A DNA stretch of 64,000 nt from Mesonia hippocampi (GTDB taxonomy: Bacteria; Bacteroidota; Bacteroidia; Flavobacteriales; Flavobacteriaceae): the NCBI RefSeq assembly GCF_014197445.1, contig NZ_JACIFO010000002.1:186001-250000 (forward strand). Direction: 5' to 3'. The first letter of the stretch is position 1. Every line of letters begins with the position of its first letter. Positions 1-64,000 of the stretch are shown here, in pieces. The position numbers and the translations under genes were made by a program. The notes under the pieces are model-generated. The model was given only the letters and a program-made list of their open reading frames with translations, made no database searches and was not told the DNA's origin.

Positions 1-1
1 G

Positions 2-805
2 ACGCCAAGAACCATGCTTAAATACGCCATTACCCCAAACACAACCGCCAGAGCAAATATAGGTTGGTCTTGGCGAACTTTTAACCTGTTTAGCGAAAAT
101 ATAGGCTTACTGGCTAGTGCAAAAGATATTATCATTGCAGAAAATTTAAACCCAGAGGAAGGCTTAAATTACGGGCTAAACCTTACACATAACTTTGAGG
201 GAAACAATATTTCAGGCTTTATAAGTTTAGATTATTACCAAACACGTTTCCGTAATCAAATCTGGATAGATTATGATACAGACCCAAATCTAGTTTTTGT
301 ACAAAACTTTGATGGTAAAAACAAGAGCGAAGTATTCCAAGTAGAATCGCTTACCAACATCGGTGAGAACCTCGAAATAAAATTAGGATACACCAACATG
401 AATGTTTTTAGAAACATCGACCACAAAAAACAATCGGTGGTTTTTATCCCTGATTATAAAATTGCAGGGTCTGTAAATTATACTTTCTTAAAGAATTTTA
501 AAGCAGATATAAACGCACACTTTTTTGGGCGCAAACGTTTGCCAGACACCCAGCAAAACCCCATAGCCTATCAACGCCCTAATTATTCTAAACAATTTGG
601 CATCTTTAACGGCCAGTTAAGTTATGATAAAAACCAATGGAATATTTATGCTGGATGTGAAAATATATTTAACTATACACAAAAAGACCCGATTATTGCC
701 AATAACGACCCTTTTGGCCCTTATTTTGACACTTCTGTAATTTGGGCTCCTATACGCGGCAGGGAGTTTTTTATAGGCGTTAAATACCGTTTAAAACATA
801 AATAA
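2..805 (+). CDS. TonB-dependent receptor, C-terminal part (cut by window start)
   Basis: The reading frame is open back to the first bases of the window, so the Met codon at 14 is internal and the gene starts upstream. The visible ~267 residues are alternating amphipathic beta strands rich in aromatic residues. The ending, with IYAGCENIFNYTQKDP and then IRGREFFIGVKYRL, is typical of the last strands of a Bacteroidota TonB-dependent receptor barrel. Such receptors import siderophores, metals, cobalamin or glycans across the outer membrane using TonB energy. The plug domain is not in the window, so the substrate cannot be assigned. The nearest downstream genes are on the other strand. Confidence 0.85.
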   Translation, partial: TPRTMLKYAITPNTTARANIGWSWRTFNLFSENIGLLASAKDIIIAENLNPEEGLNYGLNLTHNFEGNNISGFISLDYYQTRFRNQIWIDYDTDPNLVFVQNFDGKNKSEVFQVESLTNIGENLEIKLGYTNMNVFRNIDHKKQSVVFIPDYKIAGSVNYTFLKNFKADINAHFFGRKRLPDTQQNPIAYQRPNYSKQFGIFNGQLSYDKNQWNIYAGCENIFNYTQKDPIIANNDPFGPYFDTSVIWAPIRGREFFIGVKYRLKHK

Positions 806-864
806 ATTCCCTCAGAAAAAAGACAGGTAATTTCGATAAGTTAATAAGGGTGTAAATATTTAAG

Positions 865-902
865 AGGCAAACTCCGCCGCTATATAGTAGCGGAGTTTGC
901 CT
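865..902. terminator. 12-bp perfect inverted repeat after the TonB receptor
   Basis: AGGCAAACTCCG at 865-876 pairs perfectly with CGGAGTTTGCCT at 891-902 around a 14-nt loop. It lies 60 bp after the receptor stop and before the convergent gene at 976. It is stable enough to end transcription but has no T tract on either side, so it could instead be a dispersed repeat element. Confidence 0.45.
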
Positions 903-975
903 ACTTGATTATTAGCCCAAGGGAAAACTAGTTTAATAAAATTTGGTTTTTAACTCAGTTCTTTGTTGGGCAAAG

Positions 976-1386
976 TTATTTTTTGTATTCCAAAATTTTG
1001 CCATCCTTTTTGAATATAACAATAATCGATTTGTCATTGGCAGTTAAAATTTGGACTGGGCCACTACTTTGTGTATCGTAATAGATGCTCTTTTGAAAAA
1101 TTGTGCTACCTTTTTCAACATATCCACTGTCTTCAATTAACGCATAATAATTTGGGTTATAATCTTTGCCTGGCTCTAAAACGGTAAATAATTTCTTAAT
1201 TTGTGGGTCTGATGGATATTCAAATTCAATTTTGTAAGAGCCATATTTAGTATCTAAAACACGATTAGATGTTCCGTTTTGAGTTTCAACATTAGCCAGT
1301 ATAGTTAATTTTGAAAACTTATATGTTTGACTATATGTCGAGGCTGTAAAAAAAATAGATAATATAAATATTATTGTAGATTTCAT
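976..1386 (-). CDS. small exported protein of unknown function
   Basis: 136 residues. The first ~19 residues (Lys, then a hydrophobic run, ending TASTYSQ) form a Sec signal peptide, so the mature protein is probably periplasmic or secreted. The rest is predicted beta-rich (LTILANVET, YKIEFEYPSD, IIVIFKKDGKILEYKK) with no Cys in the mature part and no domain I recognise. It is the last of three small exported-protein genes on this strand (2128 to 976) with short gaps of 21 and 70 bp, perhaps co-transcribed. Function unknown. Confidence 0.6.
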   Translation of the reverse strand: MKSTIIFILSIFFTASTYSQTYKFSKLTILANVETQNGTSNRVLDTKYGSYKIEFEYPSDPQIKKLFTVLEPGKDYNPNYYALIEDSGYVEKGSTIFQKSIYYDTQSSGPVQILTANDKSIIVIFKKDGKILEYKK

Positions 1387-1407
1387 AGATTGATATTTAA
1401 AGGTTTT

Positions 1408-1773
1408 TTATTCAAAATCAGGTGCACAATCTAAATTCTTATTATAAGGTTGGATATATTTCCAAAACGCTTTACCAGCACTATCCAAATAGTTTAAAGA
1501 GTAATTTAGTTTAGTATTGGATGCAACTTGATATAAGTATTCACTACAATTATAAGAATATTCGCTTTTAAAACATACGATTGCAAAATAATATGTTTGA
1601 TAATCAATCATTACTTCATAGAAAGTTACTTTTGAGATGGCTTCGCTCGTGTAACTACTATATGTTGTTCCGTAGTTGTTTGCTTTAATAGATTCCATAA
1701 GCTCATCACAAGACTGAGAATTACCTTGGTATCCCATAAAACATAAAAAAATTAAAATGTAAATCCTTTTCAT
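1408..1773 (-). CDS. exported KTSC-domain-like protein
   Basis: 121 residues with a signal peptide (MKRIYILIFLCFMGYQGNSQ). The mature part resembles the KTSC domain: a Ser-x-Ile-x-x-Val-x-Phe-Tyr opening, two beta strands, then YLYQVAS and DSAGKAFWKYI, close to the family pattern of a Tyr-x-Tyr strand followed by Ser/Ala-x-Gly-x-x-Phe-x-x-x-Ile. KTSC domains are usually cytosolic, so an exported version is unusual. It lies 21 bp upstream of the 976-1386 gene on the same strand. The domain call rests on motif shape only. Confidence 0.55.
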   Translation of the reverse strand: MKRIYILIFLCFMGYQGNSQSCDELMESIKANNYGTTYSSYTSEAISKVTFYEVMIDYQTYYFAIVCFKSEYSYNCSEYLYQVASNTKLNYSLNYLDSAGKAFWKYIQPYNKNLDCAPDFE

Positions 1774-1843
1774 ATTATTGGTTTTAATTGCTTACAACAC
1801 CCTGTTGACCAGTGTTTAGCAAGACAAAATAAATAACTATATA

Positions 1844-2128
1844 TTATTTAGTTAAAGAATTAGAAAGATTTTTAGCTTTAGTGGCTTCCATAAAAACAGA
1901 ACCAACTTGTTTATAGACGTATCTTTCTCCACAAGCTTCAATAGAATATGTTGCTCCTCCCGACCTTTTTATACGATCTACTATTTTTATGTTTTCTTTA
2001 GAACAGTTTTGTTCGATTGAAACAGTTTTAATTAAGTTTTTTTCCGTTGAACCTGTCCAGGTTCTGCTAACAGAACCACAAGAAAATAAGGAAAAAGATA
2101 AAACAGACAGTAGAATAATTTTTTTCAT
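1844..2128 (-). CDS. small lipoprotein, unknown function
   Basis: 94 residues. The start has a lipoprotein signal with lipobox LFSC (Cys17), so it should be lipidated and membrane-anchored. The short mature part contains two further Cys residues (in NCSKEN and ACGERY) that could form a disulfide. ACGERYVYKQ resembles an element common in small Bacteroidota lipoproteins. It is the first gene of the three-gene leftward group. The region between it and the regulator at 2247 holds two palindromes. Confidence 0.6.
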   Translation of the reverse strand: MKKIILLSVLSFSLFSCGSVSRTWTGSTEKNLIKTVSIEQNCSKENIKIVDRIKRSGGATYSIEACGERYVYKQVGSVFMEATKAKNLSNSLTK

Positions 2129-2163
2129 AATTTTTAAATTAAAGTGTGATTAGATTAAAAAAC

Positions 2164-2177
2164 TGTGGAAATCCACA
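2164..2177. promoter_or_regulatory. short palindrome (TGTGGA-AA-TCCACA)
   Basis: A 6-bp perfect inverted repeat with a 2-bp spacer. It lies in the divergent region between the lipoprotein gene and the XRE regulator, 34 bp from the larger palindrome with the same geometry. It is a possible second operator site. Confidence 0.35.
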
Positions 2178-2210
2178 ATCTATAAAACAAAAGTACAAAA
2201 AATAATCAAA

Positions 2211-2228
2211 AGACACATTTATGTGTCT
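2211..2228. promoter_or_regulatory. perfect palindromic operator candidate upstream of the XRE regulator
   Basis: AGACACAT-TT-ATGTGTCT is an 8-bp perfect inverted repeat with a 2-bp spacer. It is extended by TAATC at 2203-2207 and GATTA at 2229-2233 after a short asymmetric gap. It lies 18 bp before the regulator's start. Small XRE regulators usually bind such dyads as dimers and autoregulate, so this is the likely operator for the adjacent gene. That role is inferred. Confidence 0.5.
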
Positions 2229-2246
2229 GATTAGTTTATTAGATAA

Positions 2247-2480
2247 GTGCAATTTTCACTTGTGTTAGAAGAAAAGGAAATAGAGCTACTTAAATCCGTT
2301 GGAAGTAAAATAAAACAACGGAGAAAAGAACTTGAGTTATCACAAGCTATTCTTTCATACGATGCTAACATCCCTAGAAATCAAGTAGGCAGAATTGAAA
2401 GAGGAGAAATAAACACTTCTATTTTAACTTTACAAAAAATATGCAATGCCTTGAAAATAGACATTAAGGACTTATTTTAA
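2247..2480 (+). CDS. small XRE-family helix-turn-helix regulator
   Basis: 77 residues, essentially a single HTH_XRE domain: IKQRRKELELSQ, then the recognition helix around IPRNQVGRIERGE, then LTLQKICNALKIDIKDLF. The start is GTG at 2247; a second in-frame GTG lies at 2262 and no ATG is available. The size and sequence resemble stand-alone regulators and restriction-modification controller proteins, but no restriction or methylase gene is nearby. It probably autoregulates through the palindrome at 2211-2228. Confidence 0.8.
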   Translation: MQFSLVLEEKEIELLKSVGSKIKQRRKELELSQAILSYDANIPRNQVGRIERGEINTSILTLQKICNALKIDIKDLF

Positions 2481-2568
2481 AAAATAAGCAGACATTTAAA
2501 GGATCAATCTCAAAAGTTGTGTGTAAATTGGATTTATAGTATGATCTTTGTTTTAAAAACAGACTTTA

Positions 2569-2658
2569 TTGGATCCATACATTGACTTACTAAGGGTTCT
2601 CTTACCTGAACTATTAATTACTCATTTCGATATTGCTAAGCACAAAATAAACAGATAG
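2569..2658 (+). pseudogene. short remnant resembling the N terminus of an ISAon1-type transposase
   Basis: A ~29-codon open stretch reads LDPYIDLLRVLLPELLITHF then DIAKHKINR and a stop. The pattern Leu-Leu-Pro-Glu-x-Leu-x-x-His-Phe-Asp is what I recall from N-terminal regions of ISAon1-family transposases in Bacteroidota. There is no further transposase sequence and no terminal repeats are visible, so this would be a decayed fragment. It is short, so chance similarity is possible. Confidence 0.4.
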
Positions 2659-2776
2659 ATTACATTCTCTATAGTTTTTACTTTACAAATCCTTTATTTG
2701 TTCATAGTGTTTATGAATCAGCTATATTCAACATTAAGCGAATGTTAAAGTAGCTCTAAATCCAAAAAATAGATTG

Positions 2777-2784
2777 TATTTTTG
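2777..2784 (+). promoter_or_regulatory. Bacteroidota -7 element (TATTTTTG) for the SCO1-like gene
   Basis: Matches the TAnnTTTG consensus 17 bp upstream of the ATG at 2802. No clear -33 TTTG is seen. Confidence 0.4.
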
Positions 2785-2801
2785 TAAGAAATATTACCGC
2801 T

Positions 2802-3488
2802 ATGCTCGATTTTTTCAAGAAGTATAAGTTTTTTTGGATTTTCTTTTTTGTCCTTACGGCAACCATCTGTTATATTATATTCACCTTGCTTATTCCCAAA
2901 CCTTCATTGCCTATTTACCAGCCCAATATGGTAAATGCAGAACTGGTAGATAGCACAGTACAATACATACGTAAATACCATAAAATAAGCGACTTTAAAC
3001 TTATCAACCAAAACGGAGATACCATTACTCAAGAAAACTATAAGGATAAAATTTACATTGCTGATTTTTTCTTTACCACTTGTCAAACAATTTGTCCTAT
3101 CATGACAGATCATATGGCAAAAATACAAGAGGAATTTAAAAACGATGATGAAATAATGCTCCTTTCGCATACCGTTACCCCTAGTATAGATACCGTTGCA
3201 CAACTTAAGCGTTATGCGGTAAAAAAAGGAGTTCTAGACCATAAATGGAATTTAGTTACAGGCGATAAAAAACAAATATACGACCTGGCAAGAAAAGCAT
3301 ACTTGGTAGCAAAAACACAAGGTGATGGCGGAAAATATGATATGGTACATACCGAAAATTTTGTACTGGTAGATAAACAAAAACGCATCAGGAAATTTTA
3401 CGATGGCACCGACCCCGAAGCCATTGAAGAACTTATCGAAGATGTTAAAATCCTTAAACAAATAGAAGCTCAAAAAGAAGTCCAATAA
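2802..3488 (+). CDS. SCO1/SenC family copper chaperone-like protein
   Basis: 228 residues with an N-terminal membrane anchor (about residues 10-31) and a periplasmic thioredoxin fold. The copper-binding residues of SCO proteins are all present: Cys94-x3-Cys98 in FFTTCQTICP and His183 in MVHTENFVLVD. Family members deliver copper to the CuA site of cytochrome c oxidase or act as thiol reductases. It has its own -7-like element and is followed by feoA after 64 bp. No oxidase genes are in view, so the partner is unknown. Confidence 0.9.
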   Translation: MLDFFKKYKFFWIFFFVLTATICYIIFTLLIPKPSLPIYQPNMVNAELVDSTVQYIRKYHKISDFKLINQNGDTITQENYKDKIYIADFFFTTCQTICPIMTDHMAKIQEEFKNDDEIMLLSHTVTPSIDTVAQLKRYAVKKGVLDHKWNLVTGDKKQIYDLARKAYLVAKTQGDGGKYDMVHTENFVLVDKQKRIRKFYDGTDPEAIEELIEDVKILKQIEAQKEVQ

Positions 3489-3516
3489 TCGGTTTTAAAA
3501 ACTCGATAAAATCACT

Positions 3517-3524
3517 TACTTTTG
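3517..3524 (+). promoter_or_regulatory. -7 element (TACTTTTG) for feoAB
   Basis: A TAnnTTTG match 28 bp before the TTG start of feoA. It suggests that feoAB can be transcribed separately from the SCO1-like gene. I see no copy of the TTTTTAG-N6-CTAAAAA palindrome here. Confidence 0.4.
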
Positions 3525-3552
3525 AGCTGTTTAAATCTAATCTAAATTAAGT

Positions 3553-3783
3553 TTGGAAACAACAGCTGCACAACTCAAAAAAGGACAAAAAGGCATTATA
3601 AAAACCTATCATGCTGAACATATTCCTTTAAAGCTTTTAGAAATGGGGTGCCTCCCAGGAAACGAGATTGAATTATTGCATATCGCACCATTAAAAGATC
3701 CGTTATACATAAACATTAACGGAAGCCACCTAGCTATACGTAAAGAAACTGCCAAACATATAGAAATAGAAGTCGTAAAATAA
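3553..3783 (+). CDS. feoA: ferrous iron transport protein A
   Basis: 76 residues, the usual FeoA size, a small cytosolic SH3-like beta barrel that regulates FeoB. The motifs LKKGQKGIIKTY, LLEMGCLPGNEIEL and GSHLAIRKETAKHIEI follow the family order (Leu-x-x-Met-Gly-x-x-Pro-Gly). The start is TTG at 3553; no ATG precedes the conserved N terminus. Its stop overlaps the feoB start by one base (TAATG), so the two are translationally coupled. Confidence 0.92.
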   Translation: METTAAQLKKGQKGIIKTYHAEHIPLKLLEMGCLPGNEIELLHIAPLKDPLYININGSHLAIRKETAKHIEIEVVK

Positions 3784-5879
3784 TGCAAGAAATAAATGTT
3801 GCCCTTGTCGGAAATCCCAATACTGGAAAAACCTCTGTTTTCAACCAATTAACGGGTTTAAACCAGCAAGTAGGAAATTACCCTGGAATTACTGTTGACA
3901 AAAAAACAGGAGGCTGCCAGCTTTCTAAAAACCAATCGGCAAAAATCATAGACCTTCCTGGTACTTATAGCCTTAATGCCTCATCTGAAGATGAACGCAT
4001 TGTAACCAAACTGCTATTAGACGAAAATCAGACCGATTTCCCAAACCTTGCTGTTGTAGTATGCGATGCCCTTAATTTAAAAAGAAACCTACTGCTTTTT
4101 ACACAGATAAAAAGTCTTGGTATCCCAACCATCCTAGCCATTAATATGGCAGACCAAATGGATAGAAAGGGAATAAACATAGATGTACCTGCCCTAGAAA
4201 ATGCTTTAGATACAAAAATAGCCCTAATAAGCGCAAGAAAAAAACAGGGTTTTAACGAGTTAAAGCAACTTATTGCAGACTATAAAAATTTACCGGTAAA
4301 TACTTCTTTCAACATCGATGACATTGCTCCCGAATATTTTAATACGTTAAAAAATGAGTTTCCTACGCAAGAAGCTTACAAACTATGGCTGGTAATTTCG
4401 CAGGATATAGTGTTTGGCAATATTACAAAACAACAAATTTCCGATAAAAATAAAAACCTACTTCTTGAAGCTTCTGCACTTAAAAAGCTTCAACACAAGG
4501 AAACCGTAAAGCGCTACCAATTTATAAAAGAAAAATTAGACAAGCATTATAATATAGACTTGAATAAAGCAACAGGCTTTAGGGCTAAATTAGACAATAT
4601 CCTAACCCATAAAGTTTGGGGTTATGTGATATTTTTCTTTATCATGCTATTAATTTTTCAGGCGATTTATGACTGGTCTAGCTACCCAATGGACTTTATA
4701 GATAGCTCTTTCGCCTCGTTAAGCACGTGGATAAGTGAGTTACTCCCTCCTGGAAAATTTACCGATTTACTTACCGAAGGAATTATCCCAGGAATAGGTG
4801 GTGTTGTAATTTTTATCCCACAAATTGCATTTCTGTTTTTCTTTATCTCTATTTTAGAAGAATCGGGGTATATGAGTCGTGTTGTATTTCTTACCGACAA
4901 TATCATGAAACGATTTGGGCTTAGCGGAAAAAGCGTAGTTCCATTAGTATCAGGAACAGCTTGCGCCATTCCCGCAGTAATGGCTACGCGAAACATCGAA
5001 GACTGGAAAGAACGCCTAATTACCATATTGGTTGTTCCGTTTACCACCTGCGCAGCAAGGTTACCTGTTTATCTTATTATAATTGCGCTAGTAATACCCG
5101 ACCAGCGTGTTTTAGGCATTTTCAACTTACAGGGGTTAACCCTAATGGCACTTTACGTACTTGGGTTCGGGATGGCTATCTTATCTGCTTGGCTTCTTAA
5201 CAAAATACTCAAAAGCAACGTTAAAAAGTACTTTATTATCGAGATGCCAGCCTATAAACTTCCGCTTGCAAGAAATGTTTTTTTTAATGTGGTAGAAAAA
5301 ACAAAAGCTTTTGTGTTTGGTGCGGGGAAAATTATTCTTGCCATTTCAATTATTTTATGGGTATTGGCAAGCTATGGCCCTACAAAAGAATTTTATGACG
5401 CAGAAACCTTTGTTACAGAAAATTATGCCGATAGCTTAAGCCCAGAAGAAATAGATACCAAGATAGCTTCTATTAAATTAGAGAATTCTTTCCTTGGCTT
5501 AGCAGGAAAAGGAATAGAACCTATTGTTGCTCCGCTAGGTTACGACTGGAAAATAGGCATTGCCATTGTAAGTTCTTTTGCCGCTAGAGAAGTTTTTGTA
5601 GGAACACTAGCTACCATATATAGTGTAAATAGCGAAGAAGAAGAAACTATAAAAAACCGTATGGCTGCAGAGGTAAACCCTATTCTTGGTGGACCATTAT
5701 TTAACTTTGCTAGCGGAATAAGTTTGCTATTATTCTATGCCTTTGCCATGCAATGTATGAGCACATTAGCTATTGTAAAACGAGAAACAAAAACATGGAA
5801 ATGGCCTATGTATCAGCTCATATCTATGTCGGCAATTGCTTATATTTTTGCCTTAGCCGCCTTTCAATTATTAAAATAA
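3783..5879 (+). CDS. feoB: ferrous iron transporter FeoB
   Basis: 698 residues. The N-terminal GTPase domain has G1 GNPNTGKTS (residues 10-18), G3 DLPG (57-60) and G4 NMAD (121-124). It is followed by a linker of about 150 residues and a membrane domain with the two Gate motifs (for example SGTACAIPAVMATR and VGTLATIY) and about ten helices. It imports Fe2+ across the inner membrane under GTPase control. It is in operon with feoA and with a tiny Cys-rich gene starting 7 bp after its stop. The length is normal and no key residue is missing. Confidence 0.96.
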   Translation: MQEINVALVGNPNTGKTSVFNQLTGLNQQVGNYPGITVDKKTGGCQLSKNQSAKIIDLPGTYSLNASSEDERIVTKLLLDENQTDFPNLAVVVCDALNLKRNLLLFTQIKSLGIPTILAINMADQMDRKGINIDVPALENALDTKIALISARKKQGFNELKQLIADYKNLPVNTSFNIDDIAPEYFNTLKNEFPTQEAYKLWLVISQDIVFGNITKQQISDKNKNLLLEASALKKLQHKETVKRYQFIKEKLDKHYNIDLNKATGFRAKLDNILTHKVWGYVIFFFIMLLIFQAIYDWSSYPMDFIDSSFASLSTWISELLPPGKFTDLLTEGIIPGIGGVVIFIPQIAFLFFFISILEESGYMSRVVFLTDNIMKRFGLSGKSVVPLVSGTACAIPAVMATRNIEDWKERLITILVVPFTTCAARLPVYLIIIALVIPDQRVLGIFNLQGLTLMALYVLGFGMAILSAWLLNKILKSNVKKYFIIEMPAYKLPLARNVFFNVVEKTKAFVFGAGKIILAISIILWVLASYGPTKEFYDAETFVTENYADSLSPEEIDTKIASIKLENSFLGLAGKGIEPIVAPLGYDWKIGIAIVSSFAAREVFVGTLATIYSVNSEEEETIKNRMAAEVNPILGGPLFNFASGISLLLFYAFAMQCMSTLAIVKRETKTWKWPMYQLISMSAIAYIFALAAFQLLK

Positions 5880-5886
5880 TCTAGGT

Positions 5887-6021
5887 ATGCTTCAAGAAAT
5901 TTTAGTTTTTATATGTTTTGGTTTAGCCGTTGGGTTTATGATAAAGAAATTCTTTTGGAGTGGTTCTAAAAAGAAAAAAGCCGCAAAAAATTGCGGCTCT
6001 AATAATTGCGGATGTGGGTAG
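5887..6021 (+). CDS. FeoB-associated Cys-rich membrane protein (44 aa)
   Basis: The frame encodes a 44-residue protein. A hydrophobic helix (residues 3-20, LVFICFGLAVGFMI) is followed by a Lys-rich stretch (KKKK) and a Cys-rich tail, NCGSNNCGCG. This matches the small FeoB-associated Cys-rich membrane proteins found after feoB in Bacteroidota and Firmicutes. The ATG is 7 bp after the feoB stop. The Lys-Lys-Ala-Ala-Lys-Asn-Cys-Gly codons form an inverted repeat that reads as an intrinsic terminator on the opposite strand. Confidence 0.85.
   Translation: MLQEILVFICFGLAVGFMIKKFFWSGSKKKKAAKNCGSNNCGCG
5971..5998 (-). terminator. intrinsic terminator of the ZIP operon, inside the convergent gene
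   Basis: Read on the minus strand, AGCCGCAA-TTTT-TTGCGGCT (5979-5998) is followed by a T-rich run (complement of 5971-5978). It would end the leftward mntR-ZIP transcript 28 bp after the ZIP stop. It lies entirely within the coding sequence of the FeoB-associated Cys-rich protein. Confidence 0.65.
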
Positions 6022-6025
6022 GCTC

Positions 6026-6850
6026 TTAGCCTAAACCTACATCTAATGTCATCATAACCATAAAGCCTCCTATAAAGCCTAAGGTAGCCAAATCGGTATA
6101 CGAAGCGCGTTGAGATTCTGGTATTACTTCCTCTACCACTACAAAAATCATAGCACCTGCAGCAAATGAAAGCGCATAAGGTAAAATAGGCTGGAACTCC
6201 ATAACTGCCCAAGCTCCTAATACCGCCGCAAAAGGCTCTACAATTGCCGAAAGTTGCCCGTAATTAAAACTTTTCCAACGGCTTAATCCTTGCCTTCTTA
6301 AAGGCACAGCCACCGCAAACCCTTCTGGGAAATTTTGCAGGCCAATTCCCAAAGCTAAAGCCACCGCACCACCAATAGAAGCTCCTTCAAAACCGGCTGC
6401 CGCACCACCAAAAAGTACACCTACCGCTAAGCCTTCTGGAATATTATGCAATGTAATGGCTAAGGTTAATAATACAGATTTATGCCAAGGGGTTTTTATT
6501 CCTTCGCGCTCATGGGTTTGAAAATTTACGTGTAAATGAGGTAAAATTTTATCTAAACCAAAAATAAAAAGGGCGCCTAAACCAAAACCTACCACTGCCG
6601 GAATTACTTTTTCAAAACCTTCTCCGTCGCTCATTTCTATTCCTGGCGCTAATAAACTCCAAAAACTTGCCGCAACCATTACCCCTCCAGTAAAACCTAA
6701 TAAGCTATCAAATACAGCCCTGTTAATTTTCTTAAAAAAGAATACCAACGAGGCACCTAAACCTGTAACACCCCATGTAAATAAAGTGGCATATAAGGCT
6801 GCTAAAACAGGGTCTATACTTCCTAAATGTTCTATTACATTTTGTATCAT
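6026..6850 (-). CDS. ZIP family divalent metal transporter
   Basis: 274 residues, about eight membrane helices. It carries the ZIP metal-site motifs His135-Asn136-x-Pro-Glu139-Gly in helix IV and Gln172-Asn173-x-Pro-Glu176-Gly in helix V, with a His-containing loop (HLHVNFQTHERE, about residues 105-116) before them. It is close to the bacterial ZupT-like branch that takes up Zn, Mn or Fe. Its start overlaps the stop of the DtxR/MntR-type regulator by one base, so the two are coupled. The regulator's Mn-type metal site hints at Mn2+ or Fe2+ as cargo. Confidence 0.88.
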   Translation of the reverse strand: MIQNVIEHLGSIDPVLAALYATLFTWGVTGLGASLVFFFKKINRAVFDSLLGFTGGVMVAASFWSLLAPGIEMSDGEGFEKVIPAVVGFGLGALFIFGLDKILPHLHVNFQTHEREGIKTPWHKSVLLTLAITLHNIPEGLAVGVLFGGAAAGFEGASIGGAVALALGIGLQNFPEGFAVAVPLRRQGLSRWKSFNYGQLSAIVEPFAAVLGAWAVMEFQPILPYALSFAAGAMIFVVVEEVIPESQRASYTDLATLGFIGGFMVMMTLDVGLG

Positions 6851-7506
6851 TATTTTACTATTTTAATGTATAAATTTGTTGAAACTAAGCTTGATAATGT
6901 TAATTCATCCTCTCCTACTTTTACCAACATAGAGTTATCAAAGCTTTCTTTCCCTAGTACTTTGATAGATTTTCCTAAAGAGATATGATGCTTATCAAGG
7001 TATTTTAAAAATGCAGACGAAGAATCTTTTACCCCTATACAAACCCCACCTTGCCCAACTTCTAGTTTGCTTAAAATGGTTTTTTCTATACGGTGTATTT
7101 TTCCGTTTTCATCAGGAATAGGGTCTCCATGAGGATCTGTTTTGGGATACCCTAAAAATTTATCCAACTCCTTTATCAGTTTTTCCGATTTTATATGCTC
7201 CAATTGTTCTGCCACTTCATGAACCTCATCCCACGAAAAATCTAGCTTATCTACCAAGAAGCTTTCCCAAAGTCTATGCTTTCTAATTACTTTTACAGCA
7301 TGCGCACTGCCTTCTTTGGTTAATTTAGCACCTTGATAAGGTTTATATGCTATTAAATCTTTTTCAGATAAGCGCTTTATCATATCGGTAGCCGAAGATG
7401 CTTTCGTATCCATTTCTTCTGCAATGGCATTGGTAGGAACTCCCTTTGTATATTTTTTCTCTAAGTGAAAAATTGCCTTTAAATAATTTTCTTCAGATAG
7501 CGTCAT
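6850..7506 (-). CDS. DtxR/MntR-family metal-dependent transcriptional regulator
   Basis: 218 residues in the three-part layout of the DtxR family: N-terminal winged helix (1-65), dimerisation/metal domain (66-125), C-terminal FeoA/SH3-like domain (~145-218). By alignment from memory, His77, Glu81 and His96 match DtxR site 1. Glu100, Glu103 and His104 match site 2, with Glu where DtxR has Cys102, as in manganese-sensing MntR. It is expected to repress metal uptake genes when metal is plentiful. It is first gene of the operon with the ZIP transporter. A palindromic site lies 49-68 bp upstream. Confidence 0.88.
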   Translation of the reverse strand: MTLSEENYLKAIFHLEKKYTKGVPTNAIAEEMDTKASSATDMIKRLSEKDLIAYKPYQGAKLTKEGSAHAVKVIRKHRLWESFLVDKLDFSWDEVHEVAEQLEHIKSEKLIKELDKFLGYPKTDPHGDPIPDENGKIHRIEKTILSKLEVGQGGVCIGVKDSSSAFLKYLDKHHISLGKSIKVLGKESFDNSMLVKVGEDELTLSSLVSTNLYIKIVK

Positions 7507-7520
7507 TCTATTTTTTTATG

Positions 7521-7528
7521 CAAAAATA
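7521..7528 (-). promoter_or_regulatory. -7 element (TATTTTTG on the minus strand) for the regulator-ZIP operon
   Basis: A TAnnTTTG match 15 bp upstream of the regulator start. The operator at 7555-7574 would centre near -50 relative to the implied start site. Confidence 0.4.
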
Positions 7529-7554
7529 CATTTTTTTACAACAATAAAACTTAT

Positions 7555-7574
7555 TTTTTAGATTAGACTAAAAA
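7555..7574. promoter_or_regulatory. DtxR/MntR-type operator candidate 1 (TTTTTAG-N6-CTAAAAA)
   Basis: Perfect 7-bp arms around a 6-bp spacer, upstream of the metal regulator gene. The same arms and spacing recur at 8069-8088 before a TonB receptor. The core TTAG...CTAA resembles known DtxR/IdeR-type boxes. Binding by the adjacent regulator is inferred. Confidence 0.6.
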
Positions 7575-7642
7575 TAAATTTCAAAATGATTTTCATAAGC
7601 GATTACAATCAATATACTTTTAGAACTTTAAAGAATTAATTA

Positions 7643-7662
7643 TTTTTAGTCTATTCTATTAT
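7643..7662. promoter_or_regulatory. degenerate copy of the metal-regulator palindrome
   Basis: TTTTTAG followed by a 6-bp spacer and CTATTAT. The left arm is perfect and the right arm matches 4 of 7 positions. It lies 20 bp before the gene at 7682, so it may bring that gene under the same control. Confidence 0.3.
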
Positions 7663-7681
7663 TATTCTGTACCCAACCAAT

Positions 7682-7984
7682 ATGTTATTTATGCCTGATA
7701 AAAAAACCATACGACTAATTGCCAACAAATTAGACCTAAAAAATATACCCGATGACAATAAATCTTATCAAGAACAATTTGAAACTTTAGCCGCTTATAT
7801 CGAGCAGTTAATCCAAACAGATTTTAATAGACTTATCGCTATTTTATATCGGATAGATGTAAATGAAGATAAATTAAGAAAGGTATTGGATGAACATAAA
7901 AACACATCATCAGGAAAAATTATAGCAAAACTCATGATAGAACGCGAGGCAGAAAAAATAAAATGGCGTGAAAAATACCGCTAA
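7682..7984 (+). CDS. conserved small cytosolic protein, unknown function
   Basis: 100 residues, with alternative ATG starts at 7682 and 7691. It has no signal peptide or membrane segment and is predicted all-helical. The segment RLIAILYRIDVNEDKLRKVL and a charged C terminus (IEREAEKIKWREKYR) resemble a small conserved protein family of Bacteroidota that has no named function that I know. It sits between two copies of the metal-regulator palindrome and ahead of a TonB receptor. Confidence 0.65.
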   Translation: MLFMPDKKTIRLIANKLDLKNIPDDNKSYQEQFETLAAYIEQLIQTDFNRLIAILYRIDVNEDKLRKVLDEHKNTSSGKIIAKLMIEREAEKIKWREKYR

Positions 7985-8068
7985 TAGCAACTAAACAAAG
8001 GCTTACACACATAAGAATTTCTGTTACTTGTATTTATTCTAAATAATATTTCATTTGTTTAAATTTTA

Positions 8069-8088
8069 TTTTTAGTTTTGTCTAAAAA
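8069..8088. promoter_or_regulatory. DtxR/MntR-type operator candidate 2, overlapping a promoter
   Basis: TTTTTAG-N6-CTAAAAA, with the same arms and spacing as at 7555-7574 and one extra A:T pair outside. It contains a -7 element, TAGTTTTG (8073-8080), 35 bp before the TonB receptor start. A TTTG at 8054-8057 could be the -33 box, though the 15-bp spacing is short. A bound regulator would block this promoter. Confidence 0.6.
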
Positions 8089-8115
8089 TTTATTTAGAGT
8101 AAAAACAAAAACATT

Positions 8116-10470
8116 ATGAGAATATATTACACATTATTATTCCTCTTTAGCTTAGGCTATACTGCCTCTGCTCAATACGAAATAAAAGGAGTAGTTACTG
8201 ATGAGCAAGAAAAAATCCCTTATGTAAACATTTACATCCCTAACTCTTCTTACGGAACGTATACCGATGAGGAAGGGAATTTTAGTCTAACCATAAAAGA
8301 AGAAGGCCTTTATACTATTGTTTTTCAAGCCATAGGATTTCAGAGCTTAACAAAGAAAATTCACACAAAAGATTTAGATGAAAAACCGTTAAACATCAAC
8401 CTTAAAAAAGATTTATTAGGGTTAGAGCAAGTAGTAGTAAGTGCTACCCGAAACCGCGTAAATGCAAAAAAAGCACCTGTTGTGGTGAATATTCTAGGAG
8501 AAAAGTTATTTAATGCCACACAATCTATCGCTGTAGCAGAAAGCTTAAATTATCAGCCAGGTGTGCGTGTAGAAACCAACTGCCAAAACTGCGGATTTAC
8601 CCAAGTTCGGCTTAACGGATTAGACGGAAGTTACACCCAAGTATTAATTAACAGCAGGGCCGTTTTTAGTGCGCTAAATAGTGTTTATGGATTAGAGCAA
8701 ATTCCTACCTCTATTTTAGACAGAATAGAAGTAGTACGTAGTGGCGGCTCTGCTTTATATGGCTCCAATGCAATTGCCGGAACCGTAAATATTATTACAA
8801 AAGATCCTGTGTTAAACTCGTGGGAAGTAGGAGGAAATCTAGGTTTAATCGATGGAAAAGTAGCCGACAGAACCACCAATGTAAATGCCTCTGTAGTAAG
8901 CGAAGATTTAAAAAGTGGGGTAACCGTATTTGGAATGAATAGAAACCGAGATGCCTACGATGCAGACAACGATGGTTTCTCTGAAATAACAGAACTCACC
9001 AATACTACCATGGGAGCCAAAGCCTTTTTTAAACCTAACGAACTAAATAAATTAAGTATCGACCTAACCGCTATAGATGAATACCGAAGAGGAGGAAACA
9101 AATTAGATTTAGCACCACATCAAACCGATATTACAGAACAATTAGACCACAATACTTTTCTTGGTGGAATTACGTATGATATTACCAATAAAAAAGAAAA
9201 CAACAAATTCTCAATATATGCATCTGGGCAACATACCGACAGAAAAAGTTATTACGGCGGACTTGGAGGAGGAAGAACCTCAGCAGATTCTATTTTAGCA
9301 GCTAATGCCTACGGAAATACTAAAGATTTAGCAGTATTGGGAGGAGGGCAATTTACACATCAATTTAAAAACAACGACATCCTAACCGCAGGAGCAGAAT
9401 ACAAATACAACAATACCGAAGATGCCATTGCAGGCTATAACAGAGTTATAGATCAAGAAGTAAATGCCCTAGGCGCATTTGCCCAATACGAATGGAAACC
9501 TTCAGAAAAATTTACCGCCTTACTTGGCGCACGATTAGATAATATAAATGTAACCGGAAGCTACCAAGTAGGCAATGTTCAACGATCGGTAGATATAGAC
9601 CAAACAGCATTTAGCCCACGTATTACACTTATGTATGATGTTAACGAGAACCTTAAATTTAGAGGTGGTTATGCACGCGGATTTAGAGCTCCACAAGCGT
9701 TTAATGAGGATTTACACGTATCCTCTGTAGGTGGCGAACCACAATTTGTAATTCTATCAGAAAATCTAGATACCGAATATTCTAATGCATTTACGGCTTC
9801 TTTAAACTTTACTAAAAACTATAACAAAGTACAAACCAACTTTCTTATCGAAGGTTTTTATACCACGTTAGAAAACCCATTTACCCCCGTAAGCACAGGA
9901 GCAACCCTCGCAAACGGATCTATCCTAGAAGAAATAAGAAACGGTGAAGGTGCTTACGTAGCTGGAACCAACTTTGAATTAGGAATATCGCCTTCCGAGC
10001 GTTTTATTTTCCAATTAGGAGGAACCCTACAGCAAGCCAAATACAACGAGCCTCAACTGCTTTATGAAGCAACAACCCCAGAGGAATCTAATATTTTAAT
10101 CGATAAATTTGTAAGAAACCCTAATACCTATGGTTATTTTAACACCAATTATAAACTTACCGAGGCTACTACAATAGATTTAACCGGAACTTATACGGGA
10201 AGTATGACGGTTCCGCGTGTAATTTCAGATACAGGTTTTCTTCAGCTTAATAAAACAGATGCTTTTTTTAATATGAATTTTAAACTGAGTCACCATATAG
10301 ATTTTACAGACACATTCCACATAACATTACATGCAGGAGTGCAAAACATATTTAACAGCTATCAAGATGATTTTGATACGGGAGCTACAAGAGATTCAGA
10401 TTATATTTATGGTCCTTCTCAACCACGAACTTTTTTCTTTGGATTAAAGTTTGGAAATTTACATAACTAA
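8116..10470 (+). CDS. TonB-dependent receptor with carboxypeptidase-regulatory-like N-terminal domain
   Basis: 784 residues. The order is a signal peptide (1-20, ending SAQ), a CarboxypepD_reg-like beta domain (21-98), a TonB-box-like EQVVVSATR, the plug (about 115-230, with LDRIEVVRSGGSALYGSNAI), and a 22-strand barrel ending in PRTFFFGLKFGN. The plug carries a Cys156-x2-Cys159 pair in TNCQNCGFTQVRL, found in a subgroup of Bacteroidota receptors. Its promoter overlaps the palindrome shared with the DtxR/MntR-type regulator, so the cargo is probably a metal or metal chelate. It is followed after 17 bp by a thioredoxin-like gene. Confidence 0.92.
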   Translation: MRIYYTLLFLFSLGYTASAQYEIKGVVTDEQEKIPYVNIYIPNSSYGTYTDEEGNFSLTIKEEGLYTIVFQAIGFQSLTKKIHTKDLDEKPLNINLKKDLLGLEQVVVSATRNRVNAKKAPVVVNILGEKLFNATQSIAVAESLNYQPGVRVETNCQNCGFTQVRLNGLDGSYTQVLINSRAVFSALNSVYGLEQIPTSILDRIEVVRSGGSALYGSNAIAGTVNIITKDPVLNSWEVGGNLGLIDGKVADRTTNVNASVVSEDLKSGVTVFGMNRNRDAYDADNDGFSEITELTNTTMGAKAFFKPNELNKLSIDLTAIDEYRRGGNKLDLAPHQTDITEQLDHNTFLGGITYDITNKKENNKFSIYASGQHTDRKSYYGGLGGGRTSADSILAANAYGNTKDLAVLGGGQFTHQFKNNDILTAGAEYKYNNTEDAIAGYNRVIDQEVNALGAFAQYEWKPSEKFTALLGARLDNINVTGSYQVGNVQRSVDIDQTAFSPRITLMYDVNENLKFRGGYARGFRAPQAFNEDLHVSSVGGEPQFVILSENLDTEYSNAFTASLNFTKNYNKVQTNFLIEGFYTTLENPFTPVSTGATLANGSILEEIRNGEGAYVAGTNFELGISPSERFIFQLGGTLQQAKYNEPQLLYEATTPEESNILIDKFVRNPNTYGYFNTNYKLTEATTIDLTGTYTGSMTVPRVISDTGFLQLNKTDAFFNMNFKLSHHIDFTDTFHITLHAGVQNIFNSYQDDFDTGATRDSDYIYGPSQPRTFFFGLKFGNLHN

Positions 10471-10487
10471 AAAACAATAGAGCAAGT

Positions 10488-10979
10488 ATGATAAAAAGGT
10501 TGTTCAGCTATTGCTTTATTTTTATATCATTCGCAGCAATAAGCCAAAACGCTGCGAATGATTCTTATTGGATAAGTTTTGAAGAAGCAGAACAAAAACT
10601 AACCGAAAAACCTAAAAAAACACTGCTTTACTTCTACACAGATTGGTGTGTTTATTGTAAAAAAATGGAGCGCAATGCTTTTGTAAATGATGAAGTAAAA
10701 AAGCTGCTTCAAGATAATTTTTACGCCATAAAATTAAATGCCGAACATACAGGGCAAATACATTTTGATGGCATCTCTTTCGGAAATTCTGATGCAAAAA
10801 CACAACGCAATGCCGTTCATGACATTGTTAAAATATTTGCCCGTCGAGATAAGGCACCAATAGCTTTTCCTGCAGTAATTTTACTCGATGAAAACTTTAA
10901 GGTTATCGATAGGCGTTTTACCTACCTCACTACAGATAAATTAGTAAACTTTCTAAAACAAACAGAAGGCATTAATTAA
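10488..10979 (+). CDS. periplasmic thioredoxin-like protein
   Basis: 163 residues with a signal peptide (ends AISQ, residue 20) and a thioredoxin fold of the Thioredoxin_7/DUF255-like type. The active site is Trp-Cys54-Val-Tyr-Cys57-Lys, followed by [15 protein letters not shown] cis-Pro region is seen in [10 protein letters not shown]. It would act in the periplasm as a thiol reductase or oxidase. It is 17 bp after the TonB receptor, whose plug has a Cys-x2-Cys pair, so the receptor may be its substrate. Its stop overlaps the stop of the convergent gene. Confidence 0.85.
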
Positions 10980-11713
10980 AAGCCTCGTTGTTTTTGTAAT
11001 TGCTCGTAAGCCTCTTGTACTTTGGTAAATTTTTCTTGTGCTCCTTTCCGATAAGCCTCATCCATGTGTTGTAATTTATCGGGATGGTATTTTTTTGCCA
11101 TGTTCCGATAGGCTTTTTTTATTTCGGCTACGCTTGCATTCTTATCAATTTCTAAAATCTTATACGCGTTATCTTCAGATTTTACAAACATGGCTTTAAT
11201 ACTGCTAAAATCGGCACTATTAATTCTAAGATAACCTGCTATACGTTGCAACACATGCAATTCGCTATTAGAAACATTGCCATCGGTAAGTGCTATTCCA
11301 AACAGGAAATGTAAAATTTGCAGCCTAACCTCATAACTTGTTCTTGCTGCCAAATAAGTACAAATACGTTGTTCATCTATTTGGCGTTTTTTTATTACTT
11401 CATTAAAGGTTCTAAAAGTTGCATTGGCTTTATCTTTACCGTATGCCCCTACAAAATAATTTCTAACGTAATCTAATTCGCGTTGGCTTACACTGCCATC
11501 GGCTTTAATAACAATAGAACTTAAGGTAAGTAAGTTAAGCTCAAAATCTCCAGGAGAAACTCTATCTTCGGTATCTATATTAAAATCTGTGTATTTATAA
11601 GCTTTTCCTTTGCTTATAATCGCATCGATAATACTGCCTATAAAAAAACCTACTACCGCTCCAAAAATACCCCTATAAGAAAGCCCTACTACTGCGGCGA
11701 TCCATTTTACCAT
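10976..11713 (-). CDS. DjlA-like membrane co-chaperone: TerB-like plus J domain
   Basis: 245 residues. The N-terminal Gly-rich membrane segment (about 5-34) is followed by a TerB-like helical domain (about 55-170, with [15 protein letters not shown] and [15 protein letters not shown] acidic loops) and a C-terminal J domain with His210-Pro-Asp. This is the DjlA layout. DjlA-type proteins are inner-membrane partners of DnaK. It is downstream of trpS on the same strand (28-bp gap). Confidence 0.88.
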
Positions 11714-11741
11714 TCTTAATTTTTCCTTTTGGGTGCTATTA

Positions 11742-12710
11742 TTAATATCCTAATTTTTCTCGTACACGTTGTAAAACTCCATTTGCTACAGCTTGTGCAC
11801 GTTCTGCTCCTGCTGTTAGCGCTTTATCTATTTCGTGAGTGTTTTCTATATAATACGCAAACTTTTTACGCGGTTCTGCATATTTTTCTACAATAAGTTC
11901 ATACAATGCTTGTTTCGCATGCCCATAACCAAAACCTCCTGCTAAGTATTTTTCTCTTAGTGCTTCTGTTTGAGTTTTACTTGCTATAACTTTATATAAA
12001 TTAAAAACATTACAAGTGTCTGGGTTTTTAGGTTCCTCTAGTGCTGTACTGTCGGTTTGTATACTCATTACCTGCTTCCGAAGCTTTTTATCGGTCTCGA
12101 AAATATTAATAAAGTTACCTCTAGACTTACTCATTTTCTCTCCGTCTGTTCCTGGAATATATTTGGTTTCTTCCTGTACTTTCCCTTCAGGAAGCACAAA
12201 GGTTTCTCCTAACTTTGCATGAAAACGACTAGCAACATCGCGTGTAATTTCTAAATGCTGCATTTGATCTTTCCCAACAGGTACAATATTAGCATCATAC
12301 AATAAAATATCTGCTGCCATTAACATAGGGTAAAAAAATAAACCTGCATTTACATCTTGTAGCCGGTCTGCTTTATCTTTAAACGAATGAGCAAGCGTTA
12401 AACGTTGATACGGAAAAAAGCAGCTTAAATACCAAGTAAGCTCGGTTGTTTGCGGAACATCACTTTGCCTGTAAAACACTGTTTTTTCTATGTCTAAACC
12501 AAAAGCTAACCAAGTTGCCGCTACGGCATACGTATTGTAACGCAACTCTTCGGCATCTTTAATTTGGGTTAATGTATGTAGATTTGCAATAAAGATAAAC
12601 GAATCGTTATCTTGCTGGTTTGCCATTTCGATAGCGGGTTGTATTGCTCCTAATATGTTTCCTAAATGTGGAGTTCCTGTACTCTGAACTCCTGTTAAAA
12701 CTCTTGCCAT
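11742..12710 (-). CDS. trpS: tryptophanyl-tRNA synthetase
   Basis: 322 residues, the usual bacterial size. It is a class I synthetase with the HIGH-type motif as TPHLGN (residues 13-18) and KMSKS at 202-206. It charges tRNA-Trp. [17 protein letters not shown] is the conserved TrpRS motif that precedes KMSKS. Nothing unusual is seen. Confidence 0.96.
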
Positions 12711-12830
12711 TATGTATAGAAATCTTTTTTTAGGTAAAGATAATGGTTTTGTGCTATTTCCTAAGCTTGTATTTTATATTTTTGGTTTTATAATTGAGTT
12801 TAATTCTAAAAATTAGGCTACATTTATCTT

Positions 12831-13568
12831 ATGAGCTTCTTTAAAAAAATTCTTATTTTAGGTTGGCGTATTTGGTTTTACCTTCTGGTGCTGGTAAGCC
12901 TTCTTATAATGTTTCCGTTATTGTTAATTTTTACTGCTTCAGAAAAGCTTTATCCTTATTTTTTTAAACTCGCACGCGTATGGGCAAAAACCATACTCTA
13001 CGGGATGGGCTTTTTTCCTATTATTAAGTATCAGCAACAGCTTATCCCTAACAAAAGTTATATGCTTATTGCCAATCACACTTCTATGACAGATATTATG
13101 CTGATGCTTTGTGTAGTAAAAACGCCTTTTGTTTTTGTTGGAAAAAAAGAATTAGCCAAGCTTCCTATTTTTGGTTTTTTCTATAAACGCACTTGCATTT
13201 TGGTAGATCGTAATAATGCCCATAGCAGGAAGGCTGTTTTTGAAAGTGCAAACCAACGTTTATTACAAGGAAATAGCATTTGCATATTCCCTGAAGGAGG
13301 TGTTCCCGATGATATTAGTGTTGCTTTAGACAGCTTTAAAGATGGCGCCTTTAGGCTTGCGATAGAACACCAAATACCTATTGTGCCTATGGTTTTTTAT
13401 GATAACAAAAAACGTTTTCCTTATGTTTTCTTTAAAGGAAGCCCCGGCAGAATGCGTGCTAAAGTATTACCGTTTATAGAAACTAAAGGAAAAAACATCA
13501 ACGATAAAAAAGAGCTTCGAGAAAAAGCCCATCATATGATTTTGGAGGAATTAAAATCTAAATTCTAA
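12831..13568 (+). CDS. plsC: 1-acyl-sn-glycerol-3-phosphate acyltransferase
   Basis: 245 residues. Hydrophobic helix at about 14-36, then the acyltransferase motifs: His83-x4-Asp88 (ANHTSMTDIM), the FKR-like block after it, and the glycerophosphate-binding FPEGG block followed by PIVPMVFYDN. It makes phosphatidic acid from lysophosphatidic acid at the inner membrane. The last 18 bp overlap the end of the convergent barrel/anti-sigma-like gene. Confidence 0.88.
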   Translation: MSFFKKILILGWRIWFYLLVLVSLLIMFPLLLIFTASEKLYPYFFKLARVWAKTILYGMGFFPIIKYQQQLIPNKSYMLIANHTSMTDIMLMLCVVKTPFVFVGKKELAKLPIFGFFYKRTCILVDRNNAHSRKAVFESANQRLLQGNSICIFPEGGVPDDISVALDSFKDGAFRLAIEHQIPIVPMVFYDNKKRFPYVFFKGSPGRMRAKVLPFIETKGKNINDKKELREKAHHMILEELKSKF

Positions 13569-15059
13569 TCCGGTATAAACGCCAAAATAATAAGGGTTAT
13601 AATCGCTTGCGCTACCACTAAAAGCATTTAATTGATACTTAAAAGTAGGCTCTACACTTAAGCCTAAGTTTTGTGTGATTTTATAACCAAAACCAAGCCC
13701 TACATTTGTACTAAAGCTTACGTCGTTTAAATTATCTGCTTTTCCTAATGTGGTATTACCAACAAGTGTTTGCAGGTGCACTTCATTTTTTTGAACAAAC
13801 ATAGTACTCGCTCCTCCAATTACTTCTATTCCAAAACGCTTGTCTAACAAAGTGTAAGATATCTCTAAAGGAATTTCTAAATACCCGTATTGCTGACTCA
13901 CTTCTGCCAAACCATAAAAGCTAGGCGCTACTGCAGAAAGAGCTACCCCTTCGGTACCTTCATGTTTTGGAAGATTTTTGGCATTATACAAACTAATATT
14001 TTGTGTGCTAGGATGGGTATTTATATTTTTTAAACTTACCCCTCTACCGTCTGGAGCAAATAAAACATCTTGAGTACTATAATTCATCTGAACTTTATTA
14101 ACCCCCGTACGAAGCTTTACTTTATCTGATACCGCATAAGCTATTTGTACACCATAAGCCATAGTTACTTCACTTTTACTTGGGTTGTCTGAAATACCTG
14201 GGTCTAAAATTTTTCCCGCTTTATTACCTTCATAATAAACAGGTGTTAAAGTTGGTTGAACAGCCCAGCGTTTTGAAGATGAAAATTGCTCGTCTAACCC
14301 ATCTAAGATTTCCTCTTGTTCTTTTTGTTTTTTTATTTCCTCCAGTAAAGATTTTTTAGGTAGGGTTTGTTCTGCTATGGCTTTTTCTTCCGTTTGGGTA
14401 TCGTTAAATTTTTGACGACTATGGGTTTGTTCTGATTTTTGAGAACTTTCAAACGCTATATCAAGAGAAGAAGCTTCTTGGTTAATTTCTTCTGTTGCTT
14501 TTTCTGTTGTTTGTTTTGTATTTTGCACCTTAGCTCGTTTTCCAGCAGTGTTTTCGTGATTTGCTGCAATTAAACTTGCTTGGGTATTTTGGTTTTTGGT
14601 TTTACCTGTTGGTTTTTGGTATGCTCTTTTCTTTTCTGGGTAATCTTCTTTTAGTATTTTTTTCTCCTCTTCTGTCTTCTTTTTTGTGTTAACAATGGCT
14701 ACTGATGTTGTTTCTGCTTCTTTTGTTAATCTATTTACCTCAATTTCCTCAATAAAGCCTTTTTCTTCAACCAATTCTTCTTTAGCTTTTTTATTTTGCT
14801 CTTCTGCCTCTTGATGGGTTACTGAATTCTCTATAGGTAATTTACTTTCTGTGGTTGTAAAAACGCCACTCAATCCCAGTATTAAAGCAATTAAGGCAGC
14901 AACGCCTCCTAATTTATACCACAACGGAAGCAGAAAAACTCTTCTTTTCTTTGGCTGAAGCTCTTCTTTTATCTTTCCCCAAAGTTCAGGAGAGGGCGAG
15001 GCTTCAAAGTCTTTAAACTTTTCCTGAAACAAACGGTCTATGTCTTTATTTTCTTTCAT
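13551..15059 (-). CDS. anti-sigma-like inner-membrane protein with a C-terminal outer-membrane barrel domain
   Basis: 502 residues. A short cytosolic N terminus (1-43, with SPELWGKIKEEL), one membrane helix (about 44-67), a long Glu/Lys/Gln-rich stretch (about 70-265), then a beta-rich domain of about 235 residues ending in the aromatic GVYTGLEFRF typical of outer-membrane barrels. Its start overlaps the end of the ECF sigma gene by 4 bp (ATGA), the usual place of an anti-sigma factor. This layout would tie the inner and outer membranes in one chain. The anti-sigma role is inferred from position and N-terminal topology. Confidence 0.75.
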   Translation of the reverse strand: MKENKDIDRLFQEKFKDFEASPSPELWGKIKEELQPKKRRVFLLPLWYKLGGVAALIALILGLSGVFTTTESKLPIENSVTHQEAEEQNKKAKEELVEEKGFIEEIEVNRLTKEAETTSVAIVNTKKKTEEEKKILKEDYPEKKRAYQKPTGKTKNQNTQASLIAANHENTAGKRAKVQNTKQTTEKATEEINQEASSLDIAFESSQKSEQTHSRQKFNDTQTEEKAIAEQTLPKKSLLEEIKKQKEQEEILDGLDEQFSSSKRWAVQPTLTPVYYEGNKAGKILDPGISDNPSKSEVTMAYGVQIAYAVSDKVKLRTGVNKVQMNYSTQDVLFAPDGRGVSLKNINTHPSTQNISLYNAKNLPKHEGTEGVALSAVAPSFYGLAEVSQQYGYLEIPLEISYTLLDKRFGIEVIGGASTMFVQKNEVHLQTLVGNTTLGKADNLNDVSFSTNVGLGFGYKITQNLGLSVEPTFKYQLNAFSGSASDYNPYYFGVYTGLEFRF

Positions 15060-15610
15060 TTCACAAACTGAAAATTAGTAAGTGTCGCATCTTGTGCGCT
15101 TATTTTTTGTTGTAATATTTTCCTAGCTCGAGCCAGGTTAGATTTCGATGTTCCTTCCGAGATATTCATCAATTCGGCAATTTCTTTATGCGAGTAACCG
15201 TCTAACGTATAGAGGTTAAATACCATTCGGTAGCGGTTTGGAAGTTCTTGCACTATTTTTAGCAGAAACTCTAAAGAATACTGCTCATGGTCTAAGTTTT
15301 CTTCTGGAATTTCGGGTATTTTCTCTTCATTTACCAATTGAAACACCTTCCCCGAGCTCCGGTAACGTTGAAGAGCCGTATTAACAACAATACGTTTCAT
15401 CCAACCTTCAAAAGAGCCTTTGTGCTTAAACTGATGTATTTTTTTAAAAATAGTTATAAAGGCATCTTGCAAGTTATCTTCTGCCTCTTGTCGGTTTCTT
15501 GCATATTTTAGACTTACCCCAAAAAGCTTATGTGCAAACAACCTGTACACTTGCTCTTGTGCCTTTAGGTTTTGCGCTTGGCATTGCTTAATGAGTTCTG
15601 GTAAATCCAT
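15056..15610 (-). CDS. ECF-type RNA polymerase sigma factor
   Basis: 184 residues with region 2 (FGVSLKYARNRQEAEDNLQD and SFEGWMKRIVVNTALQRYR) and region 4 (LDGYSHKEIAELMNISEGTS, the -35 recognition helix-turn-helix). It has no extra domains. It lies 6 bp downstream of a lipoprotein gene and overlaps its membrane partner by 4 bp, forming a three-gene operon. The target promoters are unknown. Confidence 0.92.
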   Translation of the reverse strand: MDLPELIKQCQAQNLKAQEQVYRLFAHKLFGVSLKYARNRQEAEDNLQDAFITIFKKIHQFKHKGSFEGWMKRIVVNTALQRYRSSGKVFQLVNEEKIPEIPEENLDHEQYSLEFLLKIVQELPNRYRMVFNLYTLDGYSHKEIAELMNISEGTSKSNLARARKILQQKISAQDATLTNFQFVK

Positions 15611-15616
15611 ATAATT

Positions 15617-16036
15617 TTACTGTTGCATTGACACAACGGGTATTTCTTTTTCGATAAACGTATCTTCTCCTTCTTCATTTACTCCCGACCAAAACCTAAA
15701 ACTATATGCCTCTCTGTTTTGTATGCTTATTTTAAAACTCTCCTCTTGTGTTTCTCCTTCTAACACTTCACATTGTTCCCCTCGTTTAAAAGCTATTGCC
15801 GTGATGTAATGTTTATTTTCACTAAAACTATATGCAATATCATAAAACTGGTGGCAATCTGTTTTCTTTAAAAAAGAAATTTTAAAGTTTTCTTGTTTAC
15901 CAAACATAAGTGTATCGGGAGCTTCTACAGATACAATAGGCATTTTATCATAAGTCACTTTAGATTCCTCACCATCATCTAAGCTACAACTTACCAAACT
16001 TAATACCAATACTAAACTTAAAATAATTTTTTTCAT
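15617..16036 (-). CDS. lipoprotein upstream of an ECF sigma factor
   Basis: 139 residues with a lipoprotein signal (MKKIILSLVLVLSLVSC, Cys17). The mature part is beta-rich with two Cys (in KTDCHQF and GEQCEVL) that could pair. There is no domain I recognise. It is the first gene of the operon with the sigma factor and the barrel protein, so it might sense or report the same envelope stress. That is inference from position only. Confidence 0.7.
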   Translation of the reverse strand: MKKIILSLVLVLSLVSCSLDDGEESKVTYDKMPIVSVEAPDTLMFGKQENFKISFLKKTDCHQFYDIAYSFSENKHYITAIAFKRGEQCEVLEGETQEESFKISIQNREAYSFRFWSGVNEEGEDTFIEKEIPVVSMQQ

Positions 16037-16103
16037 GATTCAACTATATTTACTCCTCTTTTCTTTATAGATAAAAAATTAGTGAAAGGGTTGCGTCTCA
16101 ACA

Positions 16104-16140
16104 AAAAAAGCCTTACTTAAAAACTAAGCAAGGCTTTTTT
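16104..16140. terminator. bidirectional intrinsic terminator between the lipoprotein operon and recA
   Basis: AAAAAAGCCTT (16104-16114) pairs with AAGGCTTTTTT (16130-16140) around a 15-nt loop, giving T runs on both strands. It would end the leftward recA transcript just after its stop at 16164. Confidence 0.7.
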
Positions 16141-16163
16141 TACGTTATTGTATCGCTAAAATA

Positions 16164-17180
16164 TTACTCCGATTTTGCTATTTTGATAGCTTCGGTAATT
16201 TTAGTTTCTAATTCCTCCATCAATTCTGGGTTATCGCGTAATAGTGTTTTAACAGCATCGCGTCCTTGACCAAGTTTAGTATCTTCATAACTAAACCACG
16301 ACCCCGCTTTTTTTATAATTTCATAATCTACACCTATATCTATAATTTCCCCTACTTTAGAGATCCCCTCTCCGTACATAATATCAAACTCTGCGGTTCT
16401 AAAAGGTGGCGCCACTTTGTTTTTTACCACTTTTACTCGGGTTTTATTCCCCTTAACCTCACTGTTATTATCTTTTATTTGTGTAGATCTTCTAATATCT
16501 AAACGTACCGAAGCATAGAATTTAAGTGCATTTCCTCCAGTTGTTGTTTCTGGATTTCCAAACATCACCCCAATTTTCTCTCTTAACTGGTTAATAAAGA
16601 TAACTGTACAATTTGTTTTGCTGATAGTAGAGGTTAATTTTCGTAAGGCTTGCGACATTAATCGCGCATGAAGCCCCATTTTAGAGTCACCCATTTCTCC
16701 TTCTATCTCACTTTTAGGCGTAAGTGCTGCAACAGAATCTACGACAATAATATCTATAGCTCCAGAACGGATTAAATTGTCGGCAATTTCTAAAGCTTGC
16801 TCCCCATGATCTGGTTGGGAGATAATAAGTGAATCTATATCGATTCCTAACTTCTCTGCATAAAACCTATCAAAAGCATGCTCTGCATCGATAAAAGCAG
16901 CTATCCCTCCTGCTTTTTGAGCCTCTGCAATGGCATGTAAAGTCAAGGTTGTTTTCCCAGAAGATTCTGGCCCGTAAATCTCAATTATTCTTCCGCGAGG
17001 GTAACCTCCAACTCCTAAAGCCAAATCTAAGCCTAAAGAACCCGATGAAATCGCTTCTACATCCTGTACGGCTTGGTCGCTCATTTTCATTACAGTTCCT
17101 TTTCCGTAAGTTTTATCTAATTTATCTAGGGTAAGCTTTAATGCCTTCAGTTTAGCCTCTTTCTCTGTATCTTTACTCAT
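16164..17180 (-). CDS. recA: recombinase RecA
   Basis: 338 residues from the ATG at 17180 ([10 protein letters not shown]); an upstream in-frame TTG at 17195 would add five residues but is less likely. Walker [10 protein letters not shown], the [12 protein letters not shown] entry, the MAW-like DNA-binding loops and the [17 protein letters not shown] block are all present. RecA drives homologous recombination and SOS induction. The C terminus is acidic as usual. It is transcribed alone, with a terminator after it. Confidence 0.97.
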
Positions 17181-17249
17181 ATTCTTATTATTCAAGGTGT
17201 TAAGTTATTGCTTCAAGAAATGCTAAAGTACTATATCTTTTACTGTCGG

Positions 17250-17490
17250 GCAACTCTACGCAACCTTTTTATATCATTTTCATCTAGAAATTAGATAATA
17301 TCTGTTATGAAAATAGTAGTAAAAATAATAATCTCCGAGCTAAAATCGCTTTCTAAAAAAGTGATTTTAGTTGGCATAATTAGATTAGATGGCGGTTAGT
17401 TTTATTTCTTTTAATTGAAGAATAAAATTTTAAAAATCAGAATTAGCCGCCTAAAAATACTCGTAATTTAAACGGGTATTTTTATTTTTT
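17250..17490 (+). ncRNA. candidate structured small RNA between recA and the U32 peptidase gene
   Basis: This part of the ~345-bp gene-free stretch (17181-17525) holds three successive inverted repeats. They are CTAAAATCGCTTT/AAAGTGATTTTAG at 17340-17370 (13 bp, one G:T), GGCGGTTAGTT/AATTAGCCGCC at 17391-17451 (11 bp with wobbles), and a terminator hairpin at 17453-17483. A -7 element for the next gene follows the terminator, so the hairpins would belong to a separate short transcript. The boundaries and any promoter are uncertain, and I recognise no known RNA family. Confidence 0.3.
17453..17490 (+). terminator. intrinsic terminator upstream of the U32 peptidase promoter
   Basis: AAAAATACTCG (17453-17463) pairs with CGGGTATTTTT (17473-17483, one G:T), followed by ATTTTTT. 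It has no annotated gene upstream on this strand, which suggests an unannotated transcript or an attenuator. Confidence 0.5.
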
Positions 17491-17491
17491 G

Positions 17492-17499
17492 TACCTTTG
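17492..17499 (+). promoter_or_regulatory. -7 element (TACCTTTG) for the trhP-ferredoxin-trhO cluster
   Basis: A perfect TAnnTTTG match followed by C, 27 bp before the ATG at 17526. Confidence 0.5.
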
Positions 17500-17525
17500 C
17501 CGCTTAATTTGTAAGTAACTCTCTA

Positions 17526-18767
17526 ATGACTGATTCTGGTAAGATTGAGCTTATGGCTCCTGCAGGGAATTTTGAATCGCTACAGGCTGCAATAGTAAAC
17601 GGAGCCGATTCTGTTTATTTTGGGGTAGAACAATTAAACATGCGTGCCCGTGCAAGCATTAATTTTACACTTGACGATTTACCCGAAATTTCTCGCAGAT
17701 GTAAAACGCTAAACGTAAGAACCTATCTTACCTTAAACACTATTGTTTACGACCATGACCTCTCTATTATAAAAACAGTATTAGATGCCGCTAAAAAAGC
17801 CGACATCACTGCCGTTATCGCTATGGATCAAGCCGTAATTGCTTATGCGAGGCAAATTGATATGGAGGTGCACATCTCTACACAAATAAACATTACCAAC
17901 ATAGAAACCGTGCGTTTTTACGCCATGTTTGCCGATACTATGGTAATGAGCAGAGAACTAAGCCTTAGACAAGTAAAAAAGATTACAGACCAAATAGAGA
18001 AAGAAGAAATTAAAGGCCCTTCTGGCAACCTAGTAGAAATAGAAATTTTTGGACACGGAGCTTTATGTATGGCCGTTTCTGGAAAATGTTACCTAAGTTT
18101 ACATTCACATAACTCCTCTGCCAATAGGGGCGCTTGTAAACAAAATTGCCGAAAAAAATATACGGTAATCGACCAAGAAAGCGGATTTGAAATAGAAGTT
18201 GACAACGAGTATATGATGTCTCCTAAAGACCTCTGTACCATAGATTTTCTAGACCAAGTAATCGATGCGGGAGCAAAAGTACTAAAAATAGAAGGAAGAG
18301 GAAGAGCACCAGAATATGTAACCACTGTTATAAAAACCTACCGCGAAGCAATTGATGCTTATCACGAAGGCACCTATACAAAAGAAAAAGTTACGCAATG
18401 GATGCAAAACCTAGAAAAGGTTTACAATCGTGGTTTTTGGAGCGGTTATTACTTAGGGCAAAAACTAGGCGAATGGAGTGATAGTCCAGGCTCTCAGGCA
18501 ACACAAAAAAAAGTATATGTAGGCAAAGGAGTACATTATTTTCCGAAAGCAAACATTGCTGAGTTTAAAATTGAAGCTTACGATATCAAAGTAGGCGATA
18601 AACTGCTAATCACCGGCCCGACAACTGGTGTAGAAGAATTTGAACTGACAGAAATGATGGTGAATGATGCAAAACTAGATATTGCAAAAAAAGGAGACTC
18701 CTGTACGATTCCAACAAAGTTTAGAATCCGAATGTCCGACAAATTATATAAAATAGTTCAAGCATAA
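17526..18767 (+). CDS. trhP: peptidase U32 family protein, probable tRNA U34 hydroxylase TrhP (YegQ-like)
   Basis: 413 residues, close to E. coli TrhP/YegQ in length. It starts with IELMAPAGNFESLQAAIVNG, typical of the family. It has the conserved cysteines Cys181, Cys188, Cys204 and Cys208 in GALCMAVSGKCYL and RGACKQNCRKKY, which bind a 4Fe-4S cluster in this family. TrhP uses prephenate-derived chemistry to make 5-hydroxyuridine at tRNA position 34. It overlaps a ferredoxin gene by one base and lies two genes before a TrhO-like gene, which strongly favours the tRNA hydroxylase role over a protease. Confidence 0.82.
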   Translation: MTDSGKIELMAPAGNFESLQAAIVNGADSVYFGVEQLNMRARASINFTLDDLPEISRRCKTLNVRTYLTLNTIVYDHDLSIIKTVLDAAKKADITAVIAMDQAVIAYARQIDMEVHISTQINITNIETVRFYAMFADTMVMSRELSLRQVKKITDQIEKEEIKGPSGNLVEIEIFGHGALCMAVSGKCYLSLHSHNSSANRGACKQNCRKKYTVIDQESGFEIEVDNEYMMSPKDLCTIDFLDQVIDAGAKVLKIEGRGRAPEYVTTVIKTYREAIDAYHEGTYTKEKVTQWMQNLEKVYNRGFWSGYYLGQKLGEWSDSPGSQATQKKVYVGKGVHYFPKANIAEFKIEAYDIKVGDKLLITGPTTGVEEFELTEMMVNDAKLDIAKKGDSCTIPTKFRIRMSDKLYKIVQA

Positions 18768-18997
18768 TGGTGGTTGTAACCCTACAACGAGCAAAATGTA
18801 TTGGGTGTAATTATTGTGTAGAAATGGCACCTGGACAATTTCAAATGTCAAAAAAAGACGGTAAATCCGTGCTATTACATTCTACAGAGAAAAAAGGTTT
18901 TTTTACCCTAAAATCTCATGACGATGGTATTTTTGAAGAATGTACAGAAGCTCAAAAGGCTTGTCCTGTCAATATCATTTCTACCAAAAAAATATAA
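18767..18997 (+). CDS. single-cluster 4Fe-4S ferredoxin
   Basis: 76 residues. Cys11-x2-Cys14-x2-Cys17 near the N terminus and Cys66-Pro near the C terminus give one 4Fe-4S site; Cys59 is extra. Its start overlaps the trhP stop by one base (TAATG), so it is translationally coupled and probably supplies electrons or helps the Fe-S enzyme before it. Confidence 0.88.
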   Translation: MVVVTLQRAKCIGCNYCVEMAPGQFQMSKKDGKSVLLHSTEKKGFFTLKSHDDGIFEECTEAQKACPVNIISTKKI

Positions 18998-19030
18998 AAT
19001 TAATACCTTTAACCTTAAAAATAGTATAGC

Positions 19031-20059
19031 ATGCAACTGTACAACAAATTAAGCGCAAAAGAGAGAGCAGAATTATTAGACAAAGCTGGCGAAGACCGCC
19101 TAACGCTTTCTTTTTATCAATACGCAAAAATTGGAAACCCTGAGTTATTTAGAAATCATTTATTCCTTGCTTGGGATAATATGGAAGTTTTAGGACGTAT
19201 TTATGTAGCTCACGAAGGCATAAATGCACAACTTTCTGTCCCTGCAAAACGATTTAATGAATTTAAAAACTTCTTAGATCAAATATATTTCTTAAACAAT
19301 ATCCGTTTAAATATTGCTATAGAACACGACACAAAATCATTCCTTAAGCTCAAAATAAAAGTTAGAAAGAAAATTCTAGCAGATGGGCTTAACGATGCTA
19401 GTTTTGATGTAACTAAAAAAGGCGTACACCTAAATGCAAAACGCTTTAACGAAATTACAGAAGATCCTAATACTATTATCATTGATATGCGTAACCACTA
19501 CGAAAGTGAAATAGGACACTTTAAAGAAGCAATAACACCAGATGTAGACACTTTTAGAGATTCTCTTCCTATTATCGAAGACCAACTAAAAGACTATAAA
19601 GAAGATAAAAACATTGTAATGTATTGCACTGGCGGTATACGCTGCGAAAAAGCAAGTGCTTATTACAAACATAAAGGCTTTAAAAACGTATATCAGTTAG
19701 AAGGCGGAATTATAGAATACGCCCGTCAGGTAAAAAATCAAGGTTTAGAAAATAAATTTATCGGGAAAAACTTTGTTTTTGATCACCGTCGTGCAGAGCA
19801 AATTTCAGAAGATATTATTGCACAATGCCACCAATGTGGCAAAGCTTGCGATACGCACATTAACTGCGCTAACGAAGCCTGCCATTTGCTTTTCATACAA
19901 TGTGATGAGTGTGCCGAAAAAATGAATCATTGCTGTTCAGACCACTGCAAAGAAGTACACGCACTACCAGAAGATGAACAAAAAGCATTACGCAGAGGAA
20001 AGCATAACAGCAATAAAATATTTAGAAAAGGAAGGTCAGAAGCACTTACCTTTAAATAG
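19031..20059 (+). CDS. trhO: oxygen-dependent tRNA uridine(34) hydroxylase TrhO (rhodanese-domain, YceA family)
   Basis: 342 residues. The N-terminal acylphosphatase-like domain (about 23-115, with YVAHEGINAQLS) is followed by the rhodanese domain with active-site Cys199 in MYCTGGIRCEKASAYY. The C-terminal Cys-rich region (Cys266-Cys306, pairs such as CHQCG and CDEC) probably binds zinc. TrhO makes 5-hydroxyuridine at tRNA U34 using oxygen. It lies 33 bp after the ferredoxin gene, so both known routes to this modification are in one cluster. Confidence 0.88.
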   Translation: MQLYNKLSAKERAELLDKAGEDRLTLSFYQYAKIGNPELFRNHLFLAWDNMEVLGRIYVAHEGINAQLSVPAKRFNEFKNFLDQIYFLNNIRLNIAIEHDTKSFLKLKIKVRKKILADGLNDASFDVTKKGVHLNAKRFNEITEDPNTIIIDMRNHYESEIGHFKEAITPDVDTFRDSLPIIEDQLKDYKEDKNIVMYCTGGIRCEKASAYYKHKGFKNVYQLEGGIIEYARQVKNQGLENKFIGKNFVFDHRRAEQISEDIIAQCHQCGKACDTHINCANEACHLLFIQCDECAEKMNHCCSDHCKEVHALPEDEQKALRRGKHNSNKIFRKGRSEALTFK

Positions 20060-20088
20060 CAGCCAACTAGTTTTGCAGCTATTTTTTG
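20055..20088 (+). terminator. terminator after trhO
   Basis: AATAGC-a-GC (20055-20063) pairs with GC-a-GCTATT (20075-20083) with one A:A mismatch, followed by TTTT. It overlaps the trhO stop codon. Confidence 0.55.
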
Positions 20089-20123
20089 GTATATTTACCT
20101 TCTAAAAATAATTACTAACATAC

Positions 20124-20155
20124 AACATAGGTTGGTTTTATAACTAACCTATGTT
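20124..20155. repeat. inverted repeat ahead of the PSP1-domain gene
   Basis: AACATAGGTT (20124-20133) pairs perfectly with AACCTATGTT (20146-20155) around a 12-nt loop. It covers an upstream in-frame ATG (20151) of the next gene, which supports the downstream ATG at 20172 as the real start. It may be a leader hairpin. Confidence 0.45.
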
Positions 20156-20171
20156 TCAATATATAGATTAT

Positions 20172-21344
20172 ATGGCGTGTGGCAACTGCTCTACAGGAAA
20201 AGATGGAGCCCCAAGAGGATGTAAAAACAATGGAACCTGCGGAACCGATAGCTGTAACAAGCTTAATGTTTTCGATTGGCTTTCCAATATGACACTGCCT
20301 CAAGACCAAGAAGAATGCAAACTGGTAGAAGTGCGTTTTAAAAATGGTAGAAAACACTTTTACAAAAACACCGAAAACCTTTCTTTACTTATGGGCGATG
20401 TGGTAGCTGTAGAAGCCTCTCCAGGTCACGACATTGGCATAATAACCCTTACAGGCGAGCTTGTAAAAGTGCAAATGCGCAAGAAAAAAGTAAAACCTGA
20501 TAGTGAAGAAGTTTTAAAAATATACCGCAAAGCAACTCAAAAAGATATCGATGTTTGGCAAGAAATGAGGCAGCGCGAAGAAAGTATGAAAGTTCGTGCG
20601 CGAGAAATAGCCATAAAACTCAAACTCCAAATGAAAATTAGTGATATCGAATTTCAAGGAGACGGCTCGAAAGCTACTTTTTACTACACCGCAGAAGAAC
20701 GTGTAGATTTCAGACAGCTTATTAAAGAATTTGCTTACGAGTTTAAAACCCGTATCGAAATGCGACAAATAGGCTTTCGCCAAGAAGCAGCACGCCTCGG
20801 TGGAGTTGGCTCCTGCGGAAGAGAATTATGCTGCTCTACATGGCTTACCGATTTTAGATCGGTTACCACCTCCGCCGCCCGATACCAACAATTATCGTTA
20901 AACCCCTTAAAACTTGCAGGACAATGCGGAAAATTAAAATGCTGCCTTAACTTTGAGTTAGACGCCTATTTAGACGCACTTAAAGCATTCCCAAAGCAAG
21001 ACATAAAACTTCAAACAAAAAAAGGTACAGCTGTTTGCCAAAAAATAGATATTTTTAAAGGCGTTATGTGGTACGCTTATGAAGGCGAATGGATGAATTG
21101 GTTTGAACTAAGCACCCAGCAAGTTACACAAATAATAAAAGCTTCCGAGAACAAAAAACCCATAGACAGCCTTGAAGAGCTTGTGGCCGAAAAACAAACA
21201 GAAATAGAAAATACAAACTTTGAAGACACCGTTGGGCAAGACAGCCTAACACGTTTTGATAAACCAAAACGTAAAAAACCTCAAAAAAGAAGACCTAACA
21301 ATAAACAAAACCGAAGAAGAAAAAAGCCTCAAAAAAATGCATAA
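20172..21344 (+). CDS. PSP1-domain protein, RicT/YaaT-like
   Basis: 390 residues from ATG 20172. The N terminus MACGNCSTGKDGAPRGCKNN is the form seen in Bacteroidota homologues, so the ATG at 20151 was not used. The core is the PSP1 domain, with a Cys-rich centre (GSCGRELCCSTWL and CGKLKCCLNFELD). In Bacillus, RicT works with RicA and RicF as Fe-S proteins in RNA processing. The C terminus is very basic (KRKKPQKRRPNNK). It overlaps the gldH start by 8 bp, a pairing common in Flavobacteriia. Confidence 0.85.
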   Translation: MACGNCSTGKDGAPRGCKNNGTCGTDSCNKLNVFDWLSNMTLPQDQEECKLVEVRFKNGRKHFYKNTENLSLLMGDVVAVEASPGHDIGIITLTGELVKVQMRKKKVKPDSEEVLKIYRKATQKDIDVWQEMRQREESMKVRAREIAIKLKLQMKISDIEFQGDGSKATFYYTAEERVDFRQLIKEFAYEFKTRIEMRQIGFRQEAARLGGVGSCGRELCCSTWLTDFRSVTTSAARYQQLSLNPLKLAGQCGKLKCCLNFELDAYLDALKAFPKQDIKLQTKKGTAVCQKIDIFKGVMWYAYEGEWMNWFELSTQQVTQIIKASENKKPIDSLEELVAEKQTEIENTNFEDTVGQDSLTRFDKPKRKKPQKRRPNNKQNRRRKKPQKNA

Positions 21345-21813
21345 GTACCTTGTTTTTTTTATAAGCTTAGCTTTGTTTTCTTGCGACAGCAAACAAGTGT
21401 ATGACCAGTACCAAAGTCTTTCGGGCTATTGGTCAAAAAACAACACCATCTCTTTTACTATAAAAGAAATAGACACCACCAAAAAATACAACCTATTTAT
21501 TAACGTTAGGAATAATAACAATTATCCTTATCAAAACCTATTCTTAATTACCAATATGAACTTCCCAAAAGGAAAAACCATTACCGACACACTAGAATAC
21601 GAAATGGCAAACCCCGACGGAAGCTTAAAAGGTAGTGGCTTTGGCAAGCTAAAAGAAAATAAACTTTGGTATAAAGAAAACATAAGCTTTCCCGAAAAAG
21701 GAGAGTACACTTTTAGCATTAGACAAGCTATGCGCAACAGAGAAGATCAAAACGCTATTGATAGCTTAGCTGGAATTATAGATATTGGTTTTAGAATAGA
21801 AAATACAAATTAA
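21337..21813 (+). CDS. gldH: gliding motility lipoprotein GldH
   Basis: 158 residues from ATG 21337, chosen because it gives a clean lipoprotein signal (MHKYLVFFISLALFSC, Cys16); longer in-frame starts would bury it. The beta-rich body with YQSLSGYWSKNNTISF and NPDGSLKGSGFGKLKENKLW matches GldH. Gld proteins are needed for gliding and associated with type IX secretion in Flavobacteriia. It overlaps the PSP1 gene and lies 5 bp before the penicillin-binding protein gene. Confidence 0.88.
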   Translation: MHKYLVFFISLALFSCDSKQVYDQYQSLSGYWSKNNTISFTIKEIDTTKKYNLFINVRNNNNYPYQNLFLITNMNFPKGKTITDTLEYEMANPDGSLKGSGFGKLKENKLWYKENISFPEKGEYTFSIRQAMRNREDQNAIDSLAGIIDIGFRIENTN

Positions 21814-21818
21814 CAACC

Positions 21819-24152
21819 GTGACAAAAAAAACAAATCCATCAAAAAAAAAACCTCAAAAGCCTACCTATAGAAAATATATACTTTGGTTTTGGGGTCTCT
21901 TCATCGCTGGTTTATTAACCATTTCCTTTTTATTTGTCCTTGCAGGCTGGGGGGCTTTTGGAAAAATGCCAACTTTTGAAGAGCTAGAAAACCCAGAAAC
22001 CAACCTTGCTACCGAAGTCTTCTCTTCAGACGGAGAAACGCTAGGAAAATATTACAACGAAAACCGCACCCCTATAAAATATGAAGAATTACCCAAAACA
22101 TTAATTCAGGCCTTAGTTGCCACCGAAGACGAACGCTATTATGAACACTCAGGAATAGATGCCAGAGGAACCCTTAGGGCTGTTGCCTATTTAGGAACAA
22201 AAGGAGGTGCAAGTACCATTACCCAACAGTTATCAAAATTACTTTTCTCTGCCACACCAGATAACAAATTAGAACGTGTCCTGCAAAAACTTAAAGAGTG
22301 GGTTATTGCAATCCGTTTAGAACGACAATACACAAAAGAAGAAATTATCACCATGTACTTAAACAAGTACGATTTCTTATACCAAGCGGTAGGAATACGT
22401 TCTGCCTCTAGAATTTACTTTTCTAAAGAACCTACAGACCTAAAAACAGAAGAAGCAGCAGTTTTAGTTGCCATGCTCAAAAACCCTATTCTATACAACC
22501 CACGAAAAGAAAAATTTAAAAAAAATGCCCTACAACGCAGAAACCAAGTACTAAAACAAATGCAAAAAAACGGGTATTTAGACGAACAACAAAAAGACTC
22601 TCTACAACAATTACCCTTAAAACTTAAATTTTCTCCCGAAGGGCATGACGAAGGGGTAGCTACTTATTTTAGAGCATACCTACAAAGCTTTTTAAAAGAA
22701 TGGATTGAAGAAAACAAAAAACCTAACGGAGAAAAATATAACATTTATCGCGATGGACTTAAAGTTTATACCAGTATAGATTCCCGTATGCAAAAATATG
22801 CCGAAGAAGCTGTAGAAATGCACATGGCAAAACTCCAAACAGAATTTGACCGGCAAAACAAAAACAACAAAACCGCACCGTTTAGAGACCTCTCTAAAAA
22901 TCAAATAGAAAACATCATTACCCGAGCCATCAAAAACAGTGACCGTTGGCGAGCAATGAAAACTAAAAACATCCCAGAAGATAAGATTCTCGCTTCTTTT
23001 GATGAAAAACAAGAAATGAGGGTTTTCTCTTGGAAAAACAATACCGATATAGACACTATCATGTCTCCAAGAGACTCCATTTACTACTATAAGTCATTCC
23101 TAAATACAGGAATGATGTCTATGGACCCACAAACAGGAGAAGTAAAAGCATGGGTAGGAGGCATTAATTTCAAACACTTTAAATACGAACACGTAAAACA
23201 AGCCAAAAGGCAAGTAGGCTCTACTTTTAAACCGTTTGTTTACGCCACAGCTATAGACCAATTACACCTCTCGCCTTGCTACGAACTTCCTAACACACAA
23301 CACACTATTCCTGCAGGAAGACATGGCGTATCTAAAGACTGGACGCCTAAAAACTCTAGCGGAAAGTACGGAGGAATGGTTACTTTAAAAGAAGCCCTGG
23401 CAAACTCTTTAAATACAATTACAGCACGACTTATCGATAAAACAGGACCAGAACCCGTTATCGATTTACTTAAAAAACTAGGAGTAGACACCTCTGAAAT
23501 AGACCCCGTTGCTGCTATTGCACTTGGATCGGTAGACATTAGTGTTTTTGAAATGGTCTCTGCATATTCTACATTTGCCAACAAAGGTATCTATGTAAAA
23601 CCCGTTATTGTAACACATATAGAAGATAAAAACGGTACTATTCTCTACCAACATATTCCAGAAAGTAGAGATGTAATGAGCGAAGAAGCCGCTTATGTTA
23701 CTGTAAAACTCATGGAAGGCGTAACAGAAAGCGGTTCTGGTTTACGTTTACGCACCACATGGGCAGTAAACGCACCCCATTATAAACGCGCCGTAACAGG
23801 TTATCCTTATGCACTGAAAAACCCCATTGCAGGAAAAACAGGAACAACACAAAACCAAAGTGATGGTTGGTTTATGGGAATGGTTCCTAACCTAAGCACA
23901 GGCGTTTGGGTTGGTGGCGAAGATAGGTCTGTACACTTCCCAGGAATAACTTACGGGCAAGGAGCAACTATGGCCTTACCTATTTGGGGGATATACATGA
24001 ATAAAGTTTATGAAGATGAAAGCCTAAATGTTTCTAAAGCAGATTTTGAAGCTCCAGAAGAATTGACTATAGAAGTAGATTGCGAAAAAGCAAAAAAAGA
24101 AAATCCAGAAAACAACAATGCTGAAGAAATTCCAGACGAATTAGATTTTTAA
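21819..24152 (+). CDS. class A penicillin-binding protein (PBP1A-type)
   Basis: 777 residues with a GTG start. Short basic cytosolic tail, membrane helix (about 20-45), GT51 glycosyltransferase domain with Glu103 in ATEDERYYEHSG and GGASTITQQLSK, then the transpeptidase domain with Ser468-Thr-Phe-Lys471, Ser530-Leu-Asn532 and Lys673-Thr-Gly-Thr676. It polymerises and crosslinks peptidoglycan. It is 5 bp after gldH. The C terminus is acidic. Confidence 0.94.
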   Translation: MTKKTNPSKKKPQKPTYRKYILWFWGLFIAGLLTISFLFVLAGWGAFGKMPTFEELENPETNLATEVFSSDGETLGKYYNENRTPIKYEELPKTLIQALVATEDERYYEHSGIDARGTLRAVAYLGTKGGASTITQQLSKLLFSATPDNKLERVLQKLKEWVIAIRLERQYTKEEIITMYLNKYDFLYQAVGIRSASRIYFSKEPTDLKTEEAAVLVAMLKNPILYNPRKEKFKKNALQRRNQVLKQMQKNGYLDEQQKDSLQQLPLKLKFSPEGHDEGVATYFRAYLQSFLKEWIEENKKPNGEKYNIYRDGLKVYTSIDSRMQKYAEEAVEMHMAKLQTEFDRQNKNNKTAPFRDLSKNQIENIITRAIKNSDRWRAMKTKNIPEDKILASFDEKQEMRVFSWKNNTDIDTIMSPRDSIYYYKSFLNTGMMSMDPQTGEVKAWVGGINFKHFKYEHVKQAKRQVGSTFKPFVYATAIDQLHLSPCYELPNTQHTIPAGRHGVSKDWTPKNSSGKYGGMVTLKEALANSLNTITARLIDKTGPEPVIDLLKKLGVDTSEIDPVAAIALGSVDISVFEMVSAYSTFANKGIYVKPVIVTHIEDKNGTILYQHIPESRDVMSEEAAYVTVKLMEGVTESGSGLRLRTTWAVNAPHYKRAVTGYPYALKNPIAGKTGTTQNQSDGWFMGMVPNLSTGVWVGGEDRSVHFPGITYGQGATMALPIWGIYMNKVYEDESLNVSKADFEAPEELTIEVDCEKAKKENPENNNAEEIPDELDF

Positions 24153-24169
24153 CCCCTATATTTACTAGC

Positions 24170-24211
24170 AACAACAAAAAGCTCTTTTTTATTAAAGAGC
24201 TTTTTGTTGTT
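24170..24211 (+). terminator. strong intrinsic terminator after the PBP gene
   Basis: AACAACAAAAAGCTCTTT (24170-24187) pairs perfectly over 18 bp with AAAGAGCTTTTTGTTGTT (24194-24211) around a 6-nt loop. Confidence 0.75.
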
Positions 24212-24305
24212 AAATCAAATTCTTAAAGCCACGAATGTATCGCTGAAAGCTTTTTATGGAATCTTTATATTTTTTTCGTATTTTTCAACAAAATTTTTTT
24301 ATCAA

Positions 24306-25004
24306 ATGATAACAAAAACCGTAAAAAACGTACAAGAAGCCCTAAAAGGGGTTGAAAACGGAATGACATTTATGCTTGGAGGCTTTGGCTTATGCGGAAT
24401 CCCCGAAAATGCGATTGCAGAACTTGTAAAACTTAACATTAAAGACATTACTTGTATTTCTAACAATGCAGGCGTAGATGATTTTGGATTAGGCTTACTT
24501 CTCCAAAAAAAACAAATCAAAAAAATGATCTCTTCTTATGTTGGTGAAAACGCAGAATTTGAACGCCAAATGCTTAGCGGAGAACTTGATGTAGAGCTCA
24601 CCCCACAAGGAACACTCGCCGCAAAATGTCAAGCAGCACAACAAGGTTTCCCGGCTATTTACACCCCTGCAGGCTATGGCACCGAAGTTGCCCTAAACAA
24701 AGAAACCCGTATGTTTGACGGAAAAATGCACGTTCTAGAAGAAGCTTACAAAGCAGATTTTGCCTTTGTTAAAGCATGGAAAGGCGATACAGCTGGCAAC
24801 CTTATTTTTAAAGGAACTGCCCGTAACTTTAACCCTTGTATGTGTGGTGCTGCAAAAATAACCGTTGCCGAAGTAGAAGAACTCGTTCCAGCAGGAGAAC
24901 TAGACCCTAACCATATTCATATCCCAGGAATTTTTGTTCAACGTATCTTTAAAGGAGCACATTTTGAAAAACGTATAGAGCAACGTACAGTTAGACAAAA
25001 ATAA
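24306..25004 (+). CDS. scoA: 3-oxoacid CoA-transferase, subunit A
   Basis: 232 residues from ATG 24306 ([16 protein letters not shown]). An upstream in-frame TTG at 24204 lies in the terminator stem of the previous gene and was rejected. [13 protein letters not shown] near the start and GYGTEVA fit the alpha subunit of succinyl-CoA:3-ketoacid CoA-transferase. With subunit B (32 bp downstream) it moves CoA between succinyl-CoA and acetoacetate in ketone-body and leucine breakdown. Confidence 0.92.
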
Positions 25005-25036
25005 AACCTTACTATTAACAACAACTCAACAAAATC

Positions 25037-25690
25037 ATGCTAGATAAAAACGGAATAGCAAAACGTATTGCACAAGAAGTTAAAAATGGGTTTTATGTAA
25101 ACCTAGGGATTGGTATTCCTACCCTTGTAGCCAACTTTGTACGTGACGATATAGAAGTAGAATTTCAAAGCGAAAATGGAATATTAGGAATGGGAGCTTT
25201 CCCTTTTGAGGGCGAAGAAGATGCCGATTTAATTAACGCAGGAAAACAAACCATTACTGCACTACCAGGAGCAAGCTATTTTGATTCTGCAACAAGCTTC
25301 GGGATGATACGAGGAAAACACGTAGACCTTACCATACTAGGCGCCATGGAAGTTGCCGAAAATGGAGACATTGCCAATTGGAAAATACCAGGAAAAATGG
25401 TAAAAGGCATGGGCGGAGCTATGGATTTAGTAGCCTCGGCAGAAAATATTATTGTTGCCATGATGCACACCAATAAAGCAGGCGAATCTAAACTTCTAAA
25501 AAAATGCAGCTTACCACTCACAGGAGTTGGCTGTGTAACAAAAATTGTAACCAATCTTGCGGTATTAGAAGTAATCGAAGAAGGTTTTAAACTCATAGAA
25601 CGTGCCCCAGGGGTAAGCGTCGAAGAAATTCAAAAAGCAACCGAAGGAAACCTTATTATAGAGGGCGAAATCCCAGAAATGGAGCTATAA
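25037..25690 (+). CDS. scoB: 3-oxoacid CoA-transferase, subunit B
   Basis: 217 residues. It carries the family start VNLGIGIPTLVAN and the catalytic Glu46 in FQSENGILGMG, which forms the CoA thioester intermediate. GAMDLVASAENIIVAMMHT is the conserved centre. It is the partner of scoA and ends in a bidirectional terminator 15 bp after the stop. Confidence 0.93.
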   Translation: MLDKNGIAKRIAQEVKNGFYVNLGIGIPTLVANFVRDDIEVEFQSENGILGMGAFPFEGEEDADLINAGKQTITALPGASYFDSATSFGMIRGKHVDLTILGAMEVAENGDIANWKIPGKMVKGMGGAMDLVASAENIIVAMMHTNKAGESKLLKKCSLPLTGVGCVTKIVTNLAVLEVIEEGFKLIERAPGVSVEEIQKATEGNLIIEGEIPEMEL

Positions 25691-25705
25691 GAACCGTTCA
25701 AAAAG

Positions 25706-25739
25706 CTAAAAATCGCCTTTATTACAAGGCGATTTTTAG
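25706..25739. terminator. bidirectional terminator between scoB and the HTTM gene
   Basis: CTAAAAATCGCCTT (25706-25719) pairs perfectly with AAGGCGATTTTTAG (25726-25739) around a 6-nt loop. It lies between convergent genes. Confidence 0.7.
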
Positions 25740-25756
25740 TTTCAAATATATTTATT

Positions 25757-27088
25757 TCAATCACTTTTATTTTTATCTAAAGCACTAGGCAGTATCCATT
25801 CTGCATGACCAAAATAAGGCCAAGGTTCTGCGGCCAAATCTACTTTACTGTCTATAAAATTGGTATAAGGCCTTCCGTTTACGCTTACATTGGCATGTAC
25901 ATAAACTTCAATAGCTTTTCCTTTTTTAGCGTATTCTTTTTTCAGGTGTTGAGCAAATTGCCAAATCATATCGGGTTTGGTCGCTATTCTGCGCTGTTGT
26001 TTTTCCGAAAGGTAATCGGCTTTTTTTATAGCTTCTTGCTTTCCTGTTTTTTTATCTTTTACAATAAAGGTGCTTGTGCCACTTTTAGAGCGAAGCATCA
26101 TTCGCCAGCTTAATCGGTGTCCTTCTTCGGTCCATAAAACATCATCGTTAATAAACCAATGCCTTAAGGGTAAAGCTACCTGAATAAGCATCCAAACACT
26201 AAAAAAAACAGCAATAAACTTGGCGTTTTTGGGAATTTCTAATTGATTTTCTTTATAAAAGGTTTTCTTTTTGAGAAAAGTTTTATGGATTGTTTTTACA
26301 GGGAAAAAGAACAAACAAAAAGCTAATGATAAGTACGGGAAAATACCTATATGAAATACAAGACTATTGAAAAGATGAAAAAATACAGCAGCAAAAAAGG
26401 TAAACTTGCGTGTAGGTTTAAATAGCAATAACGGAACAACAAGCAAATCGAAAAATATGCCGTAATACGCAACCACTTTAGGAACCCATACTGCCTGTAA
26501 CCATTGGCCAATAATAGGCAAGTTAGCTTTACTTTGCATAAGCAGTGTAGGCATTGTGCCATCTAGCCAATCGGGGTATAATTTTGCTATAGCAGCATAG
26601 GTGTAAACAATAAAAAGCTGTAAAATGATAAAATACTTTATCCATACAGGCATGTTTGCTTTTTTTAGTTTGGGATTTAGCCGAGTGTCTATTGAGGCAT
26701 ACCTGTTAGCAGGCGCAATAAGCATAAATACACAAATTAACAGCAAAAGGTAGTAGTGATTATTGTAACTTGTTTTCTGCATAAAATACACCGCAGCCCA
26801 CATTGTGGTAAATCCAGCCATACTCCAGCGATATTTATAACCAATAGTAACTAGAACCCCTAAACACCCCATAAGGAAAAAATAAAAATACATGCCATTT
26901 CCGGGTAAAGGCTGTAGAAAGTCTAAACCTATAAAATTAAAAGTAAATTGGGGCTCGATGAGTGTACGTTTTATCCAACCTGTAAAAATAGCTCCCCATG
27001 CTTCTAATGTAATTAAGATTCCGAAAAAAATACGAAATACAATAAGGGCACTGTTATCGGTTTGGCGAAATAAAAAACATATACTCAT
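25757..27088 (-). CDS. HTTM-domain membrane protein (vitamin K-dependent gamma-carboxylase-like)
   Basis: 443 residues with several membrane helices in the first ~290, then a soluble domain. The conserved HTTM features are seen: FRIFFGILITLEAW, SYNNHYYLLLLI, YTYAAIAKLYPDWL and FHLFNSLVFHIGIFPY. HTTM includes the animal vitamin K-dependent gamma-glutamyl carboxylase, and bacterial homologues with this length are known, but their substrates are unclear. It lies 4 bp after ribF on the same strand. Assignment of carboxylase activity is not supported here. Confidence 0.8.
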   Translation of the reverse strand: MSICFLFRQTDNSALIVFRIFFGILITLEAWGAIFTGWIKRTLIEPQFTFNFIGLDFLQPLPGNGMYFYFFLMGCLGVLVTIGYKYRWSMAGFTTMWAAVYFMQKTSYNNHYYLLLLICVFMLIAPANRYASIDTRLNPKLKKANMPVWIKYFIILQLFIVYTYAAIAKLYPDWLDGTMPTLLMQSKANLPIIGQWLQAVWVPKVVAYYGIFFDLLVVPLLLFKPTRKFTFFAAVFFHLFNSLVFHIGIFPYLSLAFCLFFFPVKTIHKTFLKKKTFYKENQLEIPKNAKFIAVFFSVWMLIQVALPLRHWFINDDVLWTEEGHRLSWRMMLRSKSGTSTFIVKDKKTGKQEAIKKADYLSEKQQRRIATKPDMIWQFAQHLKKEYAKKGKAIEVYVHANVSVNGRPYTNFIDSKVDLAAEPWPYFGHAEWILPSALDKNKSD

Positions 27089-27092
27089 GGCA

Positions 27093-28019
27093 TTATACTT
27101 TACTTAAGTTTTTTATAAAAGTTTGGGTGTAAAGCTTATCGGCTTCCATGGCATTGATTAAATCATCTACTGTGGCAAACTTTTTTTCATCTCGGATGCG
27201 TTTAAGGAACTTGATACGAAAGGTTTTCCCGTATAAATCTTCATCAAGATTAAAAAAATAGGTTTCTATATTCTCTTTAGTTTCGTTAAAGGTAGGATTG
27301 GTACCTATGTTGGTCATTCCAAAGATTTTTTTCCCGTTGTAGGTACTTTCTACAATGTAAACTCCGTGTTTAGGAATAAGTTTATAGCTTTCTGGTATGG
27401 CTAGGTTTGCGGTAGGAAAACCTAATTTTTTTCCAAGACCTTTACCTTGTTGTACAACGCCACTTAGGCTGTAGGGACGCCCTAAGTATTTGTTGGTCGT
27501 TTCTATATTGCCTTCTTTTAAAGCGTTTCTAATTTTTGTAGAGCTTACAGCAACTTCATCTATATCTTGTTTAGAGATTTCTTCTACTGTAAAGTGATAT
27601 TTCTTTCCAAATTCTTTAAGCTCTGTAATACTGGCGGTTCTGTTTCGCCCAAACCTATGGTCGTAACCAATAATTATTTTTTTTACATTGAGTTTCTTTA
27701 TTAAGATTTCTTCAATGTACTCTTGTGCAGTAAGTCTAGAAAACTCTTTAGAAAAAGGATAAACAACAAGCTGGTTAATCCCGAGGGTTTTGATTATTTT
27801 TTCTCGCTCTCCAATAGTATTTATCAGGCGTATATTCATTTCTTTTTGTAGCACCATTCTTGGATGAGGAAAAAAAGTGAGCACTGCCGAATCTAGGTTT
27901 AGTTTTTTTGCTTCGTTTACAACACGTTGTAGTATTTTTTGATGCCCAATATGTACACCATCAAAGGTTCCTACTGTTAAAACACAGGGTTTTGTAAGCG
28001 AAGGTATATTGTTATCCAT
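27093..28019 (-). CDS. ribF: bifunctional riboflavin kinase / FAD synthetase
   Basis: 308 residues. The N-terminal FAD synthetase domain has TVGTFDGVHIGHQ (nucleotidyltransferase motif), and the C-terminal riboflavin kinase domain has GKGLGKKLGFPTANL and GMTNIGTNPTF. It makes FMN and FAD. It has a -7-like element and is upstream of the HTTM gene. Confidence 0.95.
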   Translation of the reverse strand: MDNNIPSLTKPCVLTVGTFDGVHIGHQKILQRVVNEAKKLNLDSAVLTFFPHPRMVLQKEMNIRLINTIGEREKIIKTLGINQLVVYPFSKEFSRLTAQEYIEEILIKKLNVKKIIIGYDHRFGRNRTASITELKEFGKKYHFTVEEISKQDIDEVAVSSTKIRNALKEGNIETTNKYLGRPYSLSGVVQQGKGLGKKLGFPTANLAIPESYKLIPKHGVYIVESTYNGKKIFGMTNIGTNPTFNETKENIETYFFNLDEDLYGKTFRIKFLKRIRDEKKFATVDDLINAMEADKLYTQTFIKNLSKV

Positions 28020-28061
28020 ATAAAGCGTAGCGATAAGTTTTCTTAAAAATTGTTATGATAG

Positions 28062-28069
28062 CAAATGTA
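28062..28069 (-). promoter_or_regulatory. -7 element (TACATTTG on the minus strand) for ribF
   Basis: A TAnnTTTG match followed by C, 43 bp upstream of the ribF start. Confidence 0.4.
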
Positions 28070-28088
28070 AATGAAGTTTTTTAAAGTT

Positions 28089-28655
28089 TTAGGTATTATT
28101 AAAACTGTTCATGGTATTTGTTACGCCAGCTATTCCAAAAGATTTTATGGCTTCTGCAGAACGATCTATGCGTTCGGGCAGTGATTTTTCTTCATTCTTA
28201 GACCAAGTTCCTAAAACGTACTGTATTTGTTTTCCTTTCGAAAAATCGTCACTAATGCCGAATCTAAACCTACTGTATTTGTTAGTGTTTAATGTTTGCT
28301 GAATGTGTTTTAAACCGTTGTGCCCTCCGTCACTTCCTTTTGTTTTGATGCGTATGCTACCAAATGGTAAGTTGAGGTCGTCTGTAACAACCAGTAAGTG
28401 TTCTAGTGGAATTTTTTCTTTTGTAAGCCAGTAGCTTACAGCTTTCCCGCTAAGGTTCATAAAGGTACTTGGTTTTAATAGAATAAACGTTCTTCCTTTT
28501 TGTCTAAATGTTGCCATTTCTCCAAGTTTTACACTCTCGAAAGTTACCTCTTGTTGCTTTGCCAGGTAATCTAGTATTTGGAAGCCTATATTGTGGCGTG
28601 TATTATGGTATTCTGGACCTATATTGCCAAGGCCTACAATTAAAAACTTTTTCAT
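28089..28655 (-). CDS. pth: peptidyl-tRNA hydrolase
   Basis: 188 residues, usual size. VGLGNIGPEYHNTRHNIGF contains the catalytic His21, and KPSTFMNLSGKAV and DDLNLPFGSIRIK are the conserved blocks. It recycles peptidyl-tRNAs dropped from the ribosome. It follows rplY on the same strand with a terminator between them. Confidence 0.95.
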   Translation of the reverse strand: MKKFLIVGLGNIGPEYHNTRHNIGFQILDYLAKQQEVTFESVKLGEMATFRQKGRTFILLKPSTFMNLSGKAVSYWLTKEKIPLEHLLVVTDDLNLPFGSIRIKTKGSDGGHNGLKHIQQTLNTNKYSRFRFGISDDFSKGKQIQYVLGTWSKNEEKSLPERIDRSAEAIKSFGIAGVTNTMNSFNNT

Positions 28656-28712
28656 GTTTAGAAAAGTGCGATTTATTTTTTGCTAAATTACGTAAATTCT
28701 TATAAGCATAAA

Positions 28713-28737
28713 AAAGCACCCTTTTTGAGGGTGCTTT
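28713..28737 (-). terminator. intrinsic terminator after rplY
   Basis: AAAGCACCC (28713-28721) pairs with GGGTGCTTT (28729-28737). On the minus strand the stem is followed by a T run. It lies 25 bp after the rplY stop and before pth. Confidence 0.65.
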
Positions 28738-28761
28738 AAGGCTGTTATAACTAACAAAATT

Positions 28762-29379
28762 TTATGCTTCTGCGGTTTCAGTAGCTTCGCTAGTTCCTTC
28801 TGTATCATCATCATCATCGTCGTCTGCTACAGCATTACGAGATGTTCTTACTTGGCAAATTACAGTGTTGTCTGGGTGTAAGATTGTGTAATCTTCACTT
28901 TCAACAGCAGTTACATATAATTTGTTTCCTATTCTTAGGTTTGTTACTTCTGCAGTGATATAATCTGGTAAGTTTTGCGCTAAACCTCTTACGCGTAAAC
29001 GACGTAAGTTTAAACGTAAAACCCCTCCACTTTTCACCCCTCTTGCTACTCCTTGAGTATGCACTGGGATTTCCATAGTAATTTCTTGATTTTCTGTGAA
29101 TTGATAGAAATCTATGTGTAAAATAACATCGGTTACAGGGTGGAATTGAATGTCTTGAAGGACAGCGTTTGCTTTGCTTCCGTCTTCTAATTCTATCACT
29201 ACGGTATGTACATCTGCAGTGTAAACAAGACTGTTAAACTCAACTTCTGGTGCTGAAAAGTGCAATGGCGTGTCTCCTCCGTATAATACGCAAGGAACCT
29301 GTCCAGCATTACGTAAGGCTTTTGTTGCTTTTTTGCCTACGCTTTCTCTTTTAGATCCTTTGATCGTAATTGACTTCAT
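28762..29379 (-). CDS. rplY: 50S ribosomal protein L25/general stress protein Ctc
   Basis: 205 residues, the longer CTC form: an N-terminal L25 5S rRNA-binding domain (about 1-95, [20 protein letters not shown]) and the C-terminal TL5-like beta domain. The C terminus holds a run of seven Asp ([12 protein letters not shown]) followed by Thr/Glu-rich residues, common in Bacteroidota versions. It is 28 bp downstream of prs, an association often seen. Confidence 0.94.
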
Positions 29380-29407
29380 TTCTAAAAATTATAATTAATA
29401 AATATTT

Positions 29408-30352
29408 TTACATTAAAAATTTTGAGCTAATCGATTTGTTTTCATGAACGCTTTTCATGACAGCGGCAAAAAGATCGGCACAAGATAATACTTTTATTTT
29501 TTTGGTTTCCTTTTCTAAAGGAATGGTATCGGTAACAATTAGCTGTGTTAGCTGAGAATTTTCGATACGATCGTAAGCTTCGCCCGAAAGTATTGGGTGT
29601 GTACAGATAGCTCTTACGCTTTTTGCGCCACGTTCTATCATTAAATCTGCTGCCTTGGTTAATGTACCTGCTGTATCCACCATATCATCTACTAGTACCA
29701 CATTTTTTCCTTTTACATCTCCTATCAAAGCCATGTGCGAAATTACATTTGCTTTAGCTCGTTGTTTATAGCATATTACAACATCGCTTTCTAAGGCTTT
29801 AGAGTATGCATAAGCTCTTTTAGAGCCTCCCATATCTGGAGATGCAATTGTAAGGTCCGACAGGTTTAACTCTCTTAAATAAGGTAAAAAGATTGTTGAT
29901 GCAAAAAGATGATCTACTGGTTTTTCAAAGAAACCTTGAATCTGATCTGCATGTAAATCCATGGTAATAATACGTGTTGCACCTGCTGTTTCTAGCATTT
30001 TAGCTACTAGTTTTGCTGCTATTGGCACACGTGGTTTATCTTTTCTGTCCTGTCTTGCCCAACCAAAATAAGGCATAACCGCAGTAATGTGTCTAGCCGA
30101 AGCACGTTTTGCAGCGTCTAGCATAAGTAACATTTCCATTAGGTTGTCACTACTTGGGTGCGTAGATCCTACAATAAAAACACGGGCTCCACGAATAGAT
30201 TCTTCAAACGAAGGTTGAAATTCTCCATCACTATACGTAGAAGTAATTACGTTACCTAAAGGAATGCCGTAAGCATTCGCTATTTTTTTTGCAAGGATTT
30301 TACTTTGTGAGCAGGCAAAAATTTGTGCATCTGCGGTAATAATCTTAGACAT
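29408..30352 (-). CDS. prs: ribose-phosphate pyrophosphokinase
   Basis: 314 residues. ATP-binding and flexible-loop motifs are seen in YFGWARQDRKDKPR and ITMDLHADQIQGFF, and the PRPP-binding loop in VVLVDDMVDTAGTL. It makes PRPP for purine, pyrimidine, His, Trp and NAD synthesis. It is in operon with rplY, driven by the -7 element at 30403-30410. Confidence 0.96.
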   Translation of the reverse strand: MSKIITADAQIFACSQSKILAKKIANAYGIPLGNVITSTYSDGEFQPSFEESIRGARVFIVGSTHPSSDNLMEMLLMLDAAKRASARHITAVMPYFGWARQDRKDKPRVPIAAKLVAKMLETAGATRIITMDLHADQIQGFFEKPVDHLFASTIFLPYLRELNLSDLTIASPDMGGSKRAYAYSKALESDVVICYKQRAKANVISHMALIGDVKGKNVVLVDDMVDTAGTLTKAADLMIERGAKSVRAICTHPILSGEAYDRIENSQLTQLIVTDTIPLEKETKKIKVLSCADLFAAVMKSVHENKSISSKFLM

Positions 30353-30402
30353 TTTTCTTTAAGTTTTTGTAAACTAATTATTTACCTATCTTGTAATGGG
30401 GT

Positions 30403-30410
30403 GCAAATTT
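30403..30410 (-). promoter_or_regulatory. -7 element (TAAATTTG on the minus strand) for prs-rplY
   Basis: A TAnnTTTG match followed by C, 51 bp upstream of the prs start. Confidence 0.4.
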
Positions 30411-30475
30411 AAGAATATTTTTTAAGTAAGAAAAGAAAGTTTATTTTTTTTATACTTCAAATAAAATATAATTGT

Positions 30476-30483
30476 TATTTTTG
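30476..30483 (+). promoter_or_regulatory. -7 element (TATTTTTG) for tRNA-Leu
   Basis: A TAnnTTTG match followed by CCC, 13 bp before the mature tRNA 5' end. A second match at 30489-30496 runs into the tRNA and is less likely. Confidence 0.45.
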
Positions 30484-30495
30484 CCCTGTACTTTT

Positions 30496-30577
30496 GCTCA
30501 AGTGGCGGAATTGGTAGACGCGCTGGATTCAAAATCCAGTTCTTTCGGGAGTGTGGGTTCGATTCCCACCTTGAGTA
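30496..30577 (+). tRNA. tRNA-Leu, anticodon CAA
   Basis: An 82-nt class II tRNA. The acceptor stem GCTCAAG/CTTGAGT (one G:T), the anticodon stem CTGGA/TCCAG with loop TTCAAAA (anticodon CAA at 30530-30532), a long variable arm and the T stem GTGGG/CCCAC with TTCGATT all fold. It reads UUG codons. No CCA is encoded. A terminator follows directly. Confidence 0.96.
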
Positions 30578-30581
30578 CAAA

Positions 30582-30623
30582 AAAACCTCAACTATTTAAT
30601 TTTGAATAGATTGAGGTTTTTTT
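30582..30623 (+). terminator. intrinsic terminator after tRNA-Leu
   Basis: AAAACCTCAA (30582-30591) pairs with TTGAGGTTTT (30611-30620), with an inner CTATT/AATAG stem, followed by a T run. Confidence 0.75.
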
Positions 30624-30740
30624 ATTTTAAACCCTCTATATTTAAACGGATAATAGAAGGTCAAGAACAATTGTTGTGTTTATGCAAAAATTGTAGTTAA
30701 TCTATACAGGAAGAATTCACTAGAAAAATCGCAATAAAAA

Positions 30741-30762
30741 AGCCTTACATTTCTGTAAGGCT
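30741..30762 (-). terminator. intrinsic terminator after tRNA-Asn
   Basis: AGCCTTAC (30741-30748) pairs with GTAAGGCT (30755-30762). On the minus strand the stem is followed by TTTTT, 14 bp after the tRNA. Confidence 0.7.
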
Positions 30763-30775
30763 TTCGTTTATTTTG

Positions 30776-30849
30776 CTCCTCAGGTTGGGCTCGAACCAAC
30801 GACCCTCTGATTAACAGTCAGATGCTCTAACCAACTGAGCTACTGAGGA
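30776..30849 (-). tRNA. tRNA-Asn, anticodon GTT
   Basis: A 74-nt tRNA. The acceptor stem TCCTCAG/CTGAGGA, the anticodon stem TCTGA/TCAGA with loop CTGTTAA (GTT; complement at 30813-30815) and the T arm TTGGTTCGAG all fold. The discriminator is G, and GCA follows on the strand, so CCA is not encoded. Confidence 0.96.
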
Positions 30850-30883
30850 ATTTTTCATACTCATTTGTTTCGCTGAGCGGTTG

Positions 30884-30913
30884 CAAATATAAACACTTTT
30901 TTAGTTCTGCAAA
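30884..30913 (-). promoter_or_regulatory. promoter for tRNA-Asn (-33 TTTG, -7 TATATTTG)
   Basis: On the minus strand, TTTG (complement of 30910-30913), an 18-bp spacer and TATATTTG (complement of 30884-30891) form a full Bacteroidota promoter, ending 35 bp before the tRNA 5' end. Confidence 0.55.
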
Positions 30914-30939
30914 ATATTTTTTCTATTTTTTTATAAAAA

Positions 30940-32250
30940 TTATCCAAACAACCACCTATATACGTCATTTCCATTGGCATACAATACTAAAGCGATAAGG
31001 ATAAAGAAGCCTATCATTTGTGCATACTCCATAAATTTGTCGTTTGGTTTTCTTCCTGTAATCATTTCATATAATAAGAACATCACGTGCCCGCCATCTA
31101 ATGCTGGAATAGGAAGTATATTCATGAAGGCCAAAATAATAGAAATAAGGGCTGTTGTCATCCAAAACGATTGCCAATCCCAAACGGAAGGAAACAGGTT
31201 CCCTATAGCTCCAAATCCACCTACTTGGGTTGCTCCTTTTTTGGTAAATACGTATTTAAATTGTGCTACATAATCGTGTAATGTCCAGTAAGCAAAATCA
31301 AATCCTTTTACAATGCTCTCCCCAAAGCCATACTCTTTTACGCTAATTTTAGGGGTATCAAAAGACATAAAGCCTACACTTCCTTTTTCGTTAGGGGCAA
31401 CTTGCAATTGCTTTATCTCGTTATTACGTTGCACCATAAGCGTTACTTGATCTTTTCCTTTTAACTCCTTACGAAGCTGATCGAGATATTCTACTTTTTT
31501 TCCTTCTGCTGCTACAATTTTATCGCCTTTTATAAGTCCTGCTTTTTGTGCTGGAGAATCGGGTAAAATAGAATCTACTTTTGCCAATACTTTTATTGCA
31601 AAAGGCTCTAAAACTCCTGACTGGAACATGGTATGCCCGATATCCTCTGGCAGAGAAAGCACTTCTTCTGTTCCGTCCTGGTGCCTTACCTTCATTGTTT
31701 CTACTCCTCGTACTAATAAATGCTGATTTACGGCACGCATATTTTCTAATTCTTCCCCATTGGTTTCTAAAACGATATCTCCGTCTTTAAAACCATATTG
31801 ATGAAAACTTTCATGAACCGAAAAACCTTCAGGAATAGCCTCTTTAGAAATATAGCCTGTACCCCAAACAAAAAGTACCATAGCATAAATTAAGAAGCCT
31901 AAAATTAGGTTTACCGTAACTCCTCCTAGCATAATAATAAGTCGTTGCCATGCAGGTTTACTACGAAACTCCCAAGGTTTAGGCGGTTGTGCCATTTGCT
32001 CTTTATCCATGCTCTCGTCTATCATCCCAGATATTTTTACATAGCCTCCTAAGGGAAGCCAACCTATACCGTAAACGGTATCGCCTATTTTCTTTTTAAA
32101 CAGTGCAAATTTCACATCGAAGAAAAGAAAAAATTTCTCTACGCGGGTTTTAAAAATTTTGGCAGGAATAAAATGACCTAACTCGTGTAAAACTATTAAA
32201 AATGAAAGACTTAATAATAGTTGAATGGCTTTTATTGCAAATGGACTCAT
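30940..32250 (-). CDS. rseP: site-2 protease RseP, membrane zinc metalloprotease
   Basis: 436 residues. The zinc site is His22-Glu23-x2-His26 in IVLHELGHF in the first membrane helix, with the second site Leu384-Asp385-Gly386 in PALDGGHV near the C terminus, and PDZ domains lie between (GFSVHESFHQYGFKDGDIV and LPDSPAQKAGLIKGDKIV). It cuts transmembrane segments of anti-sigma factors after a first periplasmic cut, and clears signal peptides. It has its own promoter. The gene upstream on the same strand (152-bp gap) encodes a TPR-CHAT protein. Confidence 0.95.
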   Translation of the reverse strand: MSPFAIKAIQLLLSLSFLIVLHELGHFIPAKIFKTRVEKFFLFFDVKFALFKKKIGDTVYGIGWLPLGGYVKISGMIDESMDKEQMAQPPKPWEFRSKPAWQRLIIMLGGVTVNLILGFLIYAMVLFVWGTGYISKEAIPEGFSVHESFHQYGFKDGDIVLETNGEELENMRAVNQHLLVRGVETMKVRHQDGTEEVLSLPEDIGHTMFQSGVLEPFAIKVLAKVDSILPDSPAQKAGLIKGDKIVAAEGKKVEYLDQLRKELKGKDQVTLMVQRNNEIKQLQVAPNEKGSVGFMSFDTPKISVKEYGFGESIVKGFDFAYWTLHDYVAQFKYVFTKKGATQVGGFGAIGNLFPSVWDWQSFWMTTALISIILAFMNILPIPALDGGHVMFLLYEMITGRKPNDKFMEYAQMIGFFILIALVLYANGNDVYRWLFG

Positions 32251-32288
32251 AGTCTGTTTGTATTCTAATTTTTATTTTAAAAATGCTA

Positions 32289-32296
32289 CAAAAGTA
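32289..32296 (-). promoter_or_regulatory. -7 element (TACTTTTG on the minus strand) for rseP
   Basis: A TAnnTTTG match 39 bp upstream of the rseP start, downstream of the CHAT gene. It means rseP does not have to depend on the CHAT gene's promoter. Confidence 0.45.
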
Positions 32297-32401
32297 GTCT
32301 TTTTCTATGGGTAGAAAAAATTAAAATCGTCTTACCTTAAATAGATTAACATTTCTTTGAATTTGATGGTAGTTTGTTTTTGACTTTTAAAAGCTGGCTT
32401 T

Positions 32402-35400
32402 TTATTTTTTAATTTTCTTAAAATATGCATATACCAAAATCAAAATTGCAATTACAATTAATGCCAACCACAAACCATCTGTCCATTCTGATTTTTCTGC
32501 TAACAAAATAGGTGTTTTATCGCCAGAAAGCACAAAGCCTGCCCAGTAAAACGGGTGTTGTAAGTTAGCATTTGTTGTGTTTTTAAGATAGTCTAGTTTT
32601 GCATTTTGTAGCGCGGTTGCTTTATTTTCTCCATTTTGTAGGTTTTTGTAAAAAGCAACCATAATTTCTTTAGTAGATAGGTCTGGTGCATTCCAGAGGC
32701 TTGCAACAGTAGACGGAATTCCGGCGGTAGTAAACGCATAATGCATGGAAACGAGGTTACCTCCGTCCTTAAAACCTCCAATACCTGTATTACATGCACT
32801 TAAAACAGCTAGGTTTGCATTAAAACTTAGTCCGTACAACTCTGAAATATACATTTCATAATCTTGCTCTGAGTCTGAAAAAACCAAATTACTTAATTCT
32901 GGCGCTTTATCGTTAAGGTTAGAGTGCATTGCAAGGTGAATAACGGAAACATTGTTTTCTAAGGATTTGAATTGTGTTTTAGAGGCCTGATTTCCGATAT
33001 ATACATCTCCTTCTATAAACGATGAAATTTGAGTAACTTCTTCTTTTGCTCCTAATAAAGAGTAGGCTTCTCCTCTAACGGCTAGTTTACTTTCTGCTAG
33101 TTGTCCAGAATATTCTGGAGCGAAAAAAATTGCCTTTTCGGCTTTACTGCTAACAGGAGTACTGGTTTGCTCTGCTATAAAATAAAGACTCGGCGTGTAA
33201 GAAATAGTGTAATTTTCTACGAGGTACTTGTTATCTTTTACCAAAAGATCAAACGGTAGGTAATGCAGTACATCGTCTGGAATAATAGTAGTAACTGTGG
33301 CTGCTGTATCAAAGTCGTTTGTAAACAATTTTTTATACAAATGAGCTCCTTGCTTTTTTAAATCGTTTATGCCTACATTTAAATTGTTTATGCTTTCCAG
33401 GTAATGCTCTATTTCTTGTTTTATATTGTTGTAATTTTCTAGTTTAGTATACGTTATATTTCCCTCTCGAATAGTTATTTTAAACAACTGATTATCTAAA
33501 GCTTTAAACTTTATAATATTCTCGCCTGTCAAGCTTTTAATATCAATTGCAGGGCTTACAAAAGGGTTGTTGCTTTTATATTGTGTTGCAATTTTTTCGG
33601 TAACTTTTTTTAGTTCTAGTTCCTTCTCGAAAATTTGTTGTTTAAGGGTTTCTTCTTTTTGTTTTAAATATTCTTTTTTAAGGTATGTAATATAAGCCCT
33701 AAGGTATTGTTCTTCTTCTATAAGGTTGTAATGCTGTGTACTTCCTGCTATTTCTCTTTTTAACAAAAACTTATTTATAAATTCTTGCGAAGATACTTTT
33801 TCTATAAAATTAAGCAATTGGTTGTTTTCTTCATCTGAAAAAGGACGTTCTAAAGCACTGTTTATTAAACCTGCTGTTATTTTATCGAAGGTGTTTTTAA
33901 GGGTCTTGTTTAGAGGCGTATTCCCTATGTTGTTTTGGAATTGTGCTAATGCCAACCAATAGAGTTTTTCTTCTTCAGAGGAGTATTCTCCATAATATTC
34001 TCGAAAAGACTCGGCTAAACGCACCAATCTTACCGCATCTGAAATTGCTTCTCCAGGAACAAAGTTTTGCACCTCGCTTTCAGGAAGTTTAAATGTTATA
34101 TTTTGGTTTGATATTTTAATTAGAATTTGGTTGATAACCTCATATCCTAAGGCTAATTTATTTCTACTAAATAGGCATTCGGCTTTTAATTCTAATAGTC
34201 GTTGATCGTGTAGATTTCCTCCTGTTTTTTCTGCTTCATCAATTAAATCGAGTGCCTGCTGATAGTGCTTTTTTTGAAATAATATGTTAATCTCATCTAT
34301 TTTTACTTGTTGATTAAAGGTTTCTAGGGAATAAGGGGCTTTTTTAGAGTCAAAAACAACTTTTTTTGCTAGATTATTATACTTTTCAGCTTCTCCTGGT
34401 AAGTTATGACCTAAGTAATAACGAGTTACTATGCTTAAAATTCCTTTGTAATTAGCTTTTTCCACTTCATCAAGTTGGTTTTCTTGTGTGATTTTTATTA
34501 CTTCTCTTAGGTTTTCTAATATTAATTGTTCTTCACTTCTATCTCCTTGTTCGCTTTTATCCATGAGAATAGTTAAGTAGCTTCTGTATAAAGCAAACTC
34601 GAGTTTAAAACCAATCTGCGGGTTAGCGCTTAGTTCTTGCTGGTGCTTTTTATATAGTTTTAATGCTTTATTAATATAATTTATACTACTTTCATAATTA
34701 TTGTATTCTCTTTCAAAAAGAGCTAATCTCCTATATGTGTTAATTATCGATTCATTATGTAAAGATTCCATTTGCTCAAGAACTTCTTTAGAAGCTATTG
34801 TATATTGATATTCTTTTTGTGGAATATCCATAAACTGCGCATTATAAAGCAAAGCCATATTATAGTAAATTTTAGACTTCAACTCTAAGTCCTTGTCACT
34901 TTTAACCTTTAGTTCATCAAAAAGTTTCAGCCCTTTTTCATTGGTTTTAATAGCCTCTTCGTAATCTCGAGATAAAATTTTCATATATCCAGAAAACTCT
35001 AGCATTTCTATTAAATAGATAGTGTCTTTTTGAGTTGTTTCAGAAAAATAGTTAAAGGCTTTACCTAAATACTTTTCGGCCTCTTTTGGGTTATACATAT
35101 AATCAAAAGAATTTTCTGCCAATCTGCGATTAACACGACTCATTCTCTCTGGAGCTGCATTTGCTTCTTGCAAGGTATCAATTGCATTTTGCATTAACTG
35201 ATAAGCCTCTATATTTGATTTTTTTGTAAAAGAAAAACTGGCCTCGGCTTTTGTAAACAGCTGTAAGCCTCGTAACATTTTCTGAGTGGAATCTGGTGCT
35301 TTATCAGCTAGCTCTAATGCTTTTGTTCGATAATTTAAAGCTGCTTGAAATTGAAAGTTTAAATCAAGAGAATCGGCTTTTTTTGTATGCAAATCCCATT

Positions 35401-35467
35401 CATTTTGAGAAAAAAGATGAATACTTGTTAATAAAAAAGCAAAAATTAAAACAATTTTATTTTTCAT
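32402..35467 (-). CDS. membrane-anchored TPR-CHAT protein (putative caspase-fold peptidase) 1
   Basis: 1021 residues. A signal peptide (1-21), many TPR-like helical repeats (about 25-560), a helical linker with coiled-coil character (about 585-630), a CHAT domain (about 700-985) and a C-terminal membrane helix (about 999-1016) with a KKIKK tail. The CHAT catalytic pair is intact: His848 in VIHLAMHSN and Cys892 in LSACNTGIGG, plus the closing HPFYWAGFVLSGD. Topology puts the CHAT domain in the periplasm, anchored to the inner membrane. It is paralogous to the divergent gene at 35674. The substrate is unknown. Confidence 0.88.
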   Translation of the reverse strand: MKNKIVLIFAFLLTSIHLFSQNEWDLHTKKADSLDLNFQFQAALNYRTKALELADKAPDSTQKMLRGLQLFTKAEASFSFTKKSNIEAYQLMQNAIDTLQEANAAPERMSRVNRRLAENSFDYMYNPKEAEKYLGKAFNYFSETTQKDTIYLIEMLEFSGYMKILSRDYEEAIKTNEKGLKLFDELKVKSDKDLELKSKIYYNMALLYNAQFMDIPQKEYQYTIASKEVLEQMESLHNESIINTYRRLALFEREYNNYESSINYINKALKLYKKHQQELSANPQIGFKLEFALYRSYLTILMDKSEQGDRSEEQLILENLREVIKITQENQLDEVEKANYKGILSIVTRYYLGHNLPGEAEKYNNLAKKVVFDSKKAPYSLETFNQQVKIDEINILFQKKHYQQALDLIDEAEKTGGNLHDQRLLELKAECLFSRNKLALGYEVINQILIKISNQNITFKLPESEVQNFVPGEAISDAVRLVRLAESFREYYGEYSSEEEKLYWLALAQFQNNIGNTPLNKTLKNTFDKITAGLINSALERPFSDEENNQLLNFIEKVSSQEFINKFLLKREIAGSTQHYNLIEEEQYLRAYITYLKKEYLKQKEETLKQQIFEKELELKKVTEKIATQYKSNNPFVSPAIDIKSLTGENIIKFKALDNQLFKITIREGNITYTKLENYNNIKQEIEHYLESINNLNVGINDLKKQGAHLYKKLFTNDFDTAATVTTIIPDDVLHYLPFDLLVKDNKYLVENYTISYTPSLYFIAEQTSTPVSSKAEKAIFFAPEYSGQLAESKLAVRGEAYSLLGAKEEVTQISSFIEGDVYIGNQASKTQFKSLENNVSVIHLAMHSNLNDKAPELSNLVFSDSEQDYEMYISELYGLSFNANLAVLSACNTGIGGFKDGGNLVSMHYAFTTAGIPSTVASLWNAPDLSTKEIMVAFYKNLQNGENKATALQNAKLDYLKNTTNANLQHPFYWAGFVLSGDKTPILLAEKSEWTDGLWLALIVIAILILVYAYFKKIKK

Positions 35468-35490
35468 ATTGTTAAGGGTTGGTTGTATTA

Positions 35491-35498
35491 CAAATATA
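35491..35498 (-). promoter_or_regulatory. -7 element (TATATTTG on the minus strand) for the first CHAT gene
   Basis: A TAnnTTTG match 24 bp upstream of the start, in the 206-bp divergent region between the two CHAT genes. Confidence 0.4.
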
Positions 35499-35673
35499 AC
35501 TTTTAAAAATAATTAGCACATTAAAAAACTAGCTTATAGCCTTTTATACAGTTATTATTATTTGTTCTATTTTAGAATAGCGCACTTACCCTTATTTCCA
35601 AAAAACTATTTTAAAAAACATAATTAAAAATTTAACATTTTTAATACCTTTAAGTTTTAATTCCCTTTAAGTA

Positions 35674-38652
35674 ATGAGGTATCTGTTATTTCTATTCGTT
35701 TTTAATTTTTGTACACTACAAGCATTTTGTTACACCTACAAGGATAGCACCACTGTAAGAAAAGCTAAAGAACTTGTAGATGAAAAAGACTACAACAACG
35801 CATTGGCACTTTGGAAAGACATTAATAATCAATCTCCTGAAAATAAAGAATATACTGCTTATTACAACCTATGTAAAGCAAAAATAAAAGCAGATAATAG
35901 AAATTATAAAGAAGCCATAGAGCTTTACAAAAAAGAACAAAAAGCATTAGAAAATCATAAAGAATATTCAGGCTTACTTGTTAAAATTTACAACGGATTA
36001 TATCATGCATTAGCTTATTCTGGCAATTGGAACGAAGCCTTAAAAGAAGGAGAAGAAGGGCTAGCTTTAGTATACAAACTTAACGATATAGACATTACCG
36101 AAAAAGCAAATTACATCTACGATTTAGCTTACATTAACGACCGGTTAAAAAACTACCCAAAAGCTATCGAGCTATATAACCAATCTATAAATTTATACCT
36201 GCCACTAGAAAACAAAAACTTTGATATTGGGTTAGCTTACAACAATTTAGCTACTTGCTATGCTAAAATTGGGTACTTTACTATGCGCCTAGAAAGCTAT
36301 AAAAAAGCACAATACTATTGGGAGATAAATAAAGAGGAAACAGGAAAAAACTATTTAAACACCCTTTATGGTAACCTTTTAAAGCTTTATGCTGAATATG
36401 GCGACATTGACCACGCAAAAGACTATCACCTTGCCATTAATAACCTAATCGATATAGAAACAGAACAAAATATCAGCTTAATAGCAAGCGTTTATAATCG
36501 TAATATTTTGTTTTTTAACCTGGTAAATAATTTTGACGAAATAAAAAAGCAAAGTAAAAACTTTAAAACTTTTTTTTACAGTTTACCTAAACCCGAACAA
36601 CAAAAAATAAGTCATTGGCTATTGGCTAGCTTAAACACTACCCTAAATGTATACGTAAATCATAAACTAGATAAAGAAGCCCTTAACCTTGCTGACACCA
36701 TTATAAACCTTGCAGATACTTACAGGAAACCTTATGAAAAAATACACCCCTATGTAAAAACCAGTACCATTTATACAGAAGTAAAAAAACCGCTTTTGGC
36801 CATAGCTCAAATAGATAAAGCCATTGCCATTAGCAATCAGATAAATATAGGGTCTATTAACCTTGCCGCCCTTCAATTAAACAAGGCAAAACAACTACTC
36901 GAAATAAATAAACTAGATGAAGCAGAAATTTCGTTTCATAAAGGGGTTCGTTCACTTATAAATAAAGACTACACAGAACCTACAGACCTTATTAATTATT
37001 TTAAAGAAACCACTTTCGATTATTATCGTATTTCAGCAATAATAGATATTGCCGATTATTACCTTAAACACCACCAAAAGCTCAACAACAAACAAAGTTT
37101 AAGGCATGCAGCGACAGTTTATTTGTTAGCCGCAGAAAATTTTAATAAATATTACCAAAAAAACGCTTACAACTTATACTTAAACAGGTTAAATTCAAAA
37201 ATAACCGAAGGTATTTTAACTACGAGCATTCTTTTAGAAGAACCTATAAATACGGTAACCTTAACCCTGTTAGAGCACAATAAATCTCATGTATTAAGAA
37301 AAGAATTTTTAGCAAAACATTCTAAACTTGGTGTAGATAAAGCACTTATTTTAGAAAAAAATACTTCCCAAATAAAATTAGAGCAACTACGCTCTCAAAA
37401 AGAAACCAACCCAGACAGCATTACTCTAATAAAAACCAAGTTAGCCCGTATAGATGAAGAGATTAATAAGGCACAACCCATGTACTTAAATTTCTACTCT
37501 GGGAACTTTTCGGCAGATACCTTCCTCAAAAACATCAAAAAGAACGAAGCCATTATAGCTTATTTTATAGGAATAAAAAACAGTTATGCCATTGTTTATA
37601 CAAACCATAAAGCTTCTGTTTTTAAACTAGGAGACACTCAAAAAATAGAACCGCTTATTATTGCTTATCATCAACAATTAAAAGATCCTAAAGAAGATTA
37701 CGCAGACACCAGCAAACAATTGTACCAAGTTCTAATTGAACCTTTAGACAATCTTCTAAAAGAAAAAAATAAGCTCACTTTTATCCCAGATAAAAACTTA
37801 AATTATATTCCTTTTGAAACTTTACAAAGTGAAACATCACCACTGATAGAGGATTACGATATTTCTTATCATTCTTCTCTATCTATGTTACAAACCATAA
37901 ACAACGTTAACACAAATCATAACGCTTCAAAAAAAGCATTGGCAACTTTTGCCCCTAATTATACGGCAAACAAGAGTATAGAAATTGTTTCTAGGTCTAA
38001 TCGATTCTCTGCATTAGAAGGAGCTAAAAATGAAGCCCAAACCATTACAGATTATTTTAAAGGAGACGCTTATATCGCTAAAAATGCCACAAAACAAAAC
38101 TTTATCGATGCCACTACATCGTATCAGGTATATCATTTAGCAATGCACGCTATATTGCATGAGCAAGAAAATATTTCTCCTAGTTTGGTTTTCCAAGATA
38201 ATGAGCTTTTAAATATCAACGCTATTTACAATTTACATTTCCCTGCAGAACTGGTTGTTTTAAGTGCTTGTAATACAGGAATAGGAAAACTAGACCAAGG
38301 CGAAGGGCTTCTAAGCCTTTCTAGGGCATTAACCTATGCAGGGGTAAAATCTAATGTTTTTAGTTTATGGGAAGTTCCCGATAAAGAAACTGCCGAAATC
38401 ATGATTAATTTCTACAAGTATTTAAAAGAAAATAAAGAAAAAAACACCGCTTTGGCCTTAGCTAAAAAAGATTTTATCAAGGCAAATCCTGTTAAAGCTC
38501 ATCCTTATTATTGGGCGGGATTTGTAGTAAGTGGAGATGTTGCTGAAGTTGCTACAAAGCTTCCTTTTTACCAAAATGTTTTTTTTATTATTACCAGCGC
38601 TTTTTTTATCATTATTATTTTCATTTTGTTTTTTTACAAGAAGAAAAAATAA
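35674..38652 (+). CDS. membrane-anchored TPR-CHAT protein (putative caspase-fold peptidase) 2
   Basis: 992 residues with the same order as its divergent neighbour: signal peptide (1-20), TPR repeats (about 25-430, for example PKAIELYNQSINLYLPLENK), helical linker, CHAT domain (about 660-955) with His825 in VYHLAMHAI and Cys866 in VVLSACNTGIG, HPYYWAGFVVSGD, then a membrane helix (about 969-988) and a KKKK tail. Both catalytic residues are kept. The sequence is clearly diverged from copy 1 outside the CHAT motifs. It is convergent with the anti-sigma/sigma pair, 18 bp away. Confidence 0.88.
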   Translation: MRYLLFLFVFNFCTLQAFCYTYKDSTTVRKAKELVDEKDYNNALALWKDINNQSPENKEYTAYYNLCKAKIKADNRNYKEAIELYKKEQKALENHKEYSGLLVKIYNGLYHALAYSGNWNEALKEGEEGLALVYKLNDIDITEKANYIYDLAYINDRLKNYPKAIELYNQSINLYLPLENKNFDIGLAYNNLATCYAKIGYFTMRLESYKKAQYYWEINKEETGKNYLNTLYGNLLKLYAEYGDIDHAKDYHLAINNLIDIETEQNISLIASVYNRNILFFNLVNNFDEIKKQSKNFKTFFYSLPKPEQQKISHWLLASLNTTLNVYVNHKLDKEALNLADTIINLADTYRKPYEKIHPYVKTSTIYTEVKKPLLAIAQIDKAIAISNQINIGSINLAALQLNKAKQLLEINKLDEAEISFHKGVRSLINKDYTEPTDLINYFKETTFDYYRISAIIDIADYYLKHHQKLNNKQSLRHAATVYLLAAENFNKYYQKNAYNLYLNRLNSKITEGILTTSILLEEPINTVTLTLLEHNKSHVLRKEFLAKHSKLGVDKALILEKNTSQIKLEQLRSQKETNPDSITLIKTKLARIDEEINKAQPMYLNFYSGNFSADTFLKNIKKNEAIIAYFIGIKNSYAIVYTNHKASVFKLGDTQKIEPLIIAYHQQLKDPKEDYADTSKQLYQVLIEPLDNLLKEKNKLTFIPDKNLNYIPFETLQSETSPLIEDYDISYHSSLSMLQTINNVNTNHNASKKALATFAPNYTANKSIEIVSRSNRFSALEGAKNEAQTITDYFKGDAYIAKNATKQNFIDATTSYQVYHLAMHAILHEQENISPSLVFQDNELLNINAIYNLHFPAELVVLSACNTGIGKLDQGEGLLSLSRALTYAGVKSNVFSLWEVPDKETAEIMINFYKYLKENKEKNTALALAKKDFIKANPVKAHPYYWAGFVVSGDVAEVATKLPFYQNVFFIITSAFFIIIIFILFFYKKKK

Positions 38653-38670
38653 CGTTTTATCAACTAATAC

Positions 38671-39387
38671 CTACTTGATTGCTTTTAGTATTTTTTGGGC
38701 TTGTGCTGCTCGCGAAGCCTTACCTGCTTTTACTTTCTCTAAATATGTTATGGCATTAGTTTTATCTTGAAGCTTTAAATAACCCAATGCAATATACCAA
38801 TCAACTTGTTCTTGGAGTATTTTTGAAGCCTCCCAATTTTGGTTTTCCAACACCTTGATTGCTTCTGTAGTTTGGTTATCGGCCATTAAGCTAATTCCAT
38901 AATAAAAATTAAAATAAACCTCCTTGTCTTGTATATATAGTTTTTTTAAGGCTTCTGCCGCGTTGGCATAATCGCGATTATCGTATGCATTAAAGGCTTT
39001 TTTTACATCGCTTTTATCGGCAGTATTATCGCCTCGTACTGTTGGAACAACAACATTAGGATAAGGCTTAAAATTTTCGGCATAAATTTTATCATAATCA
39101 AGCGGTTGGTTAAAAAACCAAAATAAACCTACTCCTAACACTAAAACAGCAGCCACCTTCCAAACTACCGAAAATATGTTGGTTGATTTTTCGTTTTTAT
39201 CTACTTGCTTTAAGTATTCTTTAATCTCCGCTCCCTCTTCTTGCTTAATAGCTGCTTGTAGTGTTAACTGAAAAGAAACCTCTTTTTTAAAGTCCTCATC
39301 TTCTTCCAACAGCCGTTTCACCTCCTCTTGTTCTTCTGGGGTTAGCTTATGCTGAATATATTTTGCTATTAAATTAGAATGCTTCAT
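38671..39387 (-). CDS. membrane anti-sigma-like protein with periplasmic TPR-like repeats
   Basis: 238 residues. The cytosolic N terminus (1-70) has KYIQHKLTPEEQEEVKRLLE, typical of Bacteroidota anti-sigma factors, then one membrane helix (about 74-92), then a periplasmic part with TPR-like helices (DYANAAEALKKLYI, TTEAIKVLENQNW, KTNAITYLEKVKAG). It overlaps the end of the ECF sigma gene by 4 bp, so it is its likely inhibitor. It lies next to the CHAT gene, convergent. The anti-sigma role is inferred from topology and position. Confidence 0.8.
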   Translation of the reverse strand: MKHSNLIAKYIQHKLTPEEQEEVKRLLEEDEDFKKEVSFQLTLQAAIKQEEGAEIKEYLKQVDKNEKSTNIFSVVWKVAAVLVLGVGLFWFFNQPLDYDKIYAENFKPYPNVVVPTVRGDNTADKSDVKKAFNAYDNRDYANAAEALKKLYIQDKEVYFNFYYGISLMADNQTTEAIKVLENQNWEASKILQEQVDWYIALGYLKLQDKTNAITYLEKVKAGKASRAAQAQKILKAIK

Positions 39388-39929
39388 TTATTTTCCTTTA
39401 ACATCATTTCTCTTAACTGTTTTAAACAGCGCGATTTTTGGCTCTTTACTACATCTTTAGAGGTATATTTTAGTTGTTGTTTAATTTCCTCTAAAGATAA
39501 ATTTTCATAATAAAACATTTTCAAAACCTCTTTACATTTTCCGCCTAAGTTTTTATAAAAAAAACGCAGTTTTTTTATATTCTCCTCCTGAAGTTCTGTG
39601 TTTTCCTCGTTCTCATCCTTCAATAAGTACTCGAAATCTGTAATATCTTTTGGAGACATTTTCACCTTTAAACAGTTATATATTTTATATTTTCCTATAG
39701 CAAACAAATAGGTTTTTACAGAACACGATAAAGTTTCTAATTTACCCGAAACAATATTTTCGTATAGCGCAACAATAGCATCTTGATAAATATCTAGAAC
39801 TTCTTCTTTTGGTATAGAAAAGCGCGAAGAGTACAACAAAAACTCTTTTTTATACTGAGTATACACACGCCCTAAGGCGGTTTTATTACCAGATTTTATA
39901 TGTGCTATTAAACGTTTTTCTTTATTCAT
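39384..39929 (-). CDS. ECF-type RNA polymerase sigma factor
   Basis: 181 residues. Region 2 is in FSIPKEEVLDIYQDAIVALY and region 4 in GGKCKEVLKMFYYENLSLEE, a helix-turn-helix followed by KSQKSRCLKQLREMM. It is more diverged than the sigma factor at 15056, with an ECF length. The gene is coupled to the anti-sigma-like gene and divergent from a run of exported-protein genes, which are candidate targets. A -7-like element for it lies 111 bp upstream. Confidence 0.85.
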   Translation of the reverse strand: MNKEKRLIAHIKSGNKTALGRVYTQYKKEFLLYSSRFSIPKEEVLDIYQDAIVALYENIVSGKLETLSCSVKTYLFAIGKYKIYNCLKVKMSPKDITDFEYLLKDENEENTELQEENIKKLRFFYKNLGGKCKEVLKMFYYENLSLEEIKQQLKYTSKDVVKSQKSRCLKQLREMMLKENK

Positions 39930-40039
39930 TAATAACTAAAAGTTAGGCAAGTAAACATTTTTTTAAAAAAAATATAAAAATTAATGTTTACCTATTTCCA
40001 TTTTCTATATCAATTATAAAACCCTCGTGCATTACAGGG

Positions 40040-40047
40040 CAAAGTTA
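40040..40047 (-). promoter_or_regulatory. -7 element (TAACTTTG on the minus strand) for the ECF sigma gene
   Basis: A TAnnTTTG match followed by CCC, 111 bp upstream of the sigma start, in the 197-bp region divergent from the 40127 gene. Confidence 0.4.
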
Positions 40048-40126
40048 TGCTTTTTTATAAACAAATAACAGCGTACAAAACTAAAACTAACCAATATCAA
40101 GAATTTATTCTTAAAAAATTAAAACT

Positions 40127-41962
40127 ATGAAAAAAAACTACTACACATTACTTGCATTTCTATTTGCACTGAGTGTTGCTGCGCAAAGCACCCGTTATGT
40201 TGATCCTACAGGAACAGATTCAGGAAACTGCCTAGACCCTTCTAGCGCCTGTGCAACAATAAATTACGCGTTAAGCGTAGCAGGAAGCGGTGACACTATT
40301 GCTATTGCTTCTGGCGTTTATACAGAACAGCTTGACATAACTAAAGAGATAACACTACAAGGTACAGGAAACAATCAACCTGGTGGTAGCATTATTCAGG
40401 CACATACCTCATCTGGACAAGCGACAGGAAGTGTAATTACTATAGACGGAAATTATATTGTTCAAATTGCAGACTTAATCATTAAAAATGGTGGAGCTAC
40501 ACTACCTAACAATCCTACCGGAGGAGGAATAATGTTAAAAAACGGAACTTTAAATCTAACCAATATTACTTTTATAAACAACGAAGCCTCTGAAGCTGGT
40601 GGAGGTTTATATAACCAGAATGGAACATTAACATTAAGTAATGTAACCTTCAACCACAATGAAGTTTTTAATGATAATTTATCTGCTGGCGGCGCAGGTT
40701 TATTCTCAATCTATGGGACGGTAAACCTCAGTAATGTTAGTTTTAATGCAAACCTAGCCACCGAGAGTCATGGCGGAGGGATGTTTCTTTCAGAAAGCAA
40801 CGGTACATTAACCGATGTTAGCTTTATAAATAACGAAGCTGAAGGTGGTGGTAGTGGCGGCGCTTTATCTATTAGTGAAAGTACACTGAGTTTTACCAAC
40901 ACCAATTTTACTGGAAATAAAACTGACGCAAATTCTGGTGGAGCTATATATGCAGAAAATAGTACACTTGATTTTGTTAGCACCAATTTCATTGAAAATG
41001 AAGCCTATCAGCTAGGAGGCGGAATATTTTCTATTAACAGTAACCTCACACTTTTTGATGTACTGCTTGACGAAAATATTGCAGGAATGGGAGGCGGCAT
41101 TATTTGTCTTGGAAGTAATACGGCCATCACCTCTATAAAAAACACCTATTTTAAAAATAACGAGGCAAGAGGTATCTACGGAGGAGGGCTTCTTAATGAA
41201 GGTACTACAGTAACATTAGTCAACACCTTATTTACTGGAAATAAAGCCATGGAAGCAGGTGGGGCTATCATCAATGCCGGGGAATTACACCTATTAAATA
41301 GTACCATCACCCAAAATGAAGCAACTCTACTAGGCGCAGGGGGTCTATATAATTTTGATGCCAATAGCAACATGACAATGACCAATAGTATTGTATGGGG
41401 AAATATAGCACCCGGAGCTCCAGACATTGCTAATAATGGTGATTTTATAGGAAGCTACTCTCTTTATGACAATTCAGATATTTTCAATGATGGCGATTTT
41501 GCTTGCGACAACTGCCTAAACCTTGCCCCTAATTTTGAAGATGTTGCAGGGGGTAATTTTAGGCTTGCAAGCAACTCGCCTGCTATTGACGCTGGCGACC
41601 CTAATACCAACCTCTCTTTATTCCCCACAAATAATAATAATACAATAGATTTAGATAATAACAATCGAGTACATGACAATAATATAGATATAGGAGCATA
41701 CGAATATGGCTCACTCTCTATAGACAACAGTAGTGCAATAACTCCGAATATTCGCACATACCCTAACCCTGTGACGAATGTACTCCATATCAAAACTCGC
41801 CACGAAATAAACAGTCTAAAACTGTATAGCATTACAGGGCAACACCTACAAACTTGGCAAAATCAAACTCAAATTAATCTAGCCACCTACGCTAAAGGAA
41901 TCTACTTCTTGCAAATACAAACCCCTAGAGGTATAAAAACAGAAAAGATAATTAAAAAGTAG
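40127..41962 (+). CDS. secreted parallel beta-helix protein with T9SS sorting domain
   Basis: 611 residues. The signal peptide ends at VAAQ (20). Repeats of the right-handed beta-helix kind follow, with recurring Gly-Gly-Gly and NxxF units such as GGGLYNQNGTLTLSNVTF and NNEA. A 'choice-of-anchor Q' type end (NLAPNFEDVAGGNFRLASNS then SPAIDAGDP) precedes a C-terminal type A sorting domain (YPNPVTNVLHI to KGIYFLQIQTPRG). It should cross the outer membrane by type IX secretion and be surface-attached or released. It is similar to polymorphic beta-helix surface proteins. Its 3' end is nearly the same as that of the next gene. Confidence 0.85.
   Translation: MKKNYYTLLAFLFALSVAAQSTRYVDPTGTDSGNCLDPSSACATINYALSVAGSGDTIAIASGVYTEQLDITKEITLQGTGNNQPGGSIIQAHTSSGQATGSVITIDGNYIVQIADLIIKNGGATLPNNPTGGGIMLKNGTLNLTNITFINNEASEAGGGLYNQNGTLTLSNVTFNHNEVFNDNLSAGGAGLFSIYGTVNLSNVSFNANLATESHGGGMFLSESNGTLTDVSFINNEAEGGGSGGALSISESTLSFTNTNFTGNKTDANSGGAIYAENSTLDFVSTNFIENEAYQLGGGIFSINSNLTLFDVLLDENIAGMGGGIICLGSNTAITSIKNTYFKNNEARGIYGGGLLNEGTTVTLVNTLFTGNKAMEAGGAIINAGELHLLNSTITQNEATLLGAGGLYNFDANSNMTMTNSIVWGNIAPGAPDIANNGDFIGSYSLYDNSDIFNDGDFACDNCLNLAPNFEDVAGGNFRLASNSPAIDAGDPNTNLSLFPTNNNNTIDLDNNNRVHDNNIDIGAYEYGSLSIDNSSAITPNIRTYPNPVTNVLHIKTRHEINSLKLYSITGQHLQTWQNQTQINLATYAKGIYFLQIQTPRGIKTEKIIKK
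41815..41958 (+). repeat. 144-bp identical direct repeat, copy 1 (T9SS domain coding end)
   Basis: Identical base for base to 43458-43601, 1643 bp apart. It encodes the second half of the sorting domain and ends at the stop region. The flanking upstream ~60 bp is similar but carries several substitutions. Confidence 0.95.
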
Positions 41963-42012
41963 AGTCTTTAATACACGCATAAATACCATTACTAACCCAC
42001 ATATTTTTAACT

Positions 42013-43605
42013 ATGAAAACAATTACAAACTTATTAACAGCAGTATTCGCACTTATATCTACCATGAGCTTAAACGCACAAACTTTTGAAATGGTCAAAG
42101 ATATTAACCATGGAAACTTAGACAGTACCCCAGAAGAACTTACCCCAACAGACAATTATTTGTTTTTTAGAGCAACAATTGAAGAACAACAAGGACAAAT
42201 GCTAGAACGCTTATGGAGAACCGATGGAACAGAAGCTGGCACCACAATAATAGCTGGCGGACAAGAAAACCTTATAAATCCCAGATACATGGTTTCCTTA
42301 AATGGAGTCCTATACTTTAGTGCTGCCAGTGAATACGATGGAAACGAATTATGGAAAACAGACGGAAACTCAACCCAACTCGTTAAAAACATTAACCTTA
42401 CCACCTACGCAGGAAGCAACCCCCGAGATTTAACCGTATTTAATAATAAAATTTATTTTTCTGCCGATAACGGAACAAGCGGAAGAGAGCTTTGGGTAAC
42501 CGACGGAACTGCTACAGGAACACATATATTAAAAAACATTAAGCCTAATGGAAGTGGGGATCCGTATGGCTTTACCGAATATAACGGGAAACTTTACTTT
42601 TCGGCTGATGATGGAACAAATGGCGATGAACTTTGGGTAACCGATGGTACTACTGCTGGAACACAACTATTAAAAGACATTAATCCTGGTGGAAACTTGC
42701 TTAACTCTACTAAATATAATGGGGAACTTTATTTTCTCGCTGATGACGGAACAAACGGAAGAGAGCTTTGGGTAACCGACGGAACTGCTACAGGAACACA
42801 ACTATTAAAAGATATTAACCCTAACGGAAGTTCGTTTCCTAGTCAACTTATAAAATATAACGGGCTACTTTATTTTCTCGCTGATGACGGAACAAATGGC
42901 GATGAACTTTGGGTAACCGATGGAACTACTGCTGGAACACAACTATTTAAAGACATTAATCCTAGTGGAAGTGGGGAACCGTTTGGCTTTACCGAATATA
43001 ACGGGAAACTTTATTTTTCGGCTGATGACGGAACAAATGGCTTTGAACTTTGGGTAACCGATGGAACCTCAGCTGGAACACAACTATTTAAGGACATTAA
43101 CCCTAACGGAAGTTCGTTTCCTCATCAATTTATAAAATATAACGGGCTACTCTATTTTAAAGCTGATAACGGAACAAATGGCGATGAACTTTGGGTAACC
43201 GATGGAACCTCCGCAGGGACACAAGTAATACAACCCGCTGTTTCTCCTAATAACAACCCTTTAGCAATAAAGCCTTTTTTTACAATCTTTGATGGTTCAT
43301 TATACTTTTCCGCCAATTACGATAGTAACGGACAAGAGCTTTGGAAGCTCACCACACCTAACATGTCTGTAAAAACAGAAAAACTTGCAACTGTTAATAT
43401 ATACCCTAACCCTGTGGCGAATGTTCTCCATATTGAAACTCGCCAAGAAATAAGCAATCTAAAACTGTATAGCATTACAGGGCAACACCTACAAACTTGG
43501 CAAAATCAAACTCAAATTAATCTAGCCACCTACGCTAAAGGAATCTACTTCTTGCAAATACAAACCCCTAGAGGTATAAAAACAGAAAAGATAATTAAAA
43601 AATAA
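42013..43605 (+). CDS. secreted ELWxxDGT-repeat protein with T9SS sorting domain
   Basis: 530 residues. The signal peptide ends at LNAQ. About seven or eight tandem units of 45-47 residues follow, each with a core like DDGTNGDELWVTDGT then AGTQLLKDINP and YNGxLYF. This looks like a beta-propeller-type repeat known in Bacteroidota secreted proteins. The C terminus is a type A sorting domain whose last part is identical in DNA to the neighbour at 40127. It is 50 bp downstream of that gene and 6 bp before the next one. The function is unknown, perhaps adhesion. Confidence 0.85.
   Translation: MKTITNLLTAVFALISTMSLNAQTFEMVKDINHGNLDSTPEELTPTDNYLFFRATIEEQQGQMLERLWRTDGTEAGTTIIAGGQENLINPRYMVSLNGVLYFSAASEYDGNELWKTDGNSTQLVKNINLTTYAGSNPRDLTVFNNKIYFSADNGTSGRELWVTDGTATGTHILKNIKPNGSGDPYGFTEYNGKLYFSADDGTNGDELWVTDGTTAGTQLLKDINPGGNLLNSTKYNGELYFLADDGTNGRELWVTDGTATGTQLLKDINPNGSSFPSQLIKYNGLLYFLADDGTNGDELWVTDGTTAGTQLFKDINPSGSGEPFGFTEYNGKLYFSADDGTNGFELWVTDGTSAGTQLFKDINPNGSSFPHQFIKYNGLLYFKADNGTNGDELWVTDGTSAGTQVIQPAVSPNNNPLAIKPFFTIFDGSLYFSANYDSNGQELWKLTTPNMSVKTEKLATVNIYPNPVANVLHIETRQEISNLKLYSITGQHLQTWQNQTQINLATYAKGIYFLQIQTPRGIKTEKIIKK
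42440..43225 (+). repeat. tandem 135-141-bp coding repeats
   Basis: Units beginning near GATGACGGAACAAATGGC recur within the 42013 gene. Neighbouring units are nearly identical in DNA, for example around 42606, 42745, 42886, 43027 and 43168, so the array has been recently amplified or homogenised. Confidence 0.8.
43458..43601 (+). repeat. 144-bp identical direct repeat, copy 2 (T9SS domain coding end)
   Basis: Identical to 41815-41958. See the first copy. Confidence 0.95.
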
Positions 43606-43611
43606 TAAGTC

Positions 43612-44184
43612 ATGAGAAAATTACTTTTTACCCTAATAACCTTGTTTTCAATAGGACTTATAGCCTGCGAAAACGATGACAATAAAAACAACCCTCCCAA
43701 TAATTCAGATTTTGGAGAAATTACACTTAAGGTTGCAGGAGACCTAAATGCTAATTTTTCTGGGATGGCAGATTTTCATTTATTAAAAATTTTAAATGTA
43801 GAAAGCTGGGAAGTAAATGGGCATGATTACAATCCCCAAACATTTTCTATTACTATTAGCAATAGAGCTATTAACAGCGCTTCTCAAAGACCAAACCCTG
43901 GTACTTATACCATAGGAAGTTCTACCAATGCTGATTTCTCAGTAGACCTTACCTATATTCCAGATGGAGATTTTATAAACACCGTAGAATTTAGCACCTC
44001 ATTATTAGCTGACTTGGCTGAACCTGCCGAAAACAGAGGAACCCTCACCATTACTTCTTCTAACGAAGATACCGTAAAAGGACATTTTGAATGTACTGCC
44101 TTTAGAATCGATGATGACCTAAATATTGTGGAAACCATAGAAATCTCTGGGGAGTTTACTGCAAATAAAAGAAGATTTGACTAA
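43612..44184 (+). CDS. lipoprotein, paralogue of the one at 46088
   Basis: 190 residues with a lipoprotein signal (FSIGLIAC, Cys19) and an acidic Asn/Asp linker. The beta-rich mature part ends with RGTLTITSSNEDTVKGHFEC and ISGEFTA, the same order as in the lipoprotein at 46088 (GSLTITDNSNNQLKGTFEF, NGTFHA). The two look like members of one calycin-like lipoprotein family common in Bacteroidota. It is 6 bp after the ELWxxDGT protein gene. No binding partner is known. Confidence 0.75.
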   Translation: MRKLLFTLITLFSIGLIACENDDNKNNPPNNSDFGEITLKVAGDLNANFSGMADFHLLKILNVESWEVNGHDYNPQTFSITISNRAINSASQRPNPGTYTIGSSTNADFSVDLTYIPDGDFINTVEFSTSLLADLAEPAENRGTLTITSSNEDTVKGHFECTAFRIDDDLNIVETIEISGEFTANKRRFD

Positions 44185-44219
44185 GCGTTTAACTTTAAAA
44201 ATAAATAACAATTAAAACT

Positions 44220-44732
44220 ATGAATTTAAAATCAACATTTTTTGGAATTTTAATAGGCCTTGGGCTGGTATTATCGGCACAAGCACAAGAAAACATCCGT
44301 ATAGGCGCCATGCTTGCTTATGGATCTGAAATAGAAAACCCAGGAATAGGTGTTAATGCAGAAATTCCTATTATGGAAAATCTAAACCTTGCCCCTTCCT
44401 TGATTTACTTTATCCCGAAAGAACAATACGGATTTAAAACAAACTGGTTTGAAATCAGTGCAAATGCTAATTACTATTTCCTTAAGCAATCAGGCTTAAA
44501 CGTTTACGCTTTAGGCGGTCTTAATTACACCCATCTAAAAACTTCATACGACGGAAAAAATATATGGGGAGTTACTAACGATGTTTCTGCTTCAGAAGGA
44601 CGCTTTGGGCTCAACCTTGGCGGAGGCGTTAACTTCCCTCTAGGAAAAATAACACCTTTTGCAGAGGTTAAATATGTTGTAATAGAAGACGGACAAGTAG
44701 TTGCAGGAGCAGGCGTAAAGTTTAATTTATAA
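44220..44732 (+). CDS. small outer-membrane beta-barrel protein
   Basis: 170 residues. The signal peptide ends at AQAQ (about 22). Alternating strands then run to the terminal GQVVAGAGVKFNL, with LGGGVNFPLGKITPFAEVKYVV typical of an eight-strand OmpA/OmpX-like barrel with a Gly-rich strand. It is in the same run of exported-protein genes (35 bp after the lipoprotein). Confidence 0.8.
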   Translation: MNLKSTFFGILIGLGLVLSAQAQENIRIGAMLAYGSEIENPGIGVNAEIPIMENLNLAPSLIYFIPKEQYGFKTNWFEISANANYYFLKQSGLNVYALGGLNYTHLKTSYDGKNIWGVTNDVSASEGRFGLNLGGGVNFPLGKITPFAEVKYVVIEDGQVVAGAGVKFNL

Positions 44733-44744
44733 ACCATCATAATT

Positions 44745-46001
44745 ATGAAAATGTTAAAACAAACCCCAAAAATTGTAGCCCTATTAATGGGCTCATTAAT
44801 GCTATTATCCTCTTGTTCTGAAGATGATGATGTGGCAACAGAACCAGAAGCAGAAATACTACCTCCCATTGTATTAGACTGCGATTATTTTAAAGAAGAT
44901 CGTATTTTAGAGAACGACCCACAAAGACCCATAGATTACATTGTAACCTGTTGGGCACGTGTACAAGGAAGCCTAAAAATAGAAGCTGGAGTAGTTATTG
45001 AATTTGAAAACCATGCAGGACTTAGAGTAGACCTCGATAATAACGTTTTTGAAATTAAAGGAACTTCTAGCGAACCTGTCATTCTATCGGGAACCTCTAA
45101 GCAAAAAGGGTATTGGCGAGGAATTTTTCTTTCAGAAGCACATAACCCTAACAACCTTATTGAACACACGGTTATTGAATATGCAGGTTCACAAAATTTA
45201 ACGGGTTCATCTCCCGTATATGAAGGTAGCTTGGCTATTAGAGGCTCTTCTGGAACCACCCCACAAGCCCTTACGTTAAATCATGTAGAAATAAGTAACG
45301 GAGGTAGTGTTGGAATAGATTACCATAGAGTTACAAAGCAAAATTCTGTTGCTACCTCCAACCTAATTATCACAGGAAATGAGGATGTCCCTGTAAAAGT
45401 TTCGGCAGAAATGGCTCATATTTTTGATAGCTCTTCTTCTTATAGCGGAAATGCCTCCGATTTCTTGAATATCACCACTTCATCTTATGAAATTGAAGAC
45501 CAAACCGTAACTTGGGAAAAGTTAGACGTACCTTATTTGGTAGATGGTCGAGTAAGTATTGGTGATGATGGTCACCTCACCATTGAAGCAGGGGTAGAAA
45601 TGGAATTTAAATCTGGAGCATACCTACAACCTTACGGTTTTCTTCCACCTTATAATTTAAGTCTTAAAATTATGGGAACGGCAGCAGATCCTGTACATTT
45701 AAGAGCTCATAACGATATTAACTGGGGCGGTATTCAATATGGCTTTACACAAGAAGACAATATTATAAACTACGCCATTATTGAAAATGCCAAAGGCGAT
45801 TTTCCGGTGGGAAACCATCAAAATACAGGGGCTATCTATATGCACGCAAGTCCTAAATTAAGAGTTTCCAACACCACGTTTAAAGATTTACAAAACTGTG
45901 CCTTTTACTCACCATACGGTGCCGATTATTTTGATAACCTGGAAGTAACCAATGTTACTTTTGATAATGTGGCAGGTGGCGAGTACTGCGATAATGATTA
46001 A
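44745..46001 (+). CDS. lipoprotein with right-handed beta-helix repeats
   Basis: 418 residues with a lipoprotein signal (LMLLSSC, Cys24) and an acidic start (SEDDD). The mature part has repeats such as GSLKIEAGVVIEFENHAGLR, EPVILSGTS and KGYWRGIFLSEAHNPNNLIE, typical of beta-helix cell-surface proteins in Bacteroidota. It is likely surface- or periplasm-exposed. The terminator at 46019 follows its stop. Confidence 0.8.
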   Translation: MKMLKQTPKIVALLMGSLMLLSSCSEDDDVATEPEAEILPPIVLDCDYFKEDRILENDPQRPIDYIVTCWARVQGSLKIEAGVVIEFENHAGLRVDLDNNVFEIKGTSSEPVILSGTSKQKGYWRGIFLSEAHNPNNLIEHTVIEYAGSQNLTGSSPVYEGSLAIRGSSGTTPQALTLNHVEISNGGSVGIDYHRVTKQNSVATSNLIITGNEDVPVKVSAEMAHIFDSSSSYSGNASDFLNITTSSYEIEDQTVTWEKLDVPYLVDGRVSIGDDGHLTIEAGVEMEFKSGAYLQPYGFLPPYNLSLKIMGTAADPVHLRAHNDINWGGIQYGFTQEDNIINYAIIENAKGDFPVGNHQNTGAIYMHASPKLRVSNTTFKDLQNCAFYSPYGADYFDNLEVTNVTFDNVAGGEYCDND

Positions 46002-46018
46002 TTTCTAACAGAACCCAC

Positions 46019-46063
46019 AAACGGCAAGCCTGATTTTATGAGTTAGTCAGTGGTTTGCCGTTT
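46019..46063 (+). terminator. terminator after the beta-helix lipoprotein gene
   Basis: AAACGGCAAGCC (46019-46030) pairs with GGTTTGCCGTTT (46052-46063, one G:T) and is followed by ATTTTCTT. It splits the run of exported-protein genes into a first and second part. Confidence 0.6.
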
Positions 46064-46087
46064 ATTTTCTTAATTTAATCTAATTTT

Positions 46088-46633
46088 ATGAAAAATTTCA
46101 ACCTTCTTTATACCGCATTGCTTATTTTTTCTTTCCTTTTATTTTCTTGTAATAAAGATGATGATACTGGTAACAGCAATAACAACAGCAACAATATAGG
46201 TGTCAACAAAATAGCTATGGATGTTTCTGGCTCGCAAACAGGCCACATGTCCGGAAATGCCTTTATAGAAATATACAACAGCCAAGGTTATAACACTTTT
46301 GAAATAGAAGGAGGTGATGCCTCCGAAGCTACTTTTAAAATAAATTTTTACACCTACAACGGCGGTAGCAACCCTGTGCCTTGGCCCGAAAAAGGAACAT
46401 ACCCATTAGATAGCGGCGCTGATATTATCAACGGGAAAGGCTATAAAGTAGGTTTTGAATATATTCCTGAGTGGCGAGACTATAGTAAAAATGTTACCGG
46501 AAGCCTGACTATTACCGACAATAGTAACAACCAGCTTAAAGGCACTTTTGAGTTTTCTGCCGATGAAAATGGAGACAATGGAAGTATTACAGTAACCAAC
46601 GGTACTTTTCATGCAGAAATAAAAGAAGAATAA
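46088..46633 (+). CDS. lipoprotein, paralogue of the one at 43612
   Basis: 181 residues with a lipoprotein signal (FSFLLFSC, Cys19), then an Asn/Asp-rich linker. Beta-rich, ending in GSLTITDNSNNQLKGTFEF and VTNGTFHAEIKEE, the same layout as the lipoprotein at 43612. Function unknown. Confidence 0.75.
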   Translation: MKNFNLLYTALLIFSFLLFSCNKDDDTGNSNNNSNNIGVNKIAMDVSGSQTGHMSGNAFIEIYNSQGYNTFEIEGGDASEATFKINFYTYNGGSNPVPWPEKGTYPLDSGADIINGKGYKVGFEYIPEWRDYSKNVTGSLTITDNSNNQLKGTFEFSADENGDNGSITVTNGTFHAEIKEE

Positions 46634-46652
46634 CCTCTTGATATAAAAAATT

Positions 46653-48419
46653 ATGGGAAAAATTTCAACAGCAATATGCTTTCTTTTAGTTGCTTGGATC
46701 TCCTTAGCACAAAGCACACAAAAGTCCAATACCATTAACCTAGATTTTACTCCAGATTTTATCGATTTTTCTCCAGACGATAAATACATGATCGCTGAAA
46801 ACGAAGACCATTACAGCGTTTGGGACATTAAAAAAAATACGAAAATTATTGAAGGAGAATATAATTTTAAAATAGGTAGACTCTTAAAAAACACACCTAT
46901 TCCAACAGGAAGTGGTTATTTTTTATTTGGTAATGAACAAATTTTTCTGACCATAGACTATCAGCACAACAACACCAAAATAAAAGGCTTTAGCTTAAAA
47001 AACGGTTCACTCCTATGGGAAACCAACCAGCTAGATATCGGTGTAACAGTAACCGAAACAATTATTGGTGCTCATGCAGGAGGAATGTTAACCATAGAAG
47101 TAAACGGAAATAAATTTTCAAAAACACAAAAAGCTAATAACTTTTTTACCCGAGACCGGTTTTTAGATAGACTTATTAATTACATTCCTGCCAAAAATGC
47201 CATTGTTATTAACGGGAAAGATGGTTTGCAAATGTTAGATATACGCAATGGAAAAACACTATGGACTCAAAAAGATTTTAAAGGAGGTATAGGCGAATTA
47301 TTATTCAGCCAAAAAAACAATAAGCTACTTGCTATTACTATACCAGCTACCGATGGAGCTTTAGACCTCCTAACCACAACTCCAAAAGTTATTGCCTTAG
47401 AGGCTAACACAGGGAAAATACTATGGGAAGTAACATACACAGGAGATTTTATTCCAAATTATGCCACTATAAAAGATAACACACTAATATTACCTTATCT
47501 AGATCTTACATTTATCGACCTAAAAACAGGTTTAGAGCGCAACGGAGATATAAAAAATCGCACCGCTACGGCTAAAAATGTAACAAAAGGATTAGGGAAA
47601 ATTATGGCGCTTGATAAAGCCCTGAATGGCAACACTCATACATTTAACAATGCCCCAAATAAATACAACAGGCTAATTCCTAGGCAACTTTATTTTAACA
47701 ACAACGGAAAATTATGCTATTTTACAATATTTGATAAAAACGGAAAATGGAATACTGGCAGCAAAAAAGGCTATACCATTATCGATATACACAACGATAA
47801 AATAGCACTAGAAAAATATGCTGTACTAGACAACCAATGGACCGTTATGCAAGATGCCCTAGCTAATAACATTTTCTACATAAAAGCGAGTGGTAACCTT
47901 AACAGAACCATTATCAAAGCAATAGACGCAAAAACAGGCGCCGATATTTTTGAAACAGAAAAAGCAAAAAACAGTGCCGATATCGCTAAAGCCTTTAATC
48001 CGTTTATTGTAAACAAAAACCTGCTTATAGATATTGTTTCCCGAGGAATTTATATTCTAAACGCAAAAACAGGAGAAAAAATTTCTTACACCTCCACCAA
48101 AGATTTAGGAACAGGAACCATAAAGTTTAGTGAGCTTTACAACAACGGGATTATTATTTTTGGAACAAAAGCCGTTGGGGTAATAGATTACAAAGGAAAC
48201 ATCATAGCTAATGTTCCTGCTAAAAACGTAAAAAGCTTTGCGGTTACCGAACACGAAATATTACTATTGGAAAGTAAAAACTTTACCCGTATAGATGCTA
48301 AAAGCGGAAAAATATTAGAAACCTTCGGTTTTAAAAAAGCAGACAATGTTGCTTTTAGCTCTTCAGGAAAAACCCTTGCTAAATATAAAGGCAAAAGCAT
48401 AACCTTAATACAACAATAG
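46653..48419 (+). CDS. exported PQQ-like beta-propeller protein
   Basis: 588 residues. The signal peptide ends at SLAQ (about 20). Repeats with a Trp or Leu-x-Asp-x-x-x-Gly core follow: GLQMLDIRNGKTLWTQKDF, VIALEANTGKILWEVTY and GIYILNAKTGEKISYTS, as in PQQ-binding-like propellers. The sequence lacks a recognisable catalytic metal site, so it is probably a scaffold or binding protein. It is the last of the exported-protein run; a terminator follows. Confidence 0.82.
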   Translation: MGKISTAICFLLVAWISLAQSTQKSNTINLDFTPDFIDFSPDDKYMIAENEDHYSVWDIKKNTKIIEGEYNFKIGRLLKNTPIPTGSGYFLFGNEQIFLTIDYQHNNTKIKGFSLKNGSLLWETNQLDIGVTVTETIIGAHAGGMLTIEVNGNKFSKTQKANNFFTRDRFLDRLINYIPAKNAIVINGKDGLQMLDIRNGKTLWTQKDFKGGIGELLFSQKNNKLLAITIPATDGALDLLTTTPKVIALEANTGKILWEVTYTGDFIPNYATIKDNTLILPYLDLTFIDLKTGLERNGDIKNRTATAKNVTKGLGKIMALDKALNGNTHTFNNAPNKYNRLIPRQLYFNNNGKLCYFTIFDKNGKWNTGSKKGYTIIDIHNDKIALEKYAVLDNQWTVMQDALANNIFYIKASGNLNRTIIKAIDAKTGADIFETEKAKNSADIAKAFNPFIVNKNLLIDIVSRGIYILNAKTGEKISYTSTKDLGTGTIKFSELYNNGIIIFGTKAVGVIDYKGNIIANVPAKNVKSFAVTEHEILLLESKNFTRIDAKSGKILETFGFKKADNVAFSSSGKTLAKYKGKSITLIQQ

Positions 48420-48499
48420 AGTTTTAAAAACATTCTTAGAAAAATAAAACAACCCCTAAAATTTCACATTTGTTTTCTTTAATGATGCCTGTTTTATTA

Positions 48500-48533
48500 C
48501 CCTTCTTAAAAACCTTTAAGAAGGGTTCTTTTT
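48500..48533 (+). terminator. intrinsic terminator after the beta-propeller gene
   Basis: CCCTTCTTAAA (48500-48510) pairs with TTTAAGAAGGG (48515-48525) around a 4-nt loop, followed by TTCTTTTTTT. Confidence 0.75.
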
Positions 48534-48574
48534 TTGGCAAATTGCATTAAAAACGCTAAAACCCTTACCTAAAC

Positions 48575-48991
48575 TTACACTTCCACAACCTTTATTTTGG
48601 GGTTTAGTGTAAGTAAATCGTTTACAAATTTATCATTATCCTGAGGAGCTATATAAATTTCGTCATACTTACTGTATTTTATAATAATTCCACCGCTTGA
48701 CATGGCGGGTTTTAACCCGCTCCACATGGTTTTACCTACATGAAGCTGAACAATTTTACTAATCTCTATTCTTCCTTCTATAAAAGCTGAATGGTAATAA
48801 AGATATTTTGAATCAACTCTATAACCCGTGTTAAAATAAATCCATAAAAATAAGATAAAGGGTAACAACAATAAAAGACCTACTATTTTACCTTCGGAAA
48901 ATATGACATATATACCAACCCCTGAAAGAAGAGCAAAAATAGCTAGTAAATAATGTATAAACTTACTTTTTTTAGCTTTATAAGTTTTCAT
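48575..48991 (-). CDS. membrane protein with bacterial PH-like domain
   Basis: 138 residues. Two membrane helices (about 10-50) are followed by a PH-like domain with YRVDSKYLYYHSAFIEGRIE and EIYIAPQDNDKFVNDLLTLN, the pattern of bacterial PH domain proteins. It is downstream (9 bp) of the 49001 gene on the same strand. A short copy of its 5' end is present at 50042-50070. Function unknown. Confidence 0.7.
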   Translation of the reverse strand: MKTYKAKKSKFIHYLLAIFALLSGVGIYVIFSEGKIVGLLLLLPFILFLWIYFNTGYRVDSKYLYYHSAFIEGRIEISKIVQLHVGKTMWSGLKPAMSSGGIIIKYSKYDEIYIAPQDNDKFVNDLLTLNPKIKVVEV

Positions 48992-49486
48992 AACAAGATT
49001 TTATAAAAGTGTATTCACTATAAACGGGAACTTACTATATTTTTCTGGTTTTTGGATACCGATAAGCAAGTGCTTACCGCTTTTATAGGTAATACTCAGT
49101 CCTAAGTTTCCGCTTATATTATAGGCCATACCTTTTTTTCCGCTTCGAAATCCCCAATCGCCATATTCTTTTAATGGTTTGTATTTTACAATTTTTGCTT
49201 CCGCTATATCTTTTATTAAAATAACCTCTTCTGCTACTAAGGGCGGAAACTTAACAACAATTTTTTCGTTATCAATATAGGTTTTCAACACAATATTATA
49301 AATAAAATAAAACAGTCCTAATGTCATTAAGCAGAAAAAAATTAACAAGATATCTGGACCAGAGTTGTTTCCAAAAGGTATCTTAAATATTATTTGCTGC
49401 ACAAAACCATAAAGCATAAAAGCGTTTATGCTTATAAGGATAACCCAAAGCCATATTTGGCGAAATCGTTGTTTTTCTATTAGCAT
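48963..49486 (-). repeat. direct duplication, copy 1 (about 524 bp)
   Basis: Nearly identical to 50042-50568. It spans the 161-residue membrane protein gene plus the first ten codons of the PH-domain gene after it. A few substitutions and one 3-bp indel separate the copies, mostly around residues 60-70. Confidence 0.85.
49001..49486 (-). CDS. two-helix membrane protein with PH-like domain, copy 1
   Basis: 161 residues. Two membrane helices (about 10-32 and 45-68) precede a beta-rich domain (EKIVVKFPPLVAEEVILIKD to SITYKSGKHLLIGIQKPEK). It resembles uncharacterised PH-like membrane proteins of Bacteroidota. It is a near-identical paralogue of the 164-residue protein at 50080, with most differences in the second helix. 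The pair arose by tandem duplication. Confidence 0.7.
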   Translation of the reverse strand: MLIEKQRFRQIWLWVILISINAFMLYGFVQQIIFKIPFGNNSGPDILLIFFCLMTLGLFYFIYNIVLKTYIDNEKIVVKFPPLVAEEVILIKDIAEAKIVKYKPLKEYGDWGFRSGKKGMAYNISGNLGLSITYKSGKHLLIGIQKPEKYSKFPFIVNTLL

Positions 49487-49541
49487 TTTGTTTTAAAATT
49501 AAAATCAATCTGGCCAGTTGCACTTATAACTTGGGCATGGC

Positions 49542-49907
49542 TTATTCATTTTTATCAAATTTATTTTTTATAGCACGTTCCGTTTGGATAATCGGAAAAA
49601 TTGCACTGAGAATAATTAGGATAGCAATAACTCCTATAATATAAAGAGTATATATTTTATTTTCAGGAATTATAAACCCAAAAACTGTGGTTGCACAAAG
49701 AAATATACCTGAACGTATAAGTTCTTTGGCACTTTTACATTGAGCAAAGTCCCAACGGGTTTGATTTTTCATGGAACTTTTTGAACGATACCCGTATAGT
49801 GGATTGATTTTTTTAGGTGGATTTTTCTTAAAAAGAAATCCTGTAACAATAAGAAGAATTCCGCCAATTAAAACGCCACCTATAAAAAGTAATTGATTAG
49901 GATTCAT
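49542..49907 (-). CDS. SdpI-family membrane protein
   Basis: 121 residues with three membrane helices. It carries the SdpI-family motif NPLYGYRSKSSMKNQTRWDFAQ (written here in parts: NPLYGYRSKSSM, then TRWDFAQ). In Bacillus, SdpI gives immunity to the SdpC toxin; most homologues are uncharacterised. It sits between the two copies of the duplicated membrane protein on the same strand. No toxin gene is seen nearby. Confidence 0.82.
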   Translation of the reverse strand: MNPNQLLFIGGVLIGGILLIVTGFLFKKNPPKKINPLYGYRSKSSMKNQTRWDFAQCKSAKELIRSGIFLCATTVFGFIIPENKIYTLYIIGVIAILIILSAIFPIIQTERAIKNKFDKNE

Positions 49908-50041
49908 GGGTTGTTTTTTATAAAAAATCTTAAAGATAATTGAAACAAGAAAAATAATAGTTTTTTGGCAGAATATCTTTGAAAACTATCTATAATACTT
50001 ACTCCCCATAGTTTAGGGAAACCTATAACCATAAAGTACAT

Positions 50042-50070
50042 TTACTTTTTTTAGCTTTATAAGTTTTCAT
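50042..50070 (-). pseudogene. 5' fragment of the PH-domain gene left by tandem duplication
   Basis: Encodes MKTYKAKKSK, identical to the start of the gene at 48575-48991, then runs into unrelated sequence. It lies the same 9 bp after the second copy of the upstream gene, so it marks a duplication breakpoint. Confidence 0.75.
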
Positions 50071-50079
50071 AACAAGATT

Positions 50080-50574
50080 TTATAAAAGTGAATTCGCTAT
50101 AAACGGGAACTTACTATATTTTTCTGGTTTTTGGATACCGATAAGCAAGTGCTTACCGCTTTTATAGGTAATACTCAGTCCTAAGTTTCCACTTATATTA
50201 TAGGCCATACCTTTTTTTCCGCTTCGAAATCCCCAACCGCCATATTCTTTTAATGGTTTGTATTTTACAATTTTTGCTTCCGCTATCTCTTTTATTAAAA
50301 TAACCTCTTCTGCTACTAAGGGCGGAAACTTAACAACAATTTTTTCGTTATCAATATAGGTTTTTAATACGATAACATTAAGAAAAAGATAGGATAGTCC
50401 TAACATCATTAAGCAGAAAAAAATTAATAGGATATCTGGACCAGGATTATCTCCAAAAGGTATCTTAAATATTATTTGCTGTACAAAACCATAAAGCATA
50501 AAAGCGTTTATGCTTATAAGGATAACCCAAAGCCATATTTGGCGAAATCGTTGTTTTTCTATTAGCATAATCAT
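50080..50574 (-). CDS. two-helix membrane protein with PH-like domain, copy 2
   Basis: 164 residues from ATG 50574 (MIMLIEK); the ATG at 50568 matches the start of copy 1 and may be the real one. Same layout as the 49001 gene, with differences around the second helix (MLGLSYLFLNVIVLKTYID against TLGLFYFIYNIVLKTYID). It has its own -7-like element at 50601-50608. Confidence 0.7.
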   Translation of the reverse strand: MIMLIEKQRFRQIWLWVILISINAFMLYGFVQQIIFKIPFGDNPGPDILLIFFCLMMLGLSYLFLNVIVLKTYIDNEKIVVKFPPLVAEEVILIKEIAEAKIVKYKPLKEYGGWGFRSGKKGMAYNISGNLGLSITYKSGKHLLIGIQKPEKYSKFPFIANSLL

Positions 50575-50600
50575 TTAAATTTTATGGAAGAAGTAGGTTT

Positions 50601-50608
50601 CAAAAATA
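50601..50608 (-). promoter_or_regulatory. -7 element (TATTTTTG on the minus strand)
   Basis: A TAnnTTTG match 27 bp upstream of the 50574 start. It could drive the whole leftward group down to 48575. Confidence 0.4.
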
Positions 50609-50705
50609 ATTAACCTCATCTAAACAAGAAAACCCTATAAATATTATGAAACACTAAATGTAAAAAACTTCTGTTAGAATCGTTATTTTTTAATTTATAA
50701 ATCTA

Positions 50706-50713
50706 TAAATTTG
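50706..50713 (+). promoter_or_regulatory. -7 element (TAAATTTG) for serS
   Basis: A TAnnTTTG match 27 bp before the serS ATG. Confidence 0.4.
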
Positions 50714-50739
50714 ACTTCTTAGCATATAAAATTTACAAC

Positions 50740-52011
50740 ATGTTACAAGTAGCCCAAATTAGAGCCCATAAAGAGGCGTACATCGAAGCATTAAAGAAAA
50801 GAAATTACGATGCGGCTCCGGTGTTTGAAAATGTTTTACAATTAGACGAAACACGTAGATCTACACAAACTACATTAGATGCTACCTTGGCAGAGTCTAA
50901 TAAATTATCCAAAGAAATTGGGCTTCTTTTTAAATCGGGCGAAACAGAAAAAGCAAACCAAGCAAAAGAAAAAACCGCAGGTTTAAAAGAAACCACCAAA
51001 AATTTACAAGAAAAATTAAACACAACTGTTACTGCTTTAACAAAGCTGCTTTATGAAATTCCTAACATTCCGCACAACACAGTAGTGGCAGGAACTTCTG
51101 AAGAAGATAACGAAGAAGTGTTTAGAGCAATAGATTTTCCTAACCTAGAAGAAAATGCTTTGCCCCACTGGGAATTAGCAAAAAAATACGACCTGATAGA
51201 TTTTGACTTAGGAAACAAAATTACAGGAGCTGGTTTTCCTGTATATAAAGGGAAAGGAGCCCGTTTACAACGTGCGCTAATCGCCTATTTTTTAGACAAA
51301 AACACCCAAGCAGGTTATACCGAATACCAAGTACCTCTTATGGTTAACGAGGCTTCGGGCTACGGAACAGGGCAATTACCAGATAAAGAAGGACAAATGT
51401 ATCATGTTACCGAAGATGATTTATACCTTATTCCTACTTCTGAAGTTCCGCTTACCAACTTTTTTAGAGATGTCATGTTAAATGAAAACGAGCTTCCGCA
51501 GAAGCTTACGGCATACACACCAAACTTTAGACGAGAAGCAGGCTCGTATGGAGCTCATGTACGCGGATTGAATCGTTTACACCAATTTGATAAGGTAGAA
51601 ATTGTAAACGTAACCTTGCCCGAAAAATCTTATGAAGTTCAGGAAGAAATGCTTTCTCACATCAAAAATATCTTGAAAGAATTACACCTTCCTTATCGTA
51701 TTTTACGCTTATGCGGAGGCGATTTAACCTTTACCTCTGCCCTAACTTACGATTTCGAGATTTATTCGGCAGCACAAGAGCGTTGGCTAGAAGTTTCTTC
51801 GGTATCTAATTTTGAAACCTACCAAGCAAACCGCTTAAAATTACGTTACAAAACCAACGACGGGAATAAAGCGCTTGCCCATACACTTAACGGAAGTTCT
51901 TTAGCTTTGCCTAGAATAATGGCAGGAATTTTAGAGAATTACCAAACTCCAGAAGGTATAAAAGTACCAGAAGTTTTGAAACCCTATACAGGTTTTTCTA
52001 TCATTGATTAA
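50740..52011 (+). CDS. serS: seryl-tRNA synthetase
   Basis: 423 residues. The N-terminal coiled-coil arm (about 30-105) is followed by the class II catalytic core with motif 2 (FRREAGSYGAHVRGLNRLHQ) and motif 3 (NGSSLALPRIMAGILENYQT). It charges tRNA-Ser and tRNA-Sec-type tRNAs. Normal length. Confidence 0.97.
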   Translation: MLQVAQIRAHKEAYIEALKKRNYDAAPVFENVLQLDETRRSTQTTLDATLAESNKLSKEIGLLFKSGETEKANQAKEKTAGLKETTKNLQEKLNTTVTALTKLLYEIPNIPHNTVVAGTSEEDNEEVFRAIDFPNLEENALPHWELAKKYDLIDFDLGNKITGAGFPVYKGKGARLQRALIAYFLDKNTQAGYTEYQVPLMVNEASGYGTGQLPDKEGQMYHVTEDDLYLIPTSEVPLTNFFRDVMLNENELPQKLTAYTPNFRREAGSYGAHVRGLNRLHQFDKVEIVNVTLPEKSYEVQEEMLSHIKNILKELHLPYRILRLCGGDLTFTSALTYDFEIYSAAQERWLEVSSVSNFETYQANRLKLRYKTNDGNKALAHTLNGSSLALPRIMAGILENYQTPEGIKVPEVLKPYTGFSIID

Positions 52012-52032
52012 TCCTAAAAAAACAAGCAATTT

Positions 52033-52068
52033 AAAATCGCATTTTCTATCTTAGCAAAATGCGATTTT
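52033..52068 (+). terminator. terminator after serS that includes the next start codon
   Basis: AAAATCGCATTTT (52033-52045) pairs perfectly with AAAATGCGATTTT (52056-52068) around a 10-nt loop, followed by TATTTTTT. The ATG at 52059 of the next gene lies in the 3' arm. Confidence 0.7.
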
Positions 52069-53840
52069 TATTTTTTATAGGATTTTTTTTAGGGAGCTTT
52101 ATATACGTAAATGCGCAATCTCCTGCATTAGCAAAAAACTATTTCGAACAAGGTGAGTTTGCCAAAGCTAAAGCCATTTATCAAGAAATATATCAAAAAA
52201 ACCCGCAGAACCTTAGTGTGGCTTACAGCTATATAAACACCTTACAAGAGTTAGAGGAATACCAAACTGCCGAAAAAATTATCCGAGAACAATTAAAACT
52301 TTATAAAAACTACCCCAATTTGTATGTAGAGTTAGGATACAATTACCAGCTACAACAAGAAACAACAAAAGCCAAAAACGCTTACCAAGAAGCAATACAA
52401 GAACTAGAAAAGCGACCTAATTATGCTTATGGCGTAGGAAAAGCCTTCCAGAAATACAACCTACTAGAAGAAGCCATTAACGCATACAGCATAGCTTTAG
52501 AACGCTCCTCGAACATCTCTGCCCGTGTAGAGCTTGCAAAAATTTATGGCGAGCAATTAAAGCATAAAAAAATGTTCGACACGTATATAGACGTGGTAAA
52601 AGAACAACCCAATTACCTTTATGTAATTCACCGTAGTTTTGCCGAATACATTACCGATGATAAAGAAAATACCGAAAATAAAGTTTTAAGGCAACTGCTA
52701 TTAGAACGCTTACAGGAAGAGCCTCTGCTTCTATATAATCAATTACTCAGTTGGCTTTTTATTCACGAAAAAAACTTTAAGATGGCGTTTATCCAAGAAA
52801 AAGCCATTTATAACCGAGAAGGAAAAACCAATCTTCAAGCCTTTTTTCAGCTAAGTGAAATTGCACAAGAACAGGGCGATTTAAAAACTTCGGGAGAAAT
52901 TTTGGATTATATCATCACCGCATCTCCTCTTCCTTATGTTAAGATAAAAGCAGAAGAGTTACGCCTACAACAACAAATAGATATTGCCACGGCTAAAGAT
53001 TATCCGAACATAACTAAAAACTTCGAAAAAGTTTTTACCACCTATGCCCCTGATGAAAATTTATTTTATATAAAACTTCAACATGCGCGTTTTTTAGCCT
53101 TTAAACTATCGCAAACTTCACAAGCCTTAACACAATTAAAACAACTGCTCACAGCAGATTTATCGATGCGAAAAGAAGCTTTGTTAAAAATGCTTTTAGC
53201 CGATATTTTAGTACTAGACGAACGCTATAACCAAGCCCTAATCTACTACAGCCAAGTGCAAAACCTTTACGAGAATTCTCCCATAGGGCACGAAGCCCGA
53301 TACAAAGTAGCTAAAACCAGCTATTATAAAGGAGATTTTGATTGGGCAAAAACACAATTAGATGTTTTAAAAACCTCTACCTCTCAGCTTATTGCTAACG
53401 ATGCTTTAGAACTTGGTTTACTCATAAAATCAAACACAGAGGAAGATAGCTTACAACCTGCCTTAAAAAAGTTTGCAAAAGCAGATTTACTTCAGTTTCA
53501 AGAAAAATATACAGACGCTTTAACCCTTCTAGACACCTTGTTAAACCAATACAAAGGCTATAAAATAGAAGACGAAGCTTTTTTCCGTAAAGCTAAAATT
53601 CATGAACATTTAAAAAACTATGAATTAGCTGCCACTTATTATGAGAAAATAGTTGCTTTCTATCCAGAGGAATCGCTAGCAGACGATGCGCTCTTTGCGC
53701 TTGCTAAACTACACCAAGAAAAGCTTAACCAAACTACAAAAGCTCAGGAATACTACAAACGTATTATCTTTGAATATCCCAATAGCCTTTATGTTAATGA
53801 AGCAAGGAAAGCCTATCGGGAAAATATCCCTCCTACTTAA
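52059..53840 (+). CDS. exported TPR protein
   Basis: 593 residues. The start MRFLFFIGFFLGSFIYVNAQ is a signal peptide, which supports the ATG at 52059 even though it lies in a terminator stem. Many TPR units follow (FAKAKAIYQEIYQKNPQNLS, TTKAKNAYQEAIQELEKRPN, YELAATYYEKIVAFYPEE, TKAQEYYKRIIFEYPNS), the last ones of the YbgF/BamD kind. It is probably a periplasmic scaffold. The genes before and after are housekeeping. Confidence 0.85.
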   Translation: MRFLFFIGFFLGSFIYVNAQSPALAKNYFEQGEFAKAKAIYQEIYQKNPQNLSVAYSYINTLQELEEYQTAEKIIREQLKLYKNYPNLYVELGYNYQLQQETTKAKNAYQEAIQELEKRPNYAYGVGKAFQKYNLLEEAINAYSIALERSSNISARVELAKIYGEQLKHKKMFDTYIDVVKEQPNYLYVIHRSFAEYITDDKENTENKVLRQLLLERLQEEPLLLYNQLLSWLFIHEKNFKMAFIQEKAIYNREGKTNLQAFFQLSEIAQEQGDLKTSGEILDYIITASPLPYVKIKAEELRLQQQIDIATAKDYPNITKNFEKVFTTYAPDENLFYIKLQHARFLAFKLSQTSQALTQLKQLLTADLSMRKEALLKMLLADILVLDERYNQALIYYSQVQNLYENSPIGHEARYKVAKTSYYKGDFDWAKTQLDVLKTSTSQLIANDALELGLLIKSNTEEDSLQPALKKFAKADLLQFQEKYTDALTLLDTLLNQYKGYKIEDEAFFRKAKIHEHLKNYELAATYYEKIVAFYPEESLADDALFALAKLHQEKLNQTTKAQEYYKRIIFEYPNSLYVNEARKAYRENIPPT

Positions 53841-53886
53841 TGCCATATAAAACCTAAAAACATCGAGTAAGCTTTCTAAAAAATAA

Positions 53887-53894
53887 TACTTTTG
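53887..53894 (+). promoter_or_regulatory. -7 element (TACTTTTG) for the DUF4286-rsmA-mgtE operon
   Basis: A TAnnTTTG match followed by C, 21 bp before the ATG at 53916. Confidence 0.45.
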
Positions 53895-53915
53895 CAGTAA
53901 CACTAAATAAAAACC

Positions 53916-54236
53916 ATGTATATTTATAATGTAACCATCAATATTGCAGAAGATGTCCATGACAAATGGGTAAAATGGATGAAAGAAACACATATCCCAG
54001 AAATGCTAAATACCGGCAAATTTATAAAAGCACTTATGAGCCGTGTAATGGTTGAAGAGGAAATGGGCGGGATTACCTACGCTATACAATACACTGCAAA
54101 AAACAAAACAGATTTAGAAAACTATTATAAAGAAGACGCCGAAACATTAAGAGCTAAATCGGCTATTTTTGAAGGAAAATTTGTAGCCTTTAGAACAGAG
54201 TTAGAAGTAATAAGTCAACATGAAAAAAACACCTAA
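53916..54236 (+). CDS. DUF4286 family protein
   Basis: 106 residues. The start [20 protein letters not shown] and [11 protein letters not shown] are typical of DUF4286, small conserved Bacteroidota proteins with a ferredoxin-like fold related to antibiotic-biosynthesis monooxygenases. The function is unknown. It overlaps rsmA by 17 bp. Confidence 0.85.
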
Positions 54237-55053
54237 ACTTAGTGACCAAGTCCGTGCTAAAAAGCATTTAGGACAACATTTTTTAAAAGATGAAAACACT
54301 TCTAAAAAAATAGCCAACACCCTAAGCCTAAACAATTACACTAAGGTATTAGAAATAGGTCCAGGAACAGGGATGCTCACCAAGTATCTTCTTCAAAAAG
54401 ATATAGAGGTTTTTGCCATGGATATCGATAAAGAATCGATTGCTTATTTACAACAAAATTTTTTTCTAGATTACCCTTCCCTTACCAAAAATAACAAATT
54501 ACATGTTTTAGAAGCCGATTTTTTAAAAACCAACCTCAGCGAATATTTTGGAAAGGAAAACTTTGCCATTACCGGAAATTTCCCCTATAATATTTCTACC
54601 CAAATAGTTTTTAAAACCTTAGCTATAAAAGAACAAGTTCCTGAGTTTACGGGCATGTTTCAAAAAGAAGTAGCCCAAAGAATTTGCGAAAAACCAGGCA
54701 GCAAAACCTATGGGATTTTATCGGTTTTAACACAAGCATTTTACCATGCCGAATATTTATTTACCGTTCCTCCAGGAGTATTTAATCCGCCCCCAAAAGT
54801 AGATAGCGGTGTTTTACGCTTAACCCGAAAAGAAAACACCCAACTCCCTTGTAGCGAAAAGCTGTTTTTTAACGTCGTAAAACTAAGTTTTCAACAACGC
54901 CGAAAAACCCTTCGTAATAGCCTAAAAAGCTTTAACTTGCCTCCTAACTTAAAAGAAGAAAAGCTATTTGGGCAACGCCCAGAACAACTCTCGGTAGAAG
55001 AGTTTATAATGCTCACTCAAAAGATCGAAGCACATGCAATTTCAGATAAGTAA
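54220..55053 (+). CDS. rsmA: 16S rRNA (adenine1518-N6/adenine1519-N6) dimethyltransferase
   Basis: 277 residues. [17 protein letters not shown], the SAM-binding [11 protein letters not shown], and the catalytic Asn-x-Pro-Tyr in [11 protein letters not shown] identify KsgA/RsmA. It dimethylates two adenines in helix 45 of 16S rRNA late in assembly. It overlaps DUF4286 (17 bp) and mgtE (20 bp) in an operon. Confidence 0.96.
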
Positions 55054-56386
55054 AGAACTCATAGAGAAAATAGAACAGCTTATTGAGCAACAGCACAATA
55101 AGGATCTTCTGTTATATCTAAACGATTTGCACCATGCAGATATTGCCGAAATAATCGATGAGCTAGACTTAGACGACGCTACGTATATTATAAAGCTTCT
55201 TAACAGCGAAAAAACCGCAGAAGTACTTATGGAACTCGATGAAGACAATCGAGAAAAAGTACTAAGCAACCTCTCTGCAAAAGAAATTGCCGACGAAATT
55301 GAGGAAATGGACACCGACGATGCCGCCGATATCGTTGCCGAACTTTCCGAAGAAATTAAAGACCAAGTAATTGCCAATATCGAGGATGAAGAGCATGCCG
55401 AAAATATTGTTGAATTACTACGTTACGATGAGGATTCTGCTGGAGGACTCATGGCCAAAGAGCTAGTTAAAGTAAACGAAAACTGGAGCGTTACCGGTTG
55501 TATGAGCGAAATGCGCGAACAAGCCGAAAATGTAACCCGTGTTCACTCCATCTATGTAGTTGATAATAAGCAACGTTTAAAAGGAAGGCTTTCCTTAAAA
55601 GATTTACTTACCGCCCCAAGCTCTGCACAAATTAGCGATGTTTACATAAAAAAAGTTGATTATGTAAAAGTAAATACGCCAGGAGAAGAAGTAGCTAGAA
55701 TTATGCAAAAATACGACCTCGAGGCCATTCCCGTAGTAAATGAAACAGGAAAACTCGTAGGTCGAGTTACCATAGATGATATTGTAGATTTTATAAAAGA
55801 AGAAGCCGATAAGGATTACCAAATGGCAGCAGGTATATCGGAAGATATCGAGGCCGATGCTGGAATTTTAGACATGGTTAAAGCCCGACTACCTTGGCTA
55901 ATTTTAGCCCTTTTAGGAGGTTTTGTAACTGTACGTATTACAGGAAATTTTGAAGACGCCATGACCAAATACGGAGTATTATTTTTCTTTACACCCCTTA
56001 TTGCAGCAATGGCAGGAAATGTGGGGGTGCAATCTTCTGCAATTATGGTACAAGGTATTGCCAACAACACCCTTCGAGGCTCACTTATAAAACGTTTACT
56101 AAGAGAAATAGGACTTAGTTTGCTCAATGGTCTAATTCTCGCAGGAATTTTATTACTAGGCTCTCACTTCCTATTAGGCCAAGCCTATATTATTGGTGTT
56201 ACCGTAGCTATTTCACTCATATCGGTAATTATTATAGCCTCTACCATTGGTACAGTTGTCCCAATTACTTTACACAAATATGGGATAGACCCTGCACTAG
56301 CAACAGGACCTTTTATTACCACAAGTAACGATATTTGCGGAATTCTAATTTACTTTACCATTGCTAAATTTATACTTGGTTTTTAA
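55034..56386 (+). CDS. mgtE: magnesium transporter MgtE
   Basis: 450 residues. The N-terminal acidic MgtE_N helical repeats (about 1-130), two CBS domains (about 135-250, with the acidic ends [13 protein letters not shown]) and five membrane helices (about 280-450, with [20 protein letters not shown], the pore motif) are all present. It lets Mg2+ in under control of cytosolic Mg2+. The ATG at 55034 starts inside rsmA; the first residues [20 protein letters not shown] fit. Confidence 0.95.
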
Positions 56387-56467
56387 CTTTTTTAAAATAA
56401 CTTAGGCAAAGCCTTACCTCTTAAGGTTTTTAAAATTTACTTACCTTTACTTCTTAAAAGGTATTTT

Positions 56468-56866
56468 ATGAAACCCATCCCCTACGAAGATACACTTATT
56501 GTTCCTTCAAGTGCTATCGACCAATTAAACCATGTAAACAATGTTACCTATTTACAGTGGATACAAGATATCGCTCAAAAACATTGGGAAACAAAAACAC
56601 CTAAAACAATAAGAGAAAAAGTAGGTTGGGTAGTTTTAGACCATTTTATCGAATATAAAAAACCCTCGTTTGAAGGAGAAAAACTATCGTTAAAAACATG
56701 GATAGAAGACTACGGAAACTTTAAAAGTCAACGTTGTGTAGAAATCAAAAACACCAATACCAATGCCTTAATTGTAAGAGCAAAAACCACCTGGTGTTTA
56801 ATCGATTTAAAACGCCAAAAACCAACCCGTATCACACCAGAAATAACCCAACCTTATTTTGAATAA
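56468..56866 (+). CDS. 4HBT-type acyl-CoA thioesterase
   Basis: 132 residues of the hotdog fold. The motif DQLNHVNNVTYLQWIQDIA holds the Asp/Asn active-site region of the 4-hydroxybenzoyl-CoA thioesterase family, and VGWVVLDHFIEYKKPS follows. It is a likely cytosolic thioesterase with unknown chain length. The gene at 60801 is another 4HBT member, more distant. It is the first of three genes with short gaps (5 and 6 bp) up to 58284. Confidence 0.85.
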   Translation: MKPIPYEDTLIVPSSAIDQLNHVNNVTYLQWIQDIAQKHWETKTPKTIREKVGWVVLDHFIEYKKPSFEGEKLSLKTWIEDYGNFKSQRCVEIKNTNTNALIVRAKTTWCLIDLKRQKPTRITPEITQPYFE

Positions 56867-56871
56867 ACCTT

Positions 56872-57822
56872 ATGAAAATTATTCATATAGATAAAAATCA
56901 CTCGCTACTTATCCAACAATTGTCAACCTTAGGATTTGAGAATATCGAAAATTATTCTTCGCCAAAAGAAGAAGTCCTAAAAAGCATTCACCAATATGAA
57001 GGTATTATTATAAGAAGTCGGTTTAAATTAGACAAAGACTTTCTTAAAGCCGCAAAAAAATTAAAATTTATAGGTCGGTTAGGCGCAGGCTTAGAAAATA
57101 TTGACACTGAATATGCCAAAGAACAAGGCATTACACTATTCTCGGCACCAGAAGGCAACCGAAATGCCGTTGGAGAGCATGCCCTAGGAATGTTATTAAA
57201 CCTAATGAACAAACTTCGCATTGCAGATAACGAAGTTAGAAACGGAATCTGGTTACGGGAAGAAAATAGAGGCTATGAGATAGAAGGTAAAACCATAGGT
57301 ATTATTGGCTACGGAAACATGGGAAAAGCATTTGCTAAAAAATTGCGAGGCTTTGATTGCCAAGTGCTTTGCTACGACATAAAAAAGCAGGTAGGCAATC
57401 AAGATGCAACACAAGTTAGTTTAGAAGAATTACAACAAAAAGCCGATATTCTAAGTTTACACACGCCGCTAACTCCAGAAACGACCAACATGATAGATGC
57501 CGCTTTTATAGCGCGTTTTAAAAAACCTTTTTGGTTTATTAATACCGCCAGAGGAAAATCGGTAATAACCTCCGACCTTGTTACCGCATTACATACGGGT
57601 AAAATTTTAGGAGCCGGTTTAGATGTTTTAGAATACGAAAAAAGTTCTTTTGAAAACCTATTTCAGGAGGATGGTGAAATGCCCGAAGCTTTCCAATACC
57701 TTATTAAATCTAACAAGGTGTTGTTATCTCCGCATATTGCAGGATGGACCATAGAAAGTAAAGAAAAACTTGCACAAACAATAGCAAACAAAATAAAAAA
57801 CTGGTTAACCGAAAATAAATAA
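56872..57822 (+). CDS. D-2-hydroxyacid dehydrogenase (SerA-like)
   Basis: 316 residues. It has the NAD-binding GIIGYGNMGKAFA (143-155), catalytic Arg227 in INTARGKS and His288 in SPHIAGWT, with Glu256-like acid in LDVLEYEK. It is of the phosphoglycerate/2-hydroxyacid dehydrogenase family but lacks the ACT regulatory domain. It may be a serine-pathway or general keto-acid reductase. It follows the thioesterase gene by 5 bp. Confidence 0.85.
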   Translation: MKIIHIDKNHSLLIQQLSTLGFENIENYSSPKEEVLKSIHQYEGIIIRSRFKLDKDFLKAAKKLKFIGRLGAGLENIDTEYAKEQGITLFSAPEGNRNAVGEHALGMLLNLMNKLRIADNEVRNGIWLREENRGYEIEGKTIGIIGYGNMGKAFAKKLRGFDCQVLCYDIKKQVGNQDATQVSLEELQQKADILSLHTPLTPETTNMIDAAFIARFKKPFWFINTARGKSVITSDLVTALHTGKILGAGLDVLEYEKSSFENLFQEDGEMPEAFQYLIKSNKVLLSPHIAGWTIESKEKLAQTIANKIKNWLTENK

Positions 57823-57828
57823 CAACGC

Positions 57829-58284
57829 ATGAAATACGATGCAACATCTCCCGAAAACTATATAAATAAAACCCCAGAGGAACGCCATGAAGCGCTCCAA
57901 AAATTACGTAAAACCATAAAAAAACACCTTCCTAAAGGTTTTCAAGAAGGCATGCAATATAACATGATTAGTTATTATATTCCGCATAGTTTATATCCTG
58001 ATGGTTACCATTGTAACCCTAAAAAACCTTTGCCTTTTATGAGTTTTGCTTCGCAAAAAAATTCTATAAACTTATACCACATGGGAATCTATGCAAAACC
58101 AGAGTTGTATAACTGGTTTGTTAATGAATACCCTAAGCACTGTTCCTTAAAGTTAGACATGGGGAAAAGCTGTATCCGTTTTAAAAACGTAAACAAAATA
58201 CCTTTCTCATTGATTGCTATGCTTTGTGAAAAAATGACGCCACAAGATTGGATAGATTGTTATGAAAAAAGTTATAAAAAATAA
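57829..58284 (+). CDS. DUF1801 domain protein
   Basis: 151 residues. MISYYIPHSLYPDGYHCNPK, SFASQKNSINLYHMGIYA and GKSCIRFKNVNKIPFSLIAM match DUF1801 (YdhG/iron chaperone-like fold). The function is unknown. It is the last gene of the short operon and is followed by a terminator. Confidence 0.8.
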   Translation: MKYDATSPENYINKTPEERHEALQKLRKTIKKHLPKGFQEGMQYNMISYYIPHSLYPDGYHCNPKKPLPFMSFASQKNSINLYHMGIYAKPELYNWFVNEYPKHCSLKLDMGKSCIRFKNVNKIPFSLIAMLCEKMTPQDWIDCYEKSYKK

Positions 58285-58313
58285 AAGGATGAACATTAAC
58301 GCTCATCCTTTTT
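58283..58313. terminator. bidirectional terminator after the DUF1801 gene
   Basis: AAAAGGATGA (58283-58292) pairs with TCATCCTTTT (58303-58312) and is followed by T. It overlaps the DUF1801 stop and sits before the convergent gene's stop at 58348. Confidence 0.65.
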
Positions 58314-58347
58314 ACTTTACCATATCCGCTAAAAAACAAGATTGTTT

Positions 58348-59490
58348 TTATCCTAAAGCTTGCTTTAAATCGTTAATTAAATCTTCCTTATCTTCTACAC
58401 CAACACTAAGCCTTACTAACGAATCTACCACGCCTGTTTTCACTCTTTCTTCGGCAGGAATAGATGCATGTGTCATGCTGGCAGGATGACCCGCCAAAGA
58501 TTCTACACCTCCTAAAGACTCCGCTAGCGTAAATACTTTTAATTTTTCCACAAAAGAAATAGCCTCTTCTAGCGAGTTATTTTTTGTGGTAAACGATAAC
58601 ATCCCTCCAAAATCACGCATTTGTTTTTTAGCAATTTCATGATTTGGGTGTGTTTCAAACCCCGGCCAATATACTTTATCTACTTTAGGGTGTTGTGCAA
58701 GGTATTCGGCTACAGCTTTCCCGTTTTCGCAATGTCTTTGCATGCGTAAATGCAAGGTTTTTATCCCTCGAAGCACCAAGAAACTATCTTGCGGACCAGC
58801 CACTCCTCCACTTGCATTCTGGATAAAATAAAGCTTATCGGCAAGTGCTTTATCTTTTACGGCCAACACTCCCATAACAACATCACTATGCCCGCCTAGG
58901 TATTTTGTTGCACTGTGCATAACGATATCTGCGCCTAAATCTATAGGAAGTTGTAAATACGGTGTTGCAAATGTATTATCTACCGCCAACAAAAGTTCAT
59001 GCTTTTTAGCTGTTTTTGCTAAGGCTTCTATATCAATAATATTTAGCATTGGGTTGGTGGGTGTTTCCGCCCAAATTAACTTTGTATTTTCCGAAATATG
59101 TTTTTCTATTTCCGAAGCTTTTTCCATCCCGATAAATTTGAATTTGATTCCAAATTTCTCATAAATCTGGGTAAACAAGCGGTAAGTACCTCCGTATAAA
59201 TCGTTGGTAGAAACCACTTCATCTCCTGGTTTTAAGAGTTTCATTACCGCATCTATAGCTGCCAAACCAGAACCAAATGCTAAACCATAATTAGCGTTTT
59301 CTATGCTTGCTATTGCTTTTTCTAGCGCATGGCGTGTGGGGTTTCCACTTCTAGAATACTCAAATCCGTTATGCCCTCCTGGTGTAGATTGTGCATAAGT
59401 TGATGTTTGGTATATAGGCGGCATCACCGACTGGTAAGCAGGATCTATATTTTCTTGCCCGCCGTGGATTGTTTTCGTATTAAATTTCAT
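58348..59490 (-). CDS. cystathionine gamma-synthase / trans-sulfuration PLP enzyme
   Basis: 380 residues of the Cys/Met metabolism PLP family. The PLP lysine is Lys196 in MHSATKYLGGHSDVVMG. YSRSGNPTRHALEKAIASIE and LAESLGGVESLAGHPASMTH are the substrate-site blocks. Such enzymes act as cystathionine gamma-synthase or gamma-lyase. The sequence alone does not decide which, since both keep these motifs. It is transcribed alone. Confidence 0.9.
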   Translation of the reverse strand: MKFNTKTIHGGQENIDPAYQSVMPPIYQTSTYAQSTPGGHNGFEYSRSGNPTRHALEKAIASIENANYGLAFGSGLAAIDAVMKLLKPGDEVVSTNDLYGGTYRLFTQIYEKFGIKFKFIGMEKASEIEKHISENTKLIWAETPTNPMLNIIDIEALAKTAKKHELLLAVDNTFATPYLQLPIDLGADIVMHSATKYLGGHSDVVMGVLAVKDKALADKLYFIQNASGGVAGPQDSFLVLRGIKTLHLRMQRHCENGKAVAEYLAQHPKVDKVYWPGFETHPNHEIAKKQMRDFGGMLSFTTKNNSLEEAISFVEKLKVFTLAESLGGVESLAGHPASMTHASIPAEERVKTGVVDSLVRLSVGVEDKEDLINDLKQALG

Positions 59491-59647
59491 TTTTATTTAT
59501 TTTAAATTTCATGGCTAAACTCGCCAATAATCATTCCAAAAATTGTAATTTTTTCTTATTTCTTTCTTAACAAAAATAAAGGAAGCTTTGTGCTTTACCA
59601 AAATTGATGTACTTTTATTGTAGATAACAATACCTTTAATCTTTATC

Positions 59648-60442
59648 ATGAAAAAAATCATTTTATTCCTTAGTATTATTGGCTTGCTTTTTTCTTGTAA
59701 AAATGATCCAAAAACCACCAACAAAACAGAGGTAACAACGACAGAAACTCCTATTGAAAAAATAACTTCTAAATTAGAAAACATTAACGTAGAAGCTTTT
59801 AAAGCTTGCGAGGAAGCTGATTGCCCAATTCTTGAAGTTAGTTACCTAACCATTACAGGAGCGCATGCCGAGACTATAAATAAAGTAAACCAACAGCAGC
59901 TTATCACTATTTTTAATTCTGCCGAAGAAAACGCACCTCAACACGCTAGCCTTAAAGATGCTATCGGTTCTTTTATAGACGACTATATTAATTTTAAACA
60001 CGAGTTTCCTGATTCTCATGCCGAGTACGAGGCCAATATTTCTCAAGAAGTTAGAGCAGAAACAGCACAAACCTTATTATTACAAACCAATTATTACCTG
60101 TTTACGGGTGGTGCACACGGTTATGGCGCTACAAGATACACCAACTTTGATAAAAAAACAGGAAAGGCACTAAGCACTAAAGATTTAATTAAAAATTTAG
60201 ATGCATTTACCGCTTATGCAGAAAAAGAGTTCCGAAAAAAATATAAACTTAGTAAGGAAGAAAACATCAATGCAAAAGGGTTTTTGTTTGAAGACAACAA
60301 ATTTGCACTCCCTACTAACATTGGGATTACTAACAACAAAGTTCTTTTAGTATACAACCGTTATGAAGCGGCAAGTTATGCTGATGGCGAATTAACAATA
60401 ACCCTAGACAAAGAGACTGTTAAAAACTGGCTTAATTATTAA
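59648..60442 (+). CDS. RsiV-like lipoprotein (DUF4163/DUF3298)
   Basis: 264 residues with a lipoprotein signal (IGLLFSC, Cys17). The body has DUF4163 (about 55-150) and DUF3298 (about 160-255), with GGAHGYGATRYTNFDKKTGK, the RsiV-type motif. In Bacillus, the extracytoplasmic part of RsiV binds lysozyme; Bacteroidota members are lipoproteins with unknown ligand. It is 4 bp before the ArsC-like gene. Confidence 0.85.
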   Translation: MKKIILFLSIIGLLFSCKNDPKTTNKTEVTTTETPIEKITSKLENINVEAFKACEEADCPILEVSYLTITGAHAETINKVNQQQLITIFNSAEENAPQHASLKDAIGSFIDDYINFKHEFPDSHAEYEANISQEVRAETAQTLLLQTNYYLFTGGAHGYGATRYTNFDKKTGKALSTKDLIKNLDAFTAYAEKEFRKKYKLSKEENINAKGFLFEDNKFALPTNIGITNNKVLLVYNRYEAASYADGELTITLDKETVKNWLNY

Positions 60443-60446
60443 TAAA

Positions 60447-60806
60447 ATGCCGAAAAAAGTATATTACCTAGCTACTTGCGATACGTGTAAACGTATTTTA
60501 AAAGAAGTAGCACTACCCGATTTTTTTGAAAAACAAGAGATTAAATCATCTCCTCTTACCCCTGAGCAATTAGAAGAACTCTATCAGTTATCAGGAAGCT
60601 ATGAGAGTTTATTTAACAAACGTTCAAGGTTATATAAAGAAAGAGGTTTAAAAGATAAAAACTTAGAAGAAAGCGATTATAAAAAGCTTCTTTTAGAGCA
60701 TTACACCTTTCTTAAAAGGCCCGTATTTATAGTTGACCAACATATTTTTATAGGAAATAGTAAAAAAAACATTCATGCCCTAAAAGAAGCTTTAAGTAAT
60801 TTATAA
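60447..60806 (+). CDS. ArsC/Spx-family protein
   Basis: 119 residues. It has a thioredoxin-like fold with YLATCDTCKRIL, a Cys-x2-Cys at the place of the ArsC/Spx redox site. The ArsC arginine cluster is reduced to FLKRPVFIVDQHIFIG. It may be an arsenate-reductase-like or Spx-like redox protein. There is no arsenic gene near, so it is best left as an ArsC-family protein. The last 6 bp overlap the convergent thioesterase gene. Confidence 0.82.
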   Translation: MPKKVYYLATCDTCKRILKEVALPDFFEKQEIKSSPLTPEQLEELYQLSGSYESLFNKRSRLYKERGLKDKNLEESDYKKLLLEHYTFLKRPVFIVDQHIFIGNSKKNIHALKEALSNL

Positions 60807-61289
60807 AGCTATTTCTGGACAGTTTTCTGGCTTCTGCCCATAACGACGTGTATCTTCTTTAGTCAACACTTTAAAATCTGATGTTTTAGAGAGTTTGTTT
60901 AAATTGGCATACATATGTGGCTGAAGCTTTGTTATTTTACGCGTTTTTAAATCTATCCAAGTTCCCATCATTTCACAACGCGCATAATTTACACCTTTAT
61001 CATCATAAAAATTATGCTCAAATTGGAAAAACTTTCCATCTTCAGAAAGTCCCTTTAACTCTAGTGACACCCGTATTTTTTGGTCAGGAAAAATCTCCTT
61101 AAAGTAGTATACATGCTCGTAAAAAACTACAGGCCCTAAATTGTTTTTTATTAATTCTTTCTGCCCAAAGCCATTTTCTACCAAAAACGCCATACGTGTA
61201 TGGCTCATAAAATTAATGTATGCCGAATTGGCTAAATGCCTATTCGCATCTACATCACTCCAACGAATGTCAAACTCTTTTAAATACAT
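60801..61289 (-). CDS. 4HBT-type acyl-CoA thioesterase, second
   Basis: 162 residues of the hotdog fold. FDIRWSDVDANRHLANSAYI has the family's Asp-x-Asx-x-x-x-Asn/His motif, and RCEMMGTWIDLKTRKITKL ends the domain. It is probably an acyl-CoA thioesterase. It is convergent with the ArsC-like gene and upstream faces yicC. Confidence 0.85.
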   Translation of the reverse strand: MYLKEFDIRWSDVDANRHLANSAYINFMSHTRMAFLVENGFGQKELIKNNLGPVVFYEHVYYFKEIFPDQKIRVSLELKGLSEDGKFFQFEHNFYDDKGVNYARCEMMGTWIDLKTRKITKLQPHMYANLNKLSKTSDFKVLTKEDTRRYGQKPENCPEIAL

Positions 61290-61372
61290 ATCTTTTTTAG
61301 GTAAAATTACAAAAAAGCCCTCTATAAAACCTAACTAGGTTTAAAATCTATTTCTATCGTAAATGATTTTAT

Positions 61373-61380
61373 TACCTTTG
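61373..61380 (+). promoter_or_regulatory. -7 element (TACCTTTG) for yicC-gmk-nadD
   Basis: A perfect TAnnTTTG followed by CC, 21 bp before the ATG at 61402. It lies inside the longer possible frame starting at 61363, which shows that the downstream ATG is the real yicC start. Confidence 0.5.
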
Positions 61381-61401
61381 CCTAACTTAAAATTGTACGC
61401 T

Positions 61402-62259
61402 ATGATTCAGTCAATGACGGGTTACGGAAAATCTGTTTTAGAGCTTCCTAACAAAAAAATTAGTATAGAACTCCGTTCGTTAAACAGTAAAAATTTAGAT
61501 TTAAACACCCGTATTCCCTCACAATATAGAGCAAAAGAGCTTGATTTGCGTAATATAATTTCTTCTAAACTAAAAAGAGGAAAAGTAGATTTTTCTCTCT
61601 ATGTAGAACTTACAGGAGAAGAAACCAACACCATTATTAACACCGAGGTGGTAAACCATTACCTAAAGCAATTACAGCAAATAGAAGGTGCCAATAACAA
61701 CAACCTGCTAGAAATTGCCATGAAGCTTCCAGATACTTTAAAAACCACTCGAGAAGAAATAGATGAAGCTGAATTTAATGCCATAGAAAACAGTTTAAAA
61801 GCAGCGATAACCGATATTGAAGCTTACCGTCTAGATGAAGGAGAAGCGCTGGCTAAAGACTTTAATTTACGCATTGGAAACCTAGAAAAGCTACTTAAAA
61901 ACGTAGAAGAAATTGATCCTGAGCGCATAAAAGCTGTAAAAACAAGATTGCAAAAAAGCATTGAAGAATTAAAAGAAGAAGTAGATAAAAATAGGTTTGA
62001 ACAAGAGCTTATTTATTACCTAGAAAAATACGACATCACCGAAGAAAAAATAAGGTTAAGCAACCACTTAAGTTATTTTTCAGAAAATTTAAACTCAGAA
62101 GTTTCTAATGGAAAAAAATTAGGCTTTATTGCGCAAGAAATAGGTCGAGAAATAAATACCATAGGCAGCAAATCTAACTTTGCCCCCATGCAGCAATTGG
62201 TAGTACAAATGAAAGACGAACTAGAAAAAATTAAAGAACAACTTTTAAACGTACTCTAA
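61402..62259 (+). CDS. yicC: YicC family endoribonuclease-like protein
   Basis: 285 residues from ATG 61402 (MIQSMTGYGKSVLELPNKK), the conserved YicC start. An upstream ATG at 61363 overlaps the promoter. SIELRSLNSKNLDLNTRIPS and the C-terminal IGREINTIGSKSNFAPMQQL block are typical. E. coli YicC is a ribonuclease that cuts small RNAs. It is directly followed by gmk (0-bp gap), a common pairing. Confidence 0.92.
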   Translation: MIQSMTGYGKSVLELPNKKISIELRSLNSKNLDLNTRIPSQYRAKELDLRNIISSKLKRGKVDFSLYVELTGEETNTIINTEVVNHYLKQLQQIEGANNNNLLEIAMKLPDTLKTTREEIDEAEFNAIENSLKAAITDIEAYRLDEGEALAKDFNLRIGNLEKLLKNVEEIDPERIKAVKTRLQKSIEELKEEVDKNRFEQELIYYLEKYDITEEKIRLSNHLSYFSENLNSEVSNGKKLGFIAQEIGREINTIGSKSNFAPMQQLVVQMKDELEKIKEQLLNVL

Positions 62260-62832
62260 ATGAAACAAGGTAAACTATTAGTTTTCTCGGCACCTTCTGG
62301 CTCAGGAAAAACCACTATTGTAAGGCACCTCCTTAAGCAAGCAGATTTAAACCTTGCTTTCTCTATTTCTGCAACTTCACGCGAGCCACGAGAAAATGAA
62401 GTAAACGGAAAAGATTATTATTTTTTTCCGCTAGAAAAGTTCAAAAAATTTATAAAAGAAGATAAATTTCTAGAGTGGGAAGAAGTTTATAGAGATAACT
62501 TCTATGGCACATTAAAAAGCGAAGTAGAACGCCTTTGGGCAGAAGGAAAAAATGTTGTTTTTGATATTGATGTAGTTGGAGGTTTAGATATTAAACGCAT
62601 TTATCCTGAACGCACTTTAGCCGTTTTTGTAGAGCCGCCCAGCATCGAGGAATTAAAAATAAGACTTAAAAAGCGTAAAACAGAAACCGAAGAGCGTATT
62701 AATATGCGTGTAGCTAAAGCATCTATAGAGATGGCCACAGCTCCTCAGTTTGACCACATCATCATCAATAACAATCTTGATACAGCTTTAAACGAAGCTT
62801 ATCAACTCGCTAAAGATTTTCTAACAAAATAA
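62260..62832 (+). CDS. gmk: guanylate kinase
   Basis: 190 residues. P-loop FSAPSGSGKTTIVRHLL, the GMP-binding SATSREPRENEVNGKDYYFF and FLEWEEVYRDNFYGT are all seen. It makes GDP from GMP. It begins right at the yicC stop and is 13 bp before nadD. Confidence 0.96.
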   Translation: MKQGKLLVFSAPSGSGKTTIVRHLLKQADLNLAFSISATSREPRENEVNGKDYYFFPLEKFKKFIKEDKFLEWEEVYRDNFYGTLKSEVERLWAEGKNVVFDIDVVGGLDIKRIYPERTLAVFVEPPSIEELKIRLKKRKTETEERINMRVAKASIEMATAPQFDHIIINNNLDTALNEAYQLAKDFLTK

Positions 62833-62845
62833 CCTAAAACTTAGG

Positions 62846-63433
62846 ATGTTTAGTAAAAAAATAGGCTTATACTTTGGTACATTTAACCCTATACATATAG
62901 GGCACCTAACCATTGCAAACCATATCGCAGAATTCTCTGATGTAGACGAAGTATGGCTTGTAGTAACCCCTTTAAGTCCTTTTAAAAAGAAAAGCACTAT
63001 GCTTCCCAGTTACGATAGGTTTGAGATGGCTTTACAAGCTACCCAAGCTTATGAAAAAATTAAACCTAGCGACATCGAGTTTAACCTTCCGCAACCAAAT
63101 TATACCGCCAATACACTCGCTTATTTAGAAGAAAAACATCCCAATTACTCCTTTGTATTAATCATGGGAGAAGATAACTTATATAGCCTCCCTAAATGGA
63201 AAAACAGCGAGGTTTTATTAAACAATTATGAAATTTTAGTTTACCCTAGAATAACTATACATAAAGAAAAAAGCCCTTTGGCTAAACACCCTTCGGTAAA
63301 ATTTATAGACGCCCCGATAATGGAAATCTCTTCTTCTTTTATTAGAAAATGCATAAAAGAAGGAAAAAACGTTCGACCAATGTTGGCTCCCGAAGTATCA
63401 GCTTATATTGAGAAAATGAATTTTTATAAATAA
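62846..63433 (+). CDS. nadD: nicotinate-nucleotide adenylyltransferase
   Basis: 195 residues. GLYFGTFNPIHIGHLTIANH is the nucleotidyltransferase HxGH motif, and the ISSSFIRKCIKEGK motif closes the domain. It adenylates nicotinate mononucleotide in NAD synthesis. It is the last gene of the yicC-gmk-nadD operon. Confidence 0.94.
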   Translation: MFSKKIGLYFGTFNPIHIGHLTIANHIAEFSDVDEVWLVVTPLSPFKKKSTMLPSYDRFEMALQATQAYEKIKPSDIEFNLPQPNYTANTLAYLEEKHPNYSFVLIMGEDNLYSLPKWKNSEVLLNNYEILVYPRITIHKEKSPLAKHPSVKFIDAPIMEISSSFIRKCIKEGKNVRPMLAPEVSAYIEKMNFYK

Positions 63434-63434
63434 A

Positions 63435-63453
63435 AAGTGCTAAGAAAGCACTT
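63435..63453. terminator. short hairpin between nadD and the convergent glycosyltransferase
   Basis: AAGTGCT (63435-63441) pairs with AGCACTT (63447-63453). It overlaps the stop of the glycosyltransferase. It is only 7 bp and lacks a strong T run, so terminator activity is uncertain. Confidence 0.35.
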
Positions 63454-64000
63454 CTGTTAAGGTAGTTACTACTGTTTCTGGCGCTATACTATACATTACC
63501 TCTTCATAGCCTTCTACCGCTTTATTTCCATAAATAGAAGTAGGTAAAAGCGGGTATTTTTCTAAATCGGGTACTAATTGCTGCGATGCAGGTTGTAAAA
63601 ACGGAGCAAAACCAGCATAAGGATGAGTAGCTCCCCAGAGCGTTACTACAGGAACCTGATAAGCAGCGGCCAAATGCCCATTTCCACTATCCATCGATAG
63701 CATTACATCTAGGTTTGCTATCAGCTGTAATTCTGCTGTAAAGCTCATCTTCCCTGCCACACTATACACATTGCTATACTTCTTACTTAAGGCCGACAGC
63801 TGCTCTACCTCTTGTTTTCCGCCTCCAAAAAGCAAAACGATATAGTTATTTTCTTGCTGAAGAAGCGCTAGCGTTTTCTCTGTTAATTCTAACGGATACA
63901 TTTTACTTGTATGAGCTGCAAAAGGAGCAAAACCTATCCATTTTTTTGTATTTCCGTTTATATTTTCATTCAGAATTTCTTCTGGAATTGGGTACGAACG
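63440..64000 (-). CDS. glycosyltransferase family 9 (heptosyltransferase-like), cut by window end
   Basis: At least 187 residues in view. The Met at 63901 is internal, since the frame stays open to the window end and encodes KKWIGFAPFAAHTSK before it. NLDVMLSMDSGNGHLAAAYQ and VPVVTLWGATHPYAGFAPF are the GT9 motifs near the nucleotide-sugar site. Family members add sugars to lipopolysaccharide core. The N-terminal half is missing. Confidence 0.88.
   Translation of the reverse strand, partial: RSYPIPEEILNENINGNTKKWIGFAPFAAHTSKMYPLELTEKTLALLQQENNYIVLLFGGGKQEVEQLSALSKKYSNVYSVAGKMSFTAELQLIANLDVMLSMDSGNGHLAAAYQVPVVTLWGATHPYAGFAPFLQPASQQLVPDLEKYPLLPTSIYGNKAVEGYEEVMYSIAPETVVTTLTEVLS

Follow-up and report, generated by a model that had tools for sequence, protein, structure and literature searches.

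What do two TPR-CHAT proteins do beside an ECF sigma factor and a membrane anti-sigma-like protein in Mesonia hippocampi? The genes lie within a 64-kb window (the whole stretch of DNA analysed here), and the initial annotation had proposed that one of the CHAT proteins makes the first cut of the anti-sigma protein. Our analysis suggests that the locus is probably a proteolytic sigma-factor switch in which the CHAT proteins act as site-1 proteases, cutting the anti-sigma protein after Arg118 and thereby freeing the sigma factor.

Gene content and layout of the locus

Open reading frames and profile matches agree with the gene set first described, namely two TPR-CHAT genes, an anti-sigma-like gene, an ECF sigma gene and an adjoining rseP. 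The sigma factor gene (39384–39929, minus strand, 181 aa) satisfies the ECF sigma model (TIGR02937, 2.8e-15, 56.3 bits vs. a cut-off of 42.9) and overlaps the gene for the 238-aa membrane anti-sigma-like protein (38671–39387, minus strand) by 4 bp, so that the annotated coupling matches the ORF coordinates. CHAT2 (35674–38652, plus strand, 992 aa) is convergent with the anti-sigma gene, CHAT1 (32402–35467, minus strand, 1021 aa) is on the strand of the sigma/anti-sigma pair, and rseP (30940–32250, minus strand) matches TIGR00054 (6.7e-63). CHAT1 and CHAT2 are the only CHAT matches in the whole genome (2.59 Mb, 99.5% complete), and a search for RNA elements found nothing in the window other than two tRNAs.

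The closest sigma factor among the fetched loci is that of Myroides indicus (L126, 61%); the figures for the anti-sigma protein of that locus and for the CHAT of the M. indicus sigma–anti-sigma–CHAT run, compared with CHAT1, are 46% and 50%, respectively. M. indicus has the sigma–anti-sigma–CHAT1 operon without CHAT2; in Mesonia, CHAT2 seems to be a reversed insertion into such an operon, giving two proteases per anti-sigma protein.

The CHAT proteins and the anti-sigma protein

Profile matches to CHAT (PF12770; 5.4e-55 and 2.2e-61, 187.3 and 208.3 bits for a curated cut-off of 24) and catalytic residues place CHAT1 and CHAT2 among the CHAT peptidases as putative proteases. The His/Cys pairs, His848/Cys892 in CHAT1 and His825/Cys866 in CHAT2 (codons 38146–38148 and 38269–38271, plus strand), were confirmed at the positions annotated initially, and CHAT1 has Glu810 (33038–33040, minus strand) listed beside them. 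The annotated signal peptide appears in a hydropathy calculation as an N-terminal hydrophobic stretch, accompanied in both proteins by the C-terminal membrane segment and the Lys tail. Both TPR-CHATs are probably membrane-tethered and face the periplasm, a placement that reaches beyond hydropathy and model. The TPR repeats ascribed to both hold up for CHAT2, whose best Pfam TPR score is above the cut-off and whose AlphaFold2 model is a helical solenoid; the best scores of CHAT1 and of the anti-sigma protein fall below it.

For the anti-sigma protein, the AlphaFold2 model does contain the TPR-like domain that had been annotated as periplasmic. It comprises helices (residues 1–64), a membrane helix (73–92), a linker (106–122) and the TPR-like domain (123–237), that is, a helical part that would be cytosolic, a single membrane helix and a part that would be periplasmic. 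A hydropathy peak was present in 191 of 198 anti-sigma matches. Its N-terminal part matches the NCBIfam anti-sigma model weakly (19.9 bits vs. 100); gene overlap and architecture suggest that the protein binds and inhibits its sigma factor.

Conservation of the module

Sigma factor, anti-sigma protein and CHAT form a conserved module that is met again in many Bacteroidota, more often than chance would explain. The first 80 CHAT loci were the best 80 of 549 relatives and are therefore closer to the query than average; 52 of them carry the sigma/anti-sigma pair, including 33 of the 40 flanked by 5 kb or more on each side, and in 13 of the 80 the CHAT gene is divergent from the pair. Conversely, a CHAT gene was nearby for 25 of 30 anti-sigma matches. 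A second, wider sample, with flanks of ∼ 6.5 kb, was taken from 111 anti-sigma matches, 21 of which had already been seen; the best 80 of the other 90 were used, leaving out 10 weaker ones, and 54 of these 80 loci were linked. The initial annotation had suggested looking for such co-occurrence and regarded independent occurrence as speaking against its proposal; what we found is linkage in many genomes, albeit incomplete, as 28 of the best 80 of 549 relatives, several of them on short contigs, show no pair.

On neighbourhood counts for these loci we rejected RseP as a module member, although it had been included in the set: rseP gave a weak match on one of the best 80 of 549 relatives (L169) and none on the 80 loci of the second sample, and beside the Mesonia locus it looks like a chance neighbour. 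Because rseP is absent from the conserved gene set, a second cut by RseP would follow from general knowledge; RseP encoded elsewhere in the genome could still act.

A conserved linker residue and its match in the CHAT domain

The juxtamembrane linker, FKPYPNVVVPTVRGDNT (39022–39072, minus strand), is the most conserved of the five regions compared (2.72 vs. 1.59 for the TPR part) despite having no predicted structure in the AlphaFold2 model. Within it, Arg118 (39034–39036, minus strand), the residue after which we propose cleavage (VR|GD), ranks third by conservation among all anti-sigma columns. Across 114 anti-sigma/CHAT pairs this column holds R in 81, K in 10, M or L in 19 and other residues in four; the residue following R or K is G (65) or S (51), together 116 of 139 linked cases.

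The type of linker residue appears to be matched by CHAT position 787 (CHAT2 Glu787, 38032–38034, plus strand), which is Glu in 88 of 91 pairs with an R/K linker vs. one of 19 with an M/L linker, the latter being a truncated CHAT (L101). No other scanned CHAT column splits R/K from M/L pairs by acidity. The catalytic columns are kept in both classes, with His at 825 and Cys at 866 each found in 90 of 91 R/K pairs and 18 of 19 M/L pairs. Among the three R/K exceptions, L203 and L205 carry Asp at 864, two residues before the catalytic Cys, as does L287 of the later sample. Glu787 is also present in 50 of the 54 CHAT pieces left without a partner by the pairing script (some with an anti-sigma gene on the locus, two of them doubtful CHATs), and is therefore the usual state of the family. 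By analogy with metacaspases, residue 787 may line the substrate pocket.

A prediction set beforehand was borne out by three of three M-type pairs (no acid), which sit in an M clade already seen, and by 43 of 44 readable R/K pairs (acid present). Counted by the first-called labels, 153 of the 155 pairs follow the rule (132 R/K with the acid, 21 M/L without it, two against), in a count that leaves out L101, the four 'other' rows, the second match of L261, L283, L284, L334 and four ambiguous rows and takes in L285 and L289. L204 and L289 fit the description of the two disagreeing pairs; L289 combines an R linker and no acid with a divergent CHAT. Linker classes of L163, L169 and L265 were revised post hoc to R and that of L204 to M, and L304, L308 and L324, noted as ambiguous beforehand, were later assigned to M.

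On the tree, the first-called labels imply one switch of linker type and three of the acid, whereas with labels revised after viewing the CHATs each switches three times, one of these on well-supported branches; with so few independent switches, a sign test on co-switching, which would take at least six of them in the linker, could not reach significance. The first tree left out L101 and the second matches of L261 and L150; the later one also left out L283, L284 and L334 (site off the stretch), as well as L328 (5.3 kb apart and ambiguous), L289, which contradicts our reading, and L285, which fits it.

A −35-like element and putative targets

A de novo search upstream of 155 AT-rich sigma genes, that of Mesonia among them (25 starts on the real set, 10 on each of three base-pair shuffles), found a −35-like motif, represented here by AAATAGGTAAACA (39985–39997, minus strand) upstream of the sigma gene, which makes autoregulation possible. 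The motif exceeds the 95% level of other genes in 41% of sigma genes, which are its training set, vs. 5.5% of CHAT genes; it is not enriched before CHAT genes, which were accordingly rejected as sigma-promoter targets. A putative target is the divergent run at 40127–48419 (plus strand), mostly of surface and outer-membrane protein genes. It encodes two T9SS-tailed proteins, one with ELWxxDGT repeats, two DUF6252-like proteins, a small outer-membrane-like protein, a 418-aa lipoprotein-like protein and a PQQ-repeat protein, and relatives of the gene at 44745–46001 lie on the far side of sigma, on the opposite strand, in L087, L090, L126 and L276. The genes divergent from sigma belong to diverse families, the commonest being OmpA (6 of 63 scanned), so we claim no single target class.

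A proposed switch and its alternatives

In the proposed switch, the cytosolic part of the anti-sigma protein, which would span the inner membrane once, captures the ECF sigma factor, and both tethered TPR-CHATs would face the same periplasm as its linker. On a signal perhaps sensed through the TPR part of the CHATs, one or both would cut the exposed linker after Arg118 and so remove the TPR domain; general machinery, of which a site-2 protease may be part, would then clear the stub, and the freed sigma factor would activate its own gene and, probably, the divergent surface-protein genes. It is the conserved, unstructured linker and the matching CHAT residue that point to CHAT as the maker of the first periplasmic cut, and together with the linkage they lend sequence support to that part of the original proposal.

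Linkage alone would equally fit CHATs that are downstream effectors, driven by sigma and cutting other envelope proteins while the anti-sigma protein is controlled otherwise, and the 13 divergent CHATs among the best 80 of 549 relatives are in line with this. We consider it unlikely: the −35-like element is not enriched before CHAT genes, and it leaves the conserved linker residue and its match at 787 unexplained. The CHAT might instead be a non-cleaving sensor partner that binds the anti-sigma TPR domain, the linker being kept for another protease or for folding. Helical-repeat domains are modelled in both CHAT2 and the anti-sigma protein, and R or K is kept at the Arg118 column in 24 of 30 anti-sigma proteins without CHAT on the locus, which also speaks against cleavage by CHAT, and in six of nine genomes without any CHAT match (G785, G815, G731, G018, G463 and G275). 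In the other three (G073, G365 and G239), however, the residue is lost, and a non-cleaving partner accounts neither for the conserved His/Cys of linked CHATs nor for the match between 787 and the linker, which makes this reading decidedly improbable.

A link to defence comes from the CHAT protease of type III-E CRISPR, as presented in PMC10028731, and from weak matches of the CHAT2 repeats to Csm6_6H (under the cut-off) and Csx1 (3.9e-5): the CHATs could be defence or cell-death proteases that travel with the sigma pair as a unit but function separately. The only other defence-library match is a weak one of sigma to GajA (6.9e-4), and most neighbouring genes encode surface and outer-membrane proteins; we rejected a defence system on these few weak matches and give separate functions very little credence.

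Relation to known systems

According to PMC10028731, the TPR-CHAT protein Csx29 cuts Csx30, an inhibitor of an ECF-like sigma factor, once, in a flexible loop between residues 427 and 429, and deletion of M427 prevents the cut. The two systems thus share a TPR-CHAT protease, an ECF-like sigma factor and a sigma-inhibiting protein; in the type III-E system, however, Csx29 acts together with Cas7-11 and is activated by target RNA. The Mesonia CHATs, in contrast, seem to be tethered to the membrane on its periplasmic side, and the anti-sigma protein combines a membrane helix with a TPR-like domain. Sequence alignments of Csx29 start beyond site 787, which lies outside that comparison. Cas7-11 is about 1600 aa in size, and because the longest ORF in the 64-kb window is CHAT1 (1021 aa), the window holds no gene of that size and hence no Cas7-11 effector of a type III-E CASP; the profile scan at the site covered nine genes. 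The Mesonia locus is thus not a type III-E member, although it may work like one.

Structural neighbours of the CHAT2 model include Csx29 and DdvA (PDB 8rot and 8rw5, E about 1e-11, TM-scores 0.24–0.26); DdvA also gives a weak sequence match (E 0.033). In Myxococcus xanthus, the ECF sigma factor DdvS is freed by DdvA inactivation (PMC4374960). DdvA resembles the Mesonia system as a transmembrane anti-sigma factor bearing a CHAT domain and differs in that anti-sigma and CHAT seem to be one molecule, judging from entry titles and molecule name.

In the RseA/DegS/RseP system, a membrane anti-sigma factor is cut first in the periplasm and later steps free sigma. The Mesonia anti-sigma protein would likewise be cut first in the periplasm, but with a CHAT cysteine protease in the role of DegS, and a site-2 protease gene is not conserved beside the module. 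Regulated proteolysis of the RseA type is discussed in PMC10028731 as well. CHAT genes occur in the genetic context of the ECF54 sigma group, for which PMC8999054 proposes proteolysis, with control described there without an anti-sigma factor. A full-text literature search, judged by titles and abstract beginnings, returned no description of a CHAT/sigma/anti-sigma module in Bacteroidota; the ECF reclassification may list it.

The chances are slightly better than even that, across Bacteroidota, periplasmic tethered CHATs serve as site-1 proteases for this family of TPR anti-sigma proteins, cutting after a set basic residue (or after Met/Leu where the protease is altered to match), and that the locus studied here, with two such proteases stacked on one anti-sigma protein, is a two-input switch. 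The analysis names Arg118 as the residue to be cut and 787 as the position in the protease that may select it. If the reading is correct, a sizeable set of caspase-like proteins in bacteria would have a job outside CRISPR, a family of Bacteroidota sigma/anti-sigma pairs would gain a mechanism, and the type III-E logic of a CHAT protease cutting an anti-sigma protein would have a CRISPR-independent counterpart in the periplasm.

Conservation of the CHAT, sigma and anti-sigma genes

ORF and domain scans matched the five genes, in position and domain content, described in the initial annotation: rseP (30940–32250, minus strand), CHAT1 (32402–35467, minus), CHAT2 (35674–38652, plus) and the genes for a membrane anti-sigma-like protein (38671–39387, minus) and an ECF sigma factor (39384–39929, minus). 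A 4-bp overlap joins the sigma gene to the anti-sigma gene. Between the ends of CHAT2 and the anti-sigma gene lie 18 bp, and the starts of the divergent CHAT1 and CHAT2 are 206 bp apart. These two were the only CHAT matches in a search of the M. hippocampi genome.

CHAT genes are patchily distributed among relatives (17 of 60 related genomes), and the best anti-sigma and sigma matches in these 60 mostly adjoin them, one exception being G059, with the sigma pair and CHAT on separate contigs. Among the best 80 CHAT loci of 549 relatives in the genome collection, 52 carry a sigma/anti-sigma pair, which is convergent with CHAT in 34 cases (32 within 500 bp), divergent in 13, upstream in line in three and downstream in two; where at least 5 kb was available on both sides, the pair was present at 33 of 40 loci. 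Conversely, in 148 genomes of the order, a CHAT gene lay on the fetched stretch for 25 of 30 anti-sigma matches (20/24 newly fetched loci and 5/6 from earlier sets) and none was found on the stretches around the other five (L100, L184, L200, L206 and L207). In a wider phylum sample CHAT was within about 6.5 kb at 54 of 80 anti-sigma loci. The search profiles were built from CHAT-linked proteins, which may bias the matches toward linked ones. The proposed co-occurrence is thus borne out, and the CHAT, sigma and anti-sigma genes form a real module occurring in many Bacteroidota genomes. A separate locus (L256) has a row of four CHAT-like ORFs on one 10.9-kb contig with no anti-sigma match.

For the site-2 protease gene rseP, proposed for the second cut in the initial annotation, membership of this set is not supported. 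A single weak RseP match was found among the 80 CHAT loci (L169, E 1e-5) and none at 80 further loci of the wider phylum sample, so rseP looks like a chance neighbour.

The anti-sigma linker

In the AlphaFold2 model of the anti-sigma protein (mean pLDDT 87.5), N-terminal helices (residues 1–64), a membrane helix (73–92) and a short helix (98–105) are followed by a linker without secondary structure (106–122) and a helical-repeat domain resembling TPR proteins of known structure (lowest Foldseek E 1.7e-3). Of five regions compared, conservation is highest in the linker, with a mean relative entropy of 2.72 (membrane helix 2.0, short helix 1.78, N-terminal part 1.71, TPR part 1.59), and Arg118 ranks third among all columns. 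The linker sequence differs by subgroup with Arg or Lys retained. Of 139 CHAT-linked anti-sigmas with Arg or Lys at this column, 116 have Gly (65) or Ser (51) as the next residue; as Arg and Lys are common residues, the weight rests on the aligned position. We propose that the anti-sigma would be cut in this linker, after Arg118. In family f104, 15 distant anti-sigmas (L331–L347 minus L337 and L345) have quite different linkers with Arg kept before Ser, Ala, Asn or Glu, and a same-strand CHAT 0.9–6 kb away in 10 of the 15.

Arg or Lys is present at this column in 24 of 30 anti-sigmas with no CHAT on the locus and absent in six. Nine of the genomes that carry these 30 anti-sigmas gave no CHAT match anywhere; the residue is lost in three (G073, G365 and G239) and kept in six (G785, G815, G731, G018, G463 and G275), where G018 is 80% complete and the G463 alignment doubtful. 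That loss of the residue follows loss of CHAT is suggested at most. Three loci of one genus (g135; L299, L311 and L325) with DPGLP/DPGP-type anti-sigmas and no CHAT on the locus lack the linker Met (VTVQGD, SVTQEG and VTTGLL).

Match between the linker and CHAT position 787

Across 114 CHAT/anti-sigma pairs, the Arg118 column holds Arg in 81, Lys in 10, Met or Leu in 19 and other residues in four. CHAT position 787 (CHAT2 numbering) is Glu in 88 of the 91 Arg/Lys pairs; the 19 Met/Leu pairs have Thr (12), Leu (3) or, once each, Ile, Ala, Tyr and Glu there, the lone Glu belonging to a truncated CHAT misaligned at 787 (L101). Among the sufficiently filled columns of the CHAT tail, this alone differed in acidity between the groups by more than 0.6. 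In two Arg/Lys exceptions (L203, L205) an Asp stands at 864, two positions ahead of the catalytic Cys866; the third (L204) has an M-like linker and three of the 'other' linkers (L163, L169 and L265) have Arg nearby and a CHAT with Glu787, all on re-readings that postdate sight of their CHATs, and the fourth (L150) is a spurious second match. Glu787 was also found in 50 of 54 CHAT pieces left unpaired by the script (some with an anti-sigma on the locus, two of them doubtful CHATs) and is therefore the usual state of the family.

Position 787 is a putative pocket residue: the CHAT LxGAxxEA stretch resembles the GCxNDA stretch of metacaspases, whose Asp lines the S1 pocket. An Asp two before the Cys is another S1-pocket-type place in metacaspases and clostripain. 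In a CHAT subgroup with LDAC replacing LSAC (L203, L205 and L287), all three partner linkers carry Lys, which would fit a shift of the acidic residue to another place in the pocket.

For 80 new loci the linkers were read alone and a prediction was recorded before the CHATs were inspected: CHATs without the acid for L269, L270 and L271, four ambiguous cases and CHATs with it for all others. The acid was absent in all three M-type cases and present in 43 of 44 readable Arg/Lys pairs (L287 via Asp864; three of the 47, L283, L284 and L334, were unreadable), L289 breaking the pattern with a divergent CHAT and no acid. Three ambiguous cases (L304, L308 and L324) had no acid and, on re-reading, Met near the site; the fourth (L328), a doubtful pair 5.3 kb apart, had Glu. 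The three M-type rows fall inside the M clade already known and are best read as confirming it while adding no event.

With the original labels and unclear rows omitted, linker and CHAT agree in 153 of 155 pairs, but a quick tree shows a single change of linker type against three of the acid. With revised labels, each changes twice among 111 pairs and three times among 159, in the larger set in step for every row, owing partly to the revision and to the dropping of L289; one of these three changes sits on well-supported branches. The number of changes on the trees is too small for any sign test to reach significance.

Possible origin and genomic context

Among the fetched loci, the closest run to the window sigma, anti-sigma and CHAT1 (61, 46 and 50% identity) is that of Myroides indicus (L126), where the three genes are in line, and CHAT2 is nearest to CHATs each convergent to its own anti-sigma (L276, L090 and L087). 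CHAT2 therefore seems to have been inserted, reversed, between the anti-sigma gene and CHAT1. Two CHATs beside one anti-sigma also occur at L143 and L202.

The motif AAAAGGTTAACA stood out in the upstream regions of 155 AT-rich sigma genes taken together (score 362 versus 83 to 93 in three shuffles, which were run with fewer starts), and in the window lies at 39997 on the minus strand; it was not enriched upstream of CHAT genes. The window genes divergent from sigma encode mostly surface or outer-membrane proteins and are partly common to close relatives; those of more distant relatives are diverse. The window genes include two DUF6252-like ones, at 43612–44184 (under the Pfam cut-off) and 46088–46633, and relatives of the latter also lie beyond the sigma gene in L090 and L276. 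A DXP synthase gene divergent from the sigma/anti-sigma side in L100 and L201 is probably a chance neighbour.

Relation to known systems

The CHAT2 model is near separase, Csx29 and DdvA (Foldseek E roughly 1e-11 to 1e-13; TM-scores, with the model as the reference for normalisation, under 0.3); DdvA is a transmembrane anti-sigma factor with the molecule name 'CHAT domain-containing protein'. ECF54 sigmas also have CHAT genes nearby, and a review describes their control as lacking an anti-sigma (PMC8999054). Full-text literature searches, judged by title or abstract start, turned up no sigma-freeing CHAT protease that works in the periplasm and has a readable site. One report describes Csx29, a TPR-CHAT protein like those of the window, as the protease of a sigma inhibitor, Csx30; the cut falls within a flexible loop and is blocked by deletion of M427 (PMC10028731). 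What stands of the initial proposal, RseP aside, is its core, supported by sequence, with few evolutionary events behind the best of the evidence: a CHAT protein would cut the anti-sigma and thereby free the sigma factor, and a protease acting in this way is of a kind already known.
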